Shown here piece after piece: positions 1-48,165 of a stretch of DNA of 48,165 nt. A program made the translations under genes and the position numbers. The notes under the pieces were generated by a model. The model made no database searches. It was not told where the DNA came from and was given only the letters and a program-made list of their open reading frames with translations. How positions within the stretch are numbered: position 1 is the first letter of the stretch; every line of letters begins with the position of its first letter. This stretch comes from a virus, in the IMG/VR virus record IMGVR_UViG_3300042882_000352, positions 1 to 48,165 of that record, one strand, 5' to 3'.

Positions 1-3000
1 GCAAACAGATTTAAAATATCAACAACTCTATCTAAACGTACTTTAGATTCTGCAGATAGCTCATCTTTCTTTGAAATCATTCGTATCGTTAATGGTGTAA
101 AAACTAAAGAAATCGATTACCCTATATACAGTGAAATTGAAAAGACTCTAGCTCGTCGTACCTTTGATGAATCAGGTAACTATACAGTAGATCCTTTCGT
201 TATTTCGTTACAAGAAGAATCTTACGACGCTAACAATAACATTCAAGCAAGTAAATTCTCTGCTGTTCTTGATCCAGGTAAAGCGTACGTTGGTGGATAC
301 GAATTTCAAACGATTGCTCCAACGACTATCGCTATTGATAGAGCGCGTGACACGTCTAACATTTCCGATTACGATTTACCGACCGCTGTAAGAAGCACTG
401 TAACTTTAAATTCTGTTAACGGTTCGTTGGATATATCAACGTTTCCTAAATTAGATATCCACTGTGTTCCTACTGGAAGCGTTAACGTTTCTACGACCGC
501 TGCCTATAACTCAACTATCGTTGGTTCGTTACGAGTAATTACATTAGGTTATAACGACTCTACTGATTCTGCAAACGGACAAACTCACTCATTGAAAACT
601 AGTGTTTTTGATGTGACTGGTAATTCTATTACAGGAACGATAGCATCTGCCGCTTCTGCAAATACAATTACTTTACCTGCAGGTTTCTCAACTAGTGCAA
701 GTAACGACGCTTACGCTAATATGTATTTTAGAATTACTGATGCTGGTGGCGCTTCAGTTCAGCCAATTTTAATTGCGTCATCAGTTGGTTCGACTCGAGT
801 AATTACGCTATCACAAAATCTACCATTCACGCCATCAAGTGCAAACACATTCTCTATCGACTCAGACTTTAAAGTTGCCGAGTCTGTTGTAATTCGTTCA
901 GGTCTTTCAAAAACGTTTGCTGCAGATATTGATACAGACTCGAAAGATACTTTAACAGGATACGCTTACGTCACAGAACCAAATAGACAAGCTCTTGTTT
1001 TTGATTTACCTTTCGACGCTATTAAAGCTGGATCCATTTCGAATCTAGACTTCTACTCTAAGAAAGTATATCACGATAAATTATCCGATGCTGGTGGTAT
1101 CATTACGTTATCAACAGAGGGAACAGACACGTTTGCTTTTGCGGGTGCTGGTGGAGTTTTAGATGACACCACTATATTGAATAACATTACCTGTTTTGTT
1201 AAATACAACTCAGCAGCTAACGGAACTTCTGGTATCGTTGCTAATACTGTATTAAGTCTAGCTAACAACTACTTTACGGTTACTGCTGTAAGTACGTCTT
1301 CACTAAGTATCAATGTAGGAACATCTGGCGTTAGAGCTGACTTCGTTGTTAAAACTAAAGTAAATAATGCGGAAAATGGCACATCAGGTGCTATTCGAGG
1401 TAAGCAATTATTACCACTGACCGCAGACGTCGACTTACACGCTAAAGTTCCTGCTGAATTGGATGCCACAAACACGTTAGACGCATCTAATTCAACCAAC
1501 CAAACTGTAGTGTCTAGTGTGGGTATCGTGTTTAACGATATTGGAGCAACTTGGTTTAATGGTGCTAGCACACTTACCGATTTAAAAACACCAGGTAAAA
1601 ACGTTAGTTTACAAGTACCTGATGTTTATCAGATTGTTCGTATTACAGATTCTTTATCAAACTCAGCCAACGTAACTACCGCTATGTTGACTAGTGATGC
1701 TCATAACGTTACATCAAATTACGAGTTTGATAATGGCCAAAGAAGAACTCACTATGATCACGCAACAATTAAATTGAAACGCGGGTATAGTTCTCCTCGT
1801 GGTAGAATTTACGTTCAGTATAAGTATCTAAGCCACCAATCAGCACCATCACCACAAATTGATGGTTTGTTTACTGTCGATTCTTATCTGAAGGCAGGCT
1901 CTAATTTCACGTACGACGACATTACGTATTTTGATAATAAAGCTGATAGTAAATTCACTCAGTTACGTTCCGCTTTAGACTTTAGGCCCACAAGAGGAAT
2001 TGGTTCAGATAACATTACTGGTGCAGTTAACGTAGATTCTGATAGCGTAGCAACATTAAGTGCTGAATACTACTTGTCTAGAATTGATCAAGTTGTTGTT
2101 AAACCATCTCGTGAGTTTGGTGTGGTTAAAGGTAAACCGTCAGTTAAACCTATTGCTCCTCCTGTAGATCAACAGGATATGCTAATCTACACTCTAAACG
2201 TGCCAGCGTACACAGAATCTGTTAAAGAAATTAAAGCGGATTTTAAAAACAACCGTCGCTTTACTATGAACGATATTGGTTCTTTCGAGACTCGTATTAA
2301 AACTCTTGAGTATTATGTAGCCTTGACTGGCTTAGAGAAGTCTGCAACAGATTCTAAAATACTTGACGCTAATGGTTTAGAGCGTTCTAAGTATGGTATT
2401 TTAACAGACAATTTCATTACTACAGACACTCAAGCAACAAGGTCAGATGTTGGTTTTGATAACCGTAATTTAATTGAAGATTCTGAATTAAAACCAGCCT
2501 CTTTAATGAGAACGTTTAAACTTGAGTTAAACGAAGCGGCTAGTTTGGGTGCTTATAATACTGTAGGTGTCAACAGTAAGAAATCCTTATTGTTAGACTA
2601 CACAACCGCTGTATTTGCAACCCAACCGTATGCAACAAAATCAATACCAATTGCTAACGCTTTATACGCTAATTTTAAAGGTAGTTTGAAACTTGTTCCG
2701 GAATATGCTGCTGATGTTGATACCGACATTACCGCTCAGGTTACTTTAAACTCAGCACAAGGTCTTGAGTCCGCATTTAATTTTGTTAACGACGCATTTA
2801 AATTTATTTCTGATCAAGAATATAAAACAAATCCTAATTGGATTAACGACAAAGATAATCCTTTTGCAAAGATTGTTGATAATAAATGGTTTGAAACTAT
2901 TACAACCGTTACAAACCGAACAGTAAGACTAGGTAAAAGAACTAACGGTAATTTACAAACAACAACAGACTCAACTTTCATATCGTCTGGTGCTGAATTA

Positions 3001-5484
3001 TATCAAAAACAAATTAGTACATCATCAAGTGAAGTTGATGTAGGCAGTTTTGTTACTGATATAGCAATTCAACCATACATGAAGGCTAGTCCTATTATTT
3101 TTAATGCTAACGCTATGAGACCGAATACTAAGATGTATTCTTTCTTTGATGACGTTGATGTTAACAAATATATTGTTGTTCCAAACAAAGTAACACTAAA
3201 CGCAAACGTCACCTTGCTATCAACCGAAAATTGTTTGATAGCAAACACTACCGTAGATTTAGCTGCTAATTTAGCTAGCTTCATATCTGGTGGCACTAGT
3301 TACGATCTAGTGACTGTGACCAACTCTGAAGTGGGCTCCGCCAACGCAAGTATTATTAACGCCACAGGTAAACCTCTAACAAGTAAATTTGTTTTTGGGT
3401 TAGATTCCGGTAAATACTTTGTAATCAACTCAGTAAATGATCACAGATCTGGTTTAACTCGCGCTGTAGGTGCTAGCACAATTACTCTAGCGTCTGACGC
3501 ACCAAGTGTTAACATATCAGGAAATACTATTAGTTTAGTGTATGAAGAGACTTCAGTGGATGGTGGTGTTGGTAATCAATATACCATTATAGGATATAAT
3601 ACGTCAACCAAAGTAGCTACAATTAGTGGCACCACTACTACCGCTAATAGAACTGGCACTTGGATTTATAGTATTGGTAATCCAGTCACTAATAAACTAG
3701 GTCAAGCGTCCGGTATCTTTATTCCACCTAAAGCAACTTTCCGCACAGGCGAAAGAAAATTCAGATTAACAGAGTCGTTCAATAACACGTATGATACTGA
3801 AGCAATTTCATTCAGCGAAAAAACATACGTGTGTTCAGGTTTGAAAGTAGATAAAACTAATCTTTTAAACACGGTTTATAACATTGATGTTGAACCTCAA
3901 TTGGTAGGAAAAGTTACTTCACCTATACTACAAAAAACATCATCAACATCTAGAATCACACAAACTTGGAGAGTTGATCCGTTGGCACAAACGTTCTTTG
4001 TTGATGATACCGTGTATCCAAACGGTATGTTCTTGGAAAGTGTTGATTTGTTCTTTAAATCTAAAGACGACGAAGACATCCCTATTATGGTTCAAATTAG
4101 ACCTACAGTGAATGCTACGCCATCTGCAGATTTCTGGTATCCAGAATCTGTTGTTGTTAAGTATCCTTCAGAGATTGTAGTGTCAGATAACCCGTCGCTA
4201 ACAAATAGTGCAACAGCAACTAAATTCACGTTCCCATCACCAGTGTTCTTGAAGCCTGGTATGTATGCTATTGTAGTTCTTTCAGACACACCAGATACAT
4301 CTTTGTGGGTAGCTGAAAAGGGTGCAACAACAACGAATAATGAATTTGTTGCTTCACAACCGTATCTAGGAACATTATACAAATCTCAGAACAGTATGGA
4401 ATACACTCCATATATTAATGAGGACATGATGTTTAGATTAAACCGTTGTGTGTTCTCCTCAAGTCCAGCAACGTTTGCTCTTGAAAGTTCTGCTCAATCA
4501 AGTTTGCGTTATATGGATAAATTTAGATTGATCCAGACAGCACTTGTCCCTATGTCTGAAACTGCTATAAGCACAAACTACTCATTTATCTCTAAACCTG
4601 TGGGATTGAGTAAGGAAACGTCTTATCGTGACTTTATACCACAACTGACTTACTCGTTTGGTGACGATGATTTATATATCGTTGGTACTCGTCGTAAAGA
4701 GTTACTTGCAAAAGGAGACTTCACTGTTCAGATAGAAATGTCTACAACAGACGATGCAGTTACACCATTAATCTCGTTAGAGAGCTTGTATCTAAATGCG
4801 TGGGAAAACTTTGTAGATAATGCAGTAATCGAATCGTCAGATTTCAACATTATTACGTCAGGATCTGGTTACTCAAACTCAAACACCATCACTGTAAATT
4901 CATCTACAGGCTCTGGTGCTAACGTTTACTTAGTCGTAGATGGTGCAAACGGTAATGTTGTTGGTGTGAATGTAGTTTCTGGTGGTTCAGGTTATATCGA
5001 TGATTATAGTATTACTGTTAACTCAGCAACAGGCGCTAACGCATCTATAGTATTAAATTCTGAGTACGATAGTACTGGTGGTCCTGTTGACGCAAGGTAT
5101 ATTACTAAACCAATCACACTTGCTGATGGGTTTGATTCTGGTGATTTGCGTGTGTTCTTATCTGCAAATAAACAAGGTAGTTCTGAAGTTCATGTGTTCT
5201 ATAAAGCGTTATCTGCTTTAGATGGCACAGCGTTCAAAGATAGACCATATCAAAAACTCGAATGTGTAAATCCAACCACAACAGCATCTAAAACTGATAC
5301 TGAGTATCGTGAGTATGAGTATAGACCGTCATTAACAGCAAATCAAATTACATACACGTCTGATGATGGTGTGACGTACGATACATTCAAAACGTTTGCT
5401 ATCAAAATAGTGATGGTTTCAACGGATCCTGCAATTGTACCTAAGGTTAAAGACTTGCGTATTATTGCTTTACCTGCGGAGTAG
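1..5484 (+). CDS. Large tail/baseplate structural protein with DUF4815-like region (5' end outside window)
   Basis: The reading frame is open from the first base and ends with TAG at 5482-5484, so the N-terminus lies outside the window and 1,827 codons are visible. The stretch around bases 265-330 (PGKAYVGGY followed by an IDRARDT segment) is the hallmark of the DUF4815 domain found in very large virion proteins of aquatic T4-like phages. The rest is beta-rich, Asn/Thr/Ser-rich and lacks enzymatic motifs. Near the C-terminus (about bases 4845-5060) are two copies of a GSGY...ITVNS.TG repeat. It heads a run of tail-fibre genes and sits 4 bases before the next start. A baseplate or fibre-attachment role is inferred from family and position. 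A TTG at 427 is internal, not the start. Confidence 0.8.
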   Translation, partial: ANRFKISTTLSKRTLDSADSSSFFEIIRIVNGVKTKEIDYPIYSEIEKTLARRTFDESGNYTVDPFVISLQEESYDANNNIQASKFSAVLDPGKAYVGGYEFQTIAPTTIAIDRARDTSNISDYDLPTAVRSTVTLNSVNGSLDISTFPKLDIHCVPTGSVNVSTTAAYNSTIVGSLRVITLGYNDSTDSANGQTHSLKTSVFDVTGNSITGTIASAASANTITLPAGFSTSASNDAYANMYFRITDAGGASVQPILIASSVGSTRVITLSQNLPFTPSSANTFSIDSDFKVAESVVIRSGLSKTFAADIDTDSKDTLTGYAYVTEPNRQALVFDLPFDAIKAGSISNLDFYSKKVYHDKLSDAGGIITLSTEGTDTFAFAGAGGVLDDTTILNNITCFVKYNSAANGTSGIVANTVLSLANNYFTVTAVSTSSLSINVGTSGVRADFVVKTKVNNAENGTSGAIRGKQLLPLTADVDLHAKVPAELDATNTLDASNSTNQTVVSSVGIVFNDIGATWFNGASTLTDLKTPGKNVSLQVPDVYQIVRITDSLSNSANVTTAMLTSDAHNVTSNYEFDNGQRRTHYDHATIKLKRGYSSPRGRIYVQYKYLSHQSAPSPQIDGLFTVDSYLKAGSNFTYDDITYFDNKADSKFTQLRSALDFRPTRGIGSDNITGAVNVDSDSVATLSAEYYLSRIDQVVVKPSREFGVVKGKPSVKPIAPPVDQQDMLIYTLNVPAYTESVKEIKADFKNNRRFTMNDIGSFETRIKTLEYYVALTGLEKSATDSKILDANGLERSKYGILTDNFITTDTQATRSDVGFDNRNLIEDSELKPASLMRTFKLELNEAASLGAYNTVGVNSKKSLLLDYTTAVFATQPYATKSIPIANALYANFKGSLKLVPEYAADVDTDITAQVTLNSAQGLESAFNFVNDAFKFISDQEYKTNPNWINDKDNPFAKIVDNKWFETITTVTNRTVRLGKRTNGNLQTTTDSTFISSGAELYQKQISTSSSEVDVGSFVTDIAIQPYMKASPIIFNANAMRPNTKMYSFFDDVDVNKYIVVPNKVTLNANVTLLSTENCLIANTTVDLAANLASFISGGTSYDLVTVTNSEVGSANASIINATGKPLTSKFVFGLDSGKYFVINSVNDHRSGLTRAVGASTITLASDAPSVNISGNTISLVYEETSVDGGVGNQYTIIGYNTSTKVATISGTTTTANRTGTWIYSIGNPVTNKLGQASGIFIPPKATFRTGERKFRLTESFNNTYDTEAISFSEKTYVCSGLKVDKTNLLNTVYNIDVEPQLVGKVTSPILQKTSSTSRITQTWRVDPLAQTFFVDDTVYPNGMFLESVDLFFKSKDDEDIPIMVQIRPTVNATPSADFWYPESVVVKYPSEIVVSDNPSLTNSATATKFTFPSPVFLKPGMYAIVVLSDTPDTSLWVAEKGATTTNNEFVASQPYLGTLYKSQNSMEYTPYINEDMMFRLNRCVFSSSPATFALESSAQSSLRYMDKFRLIQTALVPMSETAISTNYSFISKPVGLSKETSYRDFIPQLTYSFGDDDLYIVGTRRKELLAKGDFTVQIEMSTTDDAVTPLISLESLYLNAWENFVDNAVIESSDFNIITSGSGYSNSNTITVNSSTGSGANVYLVVDGANGNVVGVNVVSGGSGYIDDYSITVNSATGANASIVLNSEYDSTGGPVDARYITKPITLADGFDSGDLRVFLSANKQGSSEVHVFYKALSALDGTAFKDRPYQKLECVNPTTTASKTDTEYREYEYRPSLTANQITYTSDDGVTYDTFKTFAIKIVMVSTDPAIVPKVKDLRIIALPAE

Positions 5485-5488
5485 TATT

Positions 5489-5719
5489 ATGCTAGTACCT
5501 GTTGAGGGAACACCTTACGTTAAGGATACAAACACAAACGCTCTATTGACTGTCAACCGCACAGCAATAGAGCAAAACGAAGCTAGAAAACGTTTAAGCA
5601 GTAGTTTAAACACTAAAGCTGAAGACATAAATAATATGAAAACACAAATTGCAGGTCTCAATCAAGACTTGTCAGAAATAAAACAAATGCTTAAACAATT
5701 AATGCTAAGAGAAAACTAG
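5489..5719 (+). CDS. Small coiled-coil virion-associated protein (76 aa)
   Basis: The protein has 76 residues starting MLVPVEGTPYVKDTNTNALL, followed by a helical, heptad-like C-terminal half (TKAEDINNMKTQIAGL... to KQMLKQLM). Short proteins with this N-terminal pattern and a terminal coiled coil recur beside fibre genes in T4-like phages of aquatic bacteria. The exact function is unknown to me. A structural or assembly role is inferred. The ATG at 5489, 4 bases after the upstream stop, was preferred over an upstream in-frame start at 5435, which would bury the N-terminus in the preceding gene and add a non-conserved leader. Confidence 0.75.
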   Translation: MLVPVEGTPYVKDTNTNALLTVNRTAIEQNEARKRLSSSLNTKAEDINNMKTQIAGLNQDLSEIKQMLKQLMLREN

Positions 5720-5725
5720 GCCATT

Positions 5726-8356
5726 ATGACAATTCCAATAATATCAAGAACCAACACTATTGATGAATGGCGAATTCAAACCAACCAAGAGGCGACTGCT
5801 CTCAATTCTTTAGAAACTGGTGCTTATGTAAAGTCAAACGGCACCTTAACGTTTACTAACACATCATCATTAATTCTAACATCAGAAGGCACCTCACTAC
5901 AAGTTGCTAACAGTGCGTTGATCCAGAAAGATTTGAATATTGGTAATGAGTTAGACGTTGGTGTTCAATCATCACAGACTGGTAACATTACTGTTGGTAA
6001 TATTCTTGTTGTTTTAGGTAGGGGATCTGCACTTCAAGTTGCTAATAACGCTCTAGTTAACGCTGATATGCAAGTAGTTCGTACTATCTATACTGGTAAC
6101 GTACGTGCTAATGGTAATGTAACAGTTAATGGTAATGAAACTGTAAACGGTGTTTTAAGATTAGATGGAACAAGTGATGTTCTATTCATAAACACAGGCT
6201 CAGCATACATCAACACAGCAAACATTTGGACTCTGACTTCAAACGATTCTACAATAACCTACGCGGAGATTACTGACGAATCTGTAACCACTAGCCGTAT
6301 TATTACAGGTAACATTTTAAACGCAAGCATTCAAACTCTTGGTGTAACAGCAAACGCAACTGTTGCTGGAACTTTGGGTGTTACTGGAAACGCAACATCA
6401 GGTAACGTCACAACGACTGGAACGTCTCGTGTTGGAGTATCTGTTGTTTCTGGAAATGAGTCTGTTGGTGGTGCGTTGACAGTAACTGGAAACACGAATT
6501 CAGGTAATTTAGTAACCACTGGATTAACTCATACAGGAACGCTGAGAACTACAGGTAGAGCGGATGTTGGTGGTAGTTTAGTCGTGGCTGGGGCAACAAC
6601 GCTGGTTGATACGTCCATTAACGGTAACTTACAAGTAACAGGTAATCTGACCATTACTGGTCCAACCAGTTTTGATACTAACGTTATTGTTTTAAGAAGT
6701 GTTACTCCTCAACCAAACGGTTCTGGTTTTTCTTATATTGGTGTCAATAGAGGTAACACTTCATCTGTAACAGGAACAGCAAATGCTAACGCTTATATTA
6801 GATGGAGTGAACCAGACCGACAATGGGGAGTTCGAGACGTTTTAAACACAAACGATTCCACGGCATACTCGAGATTACTGACAGCTAATTTAATTAGTAG
6901 TAGTTTGACGTCAGTTGAAGTGTCTACTATAGCAAGTTCAAATTCAGTGAACACATTGAATTCAATGCTATCTAGTGCTTATAATCAAGCTAACACAGGA
7001 ACACAATTTGCAACAAGTGCTGGCAGTTATGCTAACTCAGCCTACGCTAAAGCTAACACAGGAACTACTTTAGCTCAAGCCGCTTTTGACTCTGCTAATA
7101 ACGTAGCTCCTCAAATTCAACCAGCATATAATCAAGCTAACACAGGAACACAATTTGCAACAAGTGCTGGTTCGTATGCTAATGGTGCTTTTACAACGGC
7201 TAATACAAAACTAAGTGCTTCTGGCGGTACTATTACTGGTGATTTAGCAGTTTCTGGTAACACAACTATCTCAGGAAGTTTGATTGTTTCTGGTAATGTA
7301 ACTTACATCAACACCTCAGAGTTAAACGTTGGTGATAATATCATTAACTTGAACTCGGATGTTCTTACTTCAACATCACCGACAGAAAATGCTGGTATTA
7401 CAGTAAATCGAGGTTCATCAACAGCAACATCGTTCCTTTGGAATGAAACTATAGATAAGTGGACATTCACAAACGACGGTACAAATTATAGTAACGTTGC
7501 TTCAAGTGCTGCAGAGGTCGTTGCAAACTCAGCTCTTAATAATGCCGCAACCGCTGATCAACGAGCAGTTACCTCAGGGTCTTTTGCTAACTCAGCATAC
7601 TTACAAGCAAACACCGCTCTTAATAATGCCGCAACAGCCGACCAAAAAGCGGTTTCAGCGGGCGTTTATGCTAACGCCGCTTTTGGTATTGCTAACACAG
7701 CAAGCTCAACAGCAACTAGCGCTGGTACTTTTGCTAATACTGGTATATCCAATGCTGCATCCGCAAGTTCATATGCTAACTCAGCTTTTGGTAGAGCTAA
7801 CACAGCGTCAACCCACGCAACTTCTGGATATAACCAAGCTAACACCGCCACAACCAACGCAGCAACAGCACAAACACACGCAGCCGCAGCTTTTGGTAGA
7901 GCTAACAGTGCGAGCGCCTTCGCTACAAGCGCAGGTACATTCACTAGCACATCACAGAACTCACAATTTAATTCGATTGGTGTTGGTATAGCACCATCCA
8001 ACGTTCCTGGTGAAATTCTTGCATCTGATAACGTTACTGCATATGCAACTTCAGATAAACGATTGAAAGAAAATATCACCAACATTCCAGATGCCATCGA
8101 AAAAGTTAAAAAACTAAATGGCGTTGAATACGATTGGATAGATACATATATAGAAGAAAGGGGTGGTGAAGATGACTACTTCGTTAGAAAACACGATATT
8201 GGTTTAATTGCTCAAGAGGTTGAAGAGGTTCTTCCAGAGATCGTAGCTACTAGACCAAACGGTTTCAAAGCTATTAAATACGAACGAGTGGTTGCTTTGT
8301 TGATCGAGGCAATTAAAGATTTACAAAAACAAGTTGACGAATTAAAAGGAAAATAA
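5726..8356 (+). CDS. Tail fibre with C-terminal S74 intramolecular chaperone
   Basis: This is an 876-residue fibre-like protein. The N-terminal half is a series of short beta repeats (VTGN.T..GN, SGNLTVTG type) typical of trimeric fibre shafts. About residues 415-745 carry degenerate repeats of the form [22 protein letters not shown], interrupted at about residues 493-597 by a cassette (GDNIINLNSD, ENAGITVNRGSS, WNETIDKWTFTNDGTNYSN) that also occurs in the fibre at 19782. The C-terminus from about residue 773 (SDKRLKENI, HDIGLIAQEVEEVLPEIV, YERVVALLIEAIK) matches the Peptidase_S74 / endosialidase chaperone domain. By family this domain trimerises the fibre and then cleaves itself off just before the SDKRLKEN motif. 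Host recognition is inferred. ATG at 5726. Confidence 0.85.
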   Translation: MTIPIISRTNTIDEWRIQTNQEATALNSLETGAYVKSNGTLTFTNTSSLILTSEGTSLQVANSALIQKDLNIGNELDVGVQSSQTGNITVGNILVVLGRGSALQVANNALVNADMQVVRTIYTGNVRANGNVTVNGNETVNGVLRLDGTSDVLFINTGSAYINTANIWTLTSNDSTITYAEITDESVTTSRIITGNILNASIQTLGVTANATVAGTLGVTGNATSGNVTTTGTSRVGVSVVSGNESVGGALTVTGNTNSGNLVTTGLTHTGTLRTTGRADVGGSLVVAGATTLVDTSINGNLQVTGNLTITGPTSFDTNVIVLRSVTPQPNGSGFSYIGVNRGNTSSVTGTANANAYIRWSEPDRQWGVRDVLNTNDSTAYSRLLTANLISSSLTSVEVSTIASSNSVNTLNSMLSSAYNQANTGTQFATSAGSYANSAYAKANTGTTLAQAAFDSANNVAPQIQPAYNQANTGTQFATSAGSYANGAFTTANTKLSASGGTITGDLAVSGNTTISGSLIVSGNVTYINTSELNVGDNIINLNSDVLTSTSPTENAGITVNRGSSTATSFLWNETIDKWTFTNDGTNYSNVASSAAEVVANSALNNAATADQRAVTSGSFANSAYLQANTALNNAATADQKAVSAGVYANAAFGIANTASSTATSAGTFANTGISNAASASSYANSAFGRANTASTHATSGYNQANTATTNAATAQTHAAAAFGRANSASAFATSAGTFTSTSQNSQFNSIGVGIAPSNVPGEILASDNVTAYATSDKRLKENITNIPDAIEKVKKLNGVEYDWIDTYIEERGGEDDYFVRKHDIGLIAQEVEEVLPEIVATRPNGFKAIKYERVVALLIEAIKDLQKQVDELKGK
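6976..7950 (+). repeat. Ala/Asn-rich fibre repeats (ANSAY/AN-type) with embedded shared cassette
   Basis: Tandem degenerate repeats encode units such as [19 protein letters not shown] and [20 protein letters not shown]. They are interrupted at about 7202-7516 by a non-repeat cassette shared with 20409-20706. The repeat composition gives long spurious open frames on the other strand and in other frames, which are not genes. The repeats probably form an elongated shaft and are obvious substrates for recombination between fibre genes. Confidence 0.8.
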
Positions 8357-8362
8357 TATAAT

Positions 8363-9013
8363 ATGTCTGATAATAATGGATTGGTAATTTCTGAAAATAA
8401 TGCACACGATGTCATAAAGGAAGTACAAGATGCTTTTTACGATATTCCGTTTGATAATTCAGCATTTCAAACTGAAAATTTCGTAATTGCGGCTCAGATT
8501 ACTCCGGAACGCGCATATCGAGCAATTGGTTTGAGAATGATTAAGAAGTTGATCGCAGTTCAGGAGGCTATTCTTGCTAAGGAGCAAGGACAAATTGACG
8601 CTGACGAATTGAGTGAAAAGATAGAATCTTCAGATTATAATAAATTTGAAAAAAGAAGATTTGAGTTAAATTTAAAAAAGAGATATATTTACTTAGAGTT
8701 TAACGATAAGTTGTTGAAGGATTCTATCGAAGAGTTGAATTTGTTGTATAAGCATTTTAAAGCTTTGCCTAGATACACAAGAGAACAATTTGAAGCTGGT
8801 GAAAAAAGACACTACTTAGAAGATTTAAATCGACAGGTGATGGGTATTACAGGCGCCAAGCAATCTTTAGTTAATATGTTTGATGATATATCTTCAATTG
8901 AAAAATTTGAGAAAGATTTTAAAATGATTGCTGACAAATACGACTCTAAGATGCTGTTAGAATTAACCGAGAAATCATTAACAAACGTAGAAAAATCACA
9001 ATCCGAGGAATAA
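8363..9013 (+). CDS. Conserved helical T4-like structural protein (216 aa)
   Basis: The product has 216 residues and is strongly helical and charged, with an early FQTENFV..AQITPERAYR segment and a long Lys/Glu-rich coiled-coil-like middle (about residues 75-135), then a segment with YTREQFEAGEKRHYLEDL. I recognise the overall pattern as a conserved hypothetical found next to fibre genes in aquatic T4-like phages, but no enzymatic motif is present and no function can be assigned. It lies 6 bases after the fibre gene and 5 bases before the tail-assembly-chaperone-like gene, so it is co-transcribed with tail-periphery genes. ATG at 8363. Confidence 0.7.
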   Translation: MSDNNGLVISENNAHDVIKEVQDAFYDIPFDNSAFQTENFVIAAQITPERAYRAIGLRMIKKLIAVQEAILAKEQGQIDADELSEKIESSDYNKFEKRRFELNLKKRYIYLEFNDKLLKDSIEELNLLYKHFKALPRYTREQFEAGEKRHYLEDLNRQVMGITGAKQSLVNMFDDISSIEKFEKDFKMIADKYDSKMLLELTEKSLTNVEKSQSEE

Positions 9014-9018
9014 AATAA

Positions 9019-9429
9019 ATGTCAACAAACCCAATATTTTACACTGTAATTGATGGTGAGGGAAATATTACTGCGTCGCAAGTAACTCAGGATCCTAATT
9101 TCCCTGTTCAAGAGGGATACAGGGTAGTAAAAGACCAGGTTCCCAACTACGACGGCAACCGCGAATCTATCGTCAGAATAACTCCTGTTCCTTCGACTAG
9201 TAACGAAGTTCAGTATGAGATTATTGATTTTTCATCAGAAGTCATTGCGGATATTACTATTCTTGAAAGGAATAGTGCGTTAGATTCTTCTGACTGGACG
9301 CAACTGCCCGATGTCCCTCTATCGTCAGAACAACTCAATTTATGGCGAGTTTACAGACAGGAATTAAGAGATATTCCTCAACAAACAGGATTTCCTGATA
9401 CTGTCGTTTGGCCAGTGAAACCGGAGTAA
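9019..9429 (+). CDS. Phage tail assembly chaperone-like protein
   Basis: The 136-residue protein ends in the characteristic block LWRVYRQELRDIPQQTGFPD followed by a VWPVKP-type tail. This is the signature of the phage tail assembly chaperone family (Phage_tail_APC type) that accompanies fibre or adhesin genes. The N-terminal about 95 residues are beta-rich (FYTVIDGEGNITASQV) and could bind the neighbouring fibre. It is flanked by a 5-base gap upstream and 3 bases downstream, and the next gene is the kelch-like fibre, its likely client. ATG at 9019. Role as a fibre/tail assembly factor is from the family; the client is inferred. Confidence 0.75.
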   Translation: MSTNPIFYTVIDGEGNITASQVTQDPNFPVQEGYRVVKDQVPNYDGNRESIVRITPVPSTSNEVQYEIIDFSSEVIADITILERNSALDSSDWTQLPDVPLSSEQLNLWRVYRQELRDIPQQTGFPDTVVWPVKPE

Positions 9430-9432
9430 TTC

Positions 9433-10500
9433 ATGGCGTTAAATTCTAGTGGTGTAATAAGTTTAGGTGGCACAACAGCAGGTGAGTCCGTCAACTTGGA
9501 GTTGGGACAGGCTGCCGGTGCAACCATAACAATGAACGACACTAACTTACGCAGTCTGTTTGGTGTTGCATCTGGTACGATTTCATTGTCGCAGGGTTAT
9601 GGTAAGAGTTCCTATACTATTAATAGTACTAGAGGAATATTTGCTCAGGCTTCGCTTGTGAATCAACTTAGTTTCGCAACAGAAACCTGCTCAACAATTG
9701 TAGCTACTACGAATACCGTCGTACCTAGTACTGCAAATAATCCAACTGCTGGTTATTTTGGAGGGGGAAATTCTGGCCCTAGGCCATCAGCGCTGTTGAA
9801 TAAATTTGCATTTTCTACTAACACAATTTCACCGTTATCAGCTCTCCCTACACCAAAATCAGCTGGTGCTGGACACAACTCATCGACCAAAGGATACTTT
9901 GGTGGAGGTCTCCTCGCATCTGCTCCTACCTTCAATCCGTCGCTGGACTATGGTGTGGTTACATTTGCAACTGATACAACATCAACCTCTGCTGCCGGCA
10001 TAGTGCAAGGAAGGATAGCACATATGACAAGTGCACAGAGTCAAACAAGAGGATATCTTGTAGGTGGGTTTGTTTCCCCTAATCCAGTAGCTCAGATTGA
10101 CGGGGTTAATTACGCAACAGATACAGCTATCGATCCAGCGGGGGGATTAGTGCAAGCAAGATATGAACTCGCAGGTTTCAACTCATCGACCAAAGGATAC
10201 TTTGGTGGAGGTTGGGTTGCTCCGTATGAACCCTTGGCTCAAGTTGACGGATTTAATTTTACTACAGAAGCATCATTTGACATAGCTGCAGGTTTAGCTC
10301 AAGCAAGGAGCAAAACGAATGGTGTCAATTCATCGACCAAAGGATATTTTGGTGGAGGCGCAGGTCCCTGGGGCATGAGGTGGGGTGCTACCACTCAAGT
10401 CGACGGTATTGTATTCTCAACCGAGACATTTACTGATTATGGAGTGGCATTAACTACAGCCGTAAGGGATAGTTCCGCAATACAGGATTCTAATAACTAA
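9433..10500 (+). CDS. Kelch-like (GYFGGG-repeat) tail fibre/adhesin
   Basis: This 355-residue protein has a short conserved N-terminal module (ALNSSGVISLGGTTAGESVN ... LGQAAGATITMND ... LFGVASGTISLSQGYGKS) that I recognise as a virion-attachment N-terminus in many phage fibre proteins. From about residue 95 it has at least four blade-like repeats, three containing SSTKGYFGGG and others AGYFGGG and RGYLVGG, separated by FATDT/FSTET-type strands. This resembles a kelch/galactose-oxidase-like beta-propeller, a fold often used for carbohydrate binding. Receptor binding is inferred. It is the last fibre gene before the oxygenase/radical-SAM island. ATG at 9433. Confidence 0.8.
   Translation: MALNSSGVISLGGTTAGESVNLELGQAAGATITMNDTNLRSLFGVASGTISLSQGYGKSSYTINSTRGIFAQASLVNQLSFATETCSTIVATTNTVVPSTANNPTAGYFGGGNSGPRPSALLNKFAFSTNTISPLSALPTPKSAGAGHNSSTKGYFGGGLLASAPTFNPSLDYGVVTFATDTTSTSAAGIVQGRIAHMTSAQSQTRGYLVGGFVSPNPVAQIDGVNYATDTAIDPAGGLVQARYELAGFNSSTKGYFGGGWVAPYEPLAQVDGFNFTTEASFDIAAGLAQARSKTNGVNSSTKGYFGGGAGPWGMRWGATTQVDGIVFSTETFTDYGVALTTAVRDSSAIQDSNN
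9877..10359 (+). repeat. 33-bp direct repeats coding for the SSTKGYFGGG blade motif
   Basis: A 33-base unit occurs identically at 9877-9909 and 10180-10212, and with about three changes at 10327-10359. The near-identity at DNA level, beyond what protein conservation would need, suggests recent duplication or gene conversion of propeller blades. Confidence 0.8.
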
Positions 10501-10524
10501 ATAAAACAGAGGGTAATTTATATT

Positions 10525-11133
10525 ATGAAAAATAAAGAGTTGTTCGATAGTTTTGGTGCAATTTATATTAAGGATGTTATTCCTAAAGATCTAACACACT
10601 TTTTAACTCATGTTATGATGAGACAGCAGCACGAGATGAAAATCCATGGGATACCTTCTGACGACGAGCAAGTAAAAAAAGCTCTAGCCTGTATGAACCA
10701 CGACATCACCTTTGAAACTGTGGGCGAGCGTATTTGGCCTTTTTTAGAAAATGTATTAGGTGAAGAGTTAATCCCAACGTATAGTTACGCTCGCTTATAC
10801 ACTAACGGTAATGTTTTAGAAGAACATACTGATAGACCTCCTTGTGAAATATCAATTACTATCCAACTAGGCCGATCACACCACTACTCTTGGCCAATTT
10901 ACGCAGGCAAAAAAAGATTTGACTTAGCTGAAGGAGATGGTGTATTATATAAAGGACATGAAGTTCCTCATTGGAGAAATGTGTGTGAGGGTCCAGAGGG
11001 GTACTACTCAGGGCAAATGTTCTGTCATTTCGTTAGAGCCAAAGGTCTTTTTGCAAAGTATGCTGGAGACGAGCGATGGGAAGGCGAGATGCCTTTTGAA
11101 AGATTTAGAACTTCGGATATGAGCCTAAAATAA
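10525..11133 (+). CDS. 2-oxoglutarate/Fe(II)-dependent oxygenase-like protein 1
   Basis: This 202-residue protein has a double-stranded beta-helix oxygenase signature. The metal-binding His-x-Asp is H101-T-D103 (in LEEHTDRPPCE) and the distal His is H149 (VPHWR), preceded by the turn LAEGDGVLYKGHE. The sequence SYARLYTNGNVLEEHTD is typical of small phage and marine-bacterial 2OG oxygenases. By family it would couple 2OG decarboxylation to hydroxylation of an unknown substrate. It opens the accessory island, 24 bases after the kelch-like fibre, with a GAGGG-type ribosome site, and its TAA overlaps the next ATG by one base. The substrate cannot be read from the sequence. Confidence 0.8.
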   Translation: MKNKELFDSFGAIYIKDVIPKDLTHFLTHVMMRQQHEMKIHGIPSDDEQVKKALACMNHDITFETVGERIWPFLENVLGEELIPTYSYARLYTNGNVLEEHTDRPPCEISITIQLGRSHHYSWPIYAGKKRFDLAEGDGVLYKGHEVPHWRNVCEGPEGYYSGQMFCHFVRAKGLFAKYAGDERWEGEMPFERFRTSDMSLK

Positions 11134-11723
11134 TGATTAATAGTGAGAATGATCTACGAGTTTCTAAGTACGGAATTTCTTGGGAAAGTGTTCTATCTAG
11201 TGATGAAATTGAAATAATTCACGAGATAGCTGATGGGTTTAAAGGTATTACTGGTGAATCTGGTAAAATAATGAACGCCAACTTAGAAAATACTGAGTTA
11301 AGACGAAGCTTTGTTATTTGGCTTGAGAACAATCAAAACACACATTGGTTGTATAAAAAAATAACCGATGCTGTTTTGCGAATAAACGCTGAAAGATATC
11401 AATTTGAATTGCTAGGCGCTCAACCTATTCAGTATACTGTATACGAAGAGTATAATAGAGGAGAATATTCTTGGCATAACGATATCGTTCCTTTTACTGA
11501 CCACTCAGTTAGAAAGTTGAGTGCATCGATACTACTTTCTGATACCTCTGAATTTGAAGGAGGTTCGTTTCTTTTTTCTCCTGATGGTGAACATATAGAG
11601 ATTGAACAACATAAAGGAAGGATGATTGTGTTTCCTTCGTGGATCCCTCATTGTGTGACTCCTATTCTAAAAGGAAAAAGAATATCATTGGTAATGTGGT
11701 TGTATGGTAAAAATTTTAGATAA
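11133..11723 (+). CDS. 2OG-Fe(II) oxygenase, prolyl-4-hydroxylase-like
   Basis: The 196-residue protein shows EYNRGEYSWHND with H115-x-D117, then SASILLSD...FEGGSF, then MIVFPSWIPHCVTPILKGKR with distal H173 and a 2OG-binding R183-I-S185. This is the canonical prolyl-4-hydroxylase/PiuC-like 2OG oxygenase arrangement, with all metal and cosubstrate ligands intact. By family it hydroxylates a protein or small-molecule substrate in the cytoplasm. It is translationally coupled to both neighbours through TAATG overlaps. Prolyl hydroxylation of a phage protein is possible but not demonstrated here; the substrate is unknown. Confidence 0.85.
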   Translation: MINSENDLRVSKYGISWESVLSSDEIEIIHEIADGFKGITGESGKIMNANLENTELRRSFVIWLENNQNTHWLYKKITDAVLRINAERYQFELLGAQPIQYTVYEEYNRGEYSWHNDIVPFTDHSVRKLSASILLSDTSEFEGGSFLFSPDGEHIEIEQHKGRMIVFPSWIPHCVTPILKGKRISLVMWLYGKNFR

Positions 11724-12286
11724 TGAAAAAAATTGATATGTATCCATCGTCAATTTACATTGATGGTTATTATAATGCAAATCACATAGAAAAGCTTACG
11801 AAAGAAGCTATCGCTCTATCAGAGCTTGACAGCATAAAAAATTCTTGTAGTGTTCGCGATGGGTGGCAAAGCGCAAAAGATATATATAAATTTCCTTTGT
11901 TTTCTAAAATTGGCGATTATATCCTACACAAAACAAAAACAGAATTGTTGAAAAACGATTTTGAGCCTTTTATTTCCGCGATGTGGTTAAATGTACACAA
12001 TAAAAATGGTTTTAATCATGTGCATGTGCATCCTGGTGGATGGTACTCGGGAGTTTACTATATAAAATGTTCAGAAAGATCAGGAAGAATCAAATTCACT
12101 GATCCTAGACCTGGTGCAGAAATGAGTATATATCATCAAGCAGTCGAAAGAGATATACATGCGATTAGTCCAAAGGTCGGTGATTTGATTTTATTCCCCT
12201 CTTGGCTTCCTCATTTAGTAGAATCTAATTATGATGACGCTGATAGAATTTCTTTGTCTTTTAATATTGAATTAAATAATGTATAG
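11723..12286 (+). CDS. Putative 2OG-Fe(II) oxygenase of the TIGR02466 type
   Basis: The 187-residue protein has the block WLNVHNKNGFNHVHVHPGG then SGVYYIK...GRIKFTDPRPG and LILFPSWLPHLVESN...RISLSFN. The N-x-H-x-H-P plus SGVYY pattern and the FPSWLPH distal His (H164) with R175 match the TIGR02466 family of putative 2OG-Fe(II) oxygenases. The usual HxD is replaced by closely spaced histidines (H99, H101, H103), as I recall for that family. It starts inside the TAATG junction with the previous gene and overlaps the next by 8 bases, so it belongs to one translationally coupled operon. Substrate unknown. Confidence 0.75.
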   Translation: MKKIDMYPSSIYIDGYYNANHIEKLTKEAIALSELDSIKNSCSVRDGWQSAKDIYKFPLFSKIGDYILHKTKTELLKNDFEPFISAMWLNVHNKNGFNHVHVHPGGWYSGVYYIKCSERSGRIKFTDPRPGAEMSIYHQAVERDIHAISPKVGDLILFPSWLPHLVESNYDDADRISLSFNIELNNV

Positions 12287-12887
12287 CGTAAAAATTATTG
12301 ATGATTTTTTTGATTCTCCTAAAGAAGTTAGGGATTATGCTCTATCTCAAAGATTTTATAAAAGACCAGGAAACTATCCAGGTATTAGAACAGACAGAAT
12401 ATCTGATATAAACCCCTCCCTTTTTCATCATACGATTATCAAAGTAACTAGTTTATACTTTAATAAAGATAATCTAGTAGAGTACGATTCTATATGTAAT
12501 TTTCAATTAATCGATGGTAAGTATGTCGATGGTTGGATTCATCAAGACGATTTGGGTTATTTTGATGTTGCAGGAGTGATTTACTTAACTCCCGATGCTC
12601 CTATAAAGTGCGGAACCTCTATATACAAGGCTATATCGTCGGTAATCGAGTGTCCTAAATTACCTCCAGTTCAATTTACTTCAGACGACGAGTGCTTTGA
12701 GCATCACACAAAAGAACAATCGCTATTCAACTCTCAATTTTTAAAAATAGCAGATATAGGAAACGTCTATAATAGAGCGGTTATATATCCTGTAACCGAT
12801 TGGCATACTCAATCGGGGTTCTTTGGAAAAAATAAAGAAGATTCTAGACTAACCATGGTTTTTTTTATAAAGTTTAAATTATTATGA
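12279..12887 (+). CDS. DUF6445-like / 2OG-oxygenase-fold protein
   Basis: This 202-residue protein begins SVKIIDDFFDSPKEVRDYAL and contains YPGIRTDR, then GWIHQDDLGYFDVAGVIYLTP with H88-x-D90, a CGTSIYK segment, and near the end DWHTQSGFFG with H176 and R190 in the right order for a distal His and 2OG-binding Arg. The layout resembles DUF6445-type proteins, which look like divergent double-stranded-beta-helix oxygenases. Catalysis is inferred from spacing, not from a strongly conserved signature. It overlaps the upstream gene by 8 bases and the downstream gene by 4 (ATGA). Confidence 0.65.
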   Translation: MYSVKIIDDFFDSPKEVRDYALSQRFYKRPGNYPGIRTDRISDINPSLFHHTIIKVTSLYFNKDNLVEYDSICNFQLIDGKYVDGWIHQDDLGYFDVAGVIYLTPDAPIKCGTSIYKAISSVIECPKLPPVQFTSDDECFEHHTKEQSLFNSQFLKIADIGNVYNRAVIYPVTDWHTQSGFFGKNKEDSRLTMVFFIKFKLL

Positions 12888-13921
12888 TAAAAAATATAGA
12901 TTATAACGTTCTTGAGAATGAACTAAAAAATATATCAAATTCAAATAAATATGAAGATAAGTTGGAGTGTGCTTATCATTATGGTCATTTTGGGTTTAAT
13001 GCTTATACTTTGAAATATTTGAAGGACGCTAACTATCTCGACGAAGAAGCTTTCGATAAACATTTAGGCCAATTAGATTCTACCTATCATCCTAATTGTA
13101 AAAAACAATCAGAATTAATATTTAACAACTATTCTTCTATTGAAAGAGGTAATTGTGATTTTTTATCTGTTGATGAATTTGAAATTGTTTTTGACGACTA
13201 CCATCTAAACCAAAGAGAAATTGGGATTTACATACACATTTTACCTTTTATAGAATCTGTTAAAAAAAGAAGTAAGTTTAAATCCATAAAAATTAATTGT
13301 AACGAGAGAATGCGTGAATTATTTAATATGTATTTTCCTTATATTGAAATAGGAACGTCAACAAATAAAGTATCCTACTACCAGTTGATTGAAAACGTCT
13401 ATCAAAATGGTGGTTCTTCTTTAATAAGAGAAGCGGTGAAAGGTATTTCAAAAAGAGTAATCAGAAACAAGAACCCTAGTTTTATTGGCGTAAATTGGTT
13501 TGCTAACAATATCTACGATAGATATCGTTCTATTCCTATAGGACTATTAATCAATACTGTAGGAAGTCACTATAAAGATTTAAATGTTATGTCTTTACAG
13601 TATAATAATCCTGAGTATGAAATTGACATATTCAACAGATACTCAAAAAACAAAATAGCCGAGGTTTATGATAACGATATACAGTCTACTCCGTTGGAGA
13701 TATTAGAGGCAGTGAGTCGGTGCTATTGTTTTGTAGGAATTCAAAGTGAGGCTGCAATGATGGCATATTGTCTGTGTGGTATTCCAACAATCGTTACAGC
13801 CTCTTCTCCTAATATGTATTGGTATTTTCTTGACGGGCTAAACCCATTTTTACACTCAGTAAGAATGCGCTTTTCAGGCGATTACGATTACATTATTAAA
13901 AATATAAGAAAGTTGTTATGA
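12884..13921 (+). CDS. Glycosyltransferase-like protein (GT-B C-terminal half resembling GT9/GT41-type)
   Basis: The product is 345 residues long and AT-rich in coding sequence. The C-terminal half reads like the nucleotide-sugar-binding lobe of GT-B enzymes: FIGVNWFANN, a LNVMSLQYNNPEYE strand, then TPLEILEAVSRCYCFVGIQSEAAMMAYCLCG and IPTIVTAS. This parallels the 'side-domain, D..ISVDTA..HLAGALGKP' arrangement of GT9 heptosyltransferase and TPR-linked glycosyltransferases. The N-terminal half (about residues 1-110) is not recognised. No classical catalytic residue can be named, so glycosyl transfer is a moderate-confidence inference. It overlaps both neighbours by four bases, embedded between oxygenase-like genes. 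Confidence 0.5.
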   Translation: MIKNIDYNVLENELKNISNSNKYEDKLECAYHYGHFGFNAYTLKYLKDANYLDEEAFDKHLGQLDSTYHPNCKKQSELIFNNYSSIERGNCDFLSVDEFEIVFDDYHLNQREIGIYIHILPFIESVKKRSKFKSIKINCNERMRELFNMYFPYIEIGTSTNKVSYYQLIENVYQNGGSSLIREAVKGISKRVIRNKNPSFIGVNWFANNIYDRYRSIPIGLLINTVGSHYKDLNVMSLQYNNPEYEIDIFNRYSKNKIAEVYDNDIQSTPLEILEAVSRCYCFVGIQSEAAMMAYCLCGIPTIVTASSPNMYWYFLDGLNPFLHSVRMRFSGDYDYIIKNIRKLL

Positions 13922-14571
13922 TGGAATATCAAAATTATTTTTTATATCAAATCGCTAATTCAGATATTAGGCATTATCCTTGGACTCATGTATTATTCAA
14001 GGATATTTTTCATTCTAATCACTACGATTTATTATTGAACAATCTTCCAGACGAATCTTATTTAATAGATATTACAAAAGTAAACAAACATCCTGTCGAC
14101 TATCCAAACAATCGTTTGATACTTAATAATTACGACGCTTTGCCGGTTATCCAAAAACAGTTTTGGGTTGATCAAAACGACTTTTTTACGGATGGAAAGC
14201 TCAAAGATATGTTGTTGAAAAAGTTCTGGCCTCTGTTGATCGATAGAATTGGGCAACAACATATACATAAAGTTGAGTTTTACGACACATTTCAATTAAC
14301 CAAAGATCTAAAAGGGTATGTGTTAGCAGCTCATCCTGATGCTTTCAATAAAGTTTTTACTATCGTTATGAATCTACCTAAAGATAATTTTAACGCTAAT
14401 ATGGGTACGGTAGTGTATAATAACGACAAAGAAATAGTTTATAATTCTAAGTACTTACCAAACACTGGGTTTGGAGTGTTCAGGAGTGATAACTCCTGGC
14501 ATGGTGTAGAAGAGACTGACGAAGATAGATGGACTATACAATATACAATATGGGGTAAAGACAAGGGCTAG
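13918..14571 (+). CDS. 2OG-Fe(II) oxygenase-like protein, divergent
   Basis: The 217-residue protein has a C-terminal half with KGYVLAAHPDAFNKVFTIVM (H139-x-D141), MGTVVYN, then LPNTGFGVFRSDNSWHGVEE (H195) and DRWTIQYTIWG (R204). The order His-x-Asp, about 54 residues, His, about 9 residues, Arg is that of 2OG/Fe(II) oxygenases, and the PNTGFGVF turn is reminiscent of the family. The N-terminal about 120 residues are not recognised. It overlaps the glycosyltransferase-like gene by four bases and is followed by a 15-base gap to the radical SAM gene. Substrate unknown. Confidence 0.6.
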   Translation: MMEYQNYFLYQIANSDIRHYPWTHVLFKDIFHSNHYDLLLNNLPDESYLIDITKVNKHPVDYPNNRLILNNYDALPVIQKQFWVDQNDFFTDGKLKDMLLKKFWPLLIDRIGQQHIHKVEFYDTFQLTKDLKGYVLAAHPDAFNKVFTIVMNLPKDNFNANMGTVVYNNDKEIVYNSKYLPNTGFGVFRSDNSWHGVEETDEDRWTIQYTIWGKDKG

Positions 14572-14586
14572 ATTGACTTTTATATT

Positions 14587-16194
14587 ATGAAACCAAAAAT
14601 ACTTTTAGTGTATCCTAACTTACCTTTGATGATGGCTCCTGCTATCAGTATGGGTATTTTCAATGCTTTATGCAAACAGCACGAGTGTGACGTTGAGTTA
14701 TTTGAGACTACTCAATACAGCGACGCTTACTCAAACAGACACATTCGTATGACTGAGATTGGTGCTAATAGACCAAACAAAGACGACGAAGTCAAGGATA
14801 TGTTTCATATCAAACCAACGTCAGAGATCATTCCAGATTTTATTGCTCACGTTGAAACGTTTAATCCAGATTTAATTCTAATGAGTGTTCAAGAAGATGT
14901 TTGGACTATGGCGCAAACGCTACTAAGTTCAATTAAACATCTAAACGTTGAACACATCTTAGGAGGAATATTTCCCACCTCAGCATCTCATATAGTTTTA
15001 GGTAATCCACTTGTTAAACGAATTGCTGTACACGAGGGTGAAAATATAGTCATTCAAGCTATTAATTGTTTGAAGACGGGTGGCAACTTAAACTCTATTG
15101 ATGGTATTAAATATAAAGATAGATTTGGGTTGATCCAAAGTAACAAACTTCCTGAGCTTTGTGATATATCAAAGGTTATGCCGGACTTTACGTGTTTTGC
15201 TGATTATAGATGGCAAAGACCTATGGGTGGTAGGTTGTTTAAAAGAGCTGTAAGTATGGAAACGTATCGTGGATGTCCTTATAACTGCACGTACTGCAAT
15301 AGTCCTGGTACTAGGGAGTTTTCTAAGACTAATGGTACTGGTAATTTCATGCGTAGAAAATGCGCTGAAACTATAGAAAAAGAATACTTACATTACAGAG
15401 ATTTATATAATCCTGATTTAATTATGTTCCAAGACGATAGTTTTCTTGCTAGACCTAAAAAAGAAATCTTTGAGTTTTGTGAGATGTGGAGTAAATATAA
15501 AGTTCCATTTTGGTTTAATACTCGCATAGAGAATTGTGATCCAGATATTTTATCAGCATTAAAAGATGCTGGAGTGTATCGTATGACTTTTGGTTTAGAG
15601 AGTGGAAACGAAGATTATCGAGATAAAGTTCTAAGGCGTGGAGTTAAAAACGAAAAGTATATTGAATATTTTAATTATATTAATGATAGCAATATTCCAT
15701 ATAGCTTAAATGTTATTATAGGTATGCCTTTTGAAACTAGAGAGATGGTACTAGAAACTGCTGACGTGGTTCATGCTAGTAGGGGATATGACGGATTGAC
15801 TATATCTATGTTTCAACCATATCACGGAACAGAAATGAGAAAGATGTCTGTAGAGAATGGGTTTTTATCTAATTCGTATATCAATGGCCAAGATAGCAAT
15901 GAAATGGGTGGTGGCTATCTAGATTCTTGGGCGCTTAATATGCCTGAACCCTATCTACAGCAAGATGACGTGAACAGATTAGTTAAAACGTTTGCCTTGT
16001 ATGCTCACTTTCCTAAGGAAAGATGGTCTGAGGTGTATGAAGCAGAAACAAACGAAGATATATACAAAGAGTTGATGTCACATTACCAAAAGGAGTTCTT
16101 TGGGGATATTCAACAAGGTGGGGTAGATAGAATCAATTCTAAATTCTGTAATAAGCACGATTCATCAAGTACGTATCAATATGAATCAATATAA
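14587..16194 (+). CDS. B12-binding-type radical SAM enzyme
   Basis: This 535-residue protein has a Rossmann-like N-terminal region (KILLVYPNLPLMMAP at the start, FNPDLILMSVQEDVW near residue 95, HILGGIFPTSAS and VKRIAVHEGENIV near residues 120-155) matching the cobalamin-binding domain of class B radical SAM enzymes. It is followed by the [4Fe-4S]-binding C230-x3-C234-x2-C237 (GCPYNCTYC). Downstream are MFQDDSF, MTFGLESGNEDYRDKVL and VIIGMPFET, typical of the radical SAM TIM-barrel. By family such proteins perform radical methylation or C-C/C-S chemistry; the substrate is unknown. It overlaps the next radical SAM gene by 14 bases, implying a joint pathway. Confidence 0.85.
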   Translation: MKPKILLVYPNLPLMMAPAISMGIFNALCKQHECDVELFETTQYSDAYSNRHIRMTEIGANRPNKDDEVKDMFHIKPTSEIIPDFIAHVETFNPDLILMSVQEDVWTMAQTLLSSIKHLNVEHILGGIFPTSASHIVLGNPLVKRIAVHEGENIVIQAINCLKTGGNLNSIDGIKYKDRFGLIQSNKLPELCDISKVMPDFTCFADYRWQRPMGGRLFKRAVSMETYRGCPYNCTYCNSPGTREFSKTNGTGNFMRRKCAETIEKEYLHYRDLYNPDLIMFQDDSFLARPKKEIFEFCEMWSKYKVPFWFNTRIENCDPDILSALKDAGVYRMTFGLESGNEDYRDKVLRRGVKNEKYIEYFNYINDSNIPYSLNVIIGMPFETREMVLETADVVHASRGYDGLTISMFQPYHGTEMRKMSVENGFLSNSYINGQDSNEMGGGYLDSWALNMPEPYLQQDDVNRLVKTFALYAHFPKERWSEVYEAETNEDIYKELMSHYQKEFFGDIQQGGVDRINSKFCNKHDSSSTYQYESI

Positions 16195-17158
16195 AATACC
16201 TTTATCGATAGACAGAGCTGTTATTGAAATAAACGGCGGGTGTAACTATTCTTGTCAAATGTGCCCTCAAACAACTGGTCGTGGCAAAAATTGGCTAAAG
16301 AAAATATCACTCAAAGAGTTTGAGCGAGTTGTCGCTGAGTGTGCTGAGTATGGTTTGAATGTTGTTAATCTTGAGGGCTCTGGCGAGCCAACCTTGAACA
16401 GAGACTTACCAAAATATATAGAGATCGTTCGTAAATATGGAGCTAAGCCTTTCATATACACAAACGGATATAATTTGTATGGTAGTTTTATGCGAGAGTG
16501 TGTTGATGCTGGTTTAGCTCTTGCTAGATTTTCCATCATTGGATACAACCAATTGAAGTATATGCAATGGATGTCACAAGATTCATTCAATGTTATTAAA
16601 CAGCACGCAAAAGATATGCAAGACTATATTAAACTATCGAATGCTGATTGCATAGTGGCTTCTTATCATCTTATACTAGACAACGATAATGTTGATTACG
16701 AGGTTGAGCAATATCGTAAGAACTTTATTGATCAAGTTGGTAGTCATGCTGAAATTTGGAAAATGCATAATTGGTCTGGGGAATACGACTCCGACTATAA
16801 AAGAAGGGGTAATAAGAGATCTTGCGGAAGACCTTTCTCACCAGACTTAACGGTTAGAGCTGGTGGTACTAAAGGAACGAGATTGTCGATAGCTCCGTGT
16901 TGTCAAACTTTGGGTAAAGATGATTTAGCTGATTTAGGATCCATTCAGAATAAATCTATCGAAGAGGTTTGGAATGGACCAGAATATCAATTACTAAGAA
17001 AACTACATACAGAGAAAAGGTTCGACGAAATTCCTTTCTGTAAGGATTGCGACTTCTTGTATGAAGATAATGATGTGTTGGTTTGGAAAAATAACGAGTT
17101 GGTTGATATAAACAAAATGAAAGGCACTAGCTTTAAGCTTGATGATTTTATTAAATGA
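16181..17158 (+). CDS. Radical SAM enzyme with SPASM/Twitch-type auxiliary cluster region
   Basis: The 325-residue protein has the radical SAM cluster motif C21-x3-C25-x2-C28 (INGGCNYSCQMCPQT), the GSGEPTLN 'GGE' strand, and a C-terminal cysteine-rich part with C215 (SCGRPF), C240-C241 (APCCQT), LGSIQNKSIEEVWNG and C287-x2-C290 (FCKDCDF). That pattern is typical of SPASM/Twitch domains holding auxiliary Fe-S clusters, used in peptide maturation, aminoglycoside-type dehydrogenation and related reactions. The substrate cannot be deduced. Its start lies inside the upstream radical SAM gene and its stop overlaps the next ATG (ATGA). Confidence 0.85.
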   Translation: MNQYKIPLSIDRAVIEINGGCNYSCQMCPQTTGRGKNWLKKISLKEFERVVAECAEYGLNVVNLEGSGEPTLNRDLPKYIEIVRKYGAKPFIYTNGYNLYGSFMRECVDAGLALARFSIIGYNQLKYMQWMSQDSFNVIKQHAKDMQDYIKLSNADCIVASYHLILDNDNVDYEVEQYRKNFIDQVGSHAEIWKMHNWSGEYDSDYKRRGNKRSCGRPFSPDLTVRAGGTKGTRLSIAPCCQTLGKDDLADLGSIQNKSIEEVWNGPEYQLLRKLHTEKRFDEIPFCKDCDFLYEDNDVLVWKNNELVDINKMKGTSFKLDDFIK

Positions 17159-17754
17159 ATAATATTTTTACCTTATGCAGCACATCCAACAAAATTCAGC
17201 ACTTTGAGGGGGTTATTGACCCGTCAATTATTTCTTGGGAGGACGTAGCGGATTATTTTTCCGTAAGAACAATTAAATCCGTTGAATTGATTAGAACTAA
17301 AAAAATTAGCATTCCTAAGATAAGATTATATCAAGACGTAGATTTTATTTTAAATGAAATATCAACAGGAGCATCTTTTTGTATATCTAAATTTTTTAAT
17401 GTAAGCTATAAAACTAGTGTTTTATGGGAGCAATTTTGTGATTGGTATCCTAATTTAGGGGTGGATTTTCATTTATACGGTGGATTATTACCTGAGTCCA
17501 CTTCGTTTCCCGCTCATAACGACTTAGCTAATAATTATATTATACAGTTTGATGGGCAATGTGAGTGGGTAATATACAAAGAGCAAGCTTCTTTTGAGGA
17601 AGCTTTTAATTATAATATTATTCCAGAGGATAGGCTAACCGAAGAGCGCAGAATCATATTAAATCCTGGCGATATTATATACATTCCCTCAGGTAAATAT
17701 CACAAATGTATTCCTTTAGGAAAAAGACTTTCGCTAAGCGTCCCTATTTTATAG
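17155..17754 (+). CDS. JmjC/cupin-like Fe(II)/2OG oxygenase
   Basis: The 199-residue protein has STSFPAHNDLANNYIIQFDG with H121-x-D123, WVIYKEQ, and a C-terminal LNPGDIIYIPSGKYHKCIPLG with distal H183, followed by KRLSLSVPI. This is the arrangement of cupin_4/JmjC oxygenases of the ribosomal-oxygenase type: a metal HxD, the 'PGD..YIPSG..H' turn and the final strand. By family these hydroxylate proteins. The substrate here is unknown. It overlaps the SPASM radical SAM gene by four bases and is separated by six bases from the sulfotransferase gene. Confidence 0.75.
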   Translation: MNNIFTLCSTSNKIQHFEGVIDPSIISWEDVADYFSVRTIKSVELIRTKKISIPKIRLYQDVDFILNEISTGASFCISKFFNVSYKTSVLWEQFCDWYPNLGVDFHLYGGLLPESTSFPAHNDLANNYIIQFDGQCEWVIYKEQASFEEAFNYNIIPEDRLTEERRIILNPGDIIYIPSGKYHKCIPLGKRLSLSVPIL

Positions 17755-17760
17755 GTATAT

Positions 17761-18723
17761 ATGAACGAAAAATTAATAATCATTACTCAAATACATAGGA
17801 GTGGGGGTACTCTTCTATCACAATTGTTTGACGCACATCCTCAATTACATGCACACCCTAGCGAGCTTGAGATTTGGAAGCCAAAACAATTGTGGGGTAA
17901 ACTAGACACTTACGTAGATTTCAACCCAAAAAATAAATCCTGGCAAGAATGTTTTTTTGAGTTAGAACAAAAAAATTTAACTAATGCTGGAAGAAGGGGA
18001 ATATACAATAAACCAGGATTTAACCAATTTTCCAGAGATGAAACTTACAGATTTGATTATTCGATTGACGAGCATGCAGAATTATTTAAAAATTATTTCG
18101 AAGAATTAACTGTAATTTCTAGAAAATCGATTGTTATGATTTATTTACTTTCGTTTTTTCGCGTATGGAACAAGACCAAATACACCGAAAAAAAATACAT
18201 AACAGCATTGATTGCTAATATGTGGTGTGACCAATTATCAATTATTAGATTTTTTTCTGACTTTCCTGACGCTAAGATAATTTTTGTGTTGAGAAGACCT
18301 GATACGTGGTTGAAATCAGCTCTTATCCACAGAGCATTCAAAGAAGACGATGAATCTGCTTCCATCTGTCTGTTAGAATATTGGAAAGATTCGGTTAGAA
18401 ATTTATACGAGTTTAGTGAGATATATGGTAACAATATAGTTCCTATAGTATACGAAGATCTAACAAACCAACCAGAACACATTTTAAGAAAGCTCTGTAA
18501 TATTATACAGATCGATTTTCATCCGTGTCTTTTGACACCGACATTTTCAGGAGAAAAAATCTATCCTAACTCATCTTTTAACATAGACAAAAAATTAATT
18601 GTTTCTGATGATAGTAGAGAACCTCCCAAATTTACCGAAAGAATTAATTTACACTTAAGTAAATTTTACATGCCTGAATACAATTTAACTAGAAAAATAA
18701 TTTTAGATAGGTATTATTCGTGA
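17761..18723 (+). CDS. PAPS-dependent sulfotransferase
   Basis: This 320-residue protein opens with LIIITQIHRSGGTLLSQLFD followed by HPQLHAHPSELE. This is the 5'-phosphosulfate-binding loop and active-site region of the sulfotransferase family. The 3'-phosphate-binding motif is recognisable as IIFVLRRPDTWLKSALIHR near residues 178-196, and VPIVYEDLTNQPEHILRKLC is the conserved 'YEdL..dP...l..l...l' segment. By family it transfers sulfate from PAPS to a hydroxyl group of a glycan, protein or small molecule. The acceptor is unknown. It shares a four-base overlap with the APS-kinase-like gene, so donor synthesis and use appear coupled. Confidence 0.85.
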   Translation: MNEKLIIITQIHRSGGTLLSQLFDAHPQLHAHPSELEIWKPKQLWGKLDTYVDFNPKNKSWQECFFELEQKNLTNAGRRGIYNKPGFNQFSRDETYRFDYSIDEHAELFKNYFEELTVISRKSIVMIYLLSFFRVWNKTKYTEKKYITALIANMWCDQLSIIRFFSDFPDAKIIFVLRRPDTWLKSALIHRAFKEDDESASICLLEYWKDSVRNLYEFSEIYGNNIVPIVYEDLTNQPEHILRKLCNIIQIDFHPCLLTPTFSGEKIYPNSSFNIDKKLIVSDDSREPPKFTERINLHLSKFYMPEYNLTRKIILDRYYS

Positions 18724-19130
18724 GTAAGATATTAATTATGGGGTTACCTGGCTCAGGTAAAACGACATTAGCCTCAAAGTTGTTTTTGGAAGTGTGTAAA
18801 GATAAAGACTCTGTATTTTGGATTAACGCGGATGCAGTTCGTCAGCTTTATAACGATTGGGATTTTTCTTCTGTAGGAAGATTAAGGCAAGCAAAAAGAA
18901 TGTGTGATATGTGTGGCGAGCATCCTGACGCACTCAATATAGTCGATTTTATAGCTCCTACTGAAGAAATAAGGAACGTTTTTAAGGCTGATTTTGTAAT
19001 ATGGATGAACACAATTTCTAAGGGTAGATTTGACGACACCAATAGAGTGTTTGAGCCTCCCTCAAAATACGATTTAAAAATAACAAATTTTAACTATTCC
19101 GTTACGCATATTGCATCTATGATAATATAA
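18720..19130 (+). CDS. Short adenylylsulfate kinase-like protein (PAPS synthesis)
   Basis: The 136-residue P-loop protein has GLPGSGKTTLA (Walker A, about residues 8-18), FWINADAVRQLYNDWDFSSVGRLRQAKRM in place of the APS-kinase 'DGDnvR..L...lgFs..dR..nirR' block, a VDFIAPTEEIR strand corresponding to the 'FISPfr..R' segment, and GRFDDTNRVFEPPSKYDL corresponding to the shortened lid. It is clearly shorter than the usual about 200 residues and the nucleotide-binding lid is reduced. By family it phosphorylates APS to PAPS, the donor for the overlapping sulfotransferase. It starts with GTG at 18720 inside the upstream stop (GTGA). A related P-loop kinase with another substrate remains possible. 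Confidence 0.7.
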   Translation: MSKILIMGLPGSGKTTLASKLFLEVCKDKDSVFWINADAVRQLYNDWDFSSVGRLRQAKRMCDMCGEHPDALNIVDFIAPTEEIRNVFKADFVIWMNTISKGRFDDTNRVFEPPSKYDLKITNFNYSVTHIASMII

Positions 19131-19134
19131 GTCT

Positions 19135-19142
19135 TATAAATA
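19135..19142 (+). promoter_or_regulatory. T4-type late promoter (TATAAATA)
   Basis: This is a perfect match to the T4 late promoter octamer, 28 bases upstream of the TTG start at 19163 and just after the accessory island ends. By analogy with T4, transcription by RNA polymerase carrying gp55 would start near 19148. It would drive the second adhesin block separately from the island. Confidence 0.75.
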
Positions 19143-19160
19143 GACTATAAAAGGAGTCTA
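19141..19160 (+). promoter_or_regulatory. Ribosome-binding-site hairpin straddling the late start site
   Basis: The 20-base segment forms an inverted repeat, TAGACT and AGTCTA, separated by an eight-base loop. The Shine-Dalgarno AAGGAG (19151-19156) is partly in the loop and partly in the right arm. The left arm overlaps the late promoter and lies upstream of the predicted late start near 19148, so only read-through RNA could form the hairpin. The stem has only two G-C pairs, so stability is modest. Confidence 0.5.
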
Positions 19161-19162
19161 TT

Positions 19163-19495
19163 TTGGCGGCATACTCAGAGATTACAATAGAACAAGGTGC
19201 AACATTCTCTTCAACGGTAAATGTTGAAGACGTTTACGGTACGGCAGTAAATTTAACGAATCATACAGCATCGTCAATGATGCGTAAATCGTACCATTCT
19301 ACAACAGCCACCACAATCACAGCAAACGTGACAGGCACGGCTAATGGTGAAATCACAATATCTATTACAGCAGCAAATACCGCAAACATTACTGCTGGTC
19401 GTTACGTTTACGATTTAATTATAAGAGATAACGCAAACACGGTCACTCGTGTTATTGAGGGTATCGCAACAGTTCTTCCGTCGGTGACTAGATAA
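19163..19495 (+). CDS. Small beta-rich virion-associated protein (110 aa)
   Basis: The 110-residue product (AAYSEITIEQGATFSSTVNV ... ITAGRYVYDLIIRDNANTV) has the all-beta, Ig-like look of small phage proteins that sit upstream of fibre genes, where an 'EQGATF' strand followed by a 'GRYvYDL' strand is common. The start is TTG at 19163. It is chosen because AAGGAG lies six bases upstream at the end of the late-promoter region and because the next in-frame ATG (19278) would remove the conserved N-terminus. Its stop overlaps the next ATG. A structural role is inferred. Confidence 0.7.
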   Translation: MAAYSEITIEQGATFSSTVNVEDVYGTAVNLTNHTASSMMRKSYHSTTATTITANVTGTANGEITISITAANTANITAGRYVYDLIIRDNANTVTRVIEGIATVLPSVTR

Positions 19496-19755
19496 TGTCT
19501 ATTAAAGGCACGATCAATCCTCAGCAAGGTGTTGTGGGTAAAGTCAAAGTACTTCCCGCGAATAAAACTACTATCGCGGCTCCAAATTTTACGCCTAAAG
19601 TCAATGTTGCTATAACGGACATATACGGTGCTAATGTTGTATCTAGACAAGACGGTGATGTTTTATTATATAATGCAATCACAGGTGATTTTGAATCATC
19701 ACCATTACAAGAAGCCCAAGTTAATCTCGCCAATATCAATGGTGGAAGATTTTAG
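19495..19755 (+). CDS. Small structural protein with C-terminal NGGRF tag (86 aa)
   Basis: This 86-residue protein has a Lys/Val-rich N-terminal half, a DGDVLLYNAITGDFESSPL segment (a motif common in phage fibre-associated proteins) and ends INGGRF. The last residues match the NGG[SR]F ends of the proteins at 19782 and 21927. It starts in the overlap of the upstream stop (TAATG) and is followed by a 26-base gap. It is likely part of the adhesin/fibre assembly; the function is otherwise unknown. Confidence 0.7.
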   Translation: MSIKGTINPQQGVVGKVKVLPANKTTIAAPNFTPKVNVAITDIYGANVVSRQDGDVLLYNAITGDFESSPLQEAQVNLANINGGRF

Positions 19756-19781
19756 AATAATAAAAATAATAGGAAATTAAA

Positions 19782-21899
19782 ATGGCAAACACCGTAATTC
19801 AACTCAAGTATTCTAATGTAACTGGAACTCCACCGTTACTCAATATTGCTGAACCAGCATATTCAAACGTTTCAAATAAACTTTGGATGAACGATGGCTC
19901 TAGTGTGGTTGCAATTGGTGGTAAATTCTATACTGATACAATTGACGCGTCAACATCAAACAACACAGCAAACACCATCGTTAAAAGAGACACAAGTGGA
20001 AACTTCTCTGCAAATGTAATTACCGCAAACAACGCGACTATCAACGGGTTTGATATTTACACTTTTGCTAATTCTGCATTTACTGCAGCTAACGTAGCTT
20101 TCCAGTCTGGCGGTGTTACTGCTGGTGGATATGCTAACTCAGCTTACCTACACGCCAACAGTGCTTACATAAGTCAAAACACAACGGGGCAATATGCAAA
20201 TAGTGCATATCTTCATGCCAATTCAGCGTACGTAAGTCAGAATACAACTGGTGTTTACGCTAACACAGCGTACTTACAAGCTAATAGTGCCTACGTAAGT
20301 CAGAATACTACTGGTGTTTATGCTAACTCTGCTTTTGCTACAGCCAATACGGCTGACCAAAGAGCGGTTACATCGGGTGACTATGCTAATAGTGCATACG
20401 CTCACGCTAATACTAAATTCGCAAGTGCTGGTGGTACTATTTCTGGCGACGTAGTCTTAACTGGTAATTTAACAGTATCCGGTGAAACGACTTACGCAAA
20501 CACAACAACAGTAAATCTTGGTGATAATATTATCACTTTAAACGCTGACATTCCACAAGGTCAAGCCCCTTCTGAAGACGCTGGTGTTGAGATTGATAGA
20601 GGATCGTCTGCAAACGTTGGTGTTATCTGGAATGAAACATCTGATGCGTGGACATTTACAAACGACGGTACAAACTACAGTAATATAGCATCAAGTGCTG
20701 CAGAGTCTTACGCTAACAGTGCTTACCTACATGCTAACAGTGCTTACGTAAGTCAAAACACTACTGGTGTTTATGCTAATACTGCCTATCTACACGCCAA
20801 TAGCGCTTACATAAGTCAAAACACTACTGGTGAGTACGCAAATAGCGCTTATCTACAAGCTAATAGTGCATATATCTCACAAAACACTACTGGTGTTTAT
20901 GCTAACACAGCATACTTACACGCTAATAGTGCTTATGTAAGTCAGAATACAACTGGTAGTTATGCTAACACAGCATACTTACACGCTAATAGCGCTTATA
21001 CCGGAGCTAACACAGCAGACCAACGAGCAGTTACATCAGGCGATTATGCTAACAGTGCTTATACACAAGCTAATACTGGTACACAATACGCAACAAGTGC
21101 TGGCTCTTACGCAAACAGCGCCTACAATCAAGCAAACACAGCTCAGTTACACGCTAACGCAGGATACGATCAAGCAAACACAGGTACACTAAACGCCACT
21201 TCAGCTGGTGTTTATGCTAATACTGCCTATCTACACGCCAATAGCGCTTATGTAAGTCAAAACACTACTGGCGTTTACGCTAACTCAGCCTACGCTGCCG
21301 CAAACACCGCTGATCAGCGAGCTGTAACTTCTGGTGATTATGCAAACAGCGCTTACGCTCACGCTAACACTAAGTTTGCTTCAGCGGGTGGTACAATTTC
21401 TGGTGATGTGTCTATTACAGGCGACTTGTTCGTTTCAGGTAATACCGTAACCCTAGACACATCGACAGTTAGAACAGAAGACTCTCTACTACAATTAGCG
21501 GCAAATAACGTTGCTGATATATTAGACATTGGTTTCTATGGTCAGTATAACGATGGTGCAGATAAATTCTCTGGTTTGATTAGAGATGCTTCTGATGGTC
21601 TATTCAAGCTATTCACAGGTGAAACTTCAAATCCAACGGGTAATGTGGTTTCTTACGGAGTAGAAAATAGAGCAACACTTGATGCTAACTTTACTGGTGG
21701 TAACGTATCAGGATTATTTAATGCGATATCAGTATCAGATGGTGGATTAGGTGTTAAAACTTTATCTGCCAACGGAGTTATGATAGGTAACGGAACTAGT
21801 CCTGTATTAACAGTAGGCTCATCTACTGAAGGTCATATATTAACAATTAGTTCTGGTGGTGCCCCAACGTTCCAACACTTAAATGGTGGTTCATTCTAA
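19782..21899 (+). CDS. Repeat-rich tail fibre without S74 domain, ending NGGSF
   Basis: This 705-residue fibre-like protein starts ANTVIQLKYSNVTGTPPLL, a short N-terminal module similar to that of the fibre at 22476 and reminiscent of phage-attachment N-termini. Residues about 115-205 and 305-530 are dominated by repeats of YANSAYLHANSAYVSQNTTG and [17 protein letters not shown] cassette at about residues 210-308 (GDNIITLNAD, WNETSDAWTFTNDGTNYSN) is shared with the fibre at 5726. The C-terminal part (RTEDSLLQLAANN, GFYGQYNDGADKFSGLIRD) is a trimeric-fibre domain type. It ends LNGGSF and lacks a self-cleaving chaperone. Host attachment is inferred. Confidence 0.8.
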   Translation: MANTVIQLKYSNVTGTPPLLNIAEPAYSNVSNKLWMNDGSSVVAIGGKFYTDTIDASTSNNTANTIVKRDTSGNFSANVITANNATINGFDIYTFANSAFTAANVAFQSGGVTAGGYANSAYLHANSAYISQNTTGQYANSAYLHANSAYVSQNTTGVYANTAYLQANSAYVSQNTTGVYANSAFATANTADQRAVTSGDYANSAYAHANTKFASAGGTISGDVVLTGNLTVSGETTYANTTTVNLGDNIITLNADIPQGQAPSEDAGVEIDRGSSANVGVIWNETSDAWTFTNDGTNYSNIASSAAESYANSAYLHANSAYVSQNTTGVYANTAYLHANSAYISQNTTGEYANSAYLQANSAYISQNTTGVYANTAYLHANSAYVSQNTTGSYANTAYLHANSAYTGANTADQRAVTSGDYANSAYTQANTGTQYATSAGSYANSAYNQANTAQLHANAGYDQANTGTLNATSAGVYANTAYLHANSAYVSQNTTGVYANSAYAAANTADQRAVTSGDYANSAYAHANTKFASAGGTISGDVSITGDLFVSGNTVTLDTSTVRTEDSLLQLAANNVADILDIGFYGQYNDGADKFSGLIRDASDGLFKLFTGETSNPTGNVVSYGVENRATLDANFTGGNVSGLFNAISVSDGGLGVKTLSANGVMIGNGTSPVLTVGSSTEGHILTISSGGAPTFQHLNGGSF
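20127..21369 (+). repeat. YANSAYLHANSAYVSQNTTG repeat array
   Basis: There are more than ten degenerate units of about 20 residues, with highly similar DNA, interrupted by the shared cassette at about 20409-20706. A second 'NTKFASAGGTISGD' join occurs at about 21365. The array is a probable shaft and a recombination substrate with the fibres at 5726 and 22476. Confidence 0.85.
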
Positions 21900-21926
21900 A
21901 AATATTTTGAAAAAAGGAAGTTCGTA

Positions 21927-22463
21927 ATGGATGTGAAATTACAAAACGCTTATGTGGAAGTTTTGCTTGACAATTTTTTATCGGTTGTCAAGCAAAACGT
22001 TATGTTTCAAGCACAATTAAAAACGTTAAATGATACTAGTGAGGAATTAGTAAATACTAAGAAAGCACTAGAAGATTTAAATAACCGTTATAGAGATTGT
22101 GAGTCTAGGTTTGGAGAGGCTTCTTCTCAAATTAATTCTTTAAAGACTGATAATATAAATGAAATAAACGCTTTGAAGACTGATATTTCAAATAAACATA
22201 ATCAAATACAACAATCCGAAAATGCAATCAACGATAGAAATAGACTTCAATCTGCAGTCAATGATTATATGAAGCAAGTTAAGAAACTTGAGGATGAGAA
22301 GGCAGAAAATCAAATAATATCAAACGATTTGAAAAATTCTATTTCCACACTCAATAAATACATTAGTAATTTAGAGCCGTTGGTTCCTGTGACCAAACTA
22401 AAAAAATTAAAATCTGAATTTGAATCCAAGGACGACATCGTTAAAAATGGTGGCTCCTTTTAA
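21927..22463 (+). CDS. Coiled-coil virion protein ending NGGSF (178 aa)
   Basis: The 178-residue protein starts MDVKLQNAYVEVLLDNFLSV and continues VKQNVMFQAQLKTL, a strongly conserved beginning that I recognise from small proteins next to fibre genes in aquatic T4-like phages. The rest (about residues 30-155) is heptad-patterned coiled coil (EELVNTKKALEDLNNRY; Lys/Glu/Asn-rich). It ends KNGGSF, the same tag as the preceding fibre. A GGAAG ribosome site precedes the ATG. It may be a trimeric connector or fibre-assembly partner; this is inferred. Confidence 0.75.
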   Translation: MDVKLQNAYVEVLLDNFLSVVKQNVMFQAQLKTLNDTSEELVNTKKALEDLNNRYRDCESRFGEASSQINSLKTDNINEINALKTDISNKHNQIQQSENAINDRNRLQSAVNDYMKQVKKLEDEKAENQIISNDLKNSISTLNKYISNLEPLVPVTKLKKLKSEFESKDDIVKNGGSF

Positions 22464-22475
22464 AGAAAAGAATAA

Positions 22476-25400
22476 ATGGCAAATACAATAATTCAAATTA
22501 AAAAGTCTACGGTAAGTGGAAACGTACCATCAGTATTACAGCCTGGTGAGTTGGCAATCAACGTCGAAGATGGTGATTTGTATTATGGTAATAGTAATGG
22601 TATCGTAACGTTATTTGATGCTGTTACTGAGCCTGCAGGTTTGGATAGCGAGATCCAATTTAACAATATGGGTTCGTTTGGATCCAATTCAGATTTCACC
22701 TACTCCTATGCTCGCGGCTCATTATCGGTACCCGATATCCAAGCATCATACGGTACAATTGGTGGATATGATGTTAGTAATACTTTAGCTCAAGTAATAG
22801 ATACTAGCTCAAGTGCTGTTGGTATCGCTAATAGTGCTTTTAATGCTGCAAACAGCGCAAGTAATACCGCAAGCAGTGCAGGATCATATGCTAATAGTGC
22901 GTTCAGTAAAGCAAACACTGCCTCGGGTGCTAATGGACAAATTCAATTTAATTTAAACGGCGCTTATGGTGTGTCTAGTAATTTATATTTTGAGACTTCA
23001 AATAACACACTTTATGTATCTAACATTAAGGCGATACAGAACTTAGATGCTCAAAATGTAATTGCATACAATAAATTTTATGCTGGTATAGCAACAGAAT
23101 CATCTACTCCACTACCCAATCTAATTGCTCAGTTTACTGGTAATACGGATTCATACGTTCAAGTCAACGCTCAAAATATTGATCCACATGGCTCTGCGGA
23201 TTATGTCATCACTGCTGATGTTGGTGACGACGAAAGAAATTATATTGATTTAGGTATGCAAGGTTCTCAATTAGAACAAGGTGCATTGTTTCCTTTAGAT
23301 GGTTATTTGTATGTTCAAGGAAACACTAGTCAATTAGGCGGTAATTTAATAATTGGTACTACGTCAGAAACACCAGGCATAAAAACTAGAATTGTTGCTG
23401 GTGGTACTGAATTGTCTAATGTAGTTGCAGAATTTAGTCAAGATGGTATTACTTTCATTCCTGAGATTACTTCTAATACAACTAGTAGAATATCATCACA
23501 TGCTAATAGTGCTTACATACAAGCTAATACAGGAACACAATACGCAACAAGTGCTGGTTCATACGCTAACTCAGCTTTTAGTGTTGCTAATACTAAGTTT
23601 AACACCTCAGGTGGTACAATCTCAGGTGATGTTTTTGTTGAAGGAAAAATAACAGCCAACACAATAGGCGGAGATGAAGGTGGTGAAATTCTTCTCGGGA
23701 AAGCTTTGTCTAACACGACTCTGTCCGGTACGGGTGTAACCATTGACGTATATCAAAACAAACTGCGAATATTTGAGCAAGGCGGTTCAGCTCGTGGTGC
23801 GTTTATTGATTTAACGTCTGCTAGCGCTGGAGTAGGAACAGATTTATTAGCAAGTTCAAGTGGAACAGACTCTGTTGCAAGAAGCTCTGCTCAAGCTGCG
23901 TATCATCATGCAAACGGTGCATACGTTCAAGCTAACACAGGAACAACATTAGCGCAATCTGCTTACGATGCCGCCAACAATTCTGTCGACACTTGGGTTC
24001 GTGGTGCTGCTAATAGTGCTAGTTCATATGCTAATAGTGCTTATAGTCAAGCTAATACCGCAACGACTAATGCTTCAACCGCCGACCAGAGAGCCGTAAC
24101 ATCAGGTAGTTATGCTAATAGTGCTTACGGTCAAGCCAATACAGCGACTACGAACGCAGCAACAGCAGACCAACGAGCCGTAACATCAGGTTATTATGCT
24201 AATGCCGCGTTTGATATTGCTAATACAGCAAACCTAACTGCATCAAGTGCTAGTTCGTATGCTAACTCAGCTTATTTACAAGCTAACACAGCAACAACAA
24301 ATGCCTCTACGGCTGACCAACGTGCTGTTACATCTGGTGATTATGCTAATGCCGCTTTTGGTATTGCTAATACATCAAACTTAACTGCAACAACTGCTAG
24401 TTCGTATGCTAACTCAGCATATACTCAAGCTAATACAGCTAATACACTGGCACAATCTGCATTCGATACAGCAAATACTAAGTTTAATTCTACTGGTGGA
24501 ACTATTACTGGTTTTGCCAACGTGTCTAGTAATTTGTCTGTTGGTACGTATATAGATATTGCTACAGATTTAGCAGATCCTTCATACAAAGAAGGTAGGG
24601 TATTCTACGACTCAGGCGCAAAATCTTTAGCGTATTTTAACGATAGTTCATCTTACGTTCACGCTGGTCAGGATATAGTAATACGAGTTTGGAACAATAC
24701 TGGTTCAACATTGCCTAGAGCAAACTGTGTATTTATTTCAGGCGGAGCTTCAGCAAACGGATACCCAAGCGTATATCTAGCTAATGCATCTTTGGCTGCA
24801 AATGCTGAAGTTATTGGAGTAACGACTACAGATATTCCTCCCAACGCTTATGGGTTTGCTCTAACGGCTGGTAGACTTGAAGGATTAAATACATCATTAC
24901 TTACTGCGGGTGCAGAGTTGTACTTGTCTGCAAGTGAGACTGGTAAATTTACTCAGACTGTTCCTGCTACCCCAAACATTCCATTAACTATTGGGTATGT
25001 GACTAGCTCAGATTTAACTAACGGCACCATGCTTGTTAACATACACTTAATGGAAGGAGCCAACAAGACAACAGGTTCTATTCTGTTCGCTCGTGATAAT
25101 AAAATTGACCAAGATAACACAGATTTATATTACGATTATGTAAATCATAGGTTGGGTATTGGTACAAATAACCCAACAGCAAGCTTACACGTTGTGGGAT
25201 CTGGATTGTTTACGGGTAACGTAACAATTTCAGGTAACTTACTAGTTTCAAACGCTCAATCTATTACTACATCGCAGTTAACTGTTGGTGGTAACACGAT
25301 TATTCTTAATGATGCTGTTACAGGAACCCCAACATCTAACGCGGAAATTATTGTAAATAGAGGCACTTCAGCTAACGTTTACATTAAATGGGCTGAAGAT

Positions 25401-26975
25401 ATCAACGAATGGGTTATGTTTGAAGATGGGGCATATCCAGAAGGGCATATTCTACATTCAGAAAAAACATTTAGTACTTGGACACAATATACTGCTGCAT
25501 CCGCATACGAGAAATTAACTCATCCTGTTGGTGGTGACGTGTCAAATACGACTAATGAACTTGCAAAATCAGGTTCACAAACAGCAAATATAGCAAGCTC
25601 TCATGCTATTGCGGGTTACACTCAAGCTAACACGGCTACAACTAATGCCGCAACTGCTGATCAGCGAGCTGTTACATCTGGTGATTATGCTAATGCTGCT
25701 TTTGGTGTAGCTAACACAGCTGCGACTAATGCTTTGAGTGCAGGTTCGTATGCTAACGCCGCTTTTGGTATTGCTAATACTGCAACGACTAATGCAGCAA
25801 GCGCTAGCTCTTACGCTAACTCAGCATACACTCAAGCTAACACCGCGACTACGAATGCAGCTACCGCTGACCAAAGAGCAGTCACTTCTGGTGTTTATGC
25901 TAATGCCGCTTTTGGTATTGCTAATACTGACGTTACAACTATATCTACTACAGCAGGTATTTACGGTAATAATACAATTGTTCCTGTAATAACTTTAGCC
26001 GCAAATGGTAGAATATCATCGATATCAAACGTTGCAATTACTGGTGTAACGGGTCCTACTGGTCCTACTGGTCCAACTGGTCCAACTGGTCCCACTGGTG
26101 CCGATTCGACAGTCGCTGGTCCTACTGGTCCAACTGGTCCAACTGGTCCAACTGGTGCCGCATCAACGGTTCCAGGTCCCACTGGCCCTACTGGCCCTAC
26201 TGGTGCAGCATCAACGGTTCCTGGTCCTCCTGGTCCTACTGGTCCAGCGTCATCCGTTGCTGGTCCTACTGGTCCTACTGGTCCAACTGGTCCTACTGGT
26301 CCTACTGGTCCTTCGGGCGCAACTGTTGATAATACTGATAGAACATTAAAATCATTAAGATTTACAGGTGTTGGTGGTGATTCGGGGAATGGTGCAAGTT
26401 TTGATGGTTATGCACTCTATCAACAAGGTGGTGGTTGGACTCATCCTTATCCAGACTTATGTATTGGATATCATACGGGTATTAAGATTGGTGCTTATTT
26501 TGGTTACAATGGCACAAGAATTTATAATAACTCAGATTGGGTCACCCAGATTGCTAGTTTTGGTGACGGAGATAATAACTTTCGCAGTTACTACAACGTT
26601 ATTGCCTATGCATCGGACCGTAGACTGAAAGAAAATATCCGTCCCATTGAAAATGCAGTATCTAAAGTGTGTTCCATAACCGGTATGGTATTTGACTGGA
26701 AAGATAGTGTAACCGACCTAGGATTCACACCAGTTGATAAAACTGAAGTGGGTGTTTTTGCTCAAGATGTTGAAGCGGTTTTACCAGAAGCAGTAGCAAT
26801 AGCACCTTTTGATTACGACTGGGAAAAACCTGATAAAAGTAAATCGGGCGAGAGATACTTGACTGTTAAATATGAGAAAATAGTTCCGTTGTTGATACAG
26901 GCTATTAAAGAACAGCAGAATCAACTGGATGAACTACGTGATTTAATTAAAGGACAAACAAATGCCAACTTATGA
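22476..26975 (+). CDS. Giant tail fibre with collagen-like repeats and S74 chaperone
   Basis: This 1,499-residue fibre has an N-terminal module ([37 protein letters not shown]) of the phage attachment type. Repeat regions at about residues 115-155, 340-380, 470-675 and 1045-1150 carry ADQRAVTSG and [16 protein letters not shown] units. A domain with [12 protein letters not shown] and [18 protein letters not shown] resembles the cassettes of the other fibres. It also has a collagen-like GPT segment (about residues 1193-1281) and a C-terminal Peptidase_S74 chaperone from about residue 1378 (SDRRLKENI ... [13 protein letters not shown] ... [14 protein letters not shown]). By family the S74 part trimerises the fibre and cleaves itself off. 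It is the largest likely receptor-binding protein here. Confidence 0.85.
22828..25930 (+). repeat. ADQRAVTSG / YANSAY repeat blocks in the giant fibre
   Basis: Blocks of units such as [16 protein letters not shown] and [18 protein letters not shown] occur at about 22828-22920, 23490-23590, 23880-24490 and 25600-25930, separated by unique beta-rich domains. They are of the same type as in the fibres at 5726 and 19782. Confidence 0.8.
26049..26318 (+). repeat. Collagen-like Gly-Pro-Thr repeat tract
   Basis: Runs of the nine-base unit GGTCCTACT and close variants encode Gly-Pro-Thr triplets, broken by short ADSTVA, AASTVP and ASSVA linkers and one Gly-Pro-Pro. It forms a collagen-like stalk just before the fibre tip. 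The DNA repeats make length variation by slippage likely. Confidence 0.9.
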
Positions 26976-27126
26976 AATAATCTGTGCACTGGTTGAAAAC
27001 CCATCTCGGAATGAAACGCACTATGTGGTTGCCGATAATCCAGCCCACGCACTAACAGAAAATTTTGCTCAACGGCCAGGAACTTTTGTTAAATCCTACA
27101 CAGAAGTTCCAAAACAAGATAACTAA
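26962..27126 (+). CDS. Small hypothetical protein (54 aa)
   Basis: A 54-codon ORF starts at an ATG that overlaps the end of the giant fibre gene by 14 bases, preceded by AAAGGAC as a ribosome site seven bases upstream. The product begins [20 protein letters not shown], contains [17 protein letters not shown] and is soluble-looking. The tight overlap and good ribosome site favour a real gene. The [10 protein letters not shown] segment looks like the periodic small beta-alpha proteins often attached to phage fibre operons, but I cannot assign a function. Confidence 0.6.
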
Positions 27127-27189
27127 CATATACTCAAATTGAAGAACTAAATAGGAAGATTGATAATTTAATGAATAAGTGAGGTTGTT

Positions 27190-27762
27190 ATGAAAGGTGA
27201 GTGGTGTTATTTTAAGGAGTATTTTACTCCAGAGATGTGTGCTAATATTTTAGAATTAGGTTTGAAGTTACCTGCCGAAGATGCAAAAATTGGAGTTAAT
27301 GGTAATCTCGAAGTAAATGAAACTAGAAAAAGCAAGATTAGATTTATTCAAAAAACCGATCCTAATTTTGCTTTTCTTTTTGATACTATGTGGAAATTAG
27401 CAATTCAAGCTAACGATGATTTCTTCAGGTTCAACGTAACAAGAATCTCTTATATACAGCTAGCTGAGTATGATGAATCTTATCAAGGTGAATATAAAAG
27501 ACATCATGACGTCTTTTGGATGAATAACGATCCCGACTACCATCGAAAATTGACTGCGGTTGTTCAATTAACAGATCCTTCTACATATGAAGGTGGTAAT
27601 TTTGAGATGTTTAATATTACTCAATATCCTGACGCTAGTGAAATCAGATCGCAAGGAACAGCATTTTTCTTACCGTCATTTATAGAACATCAAGCAAATC
27701 CAGTAACTAAAGGCACCAGATATAGTCTGGCATGTTGGTTTGATGGACCTAAGTGGAGTTAA
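27190..27762 (+). CDS. 2OG-Fe(II) oxygenase, prolyl-4-hydroxylase-like
   Basis: The 190-residue protein has YQGEYKRHHDVFW with H105-H-D107, RKLTAVVQLTDPSTYEGGNFEM, then AFFLPSFIEHQANPVTKGTRYSL with distal H167 and R177-Y-S179. This is a complete 2OG/Fe(II) oxygenase active site of the prolyl-4-hydroxylase-like class. It lies about 60 bases after the 54-aa ORF and follows the giant fibre that carries the collagen-like tract. It could in principle hydroxylate that fibre, but the substrate is not shown. ATG at 27190, preceded by GTGAGG. Confidence 0.85.
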   Translation: MKGEWCYFKEYFTPEMCANILELGLKLPAEDAKIGVNGNLEVNETRKSKIRFIQKTDPNFAFLFDTMWKLAIQANDDFFRFNVTRISYIQLAEYDESYQGEYKRHHDVFWMNNDPDYHRKLTAVVQLTDPSTYEGGNFEMFNITQYPDASEIRSQGTAFFLPSFIEHQANPVTKGTRYSLACWFDGPKWS

Positions 27763-27829
27763 ATATTGGGGTCGTTATGCAAGATTTAGAATTTGAACTA
27801 AATTGGTTAAAAAAAGAATAACTTGATAG

Positions 27830-27837
27830 TATAAATA
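27830..27837 (+). promoter_or_regulatory. T4-type late promoter (TATAAATA) abutting the start codon
   Basis: This is a perfect late-promoter octamer ending only four bases before the ATG at 27842. If initiation follows T4 geometry the transcript would begin at or next to the start codon, giving a leaderless or nearly leaderless mRNA. The 67-base gap upstream also holds a 14-codon ORF (27777-27821) that I do not call as a gene. Confidence 0.6.
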
Positions 27838-27841
27838 TGAT

Positions 27842-28378
27842 ATGTTGATAATTAATAGAGTAGAACAAAATGATTTGGCGTCTATTTCAGAATTGGTAAA
27901 TGGTGAGTTTTTTCCTTGGTATTTTAATGAGAATCAAATAAACGGTTCGAGCGGAAAAGATGAATATTCAGGATTTACTCATTGCACCATTAGAGGTGGC
28001 GAAATCAATTCTCCTTATCACAAATTTACAGATAAATTACTGTTAGAGATATGCAGAAAAGAAAATATACAAATAAAGAGAATTTGCAGAAGTCAATTTA
28101 ATCTTGTATTACCAATAGTTGTTGATGATGTTAAAATTAAAAATTCTATTCATACAGATTCCGACGATAAAAATCATCTGACATGCTTAGTGTATTTAAA
28201 TGATTCTGATGGTGATACTATATTTTATGATGTAAAAGAGAATGAAACCGACAGGATAACCCCTGAAAAATTTAAATATGTTATATTTGAATCTAACAAG
28301 CTTCACTCAGCGTCGTTACCAAAAATCAATACTAAGAGACTTGCTATAAATTTTGTATTTGAATATACAAATCAATAA
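27842..28378 (+). CDS. 2OG-Fe(II) oxygenase-like protein
   Basis: This 178-residue protein contains IKNSIHTDSDDKNHLTCLVY with H104-x-D106, YLNDSDGDTIFYD, then YVIFESNKLHSASLP with distal H155, and KRLAINFVF with R166. The order and spacing fit a small 2OG/Fe(II) oxygenase. Its start, ATG at 27842, sits directly behind a late promoter octamer and has no recognisable Shine-Dalgarno. A terminator-like hairpin follows, so it may be a monocistronic late unit. Substrate unknown. Confidence 0.7.
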   Translation: MLIINRVEQNDLASISELVNGEFFPWYFNENQINGSSGKDEYSGFTHCTIRGGEINSPYHKFTDKLLLEICRKENIQIKRICRSQFNLVLPIVVDDVKIKNSIHTDSDDKNHLTCLVYLNDSDGDTIFYDVKENETDRITPEKFKYVIFESNKLHSASLPKINTKRLAINFVFEYTNQ

Positions 28379-28409
28379 AAAACTTAAAGACGTGTCAGAA
28401 ACGCTCATC

Positions 28410-28428
28410 AGGTGATTTTTACCTTTTT
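28410..28428 (+). terminator. Weak rho-independent-type terminator
   Basis: AGGTGA and TTACCT can pair (with one G-U) around a three-base loop and are followed by a run of T. The site lies between the end of the oxygenase gene and the late promoter of gene 13. The stem is short, so efficiency is uncertain. Confidence 0.4.
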
Positions 28429-28432
28429 GTAT

Positions 28433-28440
28433 TATAAATA
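28433..28440 (+). promoter_or_regulatory. T4-type late promoter for the neck/packaging operon
   Basis: Perfect TATAAATA, 36 bases before the ATG of gene 13, which has an AGAGGA ribosome site. The predicted start is near 28446. It probably drives genes 13 to 17. Confidence 0.75.
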
Positions 28441-28476
28441 TAAGCTGACGGTATTTATTTAAAATCAGAGGATATA

Positions 28477-29424
28477 ATGTTACCTACAACACGAGCAGAA
28501 TTTAGAGACTTTTGTCTAAGACAACTTGGTCATCCTGTTATTCAAATTAACATAGATGAAGACCAGATGGACGATAGGATCGATCAAGCACTTCAATTCT
28601 TCAACGACTATCACTACGATGGCGCTGAACGAATTTTTATGAAGCATCGCATCACTCAAGCAGATATTAACAGAGGTTGGATATACACACCTGAAGCTAT
28701 TACCTTTGTCATTGGTGTTCTTCCGTTTGATCAAGCTAGCTCATCTATCAATATGTTTGATATGAGATACCAGTTGCGCTTACACGATCTATACGACTTC
28801 ACGTCAGTTTCGTACGTATCGTATGAGATCACGATGCAACATCTACAAACATTAAACCTACTATTCTCAGGCACACCTCAATATAGATTTAATCGTCACG
28901 GTAATAAATTAAGATTAGATATTGATTGGACGAGAGACGTAAAAGTAGACGATTATGTTGTAATTGAATGTTATCGTATTATGTCACCAGACTCCTTAAC
29001 ATTAACTGGTACAGGAGCAATCACAACAACATCAAATACAGTAGTAGGAACATCGACCATATTTGATCAACAAATCATTCCAGACGACGAAGTTGTTTTT
29101 GGTACAGAAACTAAACGTATTACTAAAGTAGTTTCACCTACTCAAGTTGAAGTAGACAGTCCTTTTGCTTCCAACAGTTCCGTCACTATGACTAAGACTG
29201 GTATATCTGACGTTTGGAATGATAGATGGTTAAAAAAATACTGCACTGCATTGTTTAAACTTCAGTGGGGTAACAACCTAAGCAAATTCTCTGGTGTTGT
29301 AATGCCTGGTGGTATTACTCTTGATGGTGTTCGTATTATGACTGAAGCTCAGACTGAGGTTGATAAACTAGAAGAAGATTTAGTGAGTACCAACACGTTG
29401 CCTGGCGATATGTTCATCGGATAG
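28477..29424 (+). CDS. 13: Neck protein gp13
   Basis: The 315-residue protein is close to the length of T4 gp13 (about 309) and is followed by genes 14 to 17 in T4 order. The N-terminal AEFRDFCLRQLGHPVIQINI and DRIDQALQFFNDYHYDGAER are characteristic of gp13 of aquatic T4-like phages, as is the late GNNLSKFSGVVMPGGITLDG with GDMFIG at the end. By family, gp13 joins gp14 to form the neck that closes the DNA-filled head and provides the tail docking site. A small beta insert (about residues 175-235) is variable. Start ATG 28477 behind a late promoter. Confidence 0.9.
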   Translation: MLPTTRAEFRDFCLRQLGHPVIQINIDEDQMDDRIDQALQFFNDYHYDGAERIFMKHRITQADINRGWIYTPEAITFVIGVLPFDQASSSINMFDMRYQLRLHDLYDFTSVSYVSYEITMQHLQTLNLLFSGTPQYRFNRHGNKLRLDIDWTRDVKVDDYVVIECYRIMSPDSLTLTGTGAITTTSNTVVGTSTIFDQQIIPDDEVVFGTETKRITKVVSPTQVEVDSPFASNSSVTMTKTGISDVWNDRWLKKYCTALFKLQWGNNLSKFSGVVMPGGITLDGVRIMTEAQTEVDKLEEDLVSTNTLPGDMFIG

Positions 29425-29426
29425 TC

Positions 29427-29510
29427 ATGGAAAAAAGAAAAATTCTTTCAGGAGCTATTAAGTTGATGTGGCAGAAAAGAAAGCTGCAACAGTTAGGGGT
29501 TCAAAATTAG
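29427..29510 (+). CDS. Possible 27-aa basic leader ORF overlapping gene 14
   Basis: An ATG two bases after the gene 13 stop opens a 27-codon frame (MEKRKILSGAIKLMWQKRKL ...) ending in TAG at 29508-29510. That TAG overlaps the proposed ATT start of gene 14 by one base. The peptide is strongly basic. It may be a true small gene, a translational-coupling leader for gene 14, or the first part of a frameshifted gene 14. I cannot decide between these. Confidence 0.4.
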   Translation: MEKRKILSGAIKLMWQKRKLQQLGVQN

Positions 29511-30411
29511 TACAAACTTCTATTTTAATAATTTTCCTGTAAATCAAGTCACATCAGAACAACTTCTAGTTGAGGATTTGGTTATAGAGGCTATGCAAAT
29601 AAAAGGCATGGATGTCTTTTACATAGAGCGTTCTTCTCGAGATCATATCGATTACATTTATGGTGAAGATGTCACCTCTGAGTTCAGACGAGCAACCCCA
29701 GTTGAGATGTATCTCGAGAACGTCACTGGTATGGATGGTGAAGGCGACTTCATTTCTAAATTTGGTCTAGAAATTCGTGATGAGATAACCATGTTAGTTT
29801 CTCGTCGTAGATTCAAAATGTCAAACAACACTATAGATCGACCAAGAGAAGGCGATTTGGTGTACGTGCCAATGATACAAAACCTTTTTGAGATCACGTT
29901 CGTTGAACACGAGAACGATCAAGCAATGTTCCACACACTAGGTAGAGGTCGTGGTGGAAACGTTTATCTTTACGCTTTAAAACTAAAACAGTTTGTATTC
30001 TCTGAAGAGATTATAGAGACTGGTATTGAAGAAATAGACATTCAAATTAGATCTGCGTATAAGAAAACAAGACTACCACTTGCGAACACCGTTGTGGCTC
30101 CTTGGTCGACAGGCATGTTTATACCGGACGAGATTGTATACCAAGGTACGTCATTAGCAACATCAACCGCCCAAGCTGTCGTATATTCATATACCGCCAA
30201 CTCTACTATGGATATCATTAGAGTGAAGGGTGCATTTACTACAGGTAATGTTAAGGGTAACACTTCAGGATCAATTAGAAGCGTTCTTCTTGTTGATGAC
30301 GAGTCTCCTTTCAGCTCTATATTTGAAGATATTGCAGACAATAAACGTATTCAAACGGAATCTGATTTAATTATTGATTTCACTGAATCTAATCCGTTCG
30401 GAGAAACATAA
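29506..30411 (+). CDS. 14: Neck protein gp14 with apparent ATT start
   Basis: The body matches gp14: TSEQLLVEDLVIEAMQIKGM, FYIERSSRDHIDYIYGED, then FGLEIRDEITMLVSRRRF and REGDLVYVPMIQNLFEITFV, parallel to T4 '[22 protein letters not shown]' and 'EGDLIYFP...LFEI'. Homologues typically begin STNFYFNNF. Here that sequence is preceded by ATT at 29506, with no in-frame ATG/GTG/TTG upstream before the TAG at 29494. AGGGG ends six bases upstream, so ATT is the likely start (301 residues). A TTG at 29578 would delete conserved N-terminal sequence. A +1 shift from the overlapping leader ORF is an alternative. gp14 and gp13 form the neck. Confidence 0.85.
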   Translation: MSTNFYFNNFPVNQVTSEQLLVEDLVIEAMQIKGMDVFYIERSSRDHIDYIYGEDVTSEFRRATPVEMYLENVTGMDGEGDFISKFGLEIRDEITMLVSRRRFKMSNNTIDRPREGDLVYVPMIQNLFEITFVEHENDQAMFHTLGRGRGGNVYLYALKLKQFVFSEEIIETGIEEIDIQIRSAYKKTRLPLANTVVAPWSTGMFIPDEIVYQGTSLATSTAQAVVYSYTANSTMDIIRVKGAFTTGNVKGNTSGSIRSVLLVDDESPFSSIFEDIADNKRIQTESDLIIDFTESNPFGET

Positions 30412-31409
30412 TGTTAAAAAACGCGCACTTTTATAATAGAACTATAAGAAAAATAGTTGTGGCGTTTGGCACACTATTCAACGACATTACTGTTGTTAGA
30501 AGAAGTTTAAATCAAGTAACCGAATACGAACGTATAAAAGTTCCGTTGTCGTATGGTCCAAAAGAAAAGTATTTAACTAGATTAACATCTGATCCAGATT
30601 TAATTAAAAGTATTGCTACTGCTGTTCCTAGAATAAGTTTTGATATGACTGGTATCAATTATGATACATCAAGAAAGCAGATGACGTCATTAAAAAACTT
30701 TTCAGCAATCAACGGATCTACAGCAAACGTTCAATACGCGCCTATTCCATACAATTTTAATTTCTCATTATCAATTTACGTGAGAAATACTGAAGATGGT
30801 ACGCAAATACTAGAACAAATCTTACCTTTCTTCACTCCTGATTTTACTGTTACTGTAGACCTAATTGAGGGAATGGATCAGAAATACGATATTCCTATTA
30901 TATTAAATGACGTATCTCCTTCTATTGATTATGAAGGCGATATGATGACGACTAGACTTATAATCTGGGAACTCACGTTTACTCTAAAAGGGTACATATT
31001 CCCAGCACTAAAAACAGGTAAGATAATTAACAAAGCAAATACTAACGTGTATCTTGACACTAGAAATCTAGATAGTCAAAAAGTATACGTAAATGTTGCT
31101 ACAGGTAATGGTGTTTACACCACTGGCGAAACTATCAGGGTAGAAGCTAAAAATATTACCGGTAAGGTAACTTACTTTGCGAATAACGTTACTGGTACGT
31201 TGATCGTTGAAGAACTCTCCAGCTTACTGAGTGCAAACGACGTAATTAAAGGCGATTATTCAAACTCACTATATACTATAGATAGAGTAGACTTGAACCC
31301 CGCGAAAGCGTTTATGATCGTAACGACACCCTATCCTATTACAGCAAATGCTGATAGCGATTACGGATTTACAGAAACTCTTACAGAATGGCCTGACACT
31401 TTACTATGA
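30411..31409 (+). CDS. 15: Tail sheath stabiliser / tail terminator gp15
   Basis: The 332-residue protein starts LKNAHFYNRTIRKIVVAFGT, contains VPLSYGPKEKYLTRL, AVPRISFDMTGINYDTSRK, PYNFNFSLSIYVRNTEDGTQ and LEQILPFFTPDFTVTVDL, and later IIWELTFTLKGYIFP. These are the recognisable blocks of T4 gp15 ('FYNSSFRRY', 'VPITYASKEHF', 'LPRINLHLVDFSYN', 'YELSIFTRYEDDMFQIVEQILPYF'). By family, gp15 hexamers cap the completed tail and bind the neck. The C-terminal about 90 residues are extended relative to T4. Its ATG overlaps the gene 14 stop. Confidence 0.9.
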   Translation: MLKNAHFYNRTIRKIVVAFGTLFNDITVVRRSLNQVTEYERIKVPLSYGPKEKYLTRLTSDPDLIKSIATAVPRISFDMTGINYDTSRKQMTSLKNFSAINGSTANVQYAPIPYNFNFSLSIYVRNTEDGTQILEQILPFFTPDFTVTVDLIEGMDQKYDIPIILNDVSPSIDYEGDMMTTRLIIWELTFTLKGYIFPALKTGKIINKANTNVYLDTRNLDSQKVYVNVATGNGVYTTGETIRVEAKNITGKVTYFANNVTGTLIVEELSSLLSANDVIKGDYSNSLYTIDRVDLNPAKAFMIVTTPYPITANADSDYGFTETLTEWPDTLL

Positions 31410-31831
31410 AAGAATTAAATAAAAATTTATCTGAGATGTTTGATGTTAATCCTTTGGTTATACAAAAATCTCAAGATTTGATACCAGCACCAGAAGAGTT
31501 GAGCGATGAGGCTCAAGAAGATTTTACGTTTGCTAGAAGCAACATTAGAAATCTTATTCGACAAGGAACAGGTGCTGTTGATAATATCTTAGAGGTCGCT
31601 CGTGAGTCAGAACATCCTAGAGCATATGAAGTAGTTTCTACTTTGATTAAAACTATGGCCGAGATGAATAAAGACTTGATAGAGATACAGAAAAAGAAAA
31701 AAGAAATGATTGGTGGCTCAGCGAAGTCTCAAGACAATCAAACTATTAATGTTGATAAAGCAGTTTTTGTGGGCTCAACTACAGATTTAATAAAACAAAT
31801 GAAGGAAAAGAAAAATGGAAACACTGATTGA
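31406..31831 (+). CDS. 16: Terminase small subunit gp16
   Basis: The 141-residue protein has EDFTFARSNIRNLIRQGTGA, VDNILEVARESEHPRAYEVV and STLIKTMAEMNKDLIEIQKK, the helical oligomerisation core of T4-type gp16, followed by a Lys-rich tail and a short NVDKAVFVGSTTDL segment. By family it recognises DNA and stimulates the gp17 motor. It overlaps gene 15 by four bases (ATGA). Unusually, the next gene is a Dps-like ferritin rather than gene 17. Confidence 0.85.
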   Translation: MKELNKNLSEMFDVNPLVIQKSQDLIPAPEELSDEAQEDFTFARSNIRNLIRQGTGAVDNILEVARESEHPRAYEVVSTLIKTMAEMNKDLIEIQKKKKEMIGGSAKSQDNQTINVDKAVFVGSTTDLIKQMKEKKNGNTD

Positions 31832-32249
31832 TTTAATGAAAAAAACGTTGGCAGATACGTTTGTCACGTATTTGAAAGCACACAACTTTCATTGGAATGT
31901 AGAGGGCGCAAACTTCGTGCAATTCCATGACTTTTTTGGTGAGCTTTATACAGAGTTACATGGTTCTGTAGATGTTATTGCGGAAGAAATTCGAGCACTA
32001 GACGCTTATGTGCCAGGTTCTATGACCAGATTCATTGAACTTGCTGAAGTCCAAGACCAGACAAATATATTGCAACCAGTTGCTATGTGCTTTGAGTTAT
32101 CAAAAGACAATGAGATTATTCTTGCTGATTTGAATGTTGCGTTTGATTTAGCTTCAGAAATGAAACTACAGGGACTTGCGGACTTTCTCAGTGGTAGAAT
32201 AGATACTCATAACAAACACGCATGGATGTTAAGAAGTATCACTAAGTAA
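31815..32249 (+). CDS. Dps-like ferritin
   Basis: This 144-residue helical protein shows TYLKAHNFHWNVEGANFVQF followed by HDFFGELYTELHGSVDVIAE and EIRALDAYVPGS. That is the Dps ferroxidase region (LKAHNFHWNV, H-x-FF-x-E-LY, D-x-x-AE-R-ALD). By family Dps binds and oxidises iron and protects DNA. Here it is encoded between the small and large terminase genes, overlapping gene 16 by 17 bases, so it is expected to be expressed with the packaging proteins. A role in protecting packaged or replicating DNA from Fenton damage is possible but inferred. The usual basic DNA-binding N-terminus is absent. Confidence 0.8.
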   Translation: METLIDLMKKTLADTFVTYLKAHNFHWNVEGANFVQFHDFFGELYTELHGSVDVIAEEIRALDAYVPGSMTRFIELAEVQDQTNILQPVAMCFELSKDNEIILADLNVAFDLASEMKLQGLADFLSGRIDTHNKHAWMLRSITK

Positions 32250-32338
32250 TGCTTAGTACATTACTCGAAAGACCCGACATACCAAATAATACACGTTGTC
32301 AAGAGTTTTGTCAAGCGATAAATGAAAATAAAGATTAA
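32249..32338 (+). CDS. Possible 29-aa ORF between dps-like gene and gene 17
   Basis: A 29-codon ORF (MLSTLLERPDIPNNTRCQEF ...) begins in the TAATG overlap with the Dps-like stop and ends five bases before gene 17. The coupling geometry is the same as for genuine genes here, but the product is tiny and unrecognised. It could keep ribosomes moving across the junction into gene 17. Confidence 0.4.
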   Translation: MLSTLLERPDIPNNTRCQEFCQAINENKD

Positions 32339-32343
32339 ATATT

Positions 32344-33990
32344 ATGGATATTGATAAGGGTTATTTAGGAAACGTCAAGCTCAAGCGAACAAGTACGCTT
32401 ATTCAATATACTCAAGACCAGTTAGATGAGATTGAGAAGTGTATTGATGACCCAGTATATTTTATTAAGACTTATGTAAAGATTGTTAACGTTGATAGAG
32501 GTTTGGTGCCTTTTGAGATGTGGCCATTTCAAGAAGAGATGGTGCATTCGTTTCATAACGAACGTTTTACGATTGCGAAGATGCCTCGTCAGGTTGGTAA
32601 AACTACAACAGCCGCTGGTTATATGTTGCACTCAGTATTGTTTAATGACAACTACTCGATTGCTATTCTTGCCAACAAGGGTGCACTTGCTCGAGAGATT
32701 CTTGATAGAATTAAATATGCATATGAATATCTACCAGCGTGGTTACAGCAGGGTATTGTAACATGGAACAAAGGCAACATTGAACTAGAGAATGGTTCTA
32801 AAATTGCTGCGTTTGCAACAAGCTCTTCTGGTGTTCGAGGAGGTTCATATAACTTGATATTTCTTGATGAGTTTGCTTTCGTTCCTCAGAATATGGCAAA
32901 CGAGTTCTTTACATCAACTTATCCTGTTATTTCTTCTGGTAAAACGACTAAAGTTATTATCGTATCAACACCATACGGTTTGAATCACTTCTACAAAATG
33001 TGGATGGATGCTACCGAAAAAAGGTCAGATTATAATCCAATTGAAGTTCATTGGTCAATGGTGCCGGGTAGAGATGAAGCTTGGAAAGAACAGACAGTAA
33101 GAAATACTAGTGAAGAGCAGTTCTCCCAAGAATTTGAAACCAACTTCTTAGGTTCAACATCAACATTAATATCAGGTTCCAAACTAAGGTCGCTTGTGTT
33201 CGGTAATCCTATTATGTCATACGACGACTTGGATGTTTACGAAGAACCGACAAGTAACAGCTCTTATGTATTAACTGTAGATTGTGCTGAAGGTCTCGAT
33301 TTGGATTATTCTATAATTCAGGTAGTAGATGTGTCGAGCATACCATATAAACAAGTTGCCAAGTATAGAAATAATAGAGTAGCACCGTTGGTATTTCCTA
33401 ATATTATATACTCTATTGGCAGAAAATATAACGACGCTTTTATATTAGTTGAGACTAACAGTGTTGGTCAACAAGTAGTGGATATTTTACATTACGATTT
33501 AGAGTATGAGAATATATTTAGATTAGAGTCTCATAACATTAAAGGTCAAAGTATATCGTCTGGGTTCAAAAGGTCTGCAGGATTTGGAATAAAAACCACA
33601 AAATCTGTCAAGAAAGTTGGTTGTGCTAATCTAAAAGCAATGATTGAAAACGACAAGATAACGCTTACGGATTTTGATACAATATCTGAGCTAAATACAT
33701 TTACAAGAGACAGAGATACGTATAAAGCTGAAGAAGGAAATCACGATGACCTATGTATGGGTCTTGTTTTATTTGCGTGGTTAACAGCACAAAGTTTCTT
33801 TAAAGAATACACAAGCACTGATATCAGACAACAGTTATTAGATCACACTAATACTATTATAGAAGATAGTTTGGCTCCCGTAGGAATATTTGACGGTAAT
33901 TATGAGGACGAAAGTGAAAAGTTTACTGATAGCGATGGTGATGCGTGGAGTGTAGTAAAAGAAAGAGGTTATCTTCCCTCAAATTTCTAA
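32344..33990 (+). CDS. 17: Terminase large subunit gp17
   Basis: The 548-residue motor protein has Walker A MPRQVGKTTTAAG (residues 80-92), Walker B NLIFLDEFAFVP (D175-E176), coupling motif VSTPYG (208-213) and a C-terminal nuclease with the acidic DCAEGLDLDYS (D313) and NHDDLCMG (D468-D469). All are expected for T4 gp17, an ATP-driven DNA translocase and headful nuclease docked on the portal. It is about 60 residues shorter than T4 gp17 but complete in motifs. The N-terminal region is reduced. ATG at 32344. Confidence 0.95.
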   Translation: MDIDKGYLGNVKLKRTSTLIQYTQDQLDEIEKCIDDPVYFIKTYVKIVNVDRGLVPFEMWPFQEEMVHSFHNERFTIAKMPRQVGKTTTAAGYMLHSVLFNDNYSIAILANKGALAREILDRIKYAYEYLPAWLQQGIVTWNKGNIELENGSKIAAFATSSSGVRGGSYNLIFLDEFAFVPQNMANEFFTSTYPVISSGKTTKVIIVSTPYGLNHFYKMWMDATEKRSDYNPIEVHWSMVPGRDEAWKEQTVRNTSEEQFSQEFETNFLGSTSTLISGSKLRSLVFGNPIMSYDDLDVYEEPTSNSSYVLTVDCAEGLDLDYSIIQVVDVSSIPYKQVAKYRNNRVAPLVFPNIIYSIGRKYNDAFILVETNSVGQQVVDILHYDLEYENIFRLESHNIKGQSISSGFKRSAGFGIKTTKSVKKVGCANLKAMIENDKITLTDFDTISELNTFTRDRDTYKAEEGNHDDLCMGLVLFAWLTAQSFFKEYTSTDIRQQLLDHTNTIIEDSLAPVGIFDGNYEDESEKFTDSDGDAWSVVKERGYLPSNF

Positions 33991-33993
33991 TTT

Positions 33994-34001
33994 CATAAAT
34001 A
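33994..34001 (+). promoter_or_regulatory. Probable late promoter for tail sheath gene (CATAAATA)
   Basis: This octamer differs from TATAAATA only in the first base and lies directly after the gene 17 stop, 52 bases upstream of the sheath ATG. The AT-rich 63-base gap contains a T-rich tract and a good AGGAG ribosome site near 34040. Confidence 0.5.
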
Positions 34002-34053
34002 CACTATAAAAATACGATTTATTTTTTTCGTGTCATAATAGGAGAATAAAAAA

Positions 34054-35721
34054 ATGGCATTTCAATTATCACCAGGGGTTAATGTCTCTGAAGTAGATTT
34101 AACAACGGTTGTACCTTCCGTTGCTACTACTATTGGTGGTTTTGCTGGTAATTTTGCATGGGGACCAATAGATGAGATTACTGCTATTGGTAATGAAATC
34201 CGTCTTGCAGAAACATTTGGCAAACCAGACAGCAACACCTACACACAGTTTTTCACAGCAGCAAACTTCTTATCTTACGGTGCGGATTTACGAGTAGTTC
34301 GTACAGCCAACACGTCAGCTAAAAACGCTACAACTTCAGGTACTGGTTTACAGATTAAAAATAGAACTGCTTATGAGTTGAATAACTCAACCGGTTCAGG
34401 TTCTAACGATTTCGTTGCAAAATACGCTGGTGCGTTGGGCAACTCAATTGGGGTTGCTATTTCAGATTCAAACACACACAATACATGGGCTTATAAGGAC
34501 GATTTCACGTCAGCACCAAGTACATCAGAATACGTTTCACAAAAAGGTGGATCAAACGACGAATTACACATTGTTGTATATGATACATCAGGTGCTGTTT
34601 CTGGTACTGCGAATACTGTTCTAGAGAAATTTGGTTTCGTATCTAAAGCATCAGATGCTAAAAACTCAGATGGTTCTAGCAATTACTACAAAGACGTAGT
34701 CAACAGCCGCTCAAAATGGATCTGGTGGACAAAGCACAACTCGGACGGTACTAACTGGGGTAACACTGCTCCAGGCGTAACTTTCACTAGCTTAGTAGAC
34801 GCCGACGACTTCCAACTATCTGGCGGTTCTGATGGTGCTCCAACAACCGGCGACTTACAACGTGGATACGATTTATTCAGTAATCCTGATGCGATCAACG
34901 TTTCTTTGTTATTGACTGGTGCTACAACTGGAGCAACAATTCCTAACTACGTAACAGCAATTGCAGAATCACGTAAAGATTGCTTAGTGTTTATCTCTCC
35001 TGATTTTGATGATGTTGTCAATAACGCAGGTGATGAATCAACGGATTTGTTGTCTGGTAGAAGTTCATTAACATCATCTTCATACGCTGTGATGGACTCA
35101 GCTTGGAAATATCAATACGACAAATACAGCGACGTGTATCGTTGGATCCCTTTAAATGGTGATGTTGCGGGCTTGTGTGTTCGTACAGACGTAGAACGTG
35201 ATCCTTGGTTCTCACCTGCTGGTTTAAATCGTGGTGTTATTAAGAATGTTGTTAAACTTTCTTGGAACCCAACTAAAGCGGAACGTGATGCTTTGTACTC
35301 TAAGGGTGTTAACCCAGTAGTTACTTTCCCAGGTGAAGGTACAATTCTTTACGGTGATAAAACTCTACTATCTCGTCCGAGCGCATTCGATAGAATTAAC
35401 GTTCGTCGCTTGTTTATTGTATTAGAGAAAGCAATTGCTCGCGCATCACGCTCTTCATTGTTTGAATTCAACGATGAGTTTACTCGCGCACAATTCGTAA
35501 ATCTAGTTGAGCCGTTCTTACGCGATATTCAAGGTCGTCGTGGTATCTTTGATTTCAGAGTTATATGTGACGAAACAAACAACACAGCAGAAATTATTGA
35601 TCGCAACGAGTTTGTCGGTGATATTTACGTTAAACCAGCACGTTCAATAAACTTTATTCAACTTAATTTCGTTGCCGTAAGAACAGGCGTAAGTTTTGAC
35701 GAAATTGTTGGACAATTCTAA
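34054..35721 (+). CDS. 18: Contractile tail sheath protein gp18
   Basis: The 555-residue protein starts AFQLSPGVNVSEVDLTTVVP and continues with SVATTIGGFAGNFAWGPIDE, the universal N-terminal signature of contractile sheath proteins of T4-like phages. The C-terminus RVICDETNNTAEIIDRNEFV then GDIYVKPARSINFIQLNFVA is the conserved sheath core. T4 gp18 is longer (about 659) because of outer protrusion domains; the middle of this protein is correspondingly smaller. By family it polymerises around the tube and contracts on infection. It is followed by the tube gene. Confidence 0.95.
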   Translation: MAFQLSPGVNVSEVDLTTVVPSVATTIGGFAGNFAWGPIDEITAIGNEIRLAETFGKPDSNTYTQFFTAANFLSYGADLRVVRTANTSAKNATTSGTGLQIKNRTAYELNNSTGSGSNDFVAKYAGALGNSIGVAISDSNTHNTWAYKDDFTSAPSTSEYVSQKGGSNDELHIVVYDTSGAVSGTANTVLEKFGFVSKASDAKNSDGSSNYYKDVVNSRSKWIWWTKHNSDGTNWGNTAPGVTFTSLVDADDFQLSGGSDGAPTTGDLQRGYDLFSNPDAINVSLLLTGATTGATIPNYVTAIAESRKDCLVFISPDFDDVVNNAGDESTDLLSGRSSLTSSSYAVMDSAWKYQYDKYSDVYRWIPLNGDVAGLCVRTDVERDPWFSPAGLNRGVIKNVVKLSWNPTKAERDALYSKGVNPVVTFPGEGTILYGDKTLLSRPSAFDRINVRRLFIVLEKAIARASRSSLFEFNDEFTRAQFVNLVEPFLRDIQGRRGIFDFRVICDETNNTAEIIDRNEFVGDIYVKPARSINFIQLNFVAVRTGVSFDEIVGQF

Positions 35722-35727
35722 TAAATA
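35720..35727 (+). promoter_or_regulatory. Possible late promoter for tube gene (AATAAATA)
   Basis: One mismatch to the late octamer, at the sheath/tube gene junction, 18 bases upstream of the gene 19 ATG, which has an AGGAG ribosome site. It may supply the extra tube transcript. The match is weaker than the perfect sites. Confidence 0.4.
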
Positions 35728-35745
35728 GAGAGATAGGAGAAAAAA

Positions 35746-36291
35746 ATGGCTTTTAATGTAAATCAATTCCGCTCTCAGATGACTGGAGACGGTGCTAGAC
35801 CAAACCTGTTCGAGGTAACGCTTCCGTTTCCAGCTTTTGCTGTTCCGGGTAACGCGCAGACTAAACTTACATTTATGTGTAAGACTGCTCAATTACCAGG
35901 TTCTACAGTTAATGCTGTGCCAGTACAATACTTTGGTCGTGAACTAAAGTTTGCTGGTAACAGAACATTTGCTGATTGGACAATCACAGTTATTAACGAT
36001 GAAGATTTTGTAGTTCGTAATGCATTTGAACGTTGGTTAAATGGTTTAAACAGCCACAGTTTAAATGTTCGCAATCCTGCCGCACAAACTCCACTGGGCT
36101 ACACAGTAGACAGCGAAGTTCGTCAATATGGTAAAAATGGTAATATCCTGAAAAAATATAAATTTATCGGTGTATTCCCTACAGACGTATCTCCAATCGA
36201 TGTTGATTGGGGTGCTAACGATACTATTGAGGAATTTTCCGTAACTCTATCATACCAATGGTGGGAATCAGTTGAAGATTTAGTCGTATAA
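35746..36291 (+). CDS. 19: Tail tube protein gp19
   Basis: The 181-residue protein starts AFNVNQFRSQMTGDGARPNL, then FEVTLPFPAFA, FMCKTAQLPGSTVNAVPVQY and FGRELKFAGNRTFADWTITV, NDEDFVVRNAFERWLNGLN, and ends LSYQWWESVEDLVV. These are the recognisable features of T4-like tube proteins (T4 gp19 about 163). By family it forms the hexameric rings through which DNA passes. The gene is followed by a strong terminator hairpin. Confidence 0.95.
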   Translation: MAFNVNQFRSQMTGDGARPNLFEVTLPFPAFAVPGNAQTKLTFMCKTAQLPGSTVNAVPVQYFGRELKFAGNRTFADWTITVINDEDFVVRNAFERWLNGLNSHSLNVRNPAAQTPLGYTVDSEVRQYGKNGNILKKYKFIGVFPTDVSPIDVDWGANDTIEEFSVTLSYQWWESVEDLVV

Positions 36292-36295
36292 GTAC

Positions 36296-36325
36296 TAGGG
36301 GGAGAATACCTCCCCCTATTCTTTA
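36296..36325 (+). terminator. Rho-independent terminator after the tube gene
   Basis: TAGGGGGAG and CTCCCCCTA form a perfect nine-base-pair stem (36296-36304 with 36310-36318) around a five-base loop, followed by TTCTTTATT. The GC-rich stem stands out in this AT-rich genome. It separates the tail tube from the portal gene. Confidence 0.8.
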
Positions 36326-36349
36326 TTATTATGTTAAGGAAAAAAATTC

Positions 36350-37999
36350 GTGGCAATCAAACTATTTGGTTTTAATTTAGGCGCAAAGGATATTGTTAAG
36401 GTTGAAGAACCTCAGCAAACTTCGTTTGCATTACCCACCGCCGCATTAGACGACGGTGCAGTTACTATTACTCAAAACGCTCACTTCGGCACTTACGTCG
36501 ATTTGGAAGGATCCGTTCGTAATGAGTTAGAGCTTATCACTCGTTACAGAGAAATGTCCAACCATCCAGAATGTGAGTCTGCTATTGATGAAATTGTCAA
36601 CGAAGCTATTACTCACGATGAAGATGGTGTTGTGGTTGATATTGTAACAGATAAACTAAAGCAGCCTGATGCTGTTAAAAAGAAAATTCAAGAAGAGTTT
36701 AAAAATATTCTTAAGTTAATGAACTTTTCTAATCTATCTGACGATTTGTTTCGTAGATGGTATATCGATGGTAGACTCTTCTATCACGTAATTGTAGATG
36801 ACCAGAAGCCAAAAGAAGGCATTAAAGAATTAAGATACATTGACCCTCGTAAAATTAGAAAAGTTCGAGAAGTCAGAAAAGATAAAGACCCTAAGACGGG
36901 CGCTGACATTATTAAATCTACTGCGGAATATTATGTGTATTCTGATAGAGGCACAACGACTCAAACATTCGGTGCCAATGTAAATCAAGGTATTAAGATT
37001 GCACCAGATTCTATATTGAATGTAAATTCTGGCATGATGGATGCTAAAAACACATTCGTTATTTCGTATTTACATAAAGCAATCAAACCACTTAATCAAT
37101 TACGTATGATTGAGGATGCCATTGTTATCTATCGTTTATCACGAGCACCTGAAAGACGTATATTTTATATCGACGTTGGTAACTTACCTAAAGGTAAAGC
37201 AGAGCAGTATATGAGAGACGTTATGGTTAAATACCGTAACAAAATGGTATACGATTCAAGCACTGGTGAGTTACGCGATGACCGTAAACACTTATCTATG
37301 CTAGAAGATTTTTGGTTACCTCGTCGTGAGGGTGGTAAGGGCACAGAGATTACTACACTACCACCAGGTCAAAATTTAGGTGAATTAGCTGATGTTCAAT
37401 ACTTTCAAAAGAAACTATTGCAATCGTTGGGTGTTCCATACTCTAGATTAGACGCTCAACAAGGAATGGTTGGTCTAGGTCGAACTACTGAAGTTACAAG
37501 AGACGAATTAAAGTTTGCTAAGTTTATTACACGTATTCGTAATAAGTTCTCTCAAATATTTGATCATGCTCTTGCCACTCAACTAGTGTTGAAAGGTATT
37601 TGTTCTAAAGAAGAATGGCAAACATTTAGAGAAGACATTTACTACGACTACAAGAAAGATAATAACTTCCAGGAATTAAAAGAAGCTGAATTGTTGCGTG
37701 AGCGTCTTAACATGGTAGGCATGATTGATCCATTTGTTGGTAGATATTACTCTCAAGAGTGGGTTAAAAAGAATGTAATGAAGCTAACTGACGAAGAAAT
37801 TGAAGACATGCAAAAGCAGATTGATGCTGAGCCTTCGCCCAATGATGGAAATGGTGCCGAACAAGACATGCAAGGTGAACAAGACCAACAAGAAAGCTCG
37901 CCACCAGTGGATAATACTTACGAGAGAGAAGATTTAGAATCTGAGACGCCTCAGCTAGACTCCGATGTAACTCGTATAACAAAGTATATAAATAAATAA
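36350..37999 (+). CDS. 20: Portal protein gp20
   Basis: The 549-residue protein has the T4-type portal core: YVDLEGSVRNELELITRYRE, MSNHPECESAIDEIVNEAIT, LRYIDPRKIRKVREVRK, VISYLHKAIKPLNQLRMIED, AIVIYRLSRAPERRIFYIDV and LGVPYSRLDAQQGM. T4 gp20 has about 524 residues. By family, twelve copies form the unique vertex, nucleate the prohead and dock gp17 and the neck. The start is GTG at 36350 with AAGGA upstream; an ATG at 36331 is in another frame. The acidic C-terminal tail (about residues 480-535) is Gln/Asp-rich. Confidence 0.95.
   Translation: MAIKLFGFNLGAKDIVKVEEPQQTSFALPTAALDDGAVTITQNAHFGTYVDLEGSVRNELELITRYREMSNHPECESAIDEIVNEAITHDEDGVVVDIVTDKLKQPDAVKKKIQEEFKNILKLMNFSNLSDDLFRRWYIDGRLFYHVIVDDQKPKEGIKELRYIDPRKIRKVREVRKDKDPKTGADIIKSTAEYYVYSDRGTTTQTFGANVNQGIKIAPDSILNVNSGMMDAKNTFVISYLHKAIKPLNQLRMIEDAIVIYRLSRAPERRIFYIDVGNLPKGKAEQYMRDVMVKYRNKMVYDSSTGELRDDRKHLSMLEDFWLPRREGGKGTEITTLPPGQNLGELADVQYFQKKLLQSLGVPYSRLDAQQGMVGLGRTTEVTRDELKFAKFITRIRNKFSQIFDHALATQLVLKGICSKEEWQTFREDIYYDYKKDNNFQELKEAELLRERLNMVGMIDPFVGRYYSQEWVKKNVMKLTDEEIEDMQKQIDAEPSPNDGNGAEQDMQGEQDQQESSPPVDNTYEREDLESETPQLDSDVTRITKYINK
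37987..37994 (+). promoter_or_regulatory. T4-type late promoter in the end of gene 20
   Basis: Perfect TATAAATA overlapping the last codons and stop of the portal gene, 20 bases upstream of the gene 67-position ATG, which follows CAAGGAG. It likely raises expression of the prohead core genes relative to the portal. Confidence 0.7.
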
Positions 38000-38014
38000 A
38001 CAAGGAGAATTATT

Positions 38015-38188
38015 ATGAGTAACGTACAACAATTTATTGATTTAGTAGGACAAGGACAAAACTCACAAGCTCAAGACGCTTTGAGTGATATTCTTTCAGC
38101 CAAAGCTTTTGACGCACTTGAATCATTTAAACAAAACGTTGGTGCAAATTTATTCGCATCTGAAGAAATCGACACAGAAGTAGAATAG
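38015..38188 (+). CDS. 67: Small prohead core protein, gp67 position
   Basis: This 57-residue protein (SNVQQFIDLVGQGQNSQAQ, DALSDILSAKAFDALESF) has an acidic C-terminus. It occupies the place of T4 gene 67 between portal and gene 68/21 genes, and the DIL.AKAFDAL.. motif recurs in homologues of aquatic T4-like phages. By analogy it is an internal scaffold component that is degraded by the gp21 protease. It is shorter than T4 gp67 (about 80). CAAGGAG lies eight bases before the ATG. Confidence 0.7.
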   Translation: MSNVQQFIDLVGQGQNSQAQDALSDILSAKAFDALESFKQNVGANLFASEEIDTEVE

Positions 38189-38198
38189 TAGCTAAATT

Positions 38199-39002
38199 AT
38201 GAAATCATTAAATCAATTTAAAGGTAAGGCGATAATCGAAGAAGAATCAAGTTATTCTAAATTCGATGTGCTTGTTCGTGCTGGTTTGGCAGACAAGACA
38301 CAAATTCAACGTCTTCATAAAGTATTGGATAAGATGAGCGAAGATAGACCTGTGCTAAACAACACAGAAAAAAATCTCGTTCAAAATCTATTGAGTAGAA
38401 TGGTTGATTTAATCACTAACAATCAGCAAATCTTTCAAAAGACAAAGCAAGCTGTTAGAGAAGACATTAGTGAGGGTGTAGTTGTAGCTGCTGATAAAAC
38501 ATACAACCCTTACACAGGTAAAAAATATCCTGCACACAGAAAAACTATGGGCGCTAGAAAAGAAGAACCTTCACCACCGCCAGTAGTTCAAGAAAATGTG
38601 GGTGGTATTCCATTCATTCTTGTTTTGAAAAGAAAAGCGATAAGACAGTATCCAGATGGCACTAAGGTAGCTCTATATCAAAATGAAAGATTAGGCAAGT
38701 ATTTCAGTGTTCCATATACAGACACTAAATCTGTTGATGCTGTTATTCAGTCTGAGAGTGTAGAAGATATTAAGGGTAGCGTTTTCGATAGTCTCAAATT
38801 CATTGCAGAGTCTAAGCAACCAAACTATGTTTTGTTTGATAGTGGGTCCAGTAGACTAGTTGATGTTGATACAGCAACAGCTATCGTAGAAACTTATAAT
38901 TCTTTAGAAGAAGATAATCAACAAAAACTTGTTGAAAGTGTAAGTAAAGATAAGTCGTCATTTAAGACTATTTCTGAATTTGCTTGGAAACATTACAAAT
39001 AA
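38199..39002 (+). CDS. Conserved head-region protein (267 aa)
   Basis: The 267-residue protein has an N-terminal helical half (FDVLVRAGLADKTQIQRLHK, VLDKMSEDRPVLNNTEKNLV, RMVDLITNNQQIFQKTKQAV) that I recognise as a conserved block in aquatic T4-like phages between genes 67 and 68. A basic linker with AADKTYNPYTGKKYPAHRK leads to a second, unrecognised half (YPDGTKVALYQNERLGKYFS). It is probably a prohead-core or head-associated protein by position; no enzymatic motif is seen. Its TAA overlaps the next ATG. Confidence 0.65.
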   Translation: MKSLNQFKGKAIIEEESSYSKFDVLVRAGLADKTQIQRLHKVLDKMSEDRPVLNNTEKNLVQNLLSRMVDLITNNQQIFQKTKQAVREDISEGVVVAADKTYNPYTGKKYPAHRKTMGARKEEPSPPPVVQENVGGIPFILVLKRKAIRQYPDGTKVALYQNERLGKYFSVPYTDTKSVDAVIQSESVEDIKGSVFDSLKFIAESKQPNYVLFDSGSSRLVDVDTATAIVETYNSLEEDNQQKLVESVSKDKSSFKTISEFAWKHYK

Positions 39003-39433
39003 TGTTTATTGAGTCTTTTATCAGAGGCAAAATAATTGAAGCGAAGGGTGAGATATTAGAAAGACTCAACGAAATTGCCGCAAAGAAGCTAGAAGAAGCC
39101 AAGAAATACATTGCTTCTGATATGTTTGAGGAAGTTGAGAGTTTACTAGACGAAGGTAATATTTTGCGTATGGGTCGAGTATTGAAGATTCGTAGACGTA
39201 TTAGACGTAATAAAAAAGGTAGAATTGTTGTACAACGAAATGTTCGCAAATCTGCTATTAAAGGTTATAGGTTATCTGGTAACACTGTTAAAAGAATACC
39301 AGCTACCGCAAGAATTCAAAAAGCACGTAAATTGAAACGATACTGGAAAACAAAGGGTCGTTCAAAAATGAAAAGAACACTACTAAAACGTAAAATGTCT
39401 ATAAGAAGACGTAAATCAATGGGAATAAAATAA
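39002..39433 (+). CDS. 68: Basic prohead core-like protein, gp68 position
   Basis: The 143-residue protein (T4 gp68 is about 141) has a helical N-terminal half (FIESFIRGKIIEAKGEILER, LNEIAAKKLEEAKKYIASDM) and an extremely basic C-terminal half rich in Arg/Lys (RRRIRRNKKGRIVVQRNVRK, KRKMSIRRRKSMG). The ATG at 39002, overlapping the upstream stop, is preferred over the earlier in-frame start at 38984. Position and pattern fit the gp68 prohead core protein; the basic tail probably contacts scaffold acidic surfaces or DNA. Confidence 0.65.
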   Translation: MFIESFIRGKIIEAKGEILERLNEIAAKKLEEAKKYIASDMFEEVESLLDEGNILRMGRVLKIRRRIRRNKKGRIVVQRNVRKSAIKGYRLSGNTVKRIPATARIQKARKLKRYWKTKGRSKMKRTLLKRKMSIRRRKSMGIK

Positions 39434-39434
39434 A

Positions 39435-39812
39435 ATGCCTTACGAAATTATTAACAGTAATCGCTCAAAATCAGTTGTTCGCGTTGTTGGTAACACCGCA
39501 ACCCTTATGACTTTGTCTCAACTATCGTCAAACGTAAGTAACGAGACTGTTACAGGCGCTTCAATATCACAAGTATTTTCTACTTCTGACGGTACTTGGA
39601 ATGTGTATCGCGGCAACGATGCCAGCGGCACTCTTGTTATGCAACTTAACGGCGAAAATGTATTACCTCTATCACAATCTGATATTGCGGTAGCTAATAA
39701 CTCAACCGCAAATATCTACGTGACTAATAGTGGTACCGTGGGAACACTAATTATTCAACTAAGTAAAACAGCTACATACTTACGCGATGTAGATACAGGA
39801 CAATTAATCTAA
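39435..39812 (+). CDS. Beta-rich virion protein between 68 and 21
   Basis: This 125-residue protein (PYEIINSNRSKSVVRVVGNT, WNVYRGNDASGTLVMQLNG ... LRDVDTGQLI) is all-beta, with a short ordered sandwich-like pattern. A similar small protein at this place is common in aquatic T4-like phages. A virion (possibly head decoration) role is inferred only from location; no domain is recognised. It starts two bases after the gene 68 stop and lies one base before gene 21. Confidence 0.65.
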   Translation: MPYEIINSNRSKSVVRVVGNTATLMTLSQLSSNVSNETVTGASISQVFSTSDGTWNVYRGNDASGTLVMQLNGENVLPLSQSDIAVANNSTANIYVTNSGTVGTLIIQLSKTATYLRDVDTGQLI

Positions 39813-39813
39813 A

Positions 39814-40464
39814 ATGAAACTTATTACAGAAAATATCGAAGACGTTAAGTATCTTACTGAATCGACAGAAAGCGGTAAAAAGCAACTTTTTATTGAAGGT
39901 CCTTTTTTAGTTGCTGACGAGCCTAATCGCAATCGTCGTATGTATAATTTGAACACTCTTAAAAAAGAAGTTGATAGGTATAATGAAGAATACGTTAAAA
40001 CTAATCGTGCGTTAGGTGAGTTGGGTCATCCTGATACTCCTACACTTAATCTTGAGCGTGTATCGCACAAAATTGTATCATTGAAACAAGAAGGTAATAG
40101 ATTTATCGGTCGTGCTTTAATTTTAGATACCCCATATGGTAACATTGTTAAGAATTTTATCGATTCTGGTGTTAACTTAGGAGTATCATCCCGTGGTATG
40201 GGTTCTGTCGTTCCTAGAAATGACGGTATCAATATTGTACAAGACGATTTTCGTCTTGCTACTGCCGCGGATATTGTAGCAGACCCATCTGCACCTGGTG
40301 CCTTTGTTAACGGCATTATGGAAGGCAAGGAATGGCTATTTGTCGAGGGTCGATTCGTAGAGGTCGACATAGAAAACGCAAAGCGTCAAATTATGAAAGC
40401 ATCTCGCAAGGACATTGAGCACGTTGCTCTTGGCTTGTTTGAAGGCTTTTTACGAAAACTTTAA
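39814..40464 (+). CDS. 21: Prohead protease gp21
   Basis: The 216-residue protein (T4 gp21 about 212) has GPFLVADEPNRNRRMYNLNT, GELGHPDTPTLNLERVSHKI with candidate catalytic H72 (or H85), a GRALILDTPYGNIVKNFI strand and NLGVSSRGMGSV with candidate nucleophile S125/S126. This is the T4/HK97-type prohead protease fold. By family it cuts scaffold and capsid proteins at (I/L)-x-E sites during head maturation and destroys itself. The assignment of the exact triad is inferred. Confidence 0.9.
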   Translation: MKLITENIEDVKYLTESTESGKKQLFIEGPFLVADEPNRNRRMYNLNTLKKEVDRYNEEYVKTNRALGELGHPDTPTLNLERVSHKIVSLKQEGNRFIGRALILDTPYGNIVKNFIDSGVNLGVSSRGMGSVVPRNDGINIVQDDFRLATAADIVADPSAPGAFVNGIMEGKEWLFVEGRFVEVDIENAKRQIMKASRKDIEHVALGLFEGFLRKL

Positions 40465-40467
40465 TAT

Positions 40468-40475
40468 TATAAATA
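40468..40475 (+). promoter_or_regulatory. T4-type late promoter for scaffold/capsid genes
   Basis: Perfect TATAAATA three bases after the gene 21 stop and 30 bases before the gene 22 ATG (AAAGGAGA ribosome site). It is embedded in an AT-only inverted repeat region. It is the expected strong late promoter for 22 and 23. Confidence 0.8.
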
Positions 40476-40505
40476 ATATAATATAAAAACAAAGGAGATT
40501 TACTA

Positions 40506-41543
40506 ATGGCAACAAATAAACTTTTTGAAGCTGCCGCCGATATTCTAGCTAGAAGCAAATCATCTGCACCAGCAGAAGCTATGCCTAAACTAGATGGTGA
40601 AGGCTATGAAGATTTAGGTGGTCCAACACCTGAAAACTCTAAACCTGACGACGATTCAAATAAAATCCACGCAGGTAAAGGCGCTAAAGAAGCACCAAAA
40701 CCAACAACAAAACCATCAGCAGCTTCAGCTAAAATGGAAGAAGCTGAAACAGAAGATGAAGTTATTGCTGAAGAAGATACAGAAACTTTGTCCCAAGATT
40801 TAAAAGACCAAGTTCAAGAAGATATCGAAGCTATGTTTGCTGACGATTCAACTATTTCTGAATCTTTCAAATCAAAAGCAACTACAATTTTTGAAGCACG
40901 TGTTTATGACCGTGTATCACAAATTCAAGAAGAAATTGAAACCCGCTATGCCGGTATGCTTGAAGAAGCTATCGATGCGGTTAAAACAGAATTGACTGAA
41001 CAAGTTGATGACTACTTAAACTACGTAGTTGAACATTGGATTGAAGAAAACCAAATTGCAATCGAAAAAGGTCTACGCTCAGAATTGACTGAAGACTTTA
41101 TTTCTGGTTTACGTAACTTATTTGCTGAACATTACATTGATGTTCCAGAAGATAAAGTTGATCTAGTGGAAGAGTTAGCAGTTAAAGTAGAAACACTAGA
41201 AGGTCAATTGAATGAAGAAATTGAACGTGGTATTTCATACAAGAAAGCTCTTGTTGAATCTACCAAAAACGAAATCTTGCATATTGTTTGTGAAGGTCTT
41301 ACAACAACTCAAGTTGAAAAAGTCAGGTCACTCGTAGAGAGTGCAGAATTCTCCACAGCGGAAGAATACGCAGAAAAACTTGAAACTATTCGTGAGAACT
41401 ACTTCCCTTCAGGCGTTAAAAAAGCTGAAGAAAATCAATTGCACGAAGAAATCTTGAATGATGGCACTACTAAGGCTCAATACATTGATCCATTTGTAGC
41501 CGCTGTTACAAACAACATTTCAAAAATTAACAGAAATAACTAA
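40506..41543 (+). CDS. 22: Prohead scaffold protein gp22
   Basis: The 345-residue protein has a low-complexity Pro/Lys/Glu-rich N-terminal part followed by long acidic helices (LKDQVQEDIEAMFADDSTIS, EEAIDAVKTELTEQVDDYLN, YVVEHWIEENQIAIEKGL, LRNLFAEHYIDVPEDKVDL). It directly precedes the major capsid gene. These are the features of gp22, the main core around which the capsid assembles, later cleaved by gp21. It is longer than T4 gp22 (about 269). Confidence 0.9.
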   Translation: MATNKLFEAAADILARSKSSAPAEAMPKLDGEGYEDLGGPTPENSKPDDDSNKIHAGKGAKEAPKPTTKPSAASAKMEEAETEDEVIAEEDTETLSQDLKDQVQEDIEAMFADDSTISESFKSKATTIFEARVYDRVSQIQEEIETRYAGMLEEAIDAVKTELTEQVDDYLNYVVEHWIEENQIAIEKGLRSELTEDFISGLRNLFAEHYIDVPEDKVDLVEELAVKVETLEGQLNEEIERGISYKKALVESTKNEILHIVCEGLTTTQVEKVRSLVESAEFSTAEEYAEKLETIRENYFPSGVKKAEENQLHEEILNDGTTKAQYIDPFVAAVTNNISKINRNN

Positions 41544-41560
41544 AACCCCAGGAGAAATAT

Positions 41561-42895
41561 ATGTACTTATCAGAAGATATTCAAAAGAAATGGCAACCTG
41601 TGTTAGAGCACAGCGACTTGCCAGAAATTAAAGACCCATATCGTAAAGCTGTTACAGCTTTAGTATTGGAAAACCAACAACAAGCTATGCTTAAAGAAGG
41701 CGGCATGCTTAACGAAACAGCACCAACCAACTCATTGGGTGGTACAGGCTTCTCAGGCGGTTCAACAGCTACTGGTCCAGTTGCTGGTTTTGATCCAATC
41801 TTGATCAGCTTAGTTCGTCGTTCATTACCTAACTTAATCGCTTACGATATCGCTGGTGTTCAACCAATGACTGGCCCTACAGGCTTGATTTTCGCAATGC
41901 GTTCAACAACAGGTACTGACCGCGATATCAACGCTGGTGCAGTAGAAGCTTTCTACAACGAAGCTAACACATCACACTCTGGTGCTGGTACACAAGCTGG
42001 CTTCTCATTAGCTGCTAACACTGCTTTAGGTAACGGTAACGTATTCGCTACTGCTCTTAACAGCGGTACAGGTATGGCTACATCAGTTGCTGAAGGTATC
42101 GACTTAGCTGAAATGGGCTTCTCAATCGAGAAAGTTTCTGTTACTGCTAAAACTCGTGGTTTGAAAGCAGCTTACTCAATGGAATTAGCACAAGACTTGA
42201 AAGCAGTTCACGGTCTTGACGCTGAAACTGAATTAGCTAACATCTTGTCAGCAGAAATCTTGGCTGAAATCAACCGTGAAGTTCTACGTACAATCTACAC
42301 AGTAGCTAAAGTTGGTGCTCAAGTTGGTACAACTACTGCTGGTACATTTGACTTAGATACAGATTCTAACGGTCGTTGGATGGTAGAAAAAGTTAAAGGT
42401 TTAGCATTCCAAATCGAACGCGAAGCTAACACAATTGCTAAAACTACTCGTCGTGGTAAAGGTAACGTGTTAATCGTTTCTTCAGATGTTGCTTCTGCTT
42501 TAGCTATGTCAGGTATTCTTGACTATCAATCAGCTTTAGCTGGCCAAGTTAACTTAACTGTTGACGATACTGGTAACACATTTGCTGGTACTTTGTTTGG
42601 TCGTATCAAAGTGTATATCGATCCATATTTCCCAACAACTTCAACTTCAGAGTTTGCTGTTGTAGGTTATAAAGGTTCTAACGCTTATGATGCTGGTTTG
42701 TTCTATTGCCCATACGTTCCATTGCAAATGGTTCGTGCTGTAGATACAACTACATTCCAACCAAAAATCGGTTTCAAAACTCGTTACGGTCTAGTTGCTA
42801 ACCCATTTGCCGAAGGTACTACACAAGGTACTGGTTTATTAACAGCTAAATCAAACGTTTACTACCGTGCGTTTAAAATCTCTAACATTATGTAA
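41561..42895 (+). CDS. 23: Major capsid protein gp23
   Basis: The 444-residue protein (T4 gp23 about 521) has the N-terminal EDIQKKWQPVLEHSDLPEI, a gp21-type cleavage motif L50-N51-E52 followed by TAP, then FDPILISLVRRSLPNLIAYD and IAGVQPMTGPTGLIFAMRS. These are invariant in gp23 of aquatic T4-like phages. The remainder (MGFSIEKVSVTAKTRGLKAA, YSMELAQDLKAVHGLDAE, GLVANPFAEG) is the HK97-fold core. Codon usage is smoother and richer in a restricted set of codons than in most neighbours, fitting high expression. CCAGGAG lies before the ATG. A strong terminator follows. Confidence 0.97.
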   Translation: MYLSEDIQKKWQPVLEHSDLPEIKDPYRKAVTALVLENQQQAMLKEGGMLNETAPTNSLGGTGFSGGSTATGPVAGFDPILISLVRRSLPNLIAYDIAGVQPMTGPTGLIFAMRSTTGTDRDINAGAVEAFYNEANTSHSGAGTQAGFSLAANTALGNGNVFATALNSGTGMATSVAEGIDLAEMGFSIEKVSVTAKTRGLKAAYSMELAQDLKAVHGLDAETELANILSAEILAEINREVLRTIYTVAKVGAQVGTTTAGTFDLDTDSNGRWMVEKVKGLAFQIEREANTIAKTTRRGKGNVLIVSSDVASALAMSGILDYQSALAGQVNLTVDDTGNTFAGTLFGRIKVYIDPYFPTTSTSEFAVVGYKGSNAYDAGLFYCPYVPLQMVRAVDTTTFQPKIGFKTRYGLVANPFAEGTTQGTGLLTAKSNVYYRAFKISNIM

Positions 42896-42930
42896 GAGAA
42901 CTAAGTCACCGTTTTAAAAGAGTGACACTT

Positions 42931-42963
42931 AAAAGAGAGAATCGAAAGGTTCTCTCTTTTTTT
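42931..42963 (+). terminator. Strong rho-independent terminator after gene 23
   Basis: AAAAGAGAGAA and TTCTCTCTTTT pair in an eleven-base stem (42931-42941 with 42950-42960), extendable by a T-G and a C-G pair to close a GAAA tetraloop. The T run continues to 42963. It ends the capsid transcript. Confidence 0.85.
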
Positions 42964-42977
42964 ATCTTTAAATCTTA

Positions 42978-42985
42978 TATAAATA
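42978..42985 (+). promoter_or_regulatory. T4-type late promoter abutting gene 3-position start
   Basis: Perfect TATAAATA ending five bases before the ATG at 42991. The predicted start of transcription is at or very near the ATG, leaving no room for a ribosome-binding leader. Confidence 0.65.
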
Positions 42986-42990
42986 CACTT

Positions 42991-43521
42991 ATGACAATCA
43001 CAAATAGAAATCCAAGTAATCCAAACTTCTTGCACCCCAATAAGTTTCAATTAAACTTTTCTAGGTTACCTAACGTACAATATTTCTGTCAAGCAGTTGC
43101 AGTGCCAGGTATATCGATGTCTGAAGCTATTCAACCAACTCCTTTTATAGATGTGTATGCACCCGGTGAAAAAGCAATCTATGACTTACTTAATGTGACA
43201 TTTTATGTTGATGAAGAATTAACAGCATGGAAAGAAATTCATGATTGGATTCGTGCAATGACCTTCCCTGAAAAATTTGAAGAGTATCAACAATTAAGTA
43301 GATTATCTAGAAATGGTGATAATACAAGTAAGCCTCAATACTCAGATGGTATGTTGACATTATTATCATCATCAAACAATCCATTACATAGGTTTAAATT
43401 CTACGATTTATTTCCTATATCTTTATCGACTTTTGTCGTATCCACAACAGATTCTCCAGAAACTATTATCACAGCAGACGTAACATTTCGCTATACATAC
43501 TACGACATTGAAAAAGTTTAA
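42991..43521 (+). CDS. 3: Tail completion protein at the gp3 position (tail-tube-like fold)
   Basis: The 176-residue protein (the same length as I recall for T4 gp3) starts TITNRNPSNPNFLHPNKFQL and has NFSRLPNVQYFCQAVAVPGI, PTPFIDVYAPGEKAIYDLLN and VTFYVDEELTAWKEIHDWIR. This resembles tail-tube-family proteins (gp19/gp54/gp48). Its place between 23 and uvsY is where gene 3, the tail completion and sheath stabiliser, lies in cyanophage-like genomes. The exact identity, gp3 versus another tube-family member, is less sure than the tail role. The ATG at 42991 is chosen over an upstream in-frame start at 42922, which would lie inside the terminator. Confidence 0.7.
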   Translation: MTITNRNPSNPNFLHPNKFQLNFSRLPNVQYFCQAVAVPGISMSEAIQPTPFIDVYAPGEKAIYDLLNVTFYVDEELTAWKEIHDWIRAMTFPEKFEEYQQLSRLSRNGDNTSKPQYSDGMLTLLSSSNNPLHRFKFYDLFPISLSTFVVSTTDSPETIITADVTFRYTYYDIEKV

Positions 43522-43528
43522 TTAATAC

Positions 43529-43557
43529 TTGACGATTACCATAATTGGAGTTATACT
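43529..43557 (+). promoter_or_regulatory. Sigma70-type promoter for uvsY-uvsW
   Basis: TTGACG (43529-43534) and TATACT (43552-43557) are separated by exactly 17 bases, each one base off the bacterial consensus. The predicted start is about 7 bases downstream, leaving a leader of roughly 40 bases to the uvsY ATG. This is the natural early promoter for the recombination genes, just after the late gene region ends. Confidence 0.75.
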
Positions 43558-43602
43558 ATATACTTAGTAAAAAATTACGCTTTAAACCTGTGAGAGTCAT
43601 TA

Positions 43603-44037
43603 ATGAACAAACTTGAAGAACTTTTAGAGATGTGGCAAGTAGATTCTGTTATAGATAAAACAGAACCAGGTAAAGCTTTGCTAGATATCCCAAAACTGCA
43701 TAGTAAGTATTTGAATATAATTTCTAGATACAGGCTATTATCAAAAGAGTCTGAATTTAAAATATCCAAGATGCGAAGATTAAAGTGGGAATATTACACT
43801 GGTAAATTGGACCAATCAACACTTCAAAAATACGGCTGGGAACAATTTCCATATACTTTAAAATCCGAAGTTTCTACATATCTTGAAAGCGATGAAGATA
43901 TATTTAAACTGATAGCGCATAAAAAAATGCATGATGAGATTGTCGAAGTGTGTGGTAGTATATTGAAAGAATTGAGTGCAAGAACATTTCAACTGAGAGA
44001 TTTTATTCAGTGGGAAAGATTCATTCAAGGCGCGTAA
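43603..44037 (+). CDS. uvsY: Recombination mediator UvsY
   Basis: The 144-residue helical protein (T4 UvsY about 137) has the NKLEELLEMWQVDSVIDKTE start and a LKWEYYTGKLDQ segment paralleling the 'LDYYSGRGD' of T4. It ends with a conserved AFQ-type helix (SARTFQLRDFIQWERFIQGA). It is followed by uvsW. By family UvsY loads the UvsX recombinase onto gp32-covered single strands. The TAA overlaps the uvsW ATG. Confidence 0.85.
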   Translation: MNKLEELLEMWQVDSVIDKTEPGKALLDIPKLHSKYLNIISRYRLLSKESEFKISKMRRLKWEYYTGKLDQSTLQKYGWEQFPYTLKSEVSTYLESDEDIFKLIAHKKMHDEIVEVCGSILKELSARTFQLRDFIQWERFIQGA

Positions 44038-45515
44038 TGTCTGATTATAAAATATCAAAAATAAATGAGGCATACGTTAAGGTAGAATGTGACAAAGGTT
44101 TTGCACGTGAATTGTCAGAGTATTTTACATTCTACGTTCCTAATTATCAATTTTCACCACAATTTAAAAAGAAGTTGTGGGATGGTAAAATTCGTTTATT
44201 AGACTTAAGAAACCAGACACTATATCATGGTTTAGTTCCTTATGTTGTGAGATTTTGTGAAGATAGGAAATATTCACTTTCAATAGACGATGATGTAGTT
44301 CTTACGGACAATTTTTCTTTGATAGAAGCCCAGGATTTTATTGACGAATTAAAATTACCCTATGAAGTGAGAGACTATCAATTAAACGCTTTTGTTCAAG
44401 CTATCCGTAATAAACGACTACTGATATTATCTCCAACAGGTTCAGGTAAATCACTAATCATTTATTTAATTATTAGTTTACTTCAATCCACACACAGTAA
44501 AAAAGGTCTTTTGGTTGTTCCTACAACCTCACTAGTTGAGCAAATGTATTCCGATTTTAAAGGATATGGTTATAATGTTGAAAAATATTGTCATAGGCAA
44601 TATGCAGGAAAAGAAAAAGATACAGCGCACTTTTTAATTATAACGACATGGCAATCTATTTACGGTAGAGAACCTGAGTATTTTGAGCAATTTGAGTTTG
44701 TGATTGGTGATGAAAGTCATTTGTTTAAAGCTAAATCACTATCTTCCATTATGTCTGGTTTAATTAACGCTAAGTATAGAATAGGCACAACAGGCACTTT
44801 AGATGACACACAAACACATAAACTAGTCCTAGAAGGTTTGTTTGGCCCAGTTTATCAAACAACAACGACTAAAGAGTTGATGGATAATAATCATCTTTCA
44901 AAATTAAAAATAAAATGTTTGATGTTAAAGTATCCTAAAGATGTTTGTAAGTCATCTAAAAAATGGGAATACAAAGACGAGATTGATTATTTGGTGTCTA
45001 ATATTAATAGAAACAAATTCATTAAAAATCTTGCTTTATCGTTACATGGTAATACGCTAGTTTTATATAATCTGGTTGAAAAACATGGCAAAGAATTATA
45101 TGAAAATATTAAGAATAGTGCACATAAAGACAGAAGAGTTTTTTTAGTCTACGCAAAAGTAGATGCTGAAGAACGTGAAGCAATCAGAGCAATCACAGAA
45201 AAAGAAAAAGATGCTATTATTGTAGCCTCTTACGGCACTTTTAGCACTGGTATTAATATAAAAAACCTACATAATGTTATATTTGCTTCACCATCAAAAT
45301 CTAAAATTCGTAATCTACAGTCCATTGGTAGAGGTTTAAGAAAAGGTGATGATAAAGATTACGCAACATTATTTGATATTTCAGACGATTTTAGAGTTGA
45401 TTCACATGTCAACTTTACATTAAAGCACTTTGCCGAAAGAGCTAAAATATACGATTCTGAAAAATTTGAATACACTTTCTATAATATTGAACTGATGAAA
45501 AATGGACAAAATTAA
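44037..45515 (+). CDS. uvsW: DNA/RNA-DNA helicase UvsW
   Basis: The 492-residue SF2 helicase (T4 UvsW about 500) has N-terminal SEYFTFYVPNYQFSPQFKKK, a Q-type YEVRDYQLNAFVQAI, Walker A SPTGSGKS (residues 132-139), DESH Walker B at about 225-228, motif III GTTGTL and C-terminal motifs (YGTFSTGINIKNLHNVIFA, QSIGRGLRKGD). By family it unwinds branched DNA and R-loops and switches replication from origins to recombination. The ATG at 44037 overlaps the uvsY stop; the earlier frame start at 44010 is rejected. Confidence 0.9.
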   Translation: MSDYKISKINEAYVKVECDKGFARELSEYFTFYVPNYQFSPQFKKKLWDGKIRLLDLRNQTLYHGLVPYVVRFCEDRKYSLSIDDDVVLTDNFSLIEAQDFIDELKLPYEVRDYQLNAFVQAIRNKRLLILSPTGSGKSLIIYLIISLLQSTHSKKGLLVVPTTSLVEQMYSDFKGYGYNVEKYCHRQYAGKEKDTAHFLIITTWQSIYGREPEYFEQFEFVIGDESHLFKAKSLSSIMSGLINAKYRIGTTGTLDDTQTHKLVLEGLFGPVYQTTTTKELMDNNHLSKLKIKCLMLKYPKDVCKSSKKWEYKDEIDYLVSNINRNKFIKNLALSLHGNTLVLYNLVEKHGKELYENIKNSAHKDRRVFLVYAKVDAEEREAIRAITEKEKDAIIVASYGTFSTGINIKNLHNVIFASPSKSKIRNLQSIGRGLRKGDDKDYATLFDISDDFRVDSHVNFTLKHFAERAKIYDSEKFEYTFYNIELMKNGQN

Positions 45516-45930
45516 AATAGTTAGACTTCAGTCTGGTGAAGATGTTTTATGTGAATACACCGAAAGTGATGATGGTTTTGTTACGCTTTCAAATCCATTT
45601 TGTTTTATCATTAGACGAAGCGGAGATTATAAGTCTAAAATACTTATGACTCCATGGTTACCTATTGATGTTATAGAGCGTAATGTAGCGCAAGTATACA
45701 CAACAGATATCTTAACTATAATGACACCAACGAAAGTCATTAAAGAGTATTATCATAAGATGGTTTTTGAATACCATAACGGACCATCTGATTTACCAGA
45801 AGTTGAACATCCAGATAACATCTTATTGGAAAATGATTTAATTGATACAGAAGAGTTTTATGATGATTATTTGGATGAAGAAACACAAGACAAACAATCT
45901 ATTGACGATACACCAGAGACAATACACTAA
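45502..45930 (+). CDS. Conserved hypothetical protein between uvsW and 55 (possible Sm-like fold)
   Basis: The 142-residue protein starts DKIKIVRLQSGEDVLCEYTE and continues VTLSNPFCFIIRRSGDYKSK, ILMTPWLPIDVIERN, TDILTIMTPTKVIKEYYHKM, then an acidic tail. I recognise this as a conserved neighbour of uvsW and gene 55 in aquatic T4-like phages. The small beta-barrel look of the N-terminal 75 residues (V.LQSGE.V.C.Y..., V.L.NPF) suggests an Sm/Hfq-like fold, but that is weak. The function is unknown; a nucleic-acid-related role fits the neighbours. It overlaps uvsW by 14 bases. Confidence 0.65.
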   Translation: MDKIKIVRLQSGEDVLCEYTESDDGFVTLSNPFCFIIRRSGDYKSKILMTPWLPIDVIERNVAQVYTTDILTIMTPTKVIKEYYHKMVFEYHNGPSDLPEVEHPDNILLENDLIDTEEFYDDYLDEETQDKQSIDDTPETIH

Positions 45931-46009
45931 ACATTTATTTAATACATCACAGCGGACATGCCTAATATAACGATATCCTAACGAGTTGTCAATATAAAGT
46001 TGAGAAAAT

Positions 46010-46558
46010 ATGAAAAAAGTTATAAAGAACTACATCAATAATCCAGATTTTTTACAGGCGTTAATTGACCATAAGAAAAAATGCATTGATGCCGTTGAAG
46101 CTGGTAAACCAGAACCTATAGTATCAAACTACATAGGCGAATGTTTTTTGAAGATATCTTTACATCTTGCTCGTAAACCCAACTTTATATCGTATTCGTT
46201 TAAAGAAGAAATGATTTCTGATGGAATAGAAAACTGTGTCATGTACTTTAGAAATTTTGATCCAGAAAAATCAAAAAACCCATTTGCGTATTTCACTCAA
46301 ATAGTTTACTATGCTTTTTTGCGTAGAATTGCTCGTGAAAAGAAACAGCTATACTTAAAATATAAAGCAACCGCACAGTATGGTGTTTTAGATGAGGGTG
46401 AAATGTATGAAGATGAATACGGCAATATGCGTCAGTTTGAAATGTTTGATAATATATCTGAGTATATCGAAACGTTTGAAATAAAACGTGCTGAGCAACT
46501 GAAAAAGAAGAAGACCAAAGCTAAAGGTTTGGAAGAGTTCTATATTAAGGAAGAATAA
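46010..46558 (+). CDS. 55: Late transcription sigma factor gp55
   Basis: The 182-residue protein (T4 gp55 about 185) contains KISLHLARKPNFISYSFKEE, MISDGIENCVMYFRNFDPEK and NPFAYFTQIVYYAFLRRIAR. This is the conserved sigma region-2-like block of gp55, which binds core RNA polymerase and reads TATAAATA late promoters. The C-terminal helix is Lys-rich. Finding the sigma factor beside perfect late promoters in the same window is internally consistent. A 79-base gap precedes it, in which I see no convincing promoter. Confidence 0.95.
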   Translation: MKKVIKNYINNPDFLQALIDHKKKCIDAVEAGKPEPIVSNYIGECFLKISLHLARKPNFISYSFKEEMISDGIENCVMYFRNFDPEKSKNPFAYFTQIVYYAFLRRIAREKKQLYLKYKATAQYGVLDEGEMYEDEYGNMRQFEMFDNISEYIETFEIKRAEQLKKKKTKAKGLEEFYIKEE

Positions 46559-46559
46559 C

Positions 46560-46976
46560 GTGGATAATGTGAAAATTGGATTTGTTGCTTCATCTTATGA
46601 TATGTTTCATGCTGGACATATTATGATGCTAAAAGAAGCTAAAACTCAATGTAACTATTTAATAGTAGGATTACAAACTGACCCGACTATTGATAGACCT
46701 GACACCAAGAATAAACCTGTTCAATCATTATTTGAAAGATTTGTTCAACTTCAAGCATGTAAATACATTGACGAAATTGTGCCATACACTACAGAAAAAG
46801 AACTGTTAGATATACTATTGTCATACCATATTGATATACGTATTATTGGTGAGGAATATAAAGATGTTCACTTTACAGGAAAAGAACTAGATATTCCTAT
46901 ATACTACAACAAAAGAAAACATAGCTTTTCTACCACAGAACTTAGAAAGCGTGTTATAGATAATGGAAAAAAATAA
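46560..46976 (+). CDS. Cytidylyltransferase-like nucleotidyltransferase
   Basis: This 138-residue protein has VASSYDMFHAGHIMMLKEAK with the HxGH motif (HAGH) and a C-terminal SFSTTELRKRV, the ISSTxLR-like motif of the cytidylyltransferase superfamily (glycerol-3-phosphate, choline-phosphate and related). The length is that of the small TagD-type enzymes. By family it activates a small phosphorylated alcohol or sugar with a nucleotide; the substrate is unknown. It starts with GTG at 46560, one base after gene 55, and its stop overlaps the ATG of gene 47. Such genes are reported in aquatic T4-like phages. Confidence 0.8.
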   Translation: MDNVKIGFVASSYDMFHAGHIMMLKEAKTQCNYLIVGLQTDPTIDRPDTKNKPVQSLFERFVQLQACKYIDEIVPYTTEKELLDILLSYHIDIRIIGEEYKDVHFTGKELDIPIYYNKRKHSFSTTELRKRVIDNGKK

Positions 46977-48043
46977 TGCGAATAGCACTTATAAACGACA
47001 CTCACGCGGGTGCGCGAGGCGATAATCCTGTATTCAACGAATTCTTTTTCAAGTTTTGGGAAAACACATTCTTTCCCTATCTAAAAGAAAACAACATAAC
47101 CACTATATGCCACCTTGGCGACGTTGTTGATAGACGTAAGTTTATTAATTTTGTTACGTTAAACTCGTGGAGAAAAAGATTTTTTGACCGTATCCGTGAT
47201 GAAGGTATCACTATGCACGTCATAGTGGGAAACCACGATGTCACATACAAAAACTCAAATGATATAAACGCAATGCATGAGTTATTCAATCATTACGATA
47301 ATGTCCACATCTATACTTCACCGAAAGAATTGATATTTGATGAACTTCAAGTTGCTATGGTGCCATGGATAAATTCAGAAAATTATGAAGAGTCGATGAA
47401 GTTTCTATCAGACACACCCTCACAAATAGTTTTTGGACATTTTGAGATTGCTGGATTTGAAATGGATAGAGGTAATATTGCTAAAAGCGGTATGAATAAA
47501 GAAACTTTCGATAGATTTGATATGGTCATGTCAGGTCACTTCCATTATAAAACAAGTCAAGGACCAATATATTACTTGGGTAATCAGTATGAAATGACAT
47601 GGGCAGATTATGGTGATGTCAGAGGATTTCATGTGTTCGATACAAAAACACGTGATTTAGATTTTGTGCCTAATCCCAATCATATTTTTTATAAGATAAC
47701 ATACGACGATACTATTCAAGACATCGACTACTGGAAAAACTTTGATTACGTGGGTCATAAAGACACTTATGTAAAAGTTATTATTATCACAAAACAAAAT
47801 CCATATATATTTGATATGGTGTTGGATAATCTATATAAAGCAGGTGTTTTAGATATATCGATTGTCGAAGACTTCTCTGATGTGATGATAGAAGATGACG
47901 ATGATATTAACCAAACAGAAGATACAATAACAATATTAAATAAATTCATTGACAACATGAAGTTAGATGTAGATACTGATAAACTCAAAACGCATATGCG
48001 AGAGCTATATGTTGAAGCTTTAAATTTACAGAGAAACGAATGA
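46976..48043 (+). CDS. 47: Recombination endonuclease subunit gp47 (SbcD/Mre11-like)
   Basis: The 355-residue metallophosphatase (T4 gp47 about 339) has the ordered motifs NDTHAGARGDN (D8, H10), GDVVDRR (D49), GNHDVTY (N86-H87-D88), FGHFEIAGFEM and MSGHFHYKTSQG. By family gp47 and gp46 form an Mre11-Rad50-like complex that resects ends for recombination. Its stop overlaps the ATG of gene 46 (ATGA). Confidence 0.95.
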   Translation: MRIALINDTHAGARGDNPVFNEFFFKFWENTFFPYLKENNITTICHLGDVVDRRKFINFVTLNSWRKRFFDRIRDEGITMHVIVGNHDVTYKNSNDINAMHELFNHYDNVHIYTSPKELIFDELQVAMVPWINSENYEESMKFLSDTPSQIVFGHFEIAGFEMDRGNIAKSGMNKETFDRFDMVMSGHFHYKTSQGPIYYLGNQYEMTWADYGDVRGFHVFDTKTRDLDFVPNPNHIFYKITYDDTIQDIDYWKNFDYVGHKDTYVKVIIITKQNPYIFDMVLDNLYKAGVLDISIVEDFSDVMIEDDDDINQTEDTITILNKFIDNMKLDVDTDKLKTHMRELYVEALNLQRNE

Positions 48044-48165
48044 TAGTTTTTAAAGTATTGAAATTTAAGAATTTTTTGTCTACAGGTAACTACTGGACAG
48101 AAATTAATTTAGATAGAACATCACACACACTAGTTGTGGGTAATAATGGATCTGGCAAGTCTACC
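48040..48165 (+). CDS. 46: Recombination endonuclease subunit gp46 (SbcC/Rad50-like), 3' end outside window
   Basis: Only the first 42 codons are present. IVFKVLKFKNFLSTGNYW then TLVVGNNGSGKST is the N-terminal strand and Walker A motif of T4 gp46 (Rad50-like ATPase). Its place after gene 47 confirms it. The right edge of the window cuts the gene. Confidence 0.9.
   Translation, partial: MIVFKVLKFKNFLSTGNYWTEINLDRTSHTLVVGNNGSGKST

Follow-up and report, generated by a model that had tools for sequence, protein, structure and literature searches.

Pelagimyophages and cyanomyophages carry a hypervariable "host recognition cluster" that contains fibers, glycosyltransferases, and radical-SAM cassettes (Zaragoza-Solas et al. 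2020, PMC7029224). That work favors modification of the host O-chain, which speaks against phage fibers as the target; a text search of it returned no sulfotransferase and no oxygenase. T4-like cyanophages also encode glycan-tailoring enzymes in plastic LPS/glycan clusters located near hli03 or phoH (PMC3037559). In addition, 2OG oxygenases are numerous in cyanophages and pelagiphages, with as many as 24 in S-SCSM1, and the viral functions of these enzymes have not been specifically investigated (PMC9602691). Arrays of such genes lie beside fibers and/or gp13 in the isolates HTVC008M, P-RSM4, S-PM2, S-CREM1, and S-RIM44, several of them with a tryptophan halogenase, and these Kyanoviridae, together with P-TIM40, have overlapping small 2OG, JmjC, and "ferrochelatase"-labeled genes at fibers and/or gp13.

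The window analyzed here is a 48,165-nucleotide stretch from an uncultured marine Kyanoviridae-like T4-like phage. It contains an island of eleven genes (A to K) between a VrlC-like gene and gp13/gp14, which is the interval of the published host recognition cluster, with S74 fibers and tail-fiber PHROGs on both sides (Table 1); Hc2 (phrog_460) is found at 29578. Gene content is hypervariable and non-syntenic, as in the published cluster: the locus L040 shares VrlC, L_fibasm, fibers, and gp13 with the window but has another enzyme set, with gene H alone in common. The radical-SAM cassette of the cluster corresponds to G and H, both above the Radical_SAM cut-off, and its glycosyltransferases may correspond to E. 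Like the isolates, the window has overlapping 2OG-type genes of ~200 amino acids and an A-like gene; the isolates join this array to a tryptophan halogenase or carbamoyltransferase, whereas the window joins it to a radical SAM pair, E, a sulfotransferase, and a kinase. Like the cyanophage LPS clusters, the island places glycan-tailoring enzymes in a plastic region, yet it sits among fibers and has no NDP-sugar synthesis genes. An earlier note that located the island within an adhesin region was correct, but its description of an undescribed system was too strong: the type of location has been described, and 2OG arrays beside fibers occur in several isolates. What is new is the enzyme combination, since the 2OG array, radical-SAM pair, sulfotransferase, and APS-kinase-like gene were found together in no other record compared.

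Table 1. Island genes, promoter-like boxes, and neighboring genes in the window.
Feature	Position	Strand	Basis or remark
VrlC-like protein, left border of host recognition cluster	427..5484	+	phrog_358; 29 percent identity to HTVC008M VrlC
Tail fiber with S74 chaperone domain	5726..8356	+	Pfam, PHROG
Fiber-like protein (kelch-like fiber of the earlier note)	9433..10500	+	phrog_19111
CTAAATA late-promoter-like box	10497..10503	+	28 bases before gene A
A, 2OG-type oxygenase-like, phrog_2954 family	10525..11133	+	PHROG match 2.5e-42; HTD motif
B, 2OG-Fe(II) oxygenase	11133..11723	+	PF13640, 3.6e-13, above cut-off
C, 2OG-Fe(II) oxygenase	11723..12286	+	PF13759, 1.6e-25, above cut-off
D, oxygenase-like, DUF6445 / phrog_1644	12279..12887	+	Pfam, PHROG; HxD motif (HQD)
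E, probable GT-B-type glycosyltransferase (predicted)	12884..13921	+	distant matches to bacterial TPR proteins
F, weak 2OG-Fe(II) oxygenase	13918..14571	+	PF13640 below cut-off; HPD motif
G, radical SAM, B12-binding-type N-terminal fold	14587..16194	+	PF04055, 7.5e-19, above cut-off
H, SPASM radical SAM enzyme	16181..17158	+	PF04055 and PF13186 above cut-off
I, JmjC_2/cupin-type oxygenase	17155..17754	+	PF08007, 7.2e-13, above cut-off
J, sulfotransferase	17761..18723	+	PF13469, 8e-17, above cut-off
K, APS-kinase-like P-loop kinase	18720..19130	+	APS_kinase Pfam, 34.8 bits vs cut-off 21.1
TATAAATA late-promoter-like box, starts next fiber block	19135..19142	+	after K, the last island gene
Tail fiber, S74 domain and Gly-Pro-Thr collagen-like runs; candidate acceptor	22476..26975	+	Pfam, PHROG, sequence
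S, further 2OG-type oxygenase	27190..27762	+	phrog_61
T, further 2OG-type gene	27842..28378	+	phrog_274 and phrog_61
gp13-like neck protein, right border	28477..29424	+	phrog_211

All eleven reading frames are intact, on one strand, and without internal stops, and the earlier coordinates match the sequence throughout 10525-19130. The claim that almost all of them overlap by 1-14 bases also held: eight of the ten junctions overlap (by 1, 1, 8, 4, 4, 14, 4, and 4 bases, in order), and the only gaps are 15 bases before G and 6 before J. Families are backed by Pfam, PHROGs, or motifs for ten of the genes, with B, C, D, G, H, I, J, and K scoring above a Pfam cut-off, which sustains the earlier calls of five 2OG-type oxygenases, a JmjC-type oxygenase, two radical-SAM enzymes, a sulfotransferase, and an APS-kinase-like protein; for E, the GT-B call is still a prediction. 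None of the eleven proteins has a membrane segment (maximum mean Kyte-Doolittle hydrophobicity ≤1.42). Late-promoter-like boxes stand ahead of gene A and after K, and neither CTAAATA nor TATAAATA is over-represented window-wide, although all six TATAAATA sites in the window are on the plus strand.

With S and T, which lie outside the island and ahead of gp13 in the same region, the oxygenases of this type total eight. Gene A has no Pfam match. The library labels its PHROG as ferrochelatase, but the HTD motif of A is at odds with that label, so A was taken as 2OG-type; among its 26 viral relatives (51-56 percent), B comes next in 25. Relatives of I are present in cyanophages. For cyanophages, the roles proposed for 2OG oxygenases are consumption or sensing of 2-oxoglutarate, by which host nitrogen metabolism would be steered, or DNA repair (PMC3037559). 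We regard this as very improbable for the island, which has no DNA-repair or TET/JBP-type domain in its eleven genes by Pfam and no supporting context; a position in a late fiber operon, amid GT-like, radical SAM, and sulfotransferase genes, occurs in several phages and points instead to decoration of adhesins or of the host surface. A phage DNA-hypermodification cluster was likewise rejected, as Pfam matched no TET/JBP-type oxygenase in any of the eleven and the context gives no support.

The radical SAM core of G has its CxxxCxxC motif at residue 230 (CPYNCTYC). Its B12-binding domain falls under the Pfam cut-off (18.3 bits vs 32.1); nevertheless, the fold matches OxsB, TsrM, and AprD4, and the nearest solved relatives are AprD4, OxsB, and MgmA. 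AprD4, a radical SAM diol dehydratase of aminoglycoside biosynthesis, is closest by sequence, but at about 16 percent identity in the structural match, and the cobalamin enzyme OxsB fits equally well. The AprD4 system also has an NADPH reductase partner, AprD3, whereas Pfam detects no reductase among the island genes. The nearest solved relative of H by sequence is BtrN, a radical SAM/SPASM dehydrogenase of aminoglycoside biosynthesis, and H has cysteines that are invariant among relatives; both AprD4 and BtrN act on sugar-like molecules. Among the matches listed, H-family genes usually follow a GT-B-like gene inside glycan clusters: in the 39 non-redundant groups of listed H relatives, a GT-B-like gene stands directly before H in 27, a GT25 gene lies within 6 kb in 24, and a Sulfotransfer_2 gene is found in eight. 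H-type clusters are also found away from fibers, phage C48C1 being one example, which is a point against fibers as the target.

These neighborhoods bear on the possibility, which we consider somewhat doubtful, that the cassette remodels a host surface glycan late in infection, in the manner of serotype conversion or superinfection exclusion, with enzymes acting on lipid- or nucleotide-linked host sugars. Such a role has been published for the glycosyltransferases of this region (PMC7029224) and for cyanophage LPS genes (PMC3037559), and the glycan clusters that house families H and G also encode NDP-sugar enzymes, carbamoyltransferase, and GT25, the latter two for H as in the LPS/glycan clusters of T4-like cyanophages. 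Bacterial homologs of G are found in nucleotide-sugar loci, and G relatives in locus L002 come after genes for an epimerase and a UDP-sugar dehydrogenase. The island itself, however, encodes no flippase, polymerase, or NDP-sugar enzyme by Pfam and no membrane protein, six to eight oxygenases are atypical of O-antigen pathways, and late-promoter-like boxes and a fiber-operon location would be late for a surface change.

Neither Pfam nor PHROGs nor the PDB gave a match for gene E. Its C-terminal half resembles the C-terminal domain, itself unannotated, of bacterial TPR proteins (E about 1e-7), which makes a GT-B-like glycosyltransferase plausible. No match emerged when profiles were compared with the H-partner family c3, and an AlphaFold model made without an alignment (pLDDT 34) is too poor for use.

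J is a predicted PAPS-dependent sulfotransferase, with an RSGGT loop (5′-PSB) at residue 13 and RRPDTWLKS (3′-PB) at 178 in addition to its domain. The 136-residue K has a GLPGSGKT P-loop, its best PDB match is a solved APS kinase, and the Pfam domain spans residues 4-89, with a short EPP region aligned at a sub-threshold score. In some relatives, a HIGH-type nucleotidyltransferase, similar also to NMN adenylyltransferase, forms part of the same protein. K may instead be a kinase with no role in sulfation, an alternative raised by GenBank relatives in Stenotrophomonas and Clavibacter phages with no sulfotransferase nearby and by the 2OG arrays of L164, L165, and L176, in which K is present and no sulfotransferase was detected. 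The link to sulfation is restored by L144-L146/L148 and L150, which with the window form three unrelated settings in which K adjoins sulfotransferase or sulfotransferase-like genes; the neighbor in L145 scores under the Pfam cut-off, and the PDB gave no match for it. Other phages, too, conserve K next to 2OG and sulfotransferase-like genes.

A gene-neighborhood search had been proposed as a check on the island. No second instance of the eleven-gene order came up in IMG/VR (scans with A, E, F, G, H, I, J, and K; best 80 of 500 for H) or in GenBank phages (the same eight genes), in single-protein scans that pick up close relatives only. Homologs are nonetheless not randomly scattered, and sub-blocks recur in other phages: A-B, C-D-x-K-A-B, and H-G-2OG-gp13, which adjoin fibers or gp13, and 2OG-2OG-sulfotransferase-like-kinase (K). 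The separate occurrence of these blocks, the missing full order, the pairing of 2OG arrays with halogenase in isolates, and the lack of close viral relatives of J, E, F, and I in a pattern scan would all suit a build-up of independent cassettes in a hypervariable region (2OG array and kinase, radical-SAM pair, sulfotransferase), with a separate substrate for each and some of them possibly idle. We judge such a build-up unlikely, given one strand, a shared start, overlaps at eight of ten junctions, and two pairings that recur: K with sulfotransferase-like and 2OG genes, and H with G and 2OG genes.

The reading we prefer, tentatively and at a little short of an even chance, is a late mix-and-match tailoring cassette that decorates its target, most likely the neighboring fibers, with an oxidized and sulfated glycan or side-chain modification. 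In such a pathway, soluble cytoplasmic enzymes would act as a chain: the 2OG and JmjC oxygenases would hydroxylate the acceptor, E would transfer a sugar, G and H would perform radical chemistry on that sugar, K would make PAPS, and J would transfer the sulfate. A point against this reading is that the island has no nucleotide-sugar synthesis gene, so that the host or another part of the genome would have to supply the sugar donor. The most likely acceptors would be the fiber proteins encoded on both sides, and otherwise a host surface glycan; the effect may be to change or diversify the virion surface for host binding, or for escaping binding. This reading is favored by the support for ten of the eleven families, the location between VrlC and gp13, the sub-blocks next to fibers or gp13 in other phages, the glycan-related neighborhoods of H and G relatives described above, the three settings that place K beside sulfotransferase or sulfotransferase-like genes, and the lack of membrane segments. 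The Gly-Pro-Thr runs of the fiber at 22476-26975 also favor it, although classical collagen prolyl hydroxylation does not fit, because the Y position holds Thr rather than Pro.

A broader proposal, which we advance as speculative and rather less probable, is that marine T4-like phages modify their own adhesins post-translationally, through hydroxylation by an oxygenase array, a radical-SAM-tailored sugar, and sulfation with phage-made PAPS, with enzyme sets swapped cassette-wise like fibers. If so, the often-discussed cyanophage 2OG arrays and halogenases would be adhesin-modifying enzymes, not metabolic genes. Since simpler versions of the array occur in phages that are in culture, the question is directly testable. 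The SPASM radical-SAM family to which H belongs spans at least 500 viral contigs but has one GenBank phage match; it is a large uncharacterized viral enzyme family.

The eleven open reading frames at 10525-19130 (genes A-K) are intact and lie on a single strand, and the near-universal overlap described in the earlier note is borne out: neighbours share 1-14 bases at eight junctions, and the other two junctions have gaps of 15 and 6 bases. Genes A, B, C, D, F, and I all encode an HxD or HxH motif. No family match was found for E. Its C-terminal half matches a domain without annotation at the C-terminus of bacterial TPR proteins, in 3 of 398 sampled genomes; we tentatively read this domain as GT-B. 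The PHROG labels "ferrochelatase" (phrog_2954, gene A), "minor coat protein" (phrog_1644, gene D), and "DNA endonuclease V" (phrog_274, gene T, a further 2OG-type gene) fall on oxygenase-like proteins and look wrong or carried over.

Features of the window and of related loci (L-numbers), with family assignments
Feature	Position	Assignment	Basis
VrlC-like gene	427-5484	1685 aa	
A	10525-11133	phrog_2954	PHROG match
B	11133-11723	2OG-Fe(II) oxygenase	Pfam, above curated cut-off
C	11723-12286	2OG-Fe(II) oxygenase	Pfam, above curated cut-off
D	12279-12887	DUF6445	Pfam, above curated cut-off
E	12884-13921		
F	13918-14571	2OG match	sub-threshold
G	14587-16194	radical SAM	Pfam, above curated cut-off
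H	16181-17158	radical SAM + SPASM	Pfam, above curated cut-off
I	17155-17754	JmjC_2	Pfam, above curated cut-off
J	17761-18723	Sulfotransfer_3	Pfam, above curated cut-off
K	18720-19130	APS_kinase	Pfam, above curated cut-off
Fibre	22476-26975		
T	27842-28378	phrog_274	
gp13-, gp14-, gp15-, gp17-like genes	from 28477 onward		
L145	7507-8001	short sulfotransferase-like, 164 aa	below Pfam cut-off
L148	6464-7159	short sulfotransferase-like, 231 aa	below Pfam cut-off
L147	8001-8855	K-type kinase with HIGH-type nucleotidyltransferase	
L150	8001-8849	K-type kinase with HIGH-type nucleotidyltransferase	
L151	8001-8852	K-type kinase with HIGH-type nucleotidyltransferase	
L154	7532-8321	K-type kinase with HIGH-type nucleotidyltransferase	
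L164	8701-9600	uncharacterised, 299 aa	

The window is an IMG/VR contig of 48,165 bases from a T4-like myovirus whose gp23 is 66% identical to that of Synechococcus phage S-H38 and 63% to that of Methylophilales phage Melnitz. Upstream of the island lies a gene whose product shares 29% identity with VrlC of Pelagibacter phage HTVC008M, and gp13- and gp14-like genes follow the island. It therefore falls within what Zaragoza-Solas et al. called the host recognition cluster, a large non-syntenic island from VrlC to gp14 containing fibres, glycosyltransferases, and, in some genome pairs, radical-SAM gene cassettes (PMC7029224). The general phenomenon is therefore already known. The earlier interpretation, an undescribed system that decorates a phage adhesin or remodels the host surface, is supported in part: the combination of enzyme genes is new within the collections searched, its location and the majority of its components have been described before, and a single pathway and its acceptor are what we infer.

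A fibre-region location for 2OG arrays is likewise known from isolates. In HTVC008M the stretch separating fibre genes from gp13 holds five oxygenase-type genes that overlap, one being A-like, and P-RSM4, S-PM2, S-CREM1, S-RIM44, and P-TIM40 carry variants beside fibre genes and/or gp13, with a halogenase or carbamoyltransferase; homologues of A, B, C, D, I, and T were detected in these arrays. Relatives of A occur on 26 IMG/VR contigs (51-56% identity), with B close downstream in all but one, and the order in L158-L160 is A, B, one gene, gp13. In the literature, these oxygenases have been proposed to act in 2-oxoglutarate/nitrogen control and in DNA repair (PMC3037559), or in host reprogramming (PMC9602691). 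Tryptophan halogenase genes accompany arrays near fibres or gp13 in S-CREM1 (L116), HTVC008M (L117), S-RIM44 (L118), and P-TIM40 (L142), which suggests that halogenation may belong to the same decoration system and not to antibiotic synthesis.

An unbiased scan found 21 viral relatives of G, about half with H within the available flank, either adjacent (L014-L019) or one or two genes apart (L009, L010, L012, L013). The order in L017 (neighbour family c73, H, G, 2OG gene, gp13) independently supports a link of the pair with 2OG genes and with this slot. SPASM radical-SAM enzymes of the H type (L035-L113) are a very large viral family almost without isolates, with at least 500 viral loci confirmed and one GenBank phage, C48C1. 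The best 80 of these loci, collapsed at 90% identity, formed 39 groups: neighbour family c3 lay immediately upstream of H in 27 and a GT25 gene within 6 kb in 24, with a methyltransferase in 11, a carbamoyltransferase in 10, a 2OG gene in nine, and Sulfotransfer_2 in eight. Family c3, uncharacterised and without a Pfam match, has a GxGD motif close to its start; we read it as GT-B-like. Homologues of G in Alphaproteobacteria and Methylobacter lie among cytidylyl- and nucleotidyltransferases, epimerases, and other sugar-pathway enzymes, and in L002 an epimerase gene precedes a UDP-sugar dehydrogenase gene overlapping G. AprD4 and OxsB are the solved proteins closest to G, by sequence and by predicted fold (pLDDT 76), and BtrN is the closest to H. 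These findings support a radical reaction on a sugar-like substrate without singling out which one. The B12-binding match of G scores under the Pfam cut-off, so cobalamin is no more than a possible cofactor.

All eleven products appear soluble, the island contains no flippase, polymerase, or nucleotide-sugar synthesis gene, and late-promoter-like boxes bound it on both sides, with fibre genes on either side. One of these fibres, encoded at 22476-26975, contains about 19 collagen-like Gly-Pro-Thr triplets in three runs, and threonine in Gly-X-Thr collagen-like repeats is glycosylated in some other organisms. Together these features make modification of the phage's own fibres our favoured, if tentative, reading. 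Remodelling of the host surface, the reading preferred in PMC7029224, ranks next as a less likely alternative.

J contains both PAPS-binding motifs; in the PDB it matches polyketide sulfotransferases best and protein-tyrosine sulfotransferase weakly. K matches APS kinase, and its relatives adjoin a sulfotransferase or sulfotransferase-like gene in three unrelated settings: J then K in the window; two PF13640 oxygenases and a weak Sulfotransfer_3 match, then K, in L144, L145, L146, and L148; and, in L150, a strong Sulfotransfer_3 gene ending about 0.55 kb before K fused to a nucleotidyltransferase. In L145 and L148 the short sulfotransferase-like gene has two 2OG genes on one side and a K-type kinase on the other, all within a phage structural region. 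PAPS supply is thus the likely role of K but not a certain one, since L164, L165, and L176 carry K amid C-, D-, A-, and B-type genes, and no sulfotransferase was detected there. In four loci a HIGH-type nucleotidyltransferase is fused to the K-type kinase or comes after it. This second enzyme would be either NMN adenylyltransferase-like or a miniature ATP-sulfurylase; if the latter, the two would form a small phage PAPS synthase. The 299-aa protein of L164, encoded between D- and K-type genes and overlapping each, is possibly a beta-propeller.

Follow-up and report, generated by a model that had tools for sequence, protein, structure and literature searches.

A short-lid APS-kinase-like gene overlaps a sulfotransferase gene in a marine T4-like phage

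APS is the required substrate of any APS kinase, and it is also the substrate or product of the AprMBA system. In bifunctional PAPS synthases the kinase is N-terminal and an ATP sulfurylase is C-terminal. SAR11 (Pelagibacterales), an abundant ocean bacterium, enters this picture through a gap already on record: AprBA is present in Ca. Pelagibacter ubique, whereas sat and cysDNC are missing (PMC5069961). The aprMBA genes of Allochromatium vinosum share a transcript with sat, which directly precedes them (PMC3779200). The APS kinase CysC of M. tuberculosis holds APS through Asp480, Arg483, Phe492, Arg497 and Phe576 and has its P-loop lysine at K456, while Arg559 and Lys562 of the lid contact ATP and are tied to ATP binding and activity (PMC4373884). 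Among phages, PF13469 sulfotransferases have been noted in OM43 phages and in Synechococcus phage S-SRM01, and what phage sulfotransferases do has been described as unclear (PMC10580990).

We analyzed a window of 48,165 bases, the whole of one virus fragment from a marine phage. Genes for a terminase, tail sheath, portal, scaffold, major head protein and helicase mark it as a T4-like myophage. Its major head protein shares 66% identity with the counterpart in Synechococcus phage S-H38 and 63% with those in Methylophilales phages. The feature of interest in this window is a gene for a short-lid relative of APS kinase that overlaps the gene of a sulfotransferase. A sequence-only reading had already singled out this pair, and the coordinates, GTG start, length and four-base overlap it gave are exact (Table 1); the overlap is the GTGA at 18720-18723.

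Table 1. Features of the window and the SAR11 loci with the related gene order
Feature	Coordinates	Strand	Evidence
Tail fibre assembly chaperone-like gene flanking the cluster	9019..9429	+	phrog_4912 E 8e-20
Run of 2OG-Fe(II) oxygenase and related genes (11133, 11723, weakly 13918) with DUF6445 (12279)	10525..14571	+	profile matches
B12-binding radical SAM protein, 535 aa	14587..16194	+	profile matches
Radical SAM/SPASM protein, 325 aa	16181..17158	+	PF04055 E 2e-12, PF13186 E 2e-9
JmjC_2/cupin oxygenase-like protein, 199 aa, immediately upstream of sulfotransferase	17155..17754	+	PF08007 E 7e-13; phrog_8014 E 2e-36
Putative PAPS-dependent sulfotransferase, 320 aa, PF13469	17761..18723	+	Pfam E 8e-17; 5'-PSB loop 13-19, 3'-PB motif 176-186
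Short-lid APS-kinase-like protein, 136 aa, GTG start, 4-base overlap with sulfotransferase	18720..19130	+	PF01583 E 2e-8; model pLDDT 95.8; top fold matches APS kinases (Z 17.4)
Tail-fibre-assembly-like gene directly 3' of kinase	19163..19495	+	phrog_3304 'L-shaped tail fiber protein assembly' E 4e-23
Large tail fibre protein, 1499 aa, candidate sulfation target	22476..26975	+	phrog_5668 tail fiber E 2e-31
Kinase and nucleotidyltransferase just upstream of aprMBA	L120:8001-12821; also L103, L112, L113, L117, L135, L137, L148, L162, L170

The upstream protein, which the sequence-only reading took for a sulfotransferase with PAPS-binding motifs, is a putative PAPS-dependent enzyme by family match and motifs. 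Its intact reading frame matches PF13469 over residues 6-254 (62.6 bits against a Pfam cut-off of 27), near full length, and has the 5'-phosphosulfate loop RSGGTLL and the 3'-phosphate motif VLRRPDTWLKS (R178...S186), both of which align to the CurM/OLS and TPST sulfotransferases and are common to the PF13469 family. The closest solved structures are the OLS/CurM polyketide sulfotransferases and the protein-tyrosine sulfotransferases. Unlike these family members, the window gene overlaps a kinase gene. We found no relative of the protein in 50,697 phage records and none by an exact-peptide scan of IMG/VR; across sulfotransferase subfamilies, divergence is too high for the 3' motif to be aligned.

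The downstream protein had been described as having the APS kinase layout with a reduced lid, a description that holds for the P-loop, the APS-site residues, the fold and the lid, which is really deleted. PF01583 covers residues 4-89 only (34.8 bits against a cut-off of 21.1), and the cut-off of NCBIfam TIGR00455 is missed by far (27.7 versus 138.7 bits). Against the PDB, a profile of the kinase family (57 relatives) places 2yvu first at 1e-13, then 3cr7, 1d6j and PAPSS, with APS kinases filling nearly all of the next 25 rows. The sequence-only reading had proposed structure prediction and comparison with CysC as a check, and had named a better match to another P-loop kinase family as grounds against it. 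The AlphaFold model returns APS kinases or APS kinase domains in all 32 top Foldseek rows, and its best VIA-align match is the APS kinase 5cb6 (Z 17.4, rmsd 2.1, 136 residues aligned); no other family came out ahead of the APS kinases by profile or fold. The next fold neighbours are gluconate kinases (top Z 14.7, less than 3 Z units behind), which raises the alternative that the kinase acts on a sugar or cyclitol in surface glycan synthesis and that the sulfotransferase decorates the same glycan with no shared PAPS. Fused SAR11 copies adjoining SIS/GmhA-like genes, and the DHQS-like gene in L115, would fit such a role. The full APS-binding set is nevertheless conserved, and no sugar-metabolism genes lie beside the pair in the window; we regard this alternative as highly improbable.

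Residue by residue, CysC D480, R483, F492, R497, F576 and K456 correspond to D38, R41, F49, R54, F104 and K14 of the window kinase, F104 being placed by extending the FTGI...YEPP alignment with 2yvu without gaps. In 54 relatives, K14, D38, R41 and F49 are conserved in 54/54 and R54 in 53/54, and F104 is F or Y in all 54. The mobile lid with its Arg and Lys is deleted: in alignments and model alike, a segment is missing between T98 and F104, and the protein has 136 residues versus about 175-200 in CysC. The conserved APS site and the deleted lid residues indicate that the acceptor site points to APS and that the ATP side has been remodelled. The kinase therefore shares with CysC and the APSK domain of PAPS synthases (PF01583, EC 2.7.1.25) the P-loop fold, the APS-contacting residues and the best profile, Foldseek and VIA-align matches, but since the lid is a defining feature of CysC we place it outside CysC, in a short-lid sister family with a probable APS-kinase-like function. 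Canonical CysC is inactivated when its lid is disturbed (PMC4373884), so the short kinase could instead be a degenerate, inactive relic beside a sulfotransferase that uses host PAPS. We find this barely credible: fifteen positions (K14, N36, D38, R41, D46, D48, F49, R56, Q57, R60, D76, P80, T98, F111 and P114) are invariant in the 54 relatives, unlike what is seen in relics.

The kinase-sulfotransferase pairing recurs beyond chance. Peptide scans for kinase relatives yielded at least 585 viral and at least 569 cellular coding stretches, of which the best 80 of each were kept. Among the matches listed, a sulfotransferase directly adjoins the kinase in 16 of 82 distinct viral loci, versus 4.0 expected if the kinase's position is given to a gene drawn at random from that locus (0/5000 draws). 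Eight of ten neighbour sulfotransferases that were checked score above a Pfam sulfotransferase cut-off (L001 and L005 fall below it), and several subfamilies are represented. Mapped on a tree of 79 kinases with many unresolved forks, the state of having an adjacent sulfotransferase switches 7 times. Overlapping sulfotransferase and kinase frames occur also in L001, L003 and L032. A Rhodoferax ferrireducens plasmid carries, in order, a tail fibre gene, a tail-fibre assembly chaperone gene (PF16778), a sulfotransferase gene and a kinase gene, the last two overlapping by 4 bases; as this repeats the gene order of the window in an unrelated element, it favours a fibre target. No PF13469 match (E<=0.001) was found in 19 of 30 kinase-bearing phage records, fragments among them and DLP6, Suzuki and Clavibacter 33 included; the product of the kinase may therefore go to sulfotransferases of the host, or into a different pathway, as well.

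Several further observations concern the surroundings of these kinases. The run on the Rhodoferax plasmid, which is conjugative, appears to be a phage- or tailocin-like island (L188:579-6582). A small DUF2061 membrane protein repeatedly adjoins the kinase (L055:7170-7379 and about 14 other viral loci), a second cytidylyltransferase-like gene is often nearby (L097:7529-7999 and 13 other loci), and so is a 6-pyruvoyl-tetrahydropterin-synthase-like gene (L077:9066-9548).

Most kinase relatives are fused to, or followed by, a HIGH-type nucleotidyltransferase of ~125 residues with the invariant positions GRxQPxHxGH, NP and GRxVGY; the two occur as separate genes or as one fusion of 243-284 aa. The phrog_10255 "kinase" of Stenotrophomonas, Clavibacter and Xanthomonas phages (DLP6, Suzuki and others) belongs to the same kinase family as that of the window, with the nucleotidyltransferase fused at its C terminus and, in DLP6, Suzuki and Clavibacter phage 33, no PF13469 match in the phage. 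Phage proteins annotated "kinase" or "hypothetical" are two-domain fusions of the short kinase and the HIGH-type nucleotidyltransferase (L015:5998-6729, L016:5992-6729, L017:5992-6729). In domain order and in proposed logic (adenylyl transfer plus 3'-kinase), the fused relatives resemble PAPS synthase; they differ from it in a nucleotidyltransferase of about 125 aa that is NadM-like and not PF01747. Its only Pfam match is CTP_transf_like PF01467, the best PDB match of its profile is the archaeal NMN adenylyltransferase 1f9a (8.5e-10), and NCBIfam PRK01153 is matched at 1.4e-6, far below cut-off. We tried to identify it by sequence as the ATP sulfurylase Sat (PF01747) and rejected this, as PF01467 and NMN-adenylyltransferase-type PDB entries were the only matches. 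A fold search with the fused model says little of the nucleotidyltransferase fold, because its rows are filled by the kinase domain.

Both genes are found in most of the SAR11 genomes examined. We counted genes in 78 Pelagibacterales genomes, for which a completeness of at least 93 had been requested and which, where they come from single cells or metagenomes, may be missing genes. The nucleotidyltransferase is present in 60, the short kinase in 53 and a PF13469 sulfotransferase in 49, with Sat in only 4 and CysD in 4. All 4 CysD-bearing genomes are without the nucleotidyltransferase (Fisher p 0.002), and PF13469 is commoner with the short kinase (39/53 genomes) than without it (10/25; Fisher p 0.006), relatedness being ignored in both tests. 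When sulfotransferase genomes without Sat, CysD and any other APS kinase are considered, 31 of 34 have the short kinase. Unlike the kinase, the nucleotidyltransferase shows no significant correlation with the sulfotransferase in these genomes (p 0.27). Eight genomes have the nucleotidyltransferase but not the kinase, and six of them are without sulfotransferases (p 0.013), a pattern that would follow from AprBA using APS and sulfotransferases using PAPS. Among 28 kinase-bearing genomes picked through loci, 22 encode a sulfotransferase, 8 have another APS kinase that is longer, 2 have Sat and none has CysD.

Gene order adds to this distribution. Among the matches listed, the kinase region lies just upstream of aprM-aprB-aprA in ten SAR11 loci, usually with one CADD-family gene between; aprB scores 189.5 bits against a cut-off of 135.65 and aprA 999.8 against 641.75, and aprM is named by position only. 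Mapped on a tree of 73, this neighbourhood changes state 3 times, which may mean that few events lie behind it. On an economical reading of this gene context, the ATP sulfurylase that SAR11 seems to lack may be this nucleotidyltransferase, with the kinase as a candidate APS kinase, and the presence of the same small kinase family beside APS reductase may help fill a known gap in SAR11 sulfur metabolism. Coenzyme A synthesis (PPAT/DPCK), for which adenylyl transfer plus 3'-kinase logic also fits, was ruled out, as a canonical CoaE is present in 73/78 SAR11 genomes. In some SAR11 surface-polysaccharide regions, a fused kinase-nucleotidyltransferase is followed by an SIS/GmhA-like gene (L122:8001-9337, L114, L105), and a DHQS-like gene lies near the kinase in another locus (L115).

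Two other substrates have to be weighed against APS. NadR combines an NMN adenylyltransferase with a ribosylnicotinamide kinase, and the profile matches to archaeal NMN adenylyltransferases, together with the sub-threshold PRK01153 match, would suit an NAD-type pair of this sort with an incidental sulfotransferase neighbour. We consider this very unlikely, since the kinase is nearest to APS kinases by sequence and fold, the NadM motif PVQDI is replaced in the nucleotidyltransferase family by PNI with an invariant Asn, followed by a conserved YGRxVGY segment, and the repeated sulfotransferase and aprMBA neighbours would be left unexplained. The Campylobacter capsule pathway has a CysC-like kinase that acts on a phosphoramidate donor, and the kinase family might similarly phosphorylate the 3'-OH of another AMP-X or CDP-X group, which the neighbouring "sulfotransferases" would then transfer. 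The conserved aromatic pair demands only an adenylate- or cytidylate-like substrate, and the partner resembles NMN adenylyltransferases, not ATP sulfurylase. Links to several sulfotransferase subfamilies and to aprMBA both point to APS, however, and such a donor seems to us unlikely.

We return to APS as the likely substrate and to the setting of the pair in the window. The two genes form the end of a block of modification genes (2OG-Fe(II) oxygenases, DUF6445, B12-radical SAM, radical SAM/SPASM and JmjC_2/cupin), and block and pair together are flanked on both sides by tail-fibre and fibre-assembly genes. Our preferred explanation, which we think quite likely, is that the overlapping genes are a sulfation module in which the short-lid kinase supplies PAPS and the sulfotransferase uses it, likely on a tail fibre or surface target. 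The families, the fold, the conserved APS-site residues, the overlap and the recurrence of the pair are observed. The kinase would phosphorylate the 3'-OH of APS, probably making the sulfate donor PAPS, from which the sulfotransferase would pass sulfate to an acceptor; because the pair sits in a modification-enzyme block between tail-fibre genes, we infer that this acceptor is most likely a tail fibre or other virion or surface component. In favour of the module we count the profile, the fold, the APS-site residues, the sulfotransferase adjacency, the Rhodoferax plasmid, the SAR11 co-occurrence and the aprMBA neighbours, and against it the deleted lid, the missed TIGR00455 cut-off, the many phages without PF13469, the SAR11 copies in surface-polysaccharide clusters and the closeness of gluconate kinases.

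The earlier interpretation is supported as to the sulfotransferase, its APS-kinase-like partner, their functional coupling and the setting among fibre genes; it lacks support where it called the pair "self-contained". No partner nucleotidyltransferase was seen in any frame of the 48-kb window, which is a fragment of its genome, and no APS-making enzyme was recognised there. Since an APS kinase needs APS, the supply would have to be provided by the host or by parts of the phage genome beyond this fragment.

The dense block at 10525-17754 between tail-fibre genes suggests layered modification of the fibre, with the JmjC_2/cupin protein as a possible co-operating enzyme. Just 3' of the pair, at 19782-21899, lies a repetitive 705-aa protein with many YANSAYLHANSAY-type tyrosine-bearing repeats, which is a possible sulfation target. 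A further candidate fibre protein is encoded at 5726-8356. The B12-binding radical SAM protein shares 31-32% identity with genes found in L114 and L122, two SAR11 loci, where they precede the kinase by a few genes.

More tentatively, at just short of an even chance, the kinase and the ~125-residue NadM-like nucleotidyltransferase may constitute an unrecognised third type of sulfate-activating system in SAR11, taken by phages (or the kinase alone, as in the window) to sulfate their own or host structures. The nucleotidyltransferase would interconvert ATP plus sulfate and APS plus PPi, and the kinase would make PAPS; such a system would complete SAR11 sulfite oxidation (AprBA to APS to ATP plus sulfate) and feed sulfotransferases. 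A literature search found no paper describing phage sulfation of this sort or a SAR11 ATP sulfurylase of this kind. If true, a phage PAPS-making enzyme coupled to a sulfotransferase would mean that phages run sulfation themselves, and the SAR11 kinase and nucleotidyltransferase would be a concrete candidate for filling the sat/cysDNC gap.
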